From a virus: DNA of 21,385 nucleotides. The stretch lies in IMG/VR virus record IMGVR_UViG_3300047369_000620, positions 1 through 21,385 of that record. One strand, 5' to 3'. A program made the translations under genes and the position numbers. A model generated the notes under the pieces. That model did not search any database. It saw only the letters and a program-made list of their open reading frames with translations, and was not told the origin of the DNA. How positions within the stretch are numbered: position 1 is the first letter of the stretch; each line of letters begins with the position of its first letter. This document shows, one piece after another, positions 1-21,385 of the stretch.

Positions 1-1
1 T

Positions 2-2512
2 GCTACCACAACAGGTGGCTTAAATATTAAAAATACAGATATTAACTTATTCAGTAATGCCGCAACAAGTGGCGGAGCACAGATAGGATTTTATGATAGT
101 TCAGAAGTAAGTAATAACGCATTCCAGACAACAAGTGCTACACAGATTTTAGGTAATGACAGTACATTAAAAATGTATTCAGGTAGTGCTTTACAATTTT
201 TATATAACTTTGACAGTTCGCAGGCAAATTCCTCAGTAACATTCAATAATAACAGAGGAGTTTCTAGTCCTGTATTAACTTTAACAACAAACGGTTTAAC
301 TACTGTACAAAGTTTACGACTATTAGATTCATCTAATGTTAGTTTAGCACAAATAGATCCAGCACAGAGTTCAGGTGCTGTAGCAACAGCAAGAGCGGCC
401 GGTACATTAGACGGAATGATATTTTATGATGGAACAAACATTAAAGGTATTGCTCAAGGTCAGTTAGTTACTTTAACAACAGTTAATCCATTTAGTTTAG
501 GTAACGCATCAAGCGGTAATGAAACCAGCACTCGCAAAAACTTAATGGAAAAAGAAGCATCGGGTAACTTACATGTTGTTAGAAACTTAGCAGTAGGTAC
601 AGGTTTAGGCATAGCAGAATCGGCCAATGTTATAACAGTTTCGTTTACAGGCGATACAGATGATGTAACAGAGGGCACTACTAATTTATATTATACAAAC
701 GCAAGATCAAGAGCGGCATTATCAAGTTCAGGTGGCGTTACATACAACAGTGGCACAGGTGCCATAAGTTGGAACGGCACAACAGATAATGTTACGGAAG
801 GCTCAAATAAATATTACACAGATGCTAGAGCCAGAGCGGCTATTAGTGTCAGTGGTTCAGCACTAAGTTATGATAATGCTACAGGTATTTTGTCATTAGC
901 AGAATCAGGCGACATAGAAGGTGTTACAGCAGGAGACGGTTTAAGTGGAGGAGGTACAACAGGTACACCTAGTTTAGCAGTTGACAGCACAGTAGTTAGA
1001 ACAAGTGGAAGTCAAACAGTAGCAGGTGCTAAAACATTTAGTAGTAGTACAACATTTAACGACAGTATTGTAGGACCAAGTTCAGCAGTATTGTTTAACG
1101 CAAGTGGTAAACTACAATCAGGTACATTAACAAGTTTAGATACAGACAATTTAAGCGAAGGTACTAGTAACTTATACTATACCCAGGCTAGAGCAGATGC
1201 CAGAGTAGATGCTGGATTTACTGCTAAGTCAACATCGGATTTAAGCGAAGGAACAAATTTATATTACACTAACGCAAGAGCAGATGCCAGAATAGCGGCG
1301 GCTACTACAAGTGATTTAACAGAAGGTACTAATCTTTATTATACAAACGCAAGAGTAGATACTCATATTAATCAATCAACAGCATCAACAGGCGAAGTAT
1401 TAAGTTGGAACGGTTCGGATTATGATTGGATACCGTCAGACAGCGGACCGCAGGGTCTACAAGGTTTACAAGGACCACAAGGACAAAAAGGAGACACTGG
1501 CGCACAAGGACCTCAAGGTGCTCAAGGTGCCACTGGTCCTAATGGTATTACTGGTGACAAAGGACAAAAAGGCGAAGTAGGTGCCCAGGGTGTTACTGGC
1601 GATAAGGGAAATACTGGTAATACAGGCGCACAAGGACCACAGGGTGCTCAAGGTGCCACAGGACCAAACGGTGTTACTGGAGATAAAGGTCAGAAAGGTG
1701 AAGTAGGTGCTCAAGGACCGCAAGGTGCTCAAGGTGCCCAAGGTGGCACAGGTGCTACAGGACCTCAGGGTGCTACAGGACAAAAAGGCGACCAGGGTGC
1801 ACAAGGTGCTCAGGGCGGACAAGGTGCTCAAGGTGGCACAGGTGATAAAGGTCAGAAAGGTGAAGTAGGTGCTCAAGGTGCCCAAGGTGGTACAGGTCCA
1901 CAGGGTGCTACAGGTCCACAAGGTGATAAAGGTGGAACAGGTGGTACAGGTCCGCAAGGACAGAAAGGTGCTACAGGACCTTCGGGTAATCCATTCCCGG
2001 GTGGTACATTTAGTGGCGACATAACTGTTAAAAATGTTGTTGCTACAGGCCCTTCAGGAACATATGATATTGGTTCAAGTAGTGTTAAGTTTGACAATAT
2101 GTATGCTAATACATTTAATGGTCAAGCAACGTCGGCTCAATATGCTGACTTGGCTGAAAGATACAAAGCAGATGCTAATTATGAACCAGGTACTGTACTA
2201 ATATTAGGTGGCGAAAGCGAAGTTACTATATCAGATGAAGCAGGCAATTATAAAATAGCAGGTGTTGTTAGTACAGAACCAGCATACTTAATGAATAGCG
2301 ATGCTGACGGTGTAGCAGTTGCGTTACGCGGTAGGGTACCATGTAAAGTTACAGGTAATGTAAACAAAGGTGATGTGCTTATTGCTAGTGACACACCAGG
2401 ACATGCTATGGTAGGAGCATTACCGCATACATTAAGTCCACTACAAATAGTAGGTAGAGCATTAGAAAGTAAACTAGATGCCGGTAATGGCGTAATAGAA
2501 ATTTTAGTCTAA
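2..2512 (+). CDS. Tail fibre protein with collagen-like shaft (5' end outside window)
   Basis: The reading frame is open from base 2, so the true start lies upstream; the ATG at 173 is only the first internal Met. Visible in order: beta-rich, Thr/Ser/Gly-rich repeats; at least five copies of a module of the form [16 protein letters not shown] (around 664, 787, 1144, 1240 and 1315); a collagen-like Gly-X-Y shaft rich in GPQG, GAQG and GQKG triplets (about 1444-1990); and a C-terminal domain of about 150 residues beginning near [11 protein letters not shown] and containing YADLAERY and [13 protein letters not shown]. The same C-terminal domain ends the next gene. Proteins of this build are virion fibres of marine T4-like phages and probably carry receptor-binding function at the tip, which is inference. 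No Mtd-type N-terminus is visible because that end is missing. No clear terminator follows it. Confidence 0.88.
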
Positions 2513-2534
2513 CTCCAACAAAATATAAGATTCC

Positions 2535-2542
2535 GATAAATA
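2535..2542 (+). promoter_or_regulatory. Late promoter octamer GATAAATA
   Basis: GATAAATA followed by CATGT, 7 of 8 bases matching the T4 late consensus TATAAATA. By T4 geometry the start of transcription would be near 2548, giving a leader of about 140 nt for the fibre gene at 2688. It is intergenic and recurs in the same form upstream of other units in the window. Confidence 0.7.
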
Positions 2543-2550
2543 CATGTACT

Positions 2551-2589
2551 TGCCCCAATTGGCATGCGGATGTATTTCGGGCATACATC
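2551..2589 (+). other. Two small hairpins in the fibre-gene 5' leader
   Basis: TGCC (2551-2554) can pair with GGCA (2561-2564) around a 6-nt loop, and GATGTAT (2569-2575) pairs perfectly with ATACATC (2583-2589) around a 7-nt loop. There is no T-tract, so this is not a standard terminator. They lie right after the predicted late start site and could stabilise the mRNA 5' end. Short stems like these can also occur by chance. Confidence 0.4.
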
Positions 2590-2687
2590 GTAAAACGCAG
2601 TCAAAATCTTCTAGGTTGCACACACGCAGACAACAATTCAGCAACCAATATAATTAACGTTAAAAAATATTTTAGGAGAATATAAAA

Positions 2688-5600
2688 ATGGCATACGCGA
2701 TTCAAAGAAGAAGAGGTACGTCCACAGAACATAATTCCTTTACAGGTCTTGTTGGTGAAATCACGATTGATACTACCAATAACACCATCCGAGTTCACGA
2801 CGGTAGCACGGCTGGTGGTCATAGACTTGCGAAATACTCAGAAATTAACACGCAAGAGAACATCGAAGATGCGGTAAGTGGTTTACTTACAGCAGGTTCG
2901 GGTATTAGTTTATCATACGATGATGCCGCAGGCACATTAACAATTACTAATACAACCTCAGCGGGTGATATCGAAGCAGTAACGGCAGGAGATGGTTTAA
3001 GTGGAGGCGGTACTAGTGGAGCAGTTTCATTAGCACTAGACCTTAATGAACTAACAGCCGCGGCAGTAGATGTAAGTGCAGACAGCATTGCAATTATTGA
3101 CGCAGGTGACAGTAGTTCGAAGAAAGAAAGCATAGCAGATTTGGCTACAGCAATGGCTGGAACAAATTTAACAGCATCATCAGGAACATTAGGATTTGCT
3201 GACTCAGTAATGGATGCTAGAATTAGCAACGCAATTAAAGATGAAGATAATATGGCTAGTGATAGTGCTACTCATGTTCCTTCACAGCAGTCAGTTAAGG
3301 CTTTTGTTGCTTCACAAATAGCAACTAAAGACAATACAGATGAAATGACAGAAGGTTCAACTAACCTTTACTTCACAAATGCTAGAGCCAGAGGTGCTAT
3401 TAGTGTTGGTGGAGATTTAGCATACAACAGTGGCACAGGTGTAATTAGTTTTACTAACGACGCAGGTGATATTGAAGGTGTTACTGCTGGAGACGGTTTA
3501 ACAGGCGGCGGTACAACAGGTACAGTCGGTCTAAACATAGGACAAGGTACAGGTATTACTGTAAACGCAGATGATATAGCAGTAAACATGGGTGCCTTCG
3601 ACACAGATAATTTAAGCGAAGGTTCAAGTAACCTTTATCATACAACAGCAAGAGCCAGAGGCTCAGTTAGTGTTACTGACGCAGGCGGAGACGGAAGTCT
3701 TGCTTACAACAGTACATCAGGTGTTATTACTTACACAGGCCCAAGTGCCGCAGAAGTTAGAGCACATCTAACTGCAGGTGACGGTTTAGATGTTAGTAGT
3801 GGTTCATTCTCAGTAGATAATACTGTAGTTAGAACAAGTGGTACACAAAGTATTGCTGGTGCTAAAACATTTAGTAATGACATAGTCGTTTCAGGTAACT
3901 TAACAGTTAGCGGAACACAAACAACGGTCGCAACAGAAACTTTAACTGTTGATGACAACATGATTGTTCTTAACAACAACGAAGCAGGTACTCCTTCACA
4001 GGACGCAGGTATTGAAGTTGAAAGAGGAACATCAACTAACGTTAAATTCCAATTTAAAGAAAGTACAGATAGATGGCAGTTTACAAATGATGGTTCAACA
4101 TTCTTTAATTTACCAACAAGTACAGCCGATGTTGCAGAAAATACTAATTTGTATTATACAAATGCTAGAGCAGATGCTAGAATTACAGCGGCACTTATTG
4201 ATGAAGATAATATGGCTTCTAATAGTGCTACTAGACTTCCAAGTCAGCAAAGTGTTAAGGCATACGTCGATGGACAAACAACTGACGAAACAGCAGAAGG
4301 TTCAAGTAACTTATACTATACCGATGCTAGAGTTAAAAATTACTTAGGCGGTGGTTCGTTTGATGGGCATATTATTCCAAGTGCTAACATTACATATGAC
4401 TTAGGTTCATTAGCGAAGCAATGGCGAGACATATACGTTGGTCCAGGATCTTTATACGTTAACGGACAGCAAGTGTTATCTGATAACTCAGGTACAATTA
4501 CTGTTAGTGCGGACACTAACCAAAACATTAGTGTTATTTCAACAGGTTCAGGTGATGTTGAACTTACGGCGGGTGGAGCAATTCAACTTAAATCAGACAT
4601 TACTCTAACAACTAATAAAACAATTAGTTCAACAGGTGGTGTTAAGTTTGCTTCAAACGTAAACATGAACAGTAACAACATTAACAACCTAGATGATCCG
4701 GTTGCGAACCAAGATGCGGCTACTAAAGCCTATGTTGACGCAACAGCACAAACAACTGAAGAAGTACAAGATATAGTAGGTGCTTTGATTAGTGGTAGTG
4801 GAAATATTTCTGCTACATACAATGATTCAGCAGGTACTTTAGTAATTAGTGAAGCATTAACAACTACAGATATTACCGAAGGCGACAATAAGTATTTCTC
4901 AAATGCTAGAGCCAGAGGTGCTGTTTCAGTAACAGACGCAGGTGGTGATGGTAGTTTAGCATACAATAGTACATCAGGTGTTATTACTTACACAGGGCCA
5001 AGTGCTTCTGAAGTAAGAGCACATTTAAGTGGTGGAACAGGTATTACTTATAATAGTAGTACAGGTGTTATTACTACTACAGATGGCGATATTGATATTC
5101 ATAATTTAAGTGGATATGTTGCTAACGAACATATTGATCACTCAGGTGTTAGTATTATAGCAGGAACTGGTTTAACTGGTGGTGGAACAATAGCCGCAAG
5201 TAGAACTGTAAACGTTGGTGCTGGTACAGGTATTACTGTAAACGCAGATGACGTAGCAGTAAACATGGGTGCCTTTGATACAGACGATTTAAACGAAGGC
5301 TCTACAAACTTATACTTTACTAACGAAAGAGTAGACGACAGAGTTAACGCATTGATCGTAGACGGAAACGGTATTGACGCAGTTTATGACGACGCCGCAG
5401 GAACTTTAACATTATCAACACCATCAGGTACTGCTGGTAATGGTTTAACTTACAGTTCAGGTGTTATTAACGCAGTTGGCGGAGACGGTATTACAGCAAG
5501 TGCTAACAGTTTAGACTTAGACAGTTCGGTTGTTAGAACAACTGGTACACAAACAATAGCAGGTGCTAAAACGTTTAGTGACGCAGTAGTAATGAACGGC

Positions 5601-6905
5601 GACTTAACTGTTAACGGTACAACAACTACAGTTAATTCTACAACAGTTTCAACAGGTGACAACATTATTATTCTTAATAGTGACGTTACTGGTACACCAT
5701 CAGAAGATTCTGGTTTTGAAGTTGAAAGAGGCGACAGCACTAATAAGCAATTCCTATGGAAAGAGTCTACTGACAGATGGTTAGCAGATGCTCCATTAGA
5801 TGCTACAGGTTATTACATTACAGGCGTAGGCGAAGTAATTAATAGTTCAGGTGCGTGGACTGGCTCAAGTTCAGGACTTAAAGGTGAAGTTGGACCAACT
5901 GGACCACAAGGACCACAAGGTAACATAGGACCTCAGGGTGCTACAGGACCTCAAGGTGCTCAAGGACCACAAGGAACTGCTGGAGATAAAGGTGCCACAG
6001 GTGCTACAGGACCTCAAGGTGCTCAAGGACCAGCAGGATCAAACGGATCAAATGGTTCAGACGGTGATAAGGGACAAAAAGGTGAAGTAGGTGCTCAAGG
6101 ACCGCAAGGTAATACAGGTGCTCAAGGCTCTACTGGTGCTAAAGGACAGAAAGGTGAAATTGGTGCTCAGGGACCACAAGGTGCCACTGGTCCTACAGGG
6201 CCACAAGGTAACCAAGGTGGACAAGGTGCTCAAGGACCACAGGGACAAAAAGGTGCTACTGGAACCACAGGTGCTACAGGACCTCAAGGTGCTCAAGGTG
6301 GACAAGGTCAGAAGGGTGCCACAGGTGCTCAGGGTGGACAAGGTGCTACTGGACCAACAGGACCATCAGGTAATCCATTCCCAGGCGGTACATTTAGTGG
6401 TGATATAACTACTAGAAACATTATTGCTACAGGACCTTCAGGAACTTATAACATCGGATCAAGTAGTGTTAAATTCGGAACCATGTATGCTAATACCTTT
6501 AACGGTACAGCAACATCGGCTCAATATGCGGATTTGGCAGAAAGATACGAAGCAGATAAGCCTTTAGAACCAGGTACAGTAGTGTGCTTTGGTGGTGATA
6601 AAGAAGTAACAGCATGTGCTCAAGAAGGACATCATAGTGTAGCAGGTGTAGTTTCGACTAACCCGGCTCACTTAATGAATGCCGAAGCAGGCAGTGAGGC
6701 AACTCACCCAGCAATAGCATTAGCAGGAAGAGTTCCTGTTAAAGTAGTTGGACCAGTACACAAAGGTGACTTATTAGTAAGTTCCGGTGTTGAAGGTCGT
6801 GCTAAAGCAGACAACGATGCTAAAGCAGGTAGAATCCTTGGTAAAGCAATGGAATCAGCAGGCGACGGAGAGCATGTAATTGAAGGACTGATTAACTTAA
6901 TGTAA
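2688..6905 (+). CDS. Large tail fibre protein with Mtd-like N-terminus and collagen-like shaft
   Basis: A 1405-residue structural fibre. The start is fixed by a good ribosome site (TAGGAGAA, 2673-2680). Residues 1-48 resemble the Mtd N-terminal domain: RRRGTSTEHNSFTG, then GEITIDTTNNTIRVHDG and GGHRLA. In phages this domain attaches receptor-binding proteins to the baseplate. Then come beta-rich modules with repeated EGSTNLYFTNARARG-type units, and twice a module with VERG and KESTDRW. A collagen-like Gly-X-Y shaft spans about residues 1064-1228, and the C-terminal domain ([32 protein letters not shown]) is shared with the upstream fibre. Internal duplications are visible in the DNA (see repeats). 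It follows a late promoter and leader and ends at a strong terminator. Assignment as a fibre is firm; its place on the virion is inferred. Confidence 0.9.
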   Translation: MAYAIQRRRGTSTEHNSFTGLVGEITIDTTNNTIRVHDGSTAGGHRLAKYSEINTQENIEDAVSGLLTAGSGISLSYDDAAGTLTITNTTSAGDIEAVTAGDGLSGGGTSGAVSLALDLNELTAAAVDVSADSIAIIDAGDSSSKKESIADLATAMAGTNLTASSGTLGFADSVMDARISNAIKDEDNMASDSATHVPSQQSVKAFVASQIATKDNTDEMTEGSTNLYFTNARARGAISVGGDLAYNSGTGVISFTNDAGDIEGVTAGDGLTGGGTTGTVGLNIGQGTGITVNADDIAVNMGAFDTDNLSEGSSNLYHTTARARGSVSVTDAGGDGSLAYNSTSGVITYTGPSAAEVRAHLTAGDGLDVSSGSFSVDNTVVRTSGTQSIAGAKTFSNDIVVSGNLTVSGTQTTVATETLTVDDNMIVLNNNEAGTPSQDAGIEVERGTSTNVKFQFKESTDRWQFTNDGSTFFNLPTSTADVAENTNLYYTNARADARITAALIDEDNMASNSATRLPSQQSVKAYVDGQTTDETAEGSSNLYYTDARVKNYLGGGSFDGHIIPSANITYDLGSLAKQWRDIYVGPGSLYVNGQQVLSDNSGTITVSADTNQNISVISTGSGDVELTAGGAIQLKSDITLTTNKTISSTGGVKFASNVNMNSNNINNLDDPVANQDAATKAYVDATAQTTEEVQDIVGALISGSGNISATYNDSAGTLVISEALTTTDITEGDNKYFSNARARGAVSVTDAGGDGSLAYNSTSGVITYTGPSASEVRAHLSGGTGITYNSSTGVITTTDGDIDIHNLSGYVANEHIDHSGVSIIAGTGLTGGGTIAASRTVNVGAGTGITVNADDVAVNMGAFDTDDLNEGSTNLYFTNERVDDRVNALIVDGNGIDAVYDDAAGTLTLSTPSGTAGNGLTYSSGVINAVGGDGITASANSLDLDSSVVRTTGTQTIAGAKTFSDAVVMNGDLTVNGTTTTVNSTTVSTGDNIIILNSDVTGTPSEDSGFEVERGDSTNKQFLWKESTDRWLADAPLDATGYYITGVGEVINSSGAWTGSSSGLKGEVGPTGPQGPQGNIGPQGATGPQGAQGPQGTAGDKGATGATGPQGAQGPAGSNGSNGSDGDKGQKGEVGAQGPQGNTGAQGSTGAKGQKGEIGAQGPQGATGPTGPQGNQGGQGAQGPQGQKGATGTTGATGPQGAQGGQGQKGATGAQGGQGATGPTGPSGNPFPGGTFSGDITTRNIIATGPSGTYNIGSSSVKFGTMYANTFNGTATSAQYADLAERYEADKPLEPGTVVCFGGDKEVTACAQEGHHSVAGVVSTNPAHLMNAEAGSEATHPAIALAGRVPVKVVGPVHKGDLLVSSGVEGRAKADNDAKAGRILGKAMESAGDGEHVIEGLINLM
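3661..3770 (+). repeat. Internal fibre module, copy 1 (partner 4921-5030)
   Basis: It encodes SVTDAGGDGSLAYNSTSG followed by VITYTGPSA and EVRAHL. The copy at 4921-5030 encodes the same peptide with one visible change (A to S). The first half of the DNA differs at many silent sites, while the second half, from AGTACATCAGG onward, is almost identical. This is an intragenic duplication, possibly partly homogenised. Confidence 0.8.
4921..5030 (+). repeat. Internal fibre module, copy 2 (partner 3661-3770)
   Basis: Second copy of the SVTDAGGDGS...GPSASEVRAHL module. A further shared block, encoding GTGITVNADD and AVNMGAFDTD, occurs at about 3545-3620 and again at about 5222-5300. Together these suggest that the fibre grew by module duplication. 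Confidence 0.75.
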
Positions 6906-6931
6906 GTCAAGTAATTACTTTACAAAACTTT

Positions 6932-6961
6932 AGAAGGGGTCTTTTTAGGCCCTTTCTTTTT
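6932..6961 (+). terminator. Rho-independent terminator after the fibre gene
   Basis: A 10-bp stem (AGAAGGGGTC, 6932-6941, with GGCCCTTTCT, 6948-6957, including two G-T pairs) closes a 6-nt loop and is followed by a short T-run. It lies 27 bases after the fibre stop codon and just before the next late promoter, so it separates the fibre unit from the curli-like operon. Confidence 0.85.
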
Positions 6962-6972
6962 GGCCGTATATT

Positions 6973-6980
6973 GATAAATA
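6973..6980 (+). promoter_or_regulatory. Late promoter octamer GATAAATA before the curli-like operon
   Basis: GATAAATA followed by CACTT, the same element as at 2535, placed directly after the terminator. The predicted transcript start is near 6986, about 60 nt before the first gene. No other promoter-like element is seen before 12050, so the overlapping genes 7045-12046 are probably one late transcript. Confidence 0.7.
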
Positions 6981-7044
6981 CACTTGTAGAGAGTAACAGA
7001 ACACACACCCTACAGATACAATATAACAGAGTGTGGAAAATTTT

Positions 7045-7341
7045 ATGGAAGATATCTTTAAATTGATAGCAGAGGTAGGAGCACCGATTGCCGGTAGTTT
7101 GGTGATGGGTTTTTTTATATTCTTAGTTATAAAACAAATAATGGAAGGTATAGTAGATCAAGTTAAGACCTTAACTGGATTTTGTAAGATGCTCGAATCA
7201 AGAGCAAGTACAATGAGCAATGAAATGATGAAAATTGATTTACTTGTGAGTAGTGCTTTAGAACTCAGACCCGATATAGAACGAATCGCCAGAGCAGAAA
7301 ACTTTGTTGAGGATGGTAAAGTCGACGCGAGGAGAGATTAA
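7045..7341 (+). CDS. Small membrane protein with coiled coil, holin-like architecture (A)
   Basis: 98 residues from the ATG at 7045. A GTG at 7033 would add four residues, but the ATG gives better agreement with the downstream paralogue; neither has a strong ribosome site. One hydrophobic segment (about residues 10-32, GAPIAGSLVMGFFIFLVI) is followed by a helical, charged region likely to form a coiled coil. It is the first gene of the curli-like operon, and its stop TAA overlaps the next ATG by one base. It aligns along its whole length with the next protein (LI..G.P, FIF, then a methionine-rich helix), so the two are probably paralogues forming a membrane complex. Small phage proteins of this shape include holins and holin-like peptides, but no family is recognised with certainty. 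A curli accessory role is also possible. Confidence 0.75.
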   Translation: MEDIFKLIAEVGAPIAGSLVMGFFIFLVIKQIMEGIVDQVKTLTGFCKMLESRASTMSNEMMKIDLLVSSALELRPDIERIARAENFVEDGKVDARRD

Positions 7342-7637
7342 TGGATGTAGGACAACTGATTAATGATTACGGTTTTCCAGTTGTTATGGCAGTAGGGTTA
7401 GGTTACTTTATATTTTATATTTGGCGATTTATAGGCGAACACATTGATCCAGCATTAGCAGAAATGCACATAGCATTAATTAGAGTAATTGATAAAACTA
7501 GAATGCTTGATCAAGATATGATTCGCTTACAGCAAAAAGTTAATGTTGTTTTGGAATACAAAGCAAGACAACAAGTTTTAGAAGAGGCTAAACAAAAAGA
7601 AGCACTTCGTAAACAAGAGGAAATGGAGGAAGAATGA
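7341..7637 (+). CDS. Small membrane protein with coiled coil, holin-like architecture (B)
   Basis: 98 residues. The N-terminal hydrophobic segment (about residues 11-30, YGFPVVMAVGLGYFIFYIW) recalls the YGFP-plus-transmembrane start of small holin-like peptides of the YvrJ/BhlA type. The rest is a long charged helix ending in a Glu/Lys/Gln-rich tail (residues 70-98), which should form a cytoplasmic or periplasmic coiled coil. It overlaps the csgF-like gene by ATGA. Its similarity in length and pattern to the preceding protein suggests a gene duplication and a heteromeric pair. Function is not established. Position just before outer-membrane pore genes makes a role in envelope passage or lysis plausible, but this is inference. 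Confidence 0.75.
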   Translation: MDVGQLINDYGFPVVMAVGLGYFIFYIWRFIGEHIDPALAEMHIALIRVIDKTRMLDQDMIRLQQKVNVVLEYKARQQVLEEAKQKEALRKQEEMEEE

Positions 7638-8134
7638 AAAAAGTTACAGGAACACATTTAGGTATAATGGTAATGATAACATTTTTTGTAGGTCAATGTT
7701 ATGCGGATGAAATTAAGTTTAAATTTAAAAGTCCTAGTTTTAGTGGTCAAGGAACTGGTGCTCATTATTTAACAATTGAGAACCAAGAAAAATCACGTAG
7801 AGACAAGATAAAGGAAGATATAGAAGCCGCACTTGCCAGAGCAGAAAGGGAAAACGAAAACTCAACAATTAACAAGTTCATTAGAAATTTAGAGAGTAGA
7901 ATTTACAGTCAAATTTCTAAGGGCCTCGTTGATAGTATGTTTTGTGACCCAGCAACGGTTATAACATGTACAAACTCTGATGCCGGTAGTTTTGAAATAG
8001 AGGGCAACACAGTTACATACGTTAAAACAGTAAATGCGGATGGACTAGAAATAATTAAACTGACTATTGTAGATCCAGACGGTACTATTACTGAAATTGA
8101 AATACCAATTGGAATAGGTAATATAGGCGGGTAA
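7634..8134 (+). CDS. csgF: Curli assembly protein CsgF-like
   Basis: 166 residues with a signal peptide (cleavage likely after CYA, residue 24). The mature N-terminus, FKFKSPSFSGQGTGAHYL, matches the E. coli CsgF start (TFQFRNPNFGG), the part that plugs into the CsgG channel. A helix follows (INKFIRNLESRIYSQI, matching LDNFTQAIQSQI), then a C-terminal beta region ending in VDPDGTITEIEIPIG (matching VTDRKTGQTSTIQV). Between these lies a charged insertion not present in E. coli CsgF. CsgF forms the outer ring of the curli pore and couples secretion to nucleation. Its stop overlaps the csgG start (TAATG), keeping the F-G pairing. Two cysteines (CX7C) are unusual for the family. Start supported by AGGAGG-like bases just upstream. 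Confidence 0.85.
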   Translation: MKKVTGTHLGIMVMITFFVGQCYADEIKFKFKSPSFSGQGTGAHYLTIENQEKSRRDKIKEDIEAALARAERENENSTINKFIRNLESRIYSQISKGLVDSMFCDPATVITCTNSDAGSFEIEGNTVTYVKTVNADGLEIIKLTIVDPDGTITEIEIPIGIGNIGG

Positions 8135-9165
8135 TGAATTATAAAAACTTGATCTTGTTATTTGCAGGAACGGTGTTATTTACTGGTTGTGCCAGCATTT
8201 CAATTCCCGGTGATCAAGCATGTCAAACAGATTTTTTAGAATGTGTTGAAGAGCCAAAACAAGTTGAATTACCGACTTATAGAAAACTCAGATACTTACC
8301 ACCAAGCAAACAAATGCCAGTGGTAGCAGTATATAATTTTACAGACCAAACAGGACAAAGAAAAAGTCAAGACGGAGTTGCTAGTTTTAGTACAGCAGTT
8401 ACGCAAGACGCAAAAAGTTTATTAATAGACGCTCTTAAAGCCGCAGGTTCAGGAGATAATCCAAAAGGAACATGGTTTAGAGTTGTCGAAAGAGGACTTG
8501 GACTAGATCATTTAGTCAGAGAAAGGCAGATAGTACGAAGTACTCGATCTGAACAGGCCAAAGCGGAAGGTTTAGAAGAGTTCCAAGAACTACAGCCAAT
8601 GTTATTTGCTGGAATGATATTAGAAGGTGGTATTATAGGATACGACACTAATGTTGAAACAGGAGGTAACGGAGCAAGATATCTTGGTATTGGTACAACA
8701 AATCAATACCGTAGAGATAGTGTGACAGTATCATTAAGAGCCGTAAGCACACTCACGGGTGAGGTGATACTGAATGTACAGACATACAAAACCATTTTGA
8801 GTACTGGTCAAGCAGGTGATGTATTCCGATTTTTAGATATGGATACAAAATTGCTTGAATTGGAAAGTGGTATGACAGAAAACGAAAGTGTAACATTCGC
8901 AGTAAGATCAGCGATCGAAGCCGCGGTGTTATCCTTAATAGAGCAAGGTGACGAGAGAGGATACTGGAAGATTGTTTACCCTGACGATTGGGATGAAGTA
9001 GTAGCCGCACAAGAACAGGCATACTGGATGAAACTCAACTCAGAAAATCTTTTAACGGACGCGGAAAAAGTGGGCAACGTTAGTGATCCTGAGTCACAAC
9101 CTTTATGGAAGAAAATACTTCTTAAAGGTGAAACCAATATTGGAGATATAAAAAATGAAGACTAA
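8134..9165 (+). CDS. csgG: Curli secretion channel lipoprotein CsgG
   Basis: 343 residues. A lipoprotein signal ends at Cys19 (VLFTGC). The CsgG core is unmistakable: VAVYNFTDQTGQ, FSTAVTQDAKSLL, WFRVVERGLGLDHLVRER, GGIIGYDTNVETGGNGARY, LGIGTTNQYRRD, TYKTILS, VFRFLD and the final SAIEAAVLSLI...GYW. CsgG is the nonameric outer-membrane channel that exports curli subunits. Compared with E. coli the constriction loop keeps the Phe corresponding to Phe56, but Asn55 is replaced by Ser and Tyr51 by a polar residue, with a one-residue insertion. An N-terminal linker (about 25 residues, with a CX6C pair) and a C-terminal tail of about 55 residues are additional to the E. coli protein (277 residues). 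It overlaps the curlin gene by 11 bases. CsgG homologues are known from marine T4-like phages, as far as I recall. Confidence 0.95.
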   Translation: MNYKNLILLFAGTVLFTGCASISIPGDQACQTDFLECVEEPKQVELPTYRKLRYLPPSKQMPVVAVYNFTDQTGQRKSQDGVASFSTAVTQDAKSLLIDALKAAGSGDNPKGTWFRVVERGLGLDHLVRERQIVRSTRSEQAKAEGLEEFQELQPMLFAGMILEGGIIGYDTNVETGGNGARYLGIGTTNQYRRDSVTVSLRAVSTLTGEVILNVQTYKTILSTGQAGDVFRFLDMDTKLLELESGMTENESVTFAVRSAIEAAVLSLIEQGDERGYWKIVYPDDWDEVVAAQEQAYWMKLNSENLLTDAEKVGNVSDPESQPLWKKILLKGETNIGDIKNED

Positions 9166-9979
9166 GAATTTAATTAAGAATTTTGTAGTAAATGTCTTCG
9201 CTATTGTAGGGGTGTTGATAGCAAGTCCATCTCTTGGTGCTACAGATAACGAAGTGTTATTAGACCAAGAAGGTAATAACTTGATATTAACAATTTTACA
9301 AGCAGGTAGTGGAAACCAAGTTTCCGGCGATGCGAGTGCCGGATCTGACTTGATTGTAACAGGTGCCAGTTTAATAATTGACATCATACAAGACGGTGAT
9401 AGCAACAAACTATACGGTGATTTAATACTTGATGGAAACGGTTCAAGTGTATTAGATTTTTACCAATTAGGTGATAGCAACGTCTGGGATCTACAAATCG
9501 GCGCACAAGGAAATAGTGCTGACTATACAGACATGTTAGTAGACATACAAGGTGACAGCAACATATTTAATGTTGATATAGCCGGAAATGCTACAGCAGA
9601 AAGTTTAAACTTTGATTTAGTTATACTTGGAGATAGTAACGACTTCTCAACAAGTTTTACTAACAGCAAAGTTTGGGCGGCACAAGGACAAGGCGAATCT
9701 TGTGGCACAAACTGTACAGGGTCAAGTGCTATGGCAGGTATCGTAATCGATACAAGTTCCGTTGTGTGGAACATGGATATTGATGGCGGTAATAACGCCT
9801 TTGCTACTAAGCAAAGCGGTAATTCGGGTCATAGTTTAACAGTAGTGTTAGACGGTAGTAATGGGGACTTTCAATTTGTCCAGGATATGGCCGCAACGTG
9901 TAATCCAACCTGTGAAGGGATAATAGATGTAAACCTAGATAGCGAAAATGCGTCAGTTAGTATTAAGCAGACAGACTAA
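9155..9979 (+). CDS. Curlin-repeat secreted protein (CsgA/CsgB-like)
   Basis: 274 residues with a signal peptide (cleavage likely near SPSLGA, residue 29). The mature protein is low in charge variety and rich in Gly, Ser, Asn, Asp and Gln. It has irregular repeats built on LxxxQxGxxN and GDSNxxxxxI, for example LTILQAGSGNQ, IDIIQDGDSNK and LDFYQLGDSNV, the hallmark spacing of curlin repeats that form amyloid beta-strands. The end, ASVSIKQTD, resembles the CsgB end. No N22-type targeting peptide of CsgA is seen: repeats start directly after the signal peptide. Two CX3C pairs (GESCGTNC, ATCNPTC) are unlike cysteine-free E. coli CsgA. Directly following csgF and csgG, it is the likely export substrate. 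Which of the two curlins acts as nucleator cannot be told. Confidence 0.82.
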   Translation: MKTKNLIKNFVVNVFAIVGVLIASPSLGATDNEVLLDQEGNNLILTILQAGSGNQVSGDASAGSDLIVTGASLIIDIIQDGDSNKLYGDLILDGNGSSVLDFYQLGDSNVWDLQIGAQGNSADYTDMLVDIQGDSNIFNVDIAGNATAESLNFDLVILGDSNDFSTSFTNSKVWAAQGQGESCGTNCTGSSAMAGIVIDTSSVVWNMDIDGGNNAFATKQSGNSGHSLTVVLDGSNGDFQFVQDMAATCNPTCEGIIDVNLDSENASVSIKQTD

Positions 9980-11117
9980 CTGGTTAGCAGTATGTTTACT
10001 GTTATTAACATTCGAGAGTGCCGCTAATGAACCAATTGGCGGCATAATCGAACAAAGCGGAAAGGCAGGCAGTATAGTTCGCCTTTCAGGAGAAGAATTA
10101 AAAGCAAATTTGGAAGCCGATATAGTTAGTTACGATGAAGTAGAAACAGAAAACGGTAGACTTAAAATAGAATTTGTTGATAGTACACAGGTAAGTTTGA
10201 CAGAACACACATATATGGAGATAGACGAATACGTTTATGATCCAGACCCGAGCAAAAGTAAGATGGCTCTTAATTTTGTTCAAGGTACAGCAAGATTTGC
10301 CACAGGCGGATTAGGCTTAGTACCTAAAGAAAATATACAGATACAAACTCCTACTGCCAGTATTGGTATCAGGGGAACAGATTTTACTACTACAGTTGAC
10401 GAACTGGGTAGAAGTTTAGTTATATTGTTACCAGATGAAAACTGTGACGATAGGGTTAAACTTGAAGAAGGTTGTAGACCTTCAGGAAGTATTACAGTTA
10501 CAAACGACGGCGGAACCGTTGTACTAGATGAGGCATATCAGGCAGTTATGGTAAGCACATTTGAAACTAGTCCAACACAACCTGTCGTACTTGTTGATCT
10601 AGACTTAAACATGATTGATAACATGTTTATTGTTAGTAAGCCAGAAGAAATAGTAAAGGCAGAGGAAGAACAACAAGAGCAATTAAAAGGAGACGGTGGA
10701 CTGCTAGACTTTGACGGATTGGACGAAAATGCTATCGAGCAAGACGCATTAGCAGATACCACAGAAGATTTAGAATTTACAACATTAGATATAAATTTTT
10801 TAGATGTTGATTTTTTGAAAGACTTATTAGAAGTTATAGAAACTGAAGTCGATATATTAGCAGAAGATGGCGGTGACGGAGGCGGTAATAACAAACTAAT
10901 AGGCGCGGTGTTTGGTGCTAATCCAGATAACCAATTTAATATTATACCAGACTTAGACGGAAAAGTATTTTTCCTAAGACAGGCGAGTAATACAATTAGT
11001 ATTAAATTAACAAGAGGTTCACAAGCACAATTAGATATCAGAGATAGCGATATGGGAGATAATATTATATGTTTAAGCAGTTGTGAAAACATTATAATTA
11101 CTATTACACAAGAATGA
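9948..11117 (+). CDS. FecR-domain periplasmic or secreted protein
   Basis: 389 residues, with a start 32 bases inside the preceding gene and no strong ribosome site. A signal peptide (about residues 1-26, LAVCLLLLTFESAAN) is followed by a FecR domain: GKAGSIVRLSGE, then FVDSTQVSLTEHTYMEIDEY, LNFVQGTARFATGG and TPTASIGIRGTDF (to about residue 150). A strongly acidic, low-complexity region (about residues 230-315) follows, then a C-terminal beta-rich stretch ending IICLSSCENIIITITQE. That ending resembles the last residues of both flanking curlin-repeat proteins. In bacteria FecR domains are periplasmic sensors or surface modules, and FecR genes are often near CHASE2 adenylate cyclases, one of which is encoded at 14891. 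Its place between two curlin genes suggests co-export through CsgG or a role in fibre anchoring, which is inference. Confidence 0.85.
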   Translation: MRQLVLSRQTNWLAVCLLLLTFESAANEPIGGIIEQSGKAGSIVRLSGEELKANLEADIVSYDEVETENGRLKIEFVDSTQVSLTEHTYMEIDEYVYDPDPSKSKMALNFVQGTARFATGGLGLVPKENIQIQTPTASIGIRGTDFTTTVDELGRSLVILLPDENCDDRVKLEEGCRPSGSITVTNDGGTVVLDEAYQAVMVSTFETSPTQPVVLVDLDLNMIDNMFIVSKPEEIVKAEEEQQEQLKGDGGLLDFDGLDENAIEQDALADTTEDLEFTTLDINFLDVDFLKDLLEVIETEVDILAEDGGDGGGNNKLIGAVFGANPDNQFNIIPDLDGKVFFLRQASNTISIKLTRGSQAQLDIRDSDMGDNIICLSSCENIIITITQE

Positions 11118-12046
11118 ATTTAGACGAAAAATTAAAAAATATGAAACCAAAAGATACGCCCTTATTAGTATTAGGTTACATAATGCTAGGCATGATGTTG
11201 TTATTAAGTACAACAGCAAAAGCCGACGACCAAGAAATAATATTAGAACAAGCAGGTGATGATGTTATTATTCAAACAATTCAAGAAGGATATGATAATT
11301 TAATTAATGTAGACTTAGGAATTGTTAGTTCAGACTCCTCAAATAATATTTTTAGAGTATTACAAGACGGGTTCGATAATGAAGTAAACTTTAGTCTTGA
11401 CGGACAATCTAACGAGATAGCCATATTACAAGAAGGTAATAATCAATATATTGGTTATTCAAGTATATGGGGAGAAGGACACGACCAAGGTGGAGATATT
11501 GACGGTGATAGCAACACATTAAAATTATGGCAAAAATGTAGTTGGTCAAGTTGTAACGAAAATAAAATAGAATTTCACGTAGAAGGTGATAACAATGATG
11601 TCGAAGTTGCTCAAGGATGGTTCTTAGATAAAAACTCCAATAACGGTAATACTAACTGGAGTTATGACTACACTGAACCAGGTGGTAATTTAGTAAGAGT
11701 AGACATACACGGCGACAATAATGATTTTAAAGCAGGTCAAAAACAAGATAGTGCCAGTGTAAATCACAATATGTATGTAAACATATTTGGTGACGGTAAC
11801 GAAGTTTATGCTGGACAAATACAGAATGGAAGCAAAACATTAAACTTAAATATCTACAATGATAATAATGAAGTTTATATAAAACAAAGAAAAAATGGTG
11901 CTCATTCGGCAACTATAAATTTGTATGGAACTTATGGCACAGATTTATATTTAAACCAAGGACATAATTCAGTAGCACAAACATATTCAATAACACAAAC
12001 CTGTGTAACAGTAGGTGGATGTAGTATCTCAGTTACACAAGATTAA
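11114..12046 (+). CDS. Second curlin-repeat secreted protein (CsgA/CsgB-like)
   Basis: 310 residues overlapping the FecR gene by ATGA. A longer signal peptide with a charged N-region (KLKNMKPKD) and a hydrophobic core (about residues 18-33) ends near TAKA. Curlin-type repeats follow at once: IILEQAGDD, IQTIQEGYDN, FRVLQDGFDN, IAILQEGNNQ, and later units of the form GDNNDFKAGQKQ, GDGNEVYAGQIQ and DNNEVYIKQRKNG. The Gln and Asn spacing is that of amyloid strand-loop-strand repeats. Cysteine pairs occur in KCSWSSC and TCVTVGGC. The protein ends SISVTQD, comparable to the last residues of the two upstream proteins. It is the last gene of the operon; no terminator is seen before the sigma70-type promoter that starts four bases after the stop. 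Likely substrate of the CsgG/CsgF pore. Confidence 0.82.
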   Translation: MNLDEKLKNMKPKDTPLLVLGYIMLGMMLLLSTTAKADDQEIILEQAGDDVIIQTIQEGYDNLINVDLGIVSSDSSNNIFRVLQDGFDNEVNFSLDGQSNEIAILQEGNNQYIGYSSIWGEGHDQGGDIDGDSNTLKLWQKCSWSSCNENKIEFHVEGDNNDVEVAQGWFLDKNSNNGNTNWSYDYTEPGGNLVRVDIHGDNNDFKAGQKQDSASVNHNMYVNIFGDGNEVYAGQIQNGSKTLNLNIYNDNNEVYIKQRKNGAHSATINLYGTYGTDLYLNQGHNSVAQTYSITQTCVTVGGCSISVTQD

Positions 12047-12049
12047 CGG

Positions 12050-12078
12050 TTGACAACCATATCTATTTGCTATATAAT
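12050..12078 (+). promoter_or_regulatory. Consensus sigma70-type promoter (TTGACA-N17-TATAAT)
   Basis: Perfect -35 (TTGACA, 12050-12055) and -10 (TATAAT, 12073-12078) hexamers with the ideal 17-base spacer. Predicted +1 is near 12085-12087, on or next to the ATG at 12087. In T4-like phages such promoters are read by unmodified host polymerase early in infection, so the small membrane genes that follow are probably early genes embedded between late units. Confidence 0.85.
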
Positions 12079-12086
12079 TTAAAGTA

Positions 12087-12263
12087 ATGAAACATATGAT
12101 TAAGTGGCTGAAGATCACAGCCGGCATAAATCTATACTTGTCATTCATAATGACACTTGTCTTTTTGACTTTAATATTCGCTATTGTCTCAGACTACAAT
12201 TTAACAAATGCTGACGAATATGTACGATTCCTTATAAAGGAAGAGTTAGAGGATAGTGATTAG
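12087..12263 (+). CDS. Small early membrane protein, 58 residues
   Basis: The frame runs from ATG at 12087 to TAG at 12261-12263. One transmembrane segment (about residues 13-34, INLYLSFIMTLVFLTLIFAI) is followed by an acidic tail (YVRFLIKEELEDSD). Its start lies 8 bases after a perfect -10 hexamer, so the mRNA would be nearly or fully leaderless; no Shine-Dalgarno motif is present. Its end overlaps the GTG start of the next gene by 8 bases. No family is recognised. Small membrane proteins expressed early by phages often modify the host envelope or exclude superinfection, but nothing here proves such a role. Confidence 0.7.
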   Translation: MKHMIKWLKITAGINLYLSFIMTLVFLTLIFAIVSDYNLTNADEYVRFLIKEELEDSD

Positions 12264-12564
12264 TAAATTCACTGACTCCTTGAGAGTATATTCGGTTGCT
12301 ATAATATTAGCACATATACTTGCGTTTGCTGTATACTTCCCAATAACATCTATGCTAATTATTGCGTTATTAATTCCTTGGTTTTATATGCTGTTAATTT
12401 ATAGCATGGTGTATAACATGGCTAAACGTGATGGTATAGATTGGCCTAAAGAACCTTATCATGCCCTTGTATGGGATGCCGATAACTATTTAACTCCTCT
12501 CTATATTATAGCCGATTACGACGATCCTTTTATTGATTATACGGATTATGACCCACGTTACTAA
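12256..12564 (+). CDS. Small membrane protein, paralogue of the next gene
   Basis: 102 residues from a GTG start with GAGG a few bases upstream. Two adjacent hydrophobic segments (about residues 10-31 and 33-52) are followed by a polar C-terminal half rich in Asp, Tyr and Pro. The region FTDSLRVYSVAIILAH, then AFAVYFP, lines up with HTKSLKIYAYSIFGAH, then AFTYFFP, in the following gene, so the two are probably an old tandem duplicate. Same early unit as the gene at 12087. Function unknown. Confidence 0.72.
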   Translation: MISKFTDSLRVYSVAIILAHILAFAVYFPITSMLIIALLIPWFYMLLIYSMVYNMAKRDGIDWPKEPYHALVWDADNYLTPLYIIADYDDPFIDYTDYDPRY

Positions 12565-12859
12565 ACACACAAAAAGTTTAAAAATATACGCCTACAGTAT
12601 ATTCGGTGCTCATTTTGTTGCTTTTACCTATTTTTTCCCAACAGCAGTTTTTACCTTTATAGCATCTGTATCGATGTTTTTGATATTATACAAATGGGTA
12701 GAATTGACCTATCAAATAGAACAAGCAAATAGAGACAATTTACTTATGTTAATTAGTTCTACAGAACACGAAAGCACAAGAAACATTTTATTACAAGAAC
12801 TATGGTATGCTGATCTTCATAGTCTAGGAGGAGAGCCTTTTACCGAATATAGAATATAG
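12548..12859 (+). CDS. Small membrane protein, paralogue of the preceding gene
   Basis: 103 residues from the ATG at 12548 (MTHVTKHTK). An upstream ATG at 12533 would add five residues and overlap the preceding gene further. Two hydrophobic segments (about residues 14-30 and 32-50) are followed by a helical polar tail (YQIEQANRDNLLMLISSTEH). It shares the SLKIY...AH..AF.YFFP pattern with the preceding protein. It is the last gene of the sigma70-driven trio. Its stop lies seven bases before the next late promoter, with no terminator between. Function unknown. Confidence 0.72.
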   Translation: MTHVTKHTKSLKIYAYSIFGAHFVAFTYFFPTAVFTFIASVSMFLILYKWVELTYQIEQANRDNLLMLISSTEHESTRNILLQELWYADLHSLGGEPFTEYRI

Positions 12860-12865
12860 CAAAGT

Positions 12866-12873
12866 GATAAATA
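12866..12873 (+). promoter_or_regulatory. Late promoter octamer GATAAATA before the lipoprotein gene
   Basis: GATAAATA in the short gap after the gene ending at 12859. Predicted start near 12879, about 50 nt before the lipoprotein ATG. Together with the terminator at 13377-13402 it defines a compact single-gene late unit. Confidence 0.65.
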
Positions 12874-12927
12874 TATTATGTTATAATAACAGATGGTTTT
12901 ATAACAATCTTATATATAGGAGAAGAT

Positions 12928-13248
12928 ATGAATATATTAAAATCTTTCTTCGTAGTTTTATGTTCAGCCGGTTTTGTAGGTTGCGCCTCAGTTGGAGGTG
13001 TTTGGAACGCAGGAACAGAAGTTGTCACAGGTACTGTTGATGCAGTAGTTGGCGGAGCGGCTACAATAACAACAGCAGTTGCTGATGATGTTGTATCTGT
13101 TGGAACTTTAGCAATTGATACAGCACAGACTGTGGTAGTTGCTGGAGCAGACCTTGGTAAAGGTGTTGTAAAAACAGTTTCTGATGAAGTCGACAGACAA
13201 ACAGACGAATTACAAGACGAGGACAAAGACGAACCAAAAAAGGATTAA
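12928..13248 (+). CDS. Small lipoprotein with candidate -1 frameshift site at its end
   Basis: 106 residues with a strong ribosome site (AGGAGAAG) ahead of the ATG. The signal peptide ends in a lipobox at Cys19 (GFVGC). The mature protein is an Ala/Val/Gly/Thr-rich repetitive helix or beta stretch (about residues 25-85: VVTGTVDAVVGGAA and similar) followed by a very acidic/basic tail (DELQDEDKDEPKKD). No family is recognised. The last codons contain the slippery heptamer A AAA AAG (13236-13242), a 6-nt spacer and a hairpin (13249-13269). A -1 shift would replace the last residue by 40 others and give a 145-residue protein ending in CKKNPKECE. The gene has its own late promoter and terminator. 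It could be an envelope or lysis-associated lipoprotein; this is not shown. Confidence 0.8.
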   Translation: MNILKSFFVVLCSAGFVGCASVGGVWNAGTEVVTGTVDAVVGGAATITTAVADDVVSVGTLAIDTAQTVVVAGADLGKGVVKTVSDEVDRQTDELQDEDKDEPKKD

Positions 13249-13269
13249 CCTTCTTCAGTAGGAGTAAGG
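13236..13269 (+). promoter_or_regulatory. Candidate programmed -1 ribosomal frameshift signal
   Basis: The zero-frame codons are CCA AAA AAG GAT TAA, giving the dnaX-type slippery heptamer A AAA AAG at 13236-13242. Six bases later a hairpin can form: CCTT/AAGG (13249-13252 with 13266-13269) and CTTC/GGAG (13253-13256 with 13261-13264), with T13265 bulged and a 4-base loop. A GAGGA Shine-Dalgarno-like motif (13219-13223) lies 12 bases upstream. All three elements of bacterial -1 frameshifting are therefore present in the right order. Confidence 0.5.
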
Positions 13270-13292
13270 AGGAATTAACTACAAAGGAGTTA

Positions 13293-13364
13293 GTGGCTCT
13301 ACTCAATGCTAATATGGATAAAATACTAGCATACTGTAAAAAGAATCCTAAGGAATGCGAATAG
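13293..13364 (+). CDS. Short ORF or -1 frame extension of the lipoprotein
   Basis: In the -1 frame relative to the lipoprotein, codons are open from before 13242 to the TAG at 13362-13364. They encode SKEELTTKELVALLNANMDK, then ILAYCKKNPKECE, which looks like real helical protein. As an independent gene it would need the GTG at 13293 (23 residues), only 3 bases after AAAGGAG, which is too close; the stronger AAGGAGG at 13266-13272 has no standard start at the right distance. I therefore favour it being the tail of a frameshifted lipoprotein. The YCxxNPxEC motif recurs in the protein at 13436. Confidence 0.4.
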   Translation: MALLNANMDKILAYCKKNPKECE

Positions 13365-13376
13365 AATACCAGAAAT

Positions 13377-13402
13377 ACCCTCAAAGAGATTTGGGGGTTT
13401 TT
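13377..13402 (+). terminator. Rho-independent terminator after the lipoprotein unit
   Basis: The stem CCCTCAAA (13378-13385) pairs with TTTGGGGG (13390-13397) around a GAGA tetraloop, with one T-G pair, and is followed by TTTTT. It ends the unit started at the late promoter at 12866. Confidence 0.88.
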
Positions 13403-13422
13403 CTTCTATAATTTTAATTTTT

Positions 13423-13430
13423 CATAAGTA
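13423..13430 (+). promoter_or_regulatory. Degenerate late promoter octamer CATAAGTA
   Basis: It matches NATAAATA except for one A to G change, lies just after a terminator, and ends five bases before the ATG at 13436. That spacing is identical to the octamers at 13920 and 20302 (minus strand), which is the main reason to believe it. Confidence 0.45.
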
Positions 13431-13435
13431 CAATT

Positions 13436-13918
13436 ATGAAGCAAATACTTTTATTACTACTAATGTTACCCTCAGCCATTATAGCACAAGAAAGTACATT
13501 AACAAAGTTTAATTTAGAATATAAGATGCCGATAGATTACAGATATTGCGATTCTAATCCTGTGGAATGTAGACCATTGCCAAGCAGGATACCAAAGTTT
13601 GATATCCAAGAAAGACCCGATAATAAAGAATGGGCAATGTTTTGGACATTACAAATACTAGATATCTATACAACATCTAAAGCATTAAAGTACGACTGTA
13701 TAAAAGAAATAAATCCATTGTTTACTGAAACTCCGAGTGACACAAGATTAGTATTAACTAAAACTATGTTACTTGCTCCTGGATTATTATCAAACGATTA
13801 TTACAAAGAGATTAGTACCAGAGAACTAGAAAATACTAATATTATGTACATGTTTGTAGTTTCTAATAATTATAGATTACTACACGATGCCAAACAAACC
13901 TGTAACAAAATAAGATAA
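13436..13918 (+). CDS. Predicted exported protein of unknown function (DUF5658-like motif)
   Basis: 160 residues with a signal peptide (residues 1-17, MKQILLLLLMLPSAIIA). The mature part has a YCDSNPVECRPLP segment (CX6C) and a region WTLQILDIYTTSKAL, then KEINPLF and TKTMLL. This resembles the D-x-x-TT...E-x-NPL pattern of small membrane proteins of the DUF5658 type, though the match is only a motif. Two more cysteines (YDCIKE, QTCNK) lie toward the C-terminus, giving four in all, consistent with disulfides in an oxidising compartment. There is no Shine-Dalgarno motif; a late-promoter-like octamer places the predicted +1 on the ATG. It stands alone between a terminator and the FNR operon. 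Function unknown. Confidence 0.72.
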   Translation: MKQILLLLLMLPSAIIAQESTLTKFNLEYKMPIDYRYCDSNPVECRPLPSRIPKFDIQERPDNKEWAMFWTLQILDIYTTSKALKYDCIKEINPLFTETPSDTRLVLTKTMLLAPGLLSNDYYKEISTRELENTNIMYMFVVSNNYRLLHDAKQTCNKIR

Positions 13919-13919
13919 A

Positions 13920-13927
13920 AATAAATA
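13920..13927 (+). promoter_or_regulatory. Late promoter octamer AATAAATA at the FNR start
   Basis: AATAAATA followed by CTTCT and then the GTG start at 13933. In T4 the octamer spans -13 to -6, so +1 would be the G of the start codon. It would drive the overlapping genes 13933-16795 as a leaderless transcript. Confidence 0.6.
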
Positions 13928-13932
13928 CTTCT

Positions 13933-14652
13933 GTGTTAAAAGAAAAAGTTATAGAAATCAAACACTATTCAGATAGACTATTCAGTTTTAAAACTACAAG
14001 AGACAAAAGTTTTAGATTTAAGAATGGCGAATTCTGTATGATTGGGTTAGACTTAGAACCTAAAAAGATAATGAGAGCATACAGTATTGTAAGTACAAAT
14101 TACAATGACTATTTAGAATTTTTAAGTATTAAAGTACCCGACGGACCACTGACAAGCAAATTACAGAATTTACAAATAGGAGACGAAGTATTAATTAATC
14201 CAAAAGTTACAGGCAGTTTAGTATGTGATTATCTGTATCCTAAGGATAATTTAATATTGTTAGCAACAGGAACAGGCGTTGCTCCTTTTATGAGCATTGT
14301 AAATGACCCAGCAACGTATGATAGATTTGGGTTTGTATACTTGTTTCATACCGTAAGAAACATCAACGAATTAACTTACATAGAATCGCTAAATACTATT
14401 GAAGAAGAATTACCATTTACATATATCCCAACTGTAACAAGAGAAGATTATGTAAGGCCTGGCCGTTTTTGGCAGTATGTTGAAGACTACTTACCAGGTG
14501 GGTTCCTCAAAGAAAGAGACGGCATAATGGTATGCGGTTCTCCTGAAATGAATAAAGAATGTCGTACTATGTTTAAAACACTAAATTGGCAAGAAGGCAA
14601 TACAGGTGAAATGGGCGACTTCATGTTAGAAAGAGCATTCGTAGATAAATGA
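13933..14652 (+). CDS. fpr: Ferredoxin/flavodoxin-NADP(+) reductase
   Basis: 239 residues, GTG start. It transfers electrons between NADPH and ferredoxin or flavodoxin using FAD. Family motifs are clear: the FAD-binding RAYSIVS (residues 48-54), the NADP-binding ATGTGVAPFMSI (residues 111-122), the CGSPEMN motif (about 200-206) and the bacterial-type C-terminus ERAFVDK, like the AFVEK end of Azotobacter and Rhodobacter enzymes. Length is slightly under the usual 255-275. It lacks a Shine-Dalgarno motif and starts five bases after a late promoter octamer. It overlaps the next gene by ATGA. No ferredoxin or flavodoxin gene lies in the window, so it probably uses a host partner or one encoded elsewhere. 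A phage copy could redirect host redox power to nucleotide reduction or other synthesis, which is inference. Confidence 0.92.
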   Translation: MLKEKVIEIKHYSDRLFSFKTTRDKSFRFKNGEFCMIGLDLEPKKIMRAYSIVSTNYNDYLEFLSIKVPDGPLTSKLQNLQIGDEVLINPKVTGSLVCDYLYPKDNLILLATGTGVAPFMSIVNDPATYDRFGFVYLFHTVRNINELTYIESLNTIEEELPFTYIPTVTREDYVRPGRFWQYVEDYLPGGFLKERDGIMVCGSPEMNKECRTMFKTLNWQEGNTGEMGDFMLERAFVDK

Positions 14653-14894
14653 GTTCACAGAAAATTATCGATGCCTTGCAAAAGGGCGTGATTACTATTG
14701 TATTTAAAAAAATTGGCACAGGTGAAATTCGCACAATGCCGTGTACACTAAACAATGACATATCAAAGCAAACATTACAAATAAAAAAATATTCTAGTCC
14801 AGATGCTGTAATATGCTGGGGACTAGATGTAGGAGCATGGCGTGATGTTAGAGTAGATACTATCATAGAATGGTACGAAGGATATCCCAAGTGA
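14649..14894 (+). CDS. DUF2693-like small phage protein
   Basis: 81 residues between the reductase and the cyclase, overlapping each by four bases (ATGA and GTGA). The pattern VITIVFKKIGTGEIRTMPCT, later CWGLDVGAWRDVRVDTIIEW, resembles phage proteins of the DUF2693 group (VxFxKxDGxxRxMxCTL and WDxxxxxWRxFRxDxI), a small predicted beta-barrel whose function is not known. Similar proteins are common in T4-like marine phages. The operon position reveals no role. A family search would settle the assignment. Confidence 0.7.
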   Translation: MSSQKIIDALQKGVITIVFKKIGTGEIRTMPCTLNNDISKQTLQIKKYSSPDAVICWGLDVGAWRDVRVDTIIEWYEGYPK

Positions 14895-16795
14895 AATGGT
14901 TGTATAGTGGCTATGCTGTAATAGTTTCAATTTTATTACTTACAGCACTTAAAGTAGCAGACCCTACGCCACTAGAGAATATACGAAATCAAACATTTGA
15001 TTCTTATCAGCAACTAGATGAAATTAAACAAAGCAATGACGTTGTTTTATTAAACTTCGGCGAAAATACTTTAGCAACATATGGTCAGTATCCTTTCCCT
15101 AGACAATACTATGCCCAACTAATTGTAGATGTTGCTAGTAAAAACTCGGGTGTACTAGGTTGGACATTAATGTTTCCAGAAGAAGATAGGTTTGGTGGCG
15201 ACGACAGTTTTGCTAGTATTCTAAATCAAAACTTAGTTAATGTACCTGGTGCTAGACGTAACCCGATAAATTATAATGTTCTTAGCCAAACACCAAGTAG
15301 CAAAGGTATTAAAACAAGTGGACCACATATAGGCACGGGTACAATTGGACCTGTTCCAGCAACAGACTTTTTACTTACATGGAAAAATCTAGTAACAAAT
15401 GTTCCTATGTTAGAAGTAGTATCAAACGGAAAAGGCGTTAATGCCTCCGCACCGCAACCAGATTTTGTAACAAGAACATACCCATTAGCAATAGGTGTAG
15501 AAAATAAAATATATCCTAGTTTTGCTATAGAGATGTTAAGGGTTAAAACTGGACAAAAAAGTTATAAAATTAAAACAAGCGAAATAGGTATACAAGAATT
15601 TATGGTTAAAGGGTTCGAACCTTTTGTAACACAACCTGACGGTACAGCATATATACGTTTTAATAATACATTCGAAGAAATAGAATACACAGGAGCAGAA
15701 AGCATACCAGACTTAGGCGGTAAACTAGTAATTGTAGGTGTTACAGCAGAGGGTATTGCTAACCCTGTACCTACTCCAAGAGGCAACCTCTATCCACAGC
15801 ATATACACGCACACATGCTACAAAATATGATTGATGGTACCAATATAACCCGTAACCAGTTATCGCCGCTTATAGAACTTCTGTGTGCGTTGTGTGGCAT
15901 GATTTTAATAGCCATCGCGGTGTATAGATTGCCTTTACTGTGGACAGCACCTATTTCACTGCTGATTTTAGGTGGAGAAGCATACGGTAGTGTGTGGCTA
16001 TATCAAAATAAATTACAATTAGTAGATGCTACTTTTCCTGTGATAAGTGGCTTTTTGATTTTCACACAATCAGCATTTAATAATTTCTACAAACAATACA
16101 AATTACGACAACAAATTAAAGGACAGTTTGGTACTTACATATCCCCGGACTATGTTGATATGTTAGTTAAAGATCCTAGTTTAATGAAACTAGGTGGCGA
16201 AAGAAAAGAAATGAGTTTCATGTTTGCTGACATAGTCGGCTTTACGCCCATATCAGAAAAGTACATGAAAGCAGATGACCCAGAAGGATTAGTAGAACTT
16301 ATAAACAGTTTCTTAGATAAAATGACAAAAATAGTTTTGAAGAACGGTGGTACAATAGACAAGTTCATGGGCGACTGTATAATGGCATTTTGGAACGCAC
16401 CTTTACCATGTGAAAATCATGCTGAGATGGCCGTTAAAACAGCGATAGAAATTGAACTACTTGGTGACGAACTAGAAAAAGAAATGGAAGAACGTGGCCT
16501 GCCAAGAGTGAAATTTGGTACAGGTGTAAATACTGGTACATGTATTGTTGGTAACATGGGTGCTGAAACAAGATTAGATTATAGTGTTGTAGGCGATGCT
16601 GTAAACTTAGGTGCTAGATTAGAAGCACAAACAAGAGCAGAAGATACACCAATTATTGTTTCTGAATATACATACTTACAATGTAGTGATATAGCATTTA
16701 GTAGCATAGGCGAAGTTACTGTAAAAGGTAAAGAAGAGCCTGTTAGAATGTATGCTCCATTGTTTGATGGTGCGGTTAGAAAACTTTACAAGTAA
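14891..16795 (+). CDS. Membrane adenylate cyclase with CHASE2 sensor domain
   Basis: 634 residues from GTG at 14891, which has GAAGGA eight bases upstream and a GTGA overlap; an ATG at 14870 would add seven residues but lacks a ribosome site. An N-terminal membrane segment (about 4-20) is followed by a periplasmic CHASE2 domain (about 25-320), three membrane segments (about 326-395) and a class III cyclase domain (about 430-620). All catalytic positions are present: metal-binding Asp in FADIVGFT (codon 16229) and in DKFMGD (codon 16373), adenine-selecting Lys (16361) and Asp in RLDYSVVGD (16577), and the transition-state Asn and Arg in VNLGARLE (16604 and 16616). It should therefore make cAMP from ATP in response to an envelope signal. 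It is co-transcribed with FNR under a late promoter. Such an enzyme is very unusual in a phage. The gene abuts the convergent gene at 16796 with no gap. Confidence 0.93.
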   Translation: MKWLYSGYAVIVSILLLTALKVADPTPLENIRNQTFDSYQQLDEIKQSNDVVLLNFGENTLATYGQYPFPRQYYAQLIVDVASKNSGVLGWTLMFPEEDRFGGDDSFASILNQNLVNVPGARRNPINYNVLSQTPSSKGIKTSGPHIGTGTIGPVPATDFLLTWKNLVTNVPMLEVVSNGKGVNASAPQPDFVTRTYPLAIGVENKIYPSFAIEMLRVKTGQKSYKIKTSEIGIQEFMVKGFEPFVTQPDGTAYIRFNNTFEEIEYTGAESIPDLGGKLVIVGVTAEGIANPVPTPRGNLYPQHIHAHMLQNMIDGTNITRNQLSPLIELLCALCGMILIAIAVYRLPLLWTAPISLLILGGEAYGSVWLYQNKLQLVDATFPVISGFLIFTQSAFNNFYKQYKLRQQIKGQFGTYISPDYVDMLVKDPSLMKLGGERKEMSFMFADIVGFTPISEKYMKADDPEGLVELINSFLDKMTKIVLKNGGTIDKFMGDCIMAFWNAPLPCENHAEMAVKTAIEIELLGDELEKEMEERGLPRVKFGTGVNTGTCIVGNMGAETRLDYSVVGDAVNLGARLEAQTRAEDTPIIVSEYTYLQCSDIAFSSIGEVTVKGKEEPVRMYAPLFDGAVRKLYK

Positions 16796-17419
16796 TTATT
16801 CGTCAGGTGACCAATGTTCCATAGAACGGAATATACTTCTAGCAGTTATTAAATCTTTCTTAAGTTCCACAAGATAAAAAAATTCAAAAGGCTTATTGCC
16901 AACTTTTTCTAAAGGATAATGATATGTAGAAGTAATTTTATCTATTACTCTTACATCTTTATTAATACAGTTAATAATACTGTTACGCCATTCAGCATCA
17001 ATAAACAAATCAACAACAAATTGATGTGCTTCATTATCTGGATTATAACTATTCATAATATTCAATAGTTCGTAATATAATGCTCGTATAGGATTTAGAT
17101 TCTTTCTATACTTACTCATAATAATATCGTGATGCCACTGGTCTTCTTTAGTACATTGGTTAGTATAAAAGTAATAGTATTCTTCCATAAAAGCAACTAA
17201 TACATGTTTAGCACTCTTTTTAATTTTACTAGTTAGTAGACGTTTTAATTTACTTACAATTTTAGAATGATATTCTGATAAGACATTTTTATACTTATTG
17301 GACAAATACTCAAGATCCATTGTACCGTCAAGAAAGTCATTAGGTATTTCGTTTGTTTTTGCGAATTTTATTAATAGTGATTCAAATCTAACAAGTCTGA
17401 AGTCAATTATGTCGGTCAT
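16796..17419 (-). CDS. Conserved-looking hypothetical protein downstream of Nudix
   Basis: 207 residues from the ATG at 17419 (MTDIIDFRLVRFESLL); an ATG at 17497 would add 26 residues and overlap the Nudix gene by 95 bases, which is less likely. It appears all-helical, rich in Lys, Tyr, Asn and Ile, with no signal peptide or membrane segment. No motif is recognised. It overlaps the Nudix gene end by 17 bases and is the last gene of the minus-strand unit headed by gp14, so it is probably expressed late. Its stop codon directly abuts the stop of the convergent cyclase gene. Function unknown. Confidence 0.75.
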   Translation of the reverse strand: MTDIIDFRLVRFESLLIKFAKTNEIPNDFLDGTMDLEYLSNKYKNVLSEYHSKIVSKLKRLLTSKIKKSAKHVLVAFMEEYYYFYTNQCTKEDQWHHDIIMSKYRKNLNPIRALYYELLNIMNSYNPDNEAHQFVVDLFIDAEWRNSIINCINKDVRVIDKITSTYHYPLEKVGNKPFEFFYLVELKKDLITARSIFRSMEHWSPDE

Positions 17420-17912
17420 CTTTTTTATGTATATCCAATATAGTTTGTAACTTATCTCTACCTTTGTTATAGAGTAGAGTTGCTCTAGCACCTTCATGTA
17501 AAGGTTTAGGCCAATTGCCTATATTTACCCACGCATACCCACAACTTTCGCCGTTGAGTGTAGGTAAAAACTCATCTTCTATAACCGCTACAAAACTATA
17601 ATACATAAAATTTCTATCTTTGCTTTGATAAACGTCTATTGGATTAAGTTTATTAATATCAGGAACTATTCCTAACTCTTCCTCTACTTCTCTAATCAGT
17701 GCTTCGTATGGCGATTCGTTATTCTCAACGATACCGCCCCAAAATCCCCAAGTGTGTTTTTGTCTTTTGTCGCTGTTTCTGAACTGTAAGAGTACTCTGT
17801 TAGTCCTAGTAGAAAGAAATACTGCCCCAACGGCAACAACACCCTGAAAAGGTTCTACAGGACTAGTGTCCAATATCCCGGGTTGTACTCGCCTTCGTAA
17901 ATGCTCATCCAT
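17403..17912 (-). CDS. Nudix hydrolase
   Basis: 169 residues from the ATG at 17912, which is preceded by AGGA at a good distance; an ATG five codons upstream (17927) is possible. The Nudix box is perfect: G-x5-E-x7-REVEEELGI, within GGIVENNESPYEALIREVEE. It is preceded by VVAVGAVFLSTRTNRVLLQF and TWGFWGG, typical of NTP or nucleoside-diphosphate-X pyrophosphatases. Substrates could be nucleotides, dinucleotides or capped RNA; the sequence does not decide. Its start lies inside the end of gp15 (about 58 bases overlap), so translation is probably coupled. T4 itself carries a Nudix gene (nudE) with a different location. Confidence 0.9.
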   Translation of the reverse strand: MDEHLRRRVQPGILDTSPVEPFQGVVAVGAVFLSTRTNRVLLQFRNSDKRQKHTWGFWGGIVENNESPYEALIREVEEELGIVPDINKLNPIDVYQSKDRNFMYYSFVAVIEDEFLPTLNGESCGYAWVNIGNWPKPLHEGARATLLYNKGRDKLQTILDIHKKDDRHN

Positions 17913-19213
17913 AGTTTTCCTGTCCATCTATAAACTTTATTAGTATTTAAGTTCTTTGATGTTGCTGTAGTGTCTGATTTGGTACTAGCATCAAAACTAA
18001 CAGTCCAACCAGTATCACCATATTCTATAATGTCATTTGCCGAAGCAACTACATTCCAATTTGTATATCCGTCTCCTAAGTCTTCAGTAATAAGATATCG
18101 TTGACCGTATGCTAGATCTGGTAAAGTACCATCACCTGGATAGTTTTTAGTAGGATCTATAATTTTATTTACGTCACCGATTGTCGAGGCCGGCAATGTA
18201 TCAGTATCTAAATTAAAAACTAGTTGAGTATCGTCTGCTGGATTAATAGCAATAGTTCCTGCTATATCCTGAGTATCGTCATCTAAGTCATCTATTATTT
18301 TAAGTTTTAGTAAACTAATACTATCTTGCACTTCTTTATCATACATTTCTATTAGCGATGACCAACTCTGCGTATTTACACCGGCTGAGTCTAGTAATGT
18401 AATAGCACTTCCTACAACTTGTATTCTGTAATTACCCGGAGTTACAATAACTCTAGATGTTAAGTCAAAGTTTCTAAAGAAGTCGTATATGTCTTCATCA
18501 TAACCGATATCGGTAAGATTTTGACCGTTAAAGTCAGCAAATACATTTGTTTGTATTTCGTGTATAATGCTCTGACGTTTAACTTTAGCAGGTGGATTTA
18601 TCCAAATAGGTAATTGGAAAGTCAATGTGGATACATCGATCTGTTCGTCAACCCCCTGCGGTAGTGTTCTATTATTAAACTGTATATCTGTTAATTCTAC
18701 TTCTACTATTTGTGTCCAATCAAATGGATTAGTATTTTGTTGTAATTGTATAGTAGGATTAAATAGTACTAAAATTTGTTCCATAAGTTGAAGTTTAGTA
18801 TCTGTATTTGGAGTCCAAATATCAACTTGCATACTTAGGTTAAAGGGAACAGGCATATATCTGTTTATTGTGTATTGATTGCCTTGCTCGTTACTATAAG
18901 ATTCAGTTGCCTCGTCGTACTTTCTTTCTGTTACTGATTTAGTATCAGTAAAAAACGGATCTTGTGTTCTATCTCTTGCTAACTGTAAACTTGCAATACT
19001 AACTCCTATAAAAGGTGTACTGTTAATTACGTTTTCTGAATTTTCTCTAAGTAAATGCGAAACCATTCTACTTGGATCAGCATATCGAACAGGAACGGTA
19101 TTGTATTTTACATCTTCGCCGTTACGTCCGCCTTCTGCTACTTTGAAAGCATGAAATATTCTAATAAATTGTAGAATATATCTTCTTACTTGTTCATCAT
19201 ACCAATATTGCAT
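17855..19213 (-). CDS. 15: Tail sheath stabiliser and completion protein, gp15-like
   Basis: 452 residues. The first about 230 align in order with T4 gp15: WYDEQVRRYILQFIRIFHAF (T4 FYNSSFRRYATLMGDLFSNI), VPVRYADPSRMV (VPITYASKEHFM), MPVPFNLSMQVDIWT (SPIKMIYELSIFT), MEQILVLFNP (VEQILPYFQP) and LTFQLPIWINPPAKV (LTFEVNGWMYPPV). In T4, gp15 caps the tail tube and sheath and joins the tail to the neck. T4 gp15 is 272 residues. The extra C-terminal about 180 residues include GQRYLITEDLGD, NDIIEYGDTGWTVSFD and GEYNPGYWTLVL, an added domain that may be general in marine relatives. It starts two bases after the gp14 stop. Expressed from the minus-strand late unit. Confidence 0.88.
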   Translation of the reverse strand: MQYWYDEQVRRYILQFIRIFHAFKVAEGGRNGEDVKYNTVPVRYADPSRMVSHLLRENSENVINSTPFIGVSIASLQLARDRTQDPFFTDTKSVTERKYDEATESYSNEQGNQYTINRYMPVPFNLSMQVDIWTPNTDTKLQLMEQILVLFNPTIQLQQNTNPFDWTQIVEVELTDIQFNNRTLPQGVDEQIDVSTLTFQLPIWINPPAKVKRQSIIHEIQTNVFADFNGQNLTDIGYDEDIYDFFRNFDLTSRVIVTPGNYRIQVVGSAITLLDSAGVNTQSWSSLIEMYDKEVQDSISLLKLKIIDDLDDDTQDIAGTIAINPADDTQLVFNLDTDTLPASTIGDVNKIIDPTKNYPGDGTLPDLAYGQRYLITEDLGDGYTNWNVVASANDIIEYGDTGWTVSFDASTKSDTTATSKNLNTNKVYRWTGKLWMSIYEGEYNPGYWTLVL

Positions 19214-19215
19214 TT

Positions 19216-20289
19216 TTAATTATCCGTCTTAGGTTTAACAATTTTACTAACGTATGTTCTTTCATTAGTAGTTGATTTGTCTGTGTTAGTTGTTTGTGTG
19301 GTATTGTTAATAAACCCATCTAGGATTCTATTAGCACTAGAGAATATTTGTTTGCTATCATCAGCAACTTTAACCCAACGAGTACCTTGTTTTTTAAATA
19401 TTCTACTCGGAGTAAAGTCTGTTCTTAAGAAATAGTCACCGTCTGCTGATGCTAATGGGAATGATATGCCACTACCAAGTAGTGTAGCACCATTCGGAGC
19501 ACCATCAATTGTGCCTATAAACGGTTTGCCTTTGGCATTTTCGTCTACATACAAGTGAGCACCATCGGCATAATAAGGATCATTCGGTACTTCGTTTTCT
19601 GCTTGTTGTACAATAGCATCAGAAATATCAATTTCATCTTTGTATGTGCTAATGATGTTTCTTAGATCATCTTCTTCGTCACCATAACCAATAATATCTC
19701 TGTACTCTTGTGAGTCGGATATAGGTCCTAGTTTAACTCTCCACATGTGTGGCCACCAATTTGGATCAAATCCTTCTGACGGCCTACTGGCATCTGTAAC
19801 TACATAAAACCTATTTACAGCATCTTTTCTTTCGTCTAACAATAAGTCGTCACGTAGATGCGGTAATTCTATTACATCACCAGCCATTAATTTTCTGCCT
19901 ATAGTTTCTACCATAGTATCCATATGAAAACTCATAAAAAGAGTATCATTTGATAAAAACATTCCAAATTGTGTAAGATCAAAGTCGTTGTCGCCTACAT
20001 TGTAAGCACCACGTAATTCAAATATATCGTCGCTATACTTTCTGTCCCTATTTTCTAAGAATAAAACATCTTGTATAAACGTTTCGCCTGTTCTTTGATC
20101 ACCATCTGAACCGTAATTATTACCTTCCTGTGGTTTAGAAAAGTCGTTAGTGTCGCCCTGATCGTGTACACCTAAGTATTTGTGTACGTTTACACCAGTA
20201 CCGCCTGCGTATATATTTTCCGCCACGATACCGTCGATAAACTTATAATCGTTTCTTTTAACTGGGTTCCATAAACTTATTTTAGGCAT
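19216..20289 (-). CDS. 14: Neck protein, gp14-like
   Basis: 357 residues beginning MPKISLWNPVKRNDYKFIDG. Segments such as GGTGVNVHKYLG, QDVLFLENRDRKYSDDIFEL, FDLTQFGMFLSNDTLFMSFH, GDVIELPHLRDD and WWPHMWRVKLGPISDSQEY are typical of gp14-type neck proteins of marine T4-like phages. It lies immediately before gp15, the T4 order (14-15). In T4, gp13 and gp14 close the head and receive the tail. The C-terminal part contains IGTIDGAPNGATLLGSG and RWVKVADD, a small added domain. No gp13 lies directly upstream in this window. There is no Shine-Dalgarno motif: a late octamer ends five bases before the ATG. Identity rests on pattern memory and gene order rather than a computed alignment. Confidence 0.75.
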   Translation of the reverse strand: MPKISLWNPVKRNDYKFIDGIVAENIYAGGTGVNVHKYLGVHDQGDTNDFSKPQEGNNYGSDGDQRTGETFIQDVLFLENRDRKYSDDIFELRGAYNVGDNDFDLTQFGMFLSNDTLFMSFHMDTMVETIGRKLMAGDVIELPHLRDDLLLDERKDAVNRFYVVTDASRPSEGFDPNWWPHMWRVKLGPISDSQEYRDIIGYGDEEDDLRNIISTYKDEIDISDAIVQQAENEVPNDPYYADGAHLYVDENAKGKPFIGTIDGAPNGATLLGSGISFPLASADGDYFLRTDFTPSRIFKKQGTRWVKVADDSKQIFSSANRILDGFINNTTQTTNTDKSTTNERTYVSKIVKPKTDN

Positions 20290-20294
20290 AACTG

Positions 20295-20302
20295 TATTTA
20301 TC
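20295..20302 (-). promoter_or_regulatory. Late promoter octamer GATAAATA (minus strand) at the gp14 start
   Basis: Minus-strand GATAAATA followed by CAGTT and the gp14 ATG, so the predicted +1 is the A of the start codon. It lies four bases from the -35 hexamer of a plus-strand sigma70-type promoter. Confidence 0.72.
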
Positions 20303-20305
20303 AGA

Positions 20306-20334
20306 TTGACAACGGTTTCATTTTTTGCTATTAT
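20306..20334 (+). promoter_or_regulatory. Sigma70-type promoter (TTGACA-N17-TATTAT)
   Basis: -35 TTGACA at 20306-20311 and -10 TATTAT at 20329-20334 with a 17-base spacer. The predicted +1, seven bases after the -10, is 20341, the A of an ATG. Probably an early promoter. Confidence 0.8.
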
Positions 20335-20340
20335 ATGTTT

Positions 20341-20574
20341 ATGGAAATTTATGAAATAGTGATAATTGGGGTTGTACTAATAGGAGCATCTTGGAATGCT
20401 TACTACATTGGTCGTAACGAAGGTAGAAAAGATGCTCAGCAAGAAGCAATGATAGGAACACTTATATTTGCTAGAGACAAACTATTGCTCAAGGACAAAG
20501 AAGATATAGTTTGGCAATACTTAAATGACGACATGGCAACAATAGTAAAAATGGTTGTTGATCGCAAGATTTGA
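20341..20574 (+). CDS. Small membrane-anchored protein
   Basis: 77 residues from the ATG at 20341; an in-frame ATG at 20335 falls between the -10 hexamer and the predicted +1 and would not be in the mRNA. An N-terminal membrane segment (residues 5-22, EIVIIGVVLIGASWNAYYIG) is followed by a basic stretch (RNEGRKDAQQ) and a helical soluble tail ending VVDRKI. No family is recognised. There is no Shine-Dalgarno motif; the message is predicted to be leaderless. It is divergent from gp14 and probably early-expressed. Confidence 0.75.
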   Translation: MEIYEIVIIGVVLIGASWNAYYIGRNEGRKDAQQEAMIGTLIFARDKLLLKDKEDIVWQYLNDDMATIVKMVVDRKI

Positions 20575-20580
20575 ATCTAT

Positions 20581-20613
20581 TTGACACCCTTTTTGCCAAA
20601 AAAATTATATATA
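20581..20613 (+). promoter_or_regulatory. Possible sigma70-type promoter (perfect -35, weaker -10)
   Basis: TTGACA at 20581-20586 followed by an A/T-rich TTATATATA stretch (20605-20613). The best -10 (TATATA) gives a spacer of 19-21 bases, longer than ideal. It sits in the gap between two genes and ahead of the gene at 20639. Confidence 0.5.
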
Positions 20614-20622
20614 GTTTTTAAA

Positions 20623-20646
20623 ATGAGTAATTATTGGTATGGCTAG
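20623..20646 (+). other. Seven-codon mini-ORF overlapping the next start
   Basis: ATG at 20623 encodes MSNYWYG and stops at TAG 20644-20646, past the ATG of the next gene (20639). It would lie at the very 5' end of the message if the upstream promoter is used. It may be a leader peptide for translational coupling, or chance. Confidence 0.25.
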
Positions 20647-21385
20647 AAAGAAAAAAGAACGATCTATATACATCACAACAGAGCCTGATTGGAAGACTCT
20701 GAAGTTAGTTACGGAACCGGAAGAGCAAACTAAAGCATTCCGTAGTTGCGAATACTTTGCTAGAACAGAAGTTAGCAAAACTAAAGGTCTGCCAATTGTA
20801 AAAAGTTGGATTAAAGATCATACTGGTTGGACTCCTGAAGAAGTAAAAATTATTTTAGCAAATCCTGACTGGACTTTTAGTTCTTGTATCAGTACAATTT
20901 ATGTGTGGCACAAATTAGGCTACATGCCAGAAACCTTACGCGAACATTATGAGAAACGTAAAGAAGAAGAGTGGATTCCACGTGGTAAAAAATGTCTTGC
21001 TGAAAAAATAGAAAAACTAGAAGACAAAAAAGCAAAGCCTGTAATCAGTATACAGCAAAGAATGAAAGAACAGGTATCTGATTTATGTGGTGAGTTTGAA
21101 TTTTTTATTGACGAATTCGTCGACGGTAATAAAACACTCAAAGAGTTTGATCCATATAAAATGATGATGTCTTATCAACCTGAAATCAAAGGCCCTCATG
21201 CTAAAATTATTAAAGAGGAGTTTGAAGCACAACACGAAGAAGCAAAATTAGTTGCTGAGTGGCAAGACGAAGACATAAAAGAAGGCTATGGTCACTTCGA
21301 TGCTAAGATGCGTAAGACCTTCTTACAAGTGTTTGAAAAGATAGATACTGCTTGTGATACTATTATTGCCACAAAAGCCACTACA
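20639..21385 (+). CDS. Hypothetical protein, 3' end outside window
   Basis: The frame is open from ATG at 20639 to the end of the window (at least 249 residues). It begins MARKKKERSIYITTEPDWKT and is mainly charged and helical, with conserved-looking stretches WIKDHTGWTPEEVKIILANP, TFSSCISTIYVWHKLGYM and VISIQQRMKEQVSDLCGEFE. The TPEEVKIILANPDW to YVWHKLGYMP region could be a small DNA- or protein-binding helical domain, but no family is recognised. There is no signal peptide or membrane segment. The start is chosen because it is the first ATG of the frame after the promoter-like region; the ribosome site is weak. Function unknown. Confidence 0.75.
   Translation, partial: MARKKKERSIYITTEPDWKTLKLVTEPEEQTKAFRSCEYFARTEVSKTKGLPIVKSWIKDHTGWTPEEVKIILANPDWTFSSCISTIYVWHKLGYMPETLREHYEKRKEEEWIPRGKKCLAEKIEKLEDKKAKPVISIQQRMKEQVSDLCGEFEFFIDEFVDGNKTLKEFDPYKMMMSYQPEIKGPHAKIIKEEFEAQHEEAKLVAEWQDEDIKEGYGHFDAKMRKTFLQVFEKIDTACDTIIATKATT

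Follow-up and report, generated by a model that had tools for sequence, protein, structure and literature searches.

A curli (type VIII) secretion module in marine relatives of jumbo phages, with a FecR-domain protein as candidate fibre tether

Why would a phage carry an outer-membrane curli channel together with its own curlin-type substrates? The first-pass annotation of the 21-kb fragment analysed here (the window, 21,385 nucleotides; the viral record itself is only 21 kb) had placed csgF, csgG, a curlin-repeat gene, a FecR gene and a second curlin-repeat gene in one overlapping run at 7634-12046, inside a T4-like virion gene region. The five open reading frames do overlap at these coordinates, and the setting is borne out, the module lying between genes for tail fibres and genes for tail sheath stabilisers. 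We asked how far the module extends, when it may be expressed and what the FecR-domain protein could do in it. All coordinates are on the + strand of the window.

A conserved curli module in a jumbo-related lineage

Gene similarities identify the source as a marine bacterial virus from a myophage lineage of marine relatives of the PA5oct, GAP32 and Phosso jumbo phages. The best matches of the window's tail sheath stabiliser are in PA5oct-like phages, Phosso and Atu_ph07 (35-39% identity, full length), and its NUDIX and virion-protein neighbours also match that lineage. Among related contigs, two of 250 and 340 kb encode a divergent gp23, with 70% identity to PA5oct for the 340-kb one.

While the five-gene core stands, the boundaries first given to it were too narrow. 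The conserved unit opens with two small membrane proteins (7045-7637) and includes a CHASE2 adenylate cyclase downstream (14870-16795). A synteny survey found the gene order kept across 149 phage loci; the two membrane proteins, tmA and tmB, are present in all 122 loci with enough upstream DNA and the cyclase in all 49 with enough downstream DNA. Every gene tested is under purifying selection (omega ~0.04-0.25), with omega as low in both curlins and the FecR protein as in the pore. As the first-pass annotation had noted, CsgE, CsgC and CsgD were not found among the 20 larger open reading frames scanned in this 21-kb fragment. The gene content suggests a self-sufficient type VIII (curli) secretion set consisting of channel, cap, substrates, FecR protein, cyclase and two membrane proteins.

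The channel components are readily recognised. CsgF, the outer-membrane pore cap (7634..8134; PF10614, E=1.5e-10, above cut-off), has a signal peptide followed by the pore peptide FKFKSPSFSG, which is nearly invariant in 27 homologues. CsgG, the outer-membrane lipoprotein channel (8134..9165), scores above cut-off with PF03783 (E=5e-48), aligns with E. coli CsgG (E=4e-45) and carries an invariant lipobox cysteine, Cys19. It runs about 60 residues past the C-terminal end of the E. coli match, and the constriction-loop tyrosine of E. coli CsgG is not conserved in the alignment.

Identification of the secreted repeat proteins, curlin 1 (9155..9979) and curlin 2 (11114..12046), relies on family profiles. 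As single sequences they fall short of the Pfam search, curlin 1 reaching Curlin_rpt at E=0.025, below cut-off, and curlin 2 having no relevant Pfam match; searched as a family profile, curlin 2 hits curlins of known structure, 8c50 at E=1.4e-9 and 8enq (E. coli CsgA) at E=4e-5. Both CsgF and curlin matches, on which the earlier proposal depended, are therefore in place. The curlin 1 profile found no curlin in the PDB and aligns to that of curlin 2 with 99.8% probability (hhalign), and both proteins have more repeat-type motifs than composition-shuffled sequences. The AlphaFold2 model of curlin 2 is beta-solenoid-like (pTM 0.76). A Foldseek search of this model against the PDB turned up nothing convincing (best SufB, TM ~0.3); the identification rests on the sequence profiles. 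Both curlins and the FecR protein have signal peptides.

The leading proteins tmA (7045..7341) and tmB (7341..7637) are tandem paralogues of 98 aa each (phrog_18771); tmA has an N-terminal transmembrane segment and a probable coiled coil. We took the ATG at 7045 as the tmA start, as in its homologues; the open reading frame list gives a GTG at 7033. In cellular curli loci neither was found, and they were seen only in phages. Ten contigs catalogued as Bacteroidota, Planctomycetota or other groups (L149-L155, L159-L161) carry tmA/tmB and were set aside as probable misbinned phage contigs, an assignment backed by other phage genes for some of them only. We also rejected the histidine kinase label given to an upstream gene of pelagiphage modules (PMC9599517; the gene correspondence is presumed), as tmA and tmB are only about 100 aa long and none of 44 family members has a HisKA or ATPase Pfam match.

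Late-type promoter elements and the cyclase

A T4-type late promoter element, GATAAATAC, heads the module at 6973..6981. Of 77 distinct sequences upstream of tmA, 65 contain the motif [GTC]ATAAATA, against a mean of 3.15 after shuffling; ahead of tmB, csgG and cur1, which lie inside the module, it is not seen. The 9-mer has three copies in the window (0.32 expected), each preceding a gene start. The window lacks the T4 late promoter in its exact form, TATAAATA; the variant of this lineage is GATAAATA. A further late element, GATAAATAT (12866..12874), lies ahead of a gene for a small lipoprotein (12928..13248, lipobox read from the sequence), and such an element is found in 30 of 31 lipoprotein upstream regions. 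The lipoprotein is a frequent neighbour, present in 55 loci, and its membership in the module is uncertain. Just past curlin 2, at 12050..12078, lies a perfect sigma70 promoter (TTGACA-17-TATAAT), the sole 12/12 match in the scanned region; it recurs at this position in 17 of 75 relatives and probably begins a second expression block. Judging by the late-type element at its head, the module appears to be switched on late in infection.

The cyclase (14870..16795) combines a periplasmic CHASE2 sensor (PF05226, E=4e-29) with a class III catalytic domain (PF00211, E=2e-20) whose catalytic motifs are intact.

A FecR-domain protein with a curlin-type terminal motif

The FecR assignment (9948..11117) is confirmed by Pfam (PF04773, E=5.6e-11, above cut-off), and by Foldseek the domain fold matches PupR and anti-sigma FecR domains. 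The protein consists of a signal peptide, the FecR domain (residues ~30-202), an acidic disordered linker (~205-315) and a beta-rich C-terminal domain (317-389), modelled by AlphaFold2 as six strands with pLDDT 84-91. We considered a ferric-citrate (FecI-type) regulator and rejected it: the cytoplasmic anti-sigma N-terminus and transmembrane helix of such proteins are absent, a helix spanning residues 2-20 and the FecR domain starting at residue 30. A regulator-type paralogue in a Caulobacteraceae genome differs in having a long N-terminal region ahead of its transmembrane helix. The window protein is not a FecI-type iron regulator.

Its tail ends in the IxIxQ motif common to both curlins. This curlin-type terminal motif is present in 70 of 86 FecR homologues compared with 12 of 3650 other open reading frames. 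When profiles of the C-terminal domain and of the two curlins were compared, significant homology did not extend past the last seven residues, and a full-length FecR-curlin profile match was set aside as it covered only 21 columns at 13% probability. What links FecR to the curlins is therefore the terminal motif together with the predicted fold.

The N-domain also resembles the cell-surface anchoring domain of an RTX adhesin (5ix9; TM 0.76 by target length, 1.2 Å, 26% identity). Because FecR anti-sigma domains score better, this may reflect the general FecR fold. In RTX-adhesin retention modules (MpAFP 5ix9, LapA) a folded N-domain, a long linker and an exported C-terminal part are likewise combined; the window N-domain is alike by fold and weakly by sequence. 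The channel there is of the TolC type and here it is CsgG; this is a resemblance and not membership.

Proposed fibre export and competing readings

We favour, as the somewhat more probable account, a self-sufficient, late-expressed curli exporter with the FecR protein as tether or nucleator. Set in the outer membrane of infected cells, a CsgG-CsgF channel would let unfolded curlins pass to form surface fibres. The folded N-domain would keep FecR in the periplasm, while the disordered linker would present the beta-rich tail to the channel. There FecR might tether, seed or cap the fibre, replacing CsgB and perhaps also the missing CsgE gate. Conditions in the periplasm, perhaps free FecR, may be read by the CHASE2 cyclase, which would answer by making cAMP. 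The fibres would most likely act on the surroundings of the cell around lysis, either by keeping host cells or virions together or by shielding the cell from rivals; these are guesses at the benefit to the phage. The purposes put forward in the first-pass annotation, namely capture or clumping of neighbours, retention of virions, a block to superinfection and a breach of the outer membrane, are likewise conjectural. The lack of clumping in Melnitz-infected cultures (PMC9004378) counts against fibres.

A reading compatible with fibre export, possible and clearly less likely than the tether, makes FecR purely a periplasmic ligand of the cyclase that reports secretion or envelope state and anchors nothing. 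FecR adjoins the cyclase in cellular curli operons. A cAMP/Clr study in S. meliloti (PMC5498481) covered both CyaD1, which makes cAMP constitutively once CHASE2 is deleted, and SMc02177, a protein with a FecR domain. This leaves the curlin-type motif and beta-rich tail of FecR unexplained. A more elaborate version of the tether, tentative and a shade less credible than the ligand reading, has FecR as a new kind of amyloid anchor: a periplasmic plug under CsgG, much like the retention module of an RTX adhesin in its channel, with a linker that runs through the channel and a tail on which the curli fibre is nucleated or held, the cyclase sensing plug occupancy. This arrangement would be shared with a few bacteria and, in phages, placed under a late promoter with two phage-specific membrane proteins.

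It is unlikely that the module serves lysis through the pore alone, with CsgG, with or without CsgF, depolarising or opening the envelope and tmA and tmB as holin-like partners. The late-type element at its head would suit such a role, as would the small membrane proteins adjoining csgF: tmB weakly matches holin phrog_4898 (E=0.003), as do 8 of 44 family members (best E=1e-4, short segment). A pinholin-like role was proposed for Melnitz (PMC9004378); that proposal assumed no curlins, but the GenBank record of Melnitz annotates two curlin-repeat genes. CsgG is, moreover, an outer-membrane protein. The reading is weakened because constraint on the curlins and FecR matches that on the pore, CsgF has kept its pore peptide and related jumbo contigs encode lysozymes elsewhere.

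We consider still less likely an ungated CsgG that admits nutrients, siderophores or cofactors to the infected cell, as suggested for other phages (PMC7029224, PMC9599517). The scan of the window's open reading frames found no CsgE gate, which would agree with it, but two conserved secreted curlins and CsgF are left unexplained, a late-type promoter fits a metabolic helper poorly and the FecR protein is without iron-regulator features. Least probable of all, and hardly credible, are curlins and FecR as late structural or tail-fibre-associated virion components, as the late-type elements and their place between genes for tail fibres and tail sheath stabilisers might suggest, since each of the three has a signal peptide and is encoded beside an outer-membrane export channel, and T4-like virions are assembled in the cytoplasm.

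Relation to known curli systems

The phage curli operon itself is not new. Such operons were described in pelagimyophages (Zaragoza-Solas 2020, PMC7029224), in the methylophage Melnitz (2022, PMC9004378) and, with FecR and cyclase, in pelagipodophages and pelagimyophages (Wittmers 2022, PMC9599517). Curlin, CsgG and CsgF genes were also reported in a marine T4-like virus with a predicted Bacteroidetes host (Tominaga 2020, PMC7198788), likened here by description; the portion of that report consulted does not discuss FecR or a cyclase. In the earlier literature we found no report of a curli module in the giant-phage lineage related to PA5oct, GAP32 and Phosso. New are this jumbo-related lineage, the late promoter element, the reinterpretation of FecR and the phage-only distribution of the leading membrane genes.

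The pelagiphage module (HTVC008M, Melnitz) has the same order, with upstream small genes followed by CsgF, CsgG, curlin, FecR, curlin and adenylate cyclase. It belongs to another phage lineage: its CsgG is ~42-47% identical to that of the window, which falls in a separate, well-supported clade. The window differs further in extra cargo genes between curlin 2 and the cyclase, and in upstream genes without a histidine-kinase domain. Cellular operons in two Caulobacteraceae MAGs (L156, L157) and Hyphomonas TMED17 (L158) carry csgF, csgG, curlin(s), FecR and cyclase on one strand, and the FecR proteins of the two MAGs end in the same terminal motif as phage FecR. In these three operons tmA and tmB are absent and the curlin genes precede FecR. 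With E. coli curli (CsgBAC/DEFG) the window shares the CsgG channel, the CsgF cap and repeat substrates; CsgE, a gate that not all curli systems have, was not found in the window, nor were CsgC and CsgD, and FecR and the cyclase are added.

Should FecR indeed be an anchor, the pairing of FecR with a cyclase in certain bacterial curli operons would be explained as well. Curli modules are widespread among marine phages, and the presence of the module in another large-phage lineage, in the same order and with a conserved late-type element, points to a role as infection nears its end and not to metabolic help.

Composition and extent of the curli module

The window comes from IMG/VR, where it forms a virus record 21,385 bases long, and the first-pass annotation had placed a phage-borne curli export and curlin-subunit locus at 7634-12046. 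Its five mutually overlapping genes, csgF (7634-8134), csgG (8134-9165), curlin 1 (9155-9979), fecR (9948-11117) and curlin 2 (11114-12046), are all present on the plus strand, and CsgF, CsgG and FecR exceed the curated Pfam cut-offs. Curlin 1 scores under its cut-off and a Pfam search with curlin 2 returned no relevant match; the curlin-repeat assignment is borne out by family profiles, that of curlin 2 matching both a curlin of known structure, 8c50 (E=1.4e-9), and E. coli CsgA (E=4e-5), and aligning with that of curlin 1 at 99.8% probability. The strands of curlin 2 are regularly spaced in its AF2 model (pTM 0.76), for which Foldseek found no convincing match in the PDB. The match of CsgG to E. 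coli CsgG spans residues 45-280, and the pore peptide is one of the most conserved stretches of CsgF. The best reading of the module is a functional fibre exporter, which we consider somewhat probable; the observation is confirmed and its interpretation supported in part.

We compared gene order in HTVC008M, Melnitz and 145 viral loci. The order tmA, tmB, csgF, csgG, curlin 1, fecR, curlin 2 and then a CHASE2 adenylate cyclase gene (14870-16795, plus strand) recurs throughout, so that the genes originally proposed stand while the boundaries shift to a larger unit, with tmA and tmB before and the cyclase after. Where one contig was entered twice the loci overlap, and hence not all are independent in the counts for tmA and tmB (122 of 122 loci with sufficient upstream DNA) and for the cyclase (49 of 49 with sufficient downstream DNA). 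The two leading genes (7033-7637), in which no kinase domain was found, are tandem paralogues conserved with the module. Purifying selection acts on the genes tested (omega about 0.04-0.25), in the curlins and FecR as in the pore, and the cyclase retains its class III catalytic motifs.

Variable cargo genes fill the stretch between curlin 2 and the cyclase. Here lie a gene whose product begins in the manner of a signal peptide and matches DUF5658 near the threshold (13436-13918; in 47 loci, where its position around the module varies), a ferredoxin-NADP reductase-like gene (13933-14652; NCBIfam E=1e-33; 18 loci) and a small WYL_2 domain gene (14649-14894) overlapping the reductase and cyclase genes.

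Promoter elements and the FecR-domain protein

Of 77 distinct sequences upstream of tmA, 65 contain the element [GTC]ATAAATA, where dinucleotide shuffles give 3.15; it precedes none of tmB, csgG and curlin 1, which lie inside the module. Across the window, GATAAATAC turns up at three sites where 0.32 would be expected: two lie ahead of the second tail fibre gene and of tmA, and the third precedes a virion protein gene on the opposite strand; a further such element precedes a lipoprotein gene (12928-13248). Both motifs have the form of T4-type late promoters, so that the curli module is probably transcribed together with the virion genes. A perfect predicted sigma70 promoter directly after curlin 2, at a position retained in 17 of 75 relatives, suggests that expression would be separate for the cargo genes and possibly also for the cyclase. 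Both large tail fibres (2-2512 and 2688-6905) carry collagen triple-helix repeats; in the second, whose gene has a late-type promoter element of its own at 2535, the N-terminal domain is of Mtd type.

Pfam finds nothing beyond the FecR domain in the FecR protein. Its AF2 model (mean pLDDT 73.9, pTM 0.48) opens with a helix, the signal peptide, followed by the FecR domain; an acidic linker modelled at low confidence then leads to a six-stranded C-terminal domain (pLDDT 84-91), its strands spaced about 20 residues per pair. A regulator-type FecR paralogue of a Caulobacteraceae genome differs from it in layout. Among the Foldseek matches of the phage protein are regulators of the FecR type and the anchoring domain of an RTX adhesin (5ix9), the latter matched weakly by sequence profile too (residues 29-104, E=0.1). 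FecR and the curlins share a C-terminal I-x-I-x-Q (70/86 FecR, 58/80 curlin 2 and 35/81 curlin 1 sequences, versus 12 of 3,650 other ORFs); profile comparison detected no homology between the FecR tail and the curlins. We reject a FecI-type iron regulator, read the protein as a secreted FecR-domain protein and propose for it a possible role in anchoring or seeding the fibre.

Phage lineage and cellular relatives

The tail sheath stabiliser of the window is closest, at 35-39% over its full length, to those of PA5oct-like Pseudomonas phages, Sinorhizobium phage Phosso and Agrobacterium phage Atu_ph07, whose NUDIX and virion neighbours it also shares; about 27 other contigs have the same NUDIX and sheath-stabiliser neighbourhood. 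Relatives of the module lie on contigs that reach 250 and 340 kb; the gp23 of these contigs is unlike the pelagimyophage type, and on the 340-kb contig it is 70% identical to PA5oct. Among deposited phages, the only matches to CsgG are HTVC008M, the Melnitz strains and a Salmonella phage record of 1.5 kb. This last (OR851715.1, Salmonella phage S.Kent 1-2-1; 1,499 bp), short and unannotated with a csgG-like gene, is possibly bacterial DNA filed as phage.

Most cellular curli loci recovered lack FecR, the cyclase and tmA/tmB within the flanking DNA examined. Two Caulobacteraceae MAGs and Hyphomonas TMED17 (on a 705-kb contig) carry csgF, csgG, curlins, FecR and cyclase; tmA and tmB were found in none of the cellular curli loci. 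In the CsgG tree these three loci and all phages form one group (support 100/99), the three nesting inside the phage-containing group; the window's clade has support 100/97. Ten further loci (L149-L155, L159-L161) hold the phage-type module with tmA/tmB on contigs assigned to bacterial genomes from several phyla, L151 alongside T4-like replication genes; they are probably misbinned phage contigs.

Relation to published phage curli operons

Since phage curli operons were published in 2020 and 2022, this kind of system is already known. Zaragoza-Solas et al., 2020 (PMC7029224) reported the operon and suggested 'sibling capture', and Tominaga et al., 2020 (PMC7198788) described curli genes in a T4-like virus whose predicted hosts are Bacteroidetes. 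For Melnitz, Buchholz et al., 2022 (PMC9004378) advanced a pinholin-like idea, saw no clumping and stated that fibre genes were lacking; contrary to that statement, the Melnitz GenBank record (MZ577097) lists, next to csgFG, genes for a FecR protein and for two curlin-repeat proteins. In podo- and myophages, Wittmers et al., 2022 (PMC9599517) described the module in full, including FecR, the cyclase and 'HK'. The literature covered on jumbo phages and curli, outside which fall most subscription papers and preprints, holds no report for the window's lineage. Alongside the absence of a kinase domain from tmA and tmB and the cellular FecR-cyclase operons without tmA/tmB, our analysis adds this lineage, the late-type promoter element and a reinterpretation of FecR.

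Follow-up and report, generated by a model that had tools for sequence, protein, structure and literature searches.

Phage late promoters placed directly before start codons predict leaderless late mRNAs in marine phages of the T4 superfamily

The window, the whole stretch of DNA analysed here, is a 21-kb fragment (21,385 nucleotides) of a phage of the T4 superfamily. Its genes encode a T4 gp15-like tail sheath stabiliser, a virion structural protein and tail fibres, and it also carries a curli-type operon with CsgF and CsgG and a gene for a CHASE2-guanylate cyclase. The structural proteins are matched at 35-46% identity in the jumbo phages PA5oct, Atu_ph07 and Phosso. IMG/VR holds many contigs that are far closer to the window than these three phages, and one of them has 250,519 bases (G001). 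A search of the phage collection for DNA similar to the window found none, and related contigs and genomes were therefore used for comparison. The curli-type operon (7634-12046) comprises CsgF and CsgG, both recognised by Pfam, and a FecR-domain protein. Two of its proteins (9155-9979 and 11114-12046) contain repeats that appear curlin-like by eye, and they match no Pfam family. In a survey of pelagimyophages CsgF/CsgG were reportedly found, and CsgA/CsgB were not.

Three genes of the window start exactly 5 nt after a late-promoter-like octamer, two on the plus strand and one on the minus strand (Table 1), and this arrangement, which had been proposed in the original prediction, is read directly in the sequence in all three cases. 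The late promoter octamer of T4 occupies positions -13 to -6 (PMC2988020); the geometry on which the prediction relied is thus correct, and it places +1 on the first base of each of the three start codons. AATAAATA and GATAAATA differ from the T4 consensus TATAAATA only at position -13, while CATAAGTA differs at two positions. As had also been claimed, a Shine-Dalgarno (SD)-like motif is absent from the three starts, but this is not independent evidence by itself, because an octamer at -13 to -6 fills the SD position. Defining d as the number of nucleotides between the end of the late box and the start codon, ATAARTA is found at exactly d = 5 before 3 genes of the window; 5000 random shifts gave 0.02 such genes on average and never more than 2. 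Overall, the heptamer is not enriched (11 matches versus 18.8 expected from shuffles), so that the signal is positional and the raw octamer count was dropped as evidence.

Table 1. Late-promoter-like octamers, predicted leaderless-mRNA genes and a terminator in the window
Feature	Position	Strand	Description
Late promoter octamer GATAAATA, long leader	2535-2542	+	AGGAGA 2674-2679, ATG 2688 (tail fibre gene)
Late promoter octamer GATAAATA	6973-6980	+	ATG 7045 lies about 64 nt downstream and opens the curli-like operon; no clear SD
Late promoter octamer GATAAATA, long leader	12866-12873	+	AGGAG 12918-12922, ATG 12928 (lipoprotein-like gene)
Intrinsic terminator	13377-13402	+	adjoins 13423 promoter on upstream side; hairpin -11.9 kcal/mol, z -2.8, then TTTTT
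Late-promoter-like octamer CATAAGTA	13423-13430	+	spacer CAATT, then ATG 13436; weakest of the three
Predicted leaderless-mRNA gene	13436-13918	+	small protein; signal-peptide-like N-terminal stretch MKQILLLLLMLPSAIIAQ; weak DUF5658 match
Late promoter octamer AATAAATA	13920-13927	+	spacer CTTCT, then GTG 13933
Predicted leaderless-mRNA gene	13933-14652	+	FAD/NAD(P) oxidoreductase, ferredoxin-NADP reductase-like; Pfam PF00175, PF00970
Late promoter octamer GATAAATA	20302-20295	-	spacer CAGTT, then ATG 20289-20287
Predicted leaderless late mRNA gene	19216-20289	-	virion structural protein; phrog_11591, E 5e-90

The three fused sites are conserved among orthologs to different degrees. For the virion structural protein gene at 20289, the octamer lies at d = 5 in 25 of 61 orthologs and at d = 7 in another 7, and an SD motif is absent from all of these (32/32); a further 25 of the 61 have a long leader, with an SD in every case (25/25). 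Orthologs at d = 7 would carry a leader of 2 nt and are counted against a strictly leaderless reading. On the tree of these orthologs, the label leaderless or leader switches twice. PA5oct, in which the protein was detected by MS, is sister to the leaderless clade and has a leader with an SD.

The oxidoreductase gene at 13933 starts with GTG, and several of its orthologs start with ATG. Among 16 distinct upstream regions, ATAARTA is located at 5 nt in seven and at 4 nt in two, and several other orthologs have a TTAAATA variant at 5 nt. In E. coli-like systems, GTG would work poorly as the start of a leaderless mRNA (PMC9031893), which counts against a leaderless message for this gene. Further downstream, the window encodes a protein with a CHASE2 and a guanylate/adenylate cyclase domain (14870-16795), of which HTVC008M and related contigs carry orthologs; its true start is probably a few codons downstream, at the end of the upstream gene. 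The orthologs of this gene alternate between a promoter at d = 5 (15/25) and an arrangement, seen in the window and others, in which there is no octamer and the gene is closely coupled to its upstream neighbour, beginning near the end of it.

At 13436, the start codon is supported by the hydrophobic N-terminus that directly follows MKQ, and a good terminator just upstream of 13423 means that this gene would need its own promoter. Only three of 12 upstream regions of its orthologs have ATAARTA, at 8-9 nt before the start, and most have none. As CATAAGTA is also two positions off the usual GATAAATA, the site at 13423 is the least supported of the three.

Octamers with a longer leader had been said to precede genes with an SD. 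This holds for the octamers at 2535 and 12866 (AGGAG); a further copy of GATAAATA at 6973, which the prediction did not mention, precedes a gene that has no clear SD. Orthologs of the 7045 gene have octamers 54-62 nt before the start, and those of the 12928 gene retain the octamer 46-72 nt upstream together with AAGGAG. The leader at 12866-12930 is kept in relatives (GATGGTTTTATAACA...CTTATATATAAGGAGA); its SD adjoins a palindrome, and near the predicted +1 there is a tiny ORF (ATG TTA TAA), so that a regulated leader is possible.

The distance between octamer and start was then counted beyond the window. At 106 loci, 82 of 330 distinct ATAAATA sites are followed at exactly 5 nt by a reading frame of at least 60 codons beginning with ATG or GTG, and control heptamers gave nothing comparable. 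Because these loci are redundant, whole genomes were counted next. G001 has 27 ATAAATA sites at d = 5 compared with about one at each other distance, its relatives G004 and G002 have 8 and 6, and the window has 2 for ATAAATA only. The SAR11 phages HTVC008M and Mosig have 8 and 6, respectively, and single sites occur in P-SSM2 and Atu_ph07 (400 kb examined). The isolated phages SCTP-2 (340 kb examined; six genes) and PA5oct (three genes) also have a few late boxes at d = 5. No site at this distance was found in T4, KVP40 (240 kb), Syn9, 121Q (160 kb) or Phosso (140 kb), and thus the fusion is limited to some phages of the T4 superfamily. Other distances in the marine genomes, which serve as a local control, average 0.3-1.1 sites each. 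The histogram is therefore not flat: the sites of the relatives of the window and of the two SAR11 phages peak sharply at d = 5. In T4, the peak lies at 21-30 nt. In the marine phages the distribution has two humps, one at d = 5 with a slight shoulder at 6-8 nt and, after almost nothing at 9-13 nt, one of long leaders, usually with an SD.

The d = 5 starts comprise 55 ATG and 2 GTG codons, and in several ocean phages the fusion affects roughly 3 to 13% of all genes. In HTVC008M, seven of the eight starts were compared with GenBank and all seven are annotated starts; the genes include CsgF, the tape measure, the gp2 DNA end protector, the tail tube cap and a baseplate wedge protein. Those of G001 include the terminase large subunit, a head-tail adaptor and a baseplate wedge protein. 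In about 17 of 55 genes, the octamer or spacer overlaps the upstream stop codon, and such proximity makes coupled translation from a read-through mRNA possible as well; for 20 of 55, no gene on the same strand ends in the 60 nt upstream. A minor class has the box 8 nt before ATG (HTVC008M 59714 and 109429; Mosig 89375), with a predicted leader of 3 nt (ATT or GTT).

Splitting the distances by SD gave the contrast that the original prediction implied. An SD of at least 4 bases was present in 6 of 55 genes at d = 5 (pooled from G001, G004, G002, HTVC008M and the window) and in 44 of 54 genes with the box 14-53 nt upstream (from the same genomes except the window; Fisher p 2e-14), although this reciprocal loss is partly forced, because a box at -13 to -6 rules out a normal SD by position. 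The informative part is the near-empty range of intermediate distances, at which an SD would not fit and the message would no longer be leaderless. The position of +1 is independently indicated by 83 long-leader promoters of the same phages that have no ATG at d = 5. Here, the sixth base after the box (+1) is A in 55/83 and C in 0/83, and the fifth base (-1) is T in 46/83. The A of a fused start codon would thus sit on the usual initiating base.

The same data bear on the possibility that ATAAATA at -12 to -6 functions in translation and not as a promoter, namely as an A/U-rich site for the ribosome or S1 that replaces the SD in mRNAs with ordinary leaders made from promoters further upstream. 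The heptamer does lie where an SD would be, and these genes have no such motif. Nevertheless, it is not a degenerate A/U sequence but a strict heptamer that matches the T4 late box exactly, and it is also present 14-60 nt upstream of SD genes, again with a preference for G at -13 and with T(-1)A(+1). The 20 genes that have no same-strand gene end nearby also argue against this explanation, which we regard as improbable.

Slightly less probable still is that the boxes are -10 elements (TATAAA-like) of the host sigma-70, which would produce leaderless early or middle mRNAs as in many bacteria. Bacterial leaderless genes have their -10 box some 12 bp upstream of the start codon (PMC3160421), and G001 has five TATAAT at d = 6. 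However, ATAAATA is strict, and across 57 aligned sites the information content is near 0 from -40 to -20, i.e., no -35 element, and no extended -10 or TG signal was seen at the aligned late-box sites, where the first base of the box (-13) is mostly G. The genes are largely morphogenesis genes and gp55 is encoded. Furthermore, 893 kb of SAR11 sequence (120 stretches), which may not represent the host of the window phage, showed no leaderless peak for TATAAT or ATAAATA, and a host-wide leaderless signature was dropped as a candidate. Finally, chance or artefact from AT-rich intergenic sequence, stop-codon overlap or miscalled starts could still fit 13423 and draws on the low GC and the 17/55 overlaps, but it is refuted overall and very improbable given the shifted controls, the control heptamers, T4 and cyanophage controls of similar GC, the agreement with annotated starts and the conservation of the N-terminal start in orthologs that use an SD.

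The machinery for late transcription was searched in the same genomes. A member of the gp55 family (phrog_234) is present in G001 (1e-23), G002 and HTVC008M; gene 55 is absent from the 21-kb window, which is too short to contain it. The family of the T4 gp45 clamp (phrog_223) is present in HTVC008M, T4 and Syn9 and was not found in G001, G002 and G004. A divergent clamp is possible, and the activation step in these three may differ from that of T4. IF1 or IF3 was not encoded in any of seven phages and was dropped as an aid to leaderless translation, as was peptide deformylase as a general partner, which among the phages checked is found only in Mosig.

We consider it highly probable that gp55-type late promoters fused to start codons give rise to leaderless late mRNAs in marine phages of the T4 superfamily. 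In such genes, the octamer (mostly GATAAATA, AATAAATA or TATAAATA) would occupy -13 to -6, and the phage-modified host RNA polymerase would initiate at the A of ATG or, rarely, at the G of GTG. The late mRNA would have neither a leader nor an SD motif, and its translation would begin at the AUG that forms its 5' end, presumably on 70S ribosomes of the host, whose initiation at leaderless mRNAs has been reviewed (PMC9031893). Alongside these, the phages have late promoters of another class, whose leader is at least about 10 nt long and carries an SD. We infer the use of the octamer by gp55-RNA polymerase, the coincidence of +1 with the start codon and initiation by 70S ribosomes from sequence comparison. 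The d = 5 peak, the SD split and T(-1)A(+1) support the leaderless late mRNAs of the original prediction, and the transcripts remain predicted. More broadly, and with somewhat better than even probability, marine T4-superfamily phages, including those of SAR11, may have a two-mode late programme, in which part of the morphogenesis genes are leaderless, with the gp55 promoter fused to the start, and the rest have SD leaders. Promoter spacing would then also decide how translation is initiated and perhaps how much protein is made.

Late transcription of T4 is a textbook system in which the late box lies a leader's length from the gene. If the proposed fusion is correct, T4-type phages would also have a class of leaderless late mRNAs, and the fused box would provide a simple rule for identifying late genes and their true start codons in such ocean phages. 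It may also help to explain why late-promoter prediction was unsuccessful in a survey of pelagimyophages (PMC7029224). Fused late genes would be a direct test of leaderless-message translation in SAR11-type hosts, and the d = 5 boxes of PA5oct would make such work possible in the laboratory with Pseudomonas. Leaderless late mRNAs made from T4-type promoters or in pelagiphages were not reported in the literature covered, which was incomplete and leaves novelty unproven; the one pelagiphage transcriptome study found there dealt with two other phages (HTVC022P, HTVC027P), and neither promoters nor transcription start sites came up in a word search of it.

The proposed arrangement resembles three known systems. 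In the leaderless genes of Mycobacterium, Deinococcus and other bacteria, a box (TANNNT about 12 bp before the start) likewise makes the start codon +1 (PMC3160421), but it serves the main sigma factor of the host, whereas here a phage late box is used and the sampled SAR11 sequence has no comparable signature. The Thermus phage phiYS40 is likewise a lytic phage with leaderless mRNAs for a temporal class, in its case the middle and late mRNAs (PMC3594737); for this phage, the review points to changed levels of host IF2/IF3 and describes no gp55-type promoter. The T4 late promoters (TATAAATA, gp55/gp33/gp45) have the same box, the spacing to +1 assumed here and no -35 element, and relatives of the window encode the gp55 family. 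Different from the marine phages, the first base of the T4 box is T instead of mostly G, and most T4 boxes precede a gene with an SD leader by 21-30 nt and none by 5 nt, while in the phages described here +1 would be the start codon itself.

Follow-up and report, generated by a model that had tools for sequence, protein, structure and literature searches.

Why would a phage carry a membrane-bound adenylate cyclase, what might such an enzyme sense, and what would its cAMP do in an infected cell? These questions are raised by one gene in the stretch of viral DNA analysed here (21,385 nucleotides, hereafter "the window"), which a first-pass annotation had read as a catalytically complete membrane cyclase and had treated as an isolated surprise. 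The open frame (14870-16795, plus strand) gives 641 amino acids from ATG 14870 and 634 from GTG 14891. The true start is probably GTG 14891, with ATG 14870 as an alternative upstream, because the GTG overlaps the stop codon of the preceding WYL_2 gene as GTGA, has an AAGGA about 8 nt 5' of it, and yields (M)KWLYSGY, the N-terminus of most homologues (MKWLYSGY). The gene and its active-site positions, with residues counted from ATG 14870 and conservation scored over 83 viral and 82 cellular homologues, are:

14891-16795, plus strand: CHASE2, transmembrane helices and class IIIb adenylate cyclase (Pfam, GTGA overlap, AAGGA, AlphaFold2 model, PDB matches)
16229-16231, plus strand: metal-binding Asp454 (FADIVGF), the same residue in all 83 viral and all 82 cellular homologues
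16361-16363, plus strand: adenine-specifying Lys498 (DKFMGD), in 83/83 viral homologues; Glu in the guanylate cyclase Cya2
16373-16375, plus strand: metal-binding Asp502, invariant in 83 viral homologues
16583-16585, plus strand: Ser572, the second adenine-specifying position (Ser/Thr, class IIIb type); S in 68, T in 14 and D in 1 of 83 viral homologues
16604-16618, plus strand: transition-state Asn579 (16604-16606; Asn in 82/83 viral homologues) and Arg583 (16616-16618; Arg in 83/83)

Pfam places a CHASE2 domain at residues 22-346 (E 3.8e-29) and a Guanylate_cyc domain at residues 446-624 (E 1.9e-20), and hydrophobic segments were found at 11-29 and 334-352. An AlphaFold2 model (pLDDT 84.5) consists of a helix at the N-terminus, a sensor of alpha/beta type, three long helices (332-353, 356-381 and 388-420) and the cyclase domain, so that CHASE2 lies between an N-terminal helix and further membrane helices, the layout of a CHASE2 membrane sensor. 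The catalytic part of the model superposes on Pseudomonas aeruginosa CyaB (3r5g) with a TM-score of 0.87 and on CyaC with 0.83, and has the class IIIb cyclase fold. We found all the residues expected of a class III enzyme: two metal-binding Asp, Lys with a Ser/Thr partner, and the transition-state Asn and Arg. The first-pass annotation had called both metal Asp and the Asn/Arg pair intact, which is borne out, with no exception at either Asp among the viral homologues. It had also described a Lys/Asp pair specifying adenine; here the Lys holds and the Asp does not, as the partner is Ser572, a position occupied by Ser or Thr in 82/83 viral homologues. In alignments to solved structures, Ser572 falls on a Thr in both CyaB and CyaC, which are adenylate cyclases, and the Lys498/Ser572 positions correspond to Glu/Gly in Cya2, a guanylate cyclase. 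The pattern is therefore that of class IIIb, the adenylate cyclase assignment stands, and the enzyme should be intact and a producer of cAMP. One relative departs from this pattern: the cyclase of phage Melnitz (L083:15001-17049) replaces the transition-state Asn by Ser, has Asp at the adenine position, and may be impaired or altered, so that cyclase activity may not matter in every phage.

The gene is phage-encoded, as had been claimed. Its source is an IMG/VR virus record, a T4-type gp15 and tail fibres lie alongside it, and relatives are encoded on at least 355 viral contigs. A single contig could by itself be chimeric, a concern raised with the original claim, but the same gene, identical or nearly so, and its downstream order recur in four independent contigs (L002, L003, L004 and L005), dozens of contigs have the same neighbours, and orthologues stand in the complete genomes of cultured phages; the probability of an assembly chimera or host contamination is negligible. 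The cultured phages with annotated orthologues are HTVC008M (host Candidatus Pelagibacter ubique HTCC1062) and Melnitz (host OM43 strain H5P1), whose cyclases are 41% and 32% identical to that of the window over nearly the full protein. Two other records surfaced in these comparisons. An Acinetobacter "phage" match (H7; L084, CAKLQH020000011.1) was set aside as a phage cyclase because it sits on host chromosome among mfd and isc genes, with cyaA, and is therefore a mislabelled host contig. A 1.5-kb record named Salmonella phage (OR851715.1, H31) has a csgG-like stretch and is probably host DNA.

The window most likely belongs to a PA5oct/Atu_ph07-like lineage of jumbo phages, distinct from HTVC008M, because the nearest relatives of its gp15 are jumbo phages (the PA5oct group, Phosso and Atu_ph07), the record with a cyclase 89% identical to the window's (L006) has a capsid protein 70% identical to those of PA5oct-type phages, with other phages of about 350-470 kb as its next matches, and a related contig (L062) reaches 250 kb.

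The cyclase is no stand-alone gene, a context that the first-pass annotation had missed. In the window it is the last member of a one-strand series, csgF-csgG-curlin-FecR-curlin-cyclase, that makes up a curli (type VIII secretion, T8SS) cluster:

7033-7341, plus strand: protein of about 100 amino acids whose N-terminal stretch is hydrophobic, the first of two in tandem ahead of csgF (phrog_18771)
7341-7637, plus strand: second member of this small-protein pair (phrog_18771)
7634-8134, plus strand: CsgF (Pfam PF10614, 1.5e-10)
8134-9165, plus strand: CsgG outer-membrane curli pore (Pfam PF03783, 5.1e-48)
9155-9979, plus strand: curlin-like secreted protein 1, C-terminal VSIKQTD (weak Curlin_rpt match, E 0.025; family HMM)
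9948-11117, plus strand: secreted FecR-domain protein, putative CHASE2 partner, C-terminus IIITITQE (Pfam FecR, 5.6e-11)
11114-12046, plus strand: curlin-like secreted protein 2, C-terminus CSISVTQD (family HMM; position conserved in phage loci)
12050-12078, plus strand: perfect sigma-70-type promoter match, TTGACA-17-TATAAT, 4 nt past the curlin-2 gene (12/12 match)
12256-14894, plus strand: variable insert between curlin 2 and the cyclase, encoding two small proteins, a lipoprotein-like protein, a DUF5658-like protein, a flavin/NAD reductase and WYL_2

The family HMM of curlin-like protein 1 also matches curlin-like proteins of bacterial T8SS loci. Upstream, the cluster adjoins the genes of two large tail-fibre proteins that contain collagen repeats and have related C-terminal domains (2-6905). 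It has been previously reported that pelagiphage curli clusters, including those of HTVC008M and Melnitz, contain an adenylate cyclase and FecR, that phage curli clusters derive from Alphaproteobacteria, and that the cyclase is less frequent in podoviral clusters (PMC9599517). Given these reports and the annotated orthologues in HTVC008M and Melnitz, a phage membrane cyclase as such was already known, and the gene loses its standing as an isolated surprise. The published clusters (HTVC008M gp014-gp019; Melnitz genes 99-104) resemble the window in gene order and in CHASE2 plus class III architecture. They differ from it in that the window's structural genes, its gp15 and the capsid protein of its close relative, point to PA5oct-type jumbo phages, that the HTVC008M sensor is only about 30% identical to that of the window (catalytic domain, 61%), and that in the window a promoter-like site and six inserted genes precede the cyclase. 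The small-protein pair also precedes csgF in HTVC008M and Melnitz. A "histidine kinase" has been described upstream of csgF in phage clusters (PMC9599517), which is possibly the phrog_18771 pair; a domain search of the two window proteins (7033-7637) found no histidine-kinase domain.

Linkage to FecR was strict. Where a phage locus was read for 5 kb or more ahead of the cyclase, FecR lay upstream, together with curlin 2, in 14/14 cases, spanning jumbo phages, HTVC008M and Melnitz, and csgG was present wherever the contig reached. No more than about 30 bp lie between curlin 2 and the cyclase start in HTVC008M, in Melnitz and in several of the contigs. The window has 2.8 kb there, with the six other genes and the perfect promoter match, so its cyclase may be expressed independently of the csg genes. 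The same TTGACA-17-TATAAT recurs 7-35 bp after curlin 2 in eight other jumbo-type loci with inserts and was absent from the loci where the cyclase directly follows the curlin gene. This recurrence of a predicted promoter, a consensus match alone, suggests that insert-bearing phages express the cyclase block separately. The site after curlin 2 has the look of a cargo slot with a putative promoter of its own.

FecR also accompanies CHASE2 proteins in bacteria. Around the 80 nearest cellular CHASE2 cyclases (29-38% identical, mostly from Alphaproteobacteria), a FecR gene lay within 500 bp in 42 and within the stretch read in 49; in 31/80 no FecR was found nearby, and many of those contigs end near the gene. 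No FecR was found within 10 kb of some bacterial CHASE2 cyclases. It has been reported that FecR adjoins CHASE2 cyclases in Campylobacterota (PMC9239204) and a CHASE2 histidine kinase in a Burkholderia biofilm operon (PMC5192318), and in two SAR11 genomes (G307 and G110) we found FecR near a CHASE2-SpoIIE protein. This pairing with cyclase, kinase and SpoIIE outputs makes FecR-CHASE2 look like a sensor pair with exchangeable outputs. Such SAR11 genes for FecR and CHASE2-SpoIIE are seen at L229:7969-13987 and L230, with one other gene between them in L229. Bacterial pairs, such as those of Campylobacterota, Bradyrhizobium and other Alphaproteobacteria, resemble the phage arrangement in having the FecR gene beside the cyclase. 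The FecR partners scanned, however, are long exoproteins (six outside curli operons carry RTX, Ig, cadherin or VWA domains in Pfam), whereas the phage FecR has 389 amino acids and a curlin-type C-terminus and lies within a T8SS cluster. CHASE2-gated cAMP synthesis, as proposed here, has a parallel in Sinorhizobium meliloti CyaD1, CyaD2 and CyaK, and CyaD1 lacking CHASE2 makes cAMP constitutively (PMC5498481); the S. meliloti cyclases differ in acting through the cAMP-dependent regulator Clr, and no curli linkage is reported there.

The C-terminus of the phage FecR hints at how it might be tied to the curlins. A strand motif, [VILFMA]x[VILFM]xQ at most 4 residues from the C-terminus, was present in 17/17 distinct phage FecR sequences, 35/39 curlin-like C-termini and 7/11 curlin-like ORFs of bacterial T8SS loci; it was found in 0/46 bacterial FecR partners outside curli operons, against a background of 38/2895 cellular ORFs. 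FecR in a T8SS context may thus be exported or anchored with the curlins, but only as a lead, because the motif, noticed by inspection, is a short one. Structure prediction modelled the FecR domain of the phage protein, with an unreliable C-terminal half (mean pLDDT 58.9).

A bacterial counterpart of the whole module was found on a Caulobacteraceae MAG contig (L085), where csgF-csgG-curlin-curlin-FecR-CHASE2-cyclase form one run between flanks that look chromosomal (glycosyltransferase-, peptidase- and TonB-receptor-like genes). Its FecR carries the C-terminal motif (ending INVTQD) and its cyclase is 38% identical to that of the window (catalytic part, 47%). The locus is cellular and both of its curlins precede FecR, whereas the window has FecR between the curlins. 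It has been stated that FecR and cyclase do not occur within bacterial T8SS operons (PMC9599517), and L085 is a counter-example in one MAG; at six further csgF loci of Alphaproteobacteria, the 15-18 kb read around each contained neither gene.

Within the jumbo-type homologues, whose sensors are 72-80% identical to that of the window, the catalytic domains fall into two types, 87-100% or 47-50% identical to it, and the window's catalytic domain is closer to that of HTVC008M (61%) than to that of the other jumbo type. Each type forms one clade in the catalytic tree, and the two are intermixed in the sensor tree; a more careful sensor tree rejects the monophyly of each (AU P-values 1.9e-5 and 3.9e-4) and requires at least four changes of catalytic type. 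This gives good support for repeated exchange of two catalytic-domain types under one CHASE2 sensor. Within a type, dN/dS was 0.06-0.20 in both sensor and catalytic parts, indicating purifying selection (rows L005 and L013, with a stop character at the start, were left out). Repeated exchange with the active site kept points to an enzyme under active selection in a widespread group of jumbo phages. The earlier view that this is an intact enzyme that should make cAMP, as judged from its residues, dN/dS and recombination with the catalytic residues kept, is likewise supported, and a decayed host gene is ruled out by residue conservation and dN/dS.

What such cAMP could act on was approached through SAR11, the host group of the best-known relative. 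Genomes were picked by a match to the 16S probe SAR11-441R, which we take to be a SAR11 marker. A cNMP-binding domain of any kind was found in 9/147 of these SAR11-family genomes, and the proteins read were FNR-type (Cys-rich) or ABC-transporter fusions; no CRP-type receptor was evident across the 147. Because these domains are scarce and of such types, a classical CRP route appears unlikely in SAR11. No cNMP-binding domain was found in nine phage records, which include two complete genomes. Cyclase matches in the SAR11-family genomes numbered three: a 14.6-kb contig in a SAR11-family bin (L198; G438 contig 11) that carries the phage curli-FecR-cyclase module and is either contamination or from an infected cell, a CHASE2 cyclase accompanied by FecR in a SAR11-family genome of 1.6 Mb (L179), and a fragmentary sequence containing N bases. 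In the two SAR11 genomes whose CHASE2 proteins were read, these carry SpoIIE and no cyclase.

Taken together, these results lead us to favour, with little more than even confidence, a reading in which the inner-membrane class IIIb cyclase is the signalling end of a phage curli module, senses FecR or curli export, and makes cAMP. The phage would export curlin-like proteins and a FecR-domain protein through its own CsgG/CsgF pore; the periplasmic CHASE2 domain would read the state of export, with the FecR protein as the most likely go-between; and the cytoplasmic cyclase dimer would convert ATP to cAMP, so that the cAMP of the infected cell might report or govern the assembly of surface fibres. 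If the host is a SAR11 bacterium, the effector of this cAMP would probably not be classical CRP. More tentatively, and doubtful as it stands, FecR secreted or held by the phage curli machinery could itself be the CHASE2 ligand, making a self-contained sensor of fibre assembly with a cAMP output even where the usual host receptor is missing, and with domains exchanged among jumbo phages. It is rather unlikely that the cyclase senses another periplasmic or environmental cue, such as a solute or envelope stress at lysis, with FecR not its ligand and curli a matter of gene order only. CHASE2 ligands are unknown in general (PMC5192318), and the bacterial cyclases without FecR and the separate promoter-like site before the window's cyclase block would fit such a cue, but the 14/14 linkage across jumbo phages, HTVC008M and Melnitz and the persistence of the FecR-CHASE2 pairing with three outputs speak against it.

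The first-pass annotation had looked to host CRP-type regulators as targets, with changes in carbon use or surface structures. This proposal, which would make phage cAMP act independently of the curli genes, is improbable: cAMP is what the enzyme should produce, bacteria usually sense it through CRP, and the jumbo lineage may have a host with such a receptor, but 138/147 SAR11-family genomes have no cNMP-binding domain and the cyclase is strictly linked to FecR and curlin genes. The proposal is thus undercut for SAR11 and may still hold for the window's own host. It is very improbable that the enzyme makes a cyclic nucleotide to swamp or mislead a host defence, for example Pycsar. PADLOC PycC models do match the catalytic domain (best 2.5e-22), but this resembles the generic Pfam cyclase score, Lys/Ser fits class IIIb adenylate cyclases, and the neighbours are curli genes; the domain was rejected as a Pycsar cyclase on this generic similarity and because no paired effector was found among its annotated neighbours. 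There is equally little to recommend the cyclase as a passenger that arrived with the curli cassette and serves no purpose itself, as the missing transition-state Asn of Melnitz and the lower frequency of the gene in podoviral clusters might suggest, since the low dN/dS and the catalytic residues kept in 82-83/83 homologues through repeated domain exchange run counter to it.

The papers describing phage-borne curli clusters leave their function open. To these accounts we add the jumbo-phage lineage, the exchange of catalytic domains, the C-terminal strand of FecR, the Caulobacteraceae operon, which qualifies a published statement and points to a possible kind of source for the phage module, and the SAR11 receptor gap, which sharpens the question of what phage cAMP does. 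With the tie of the cyclase to FecR and the possible tie of FecR to curli cargo, these clusters may be viewed through a testable picture, in which a sensor would report the export of fibres as cAMP.
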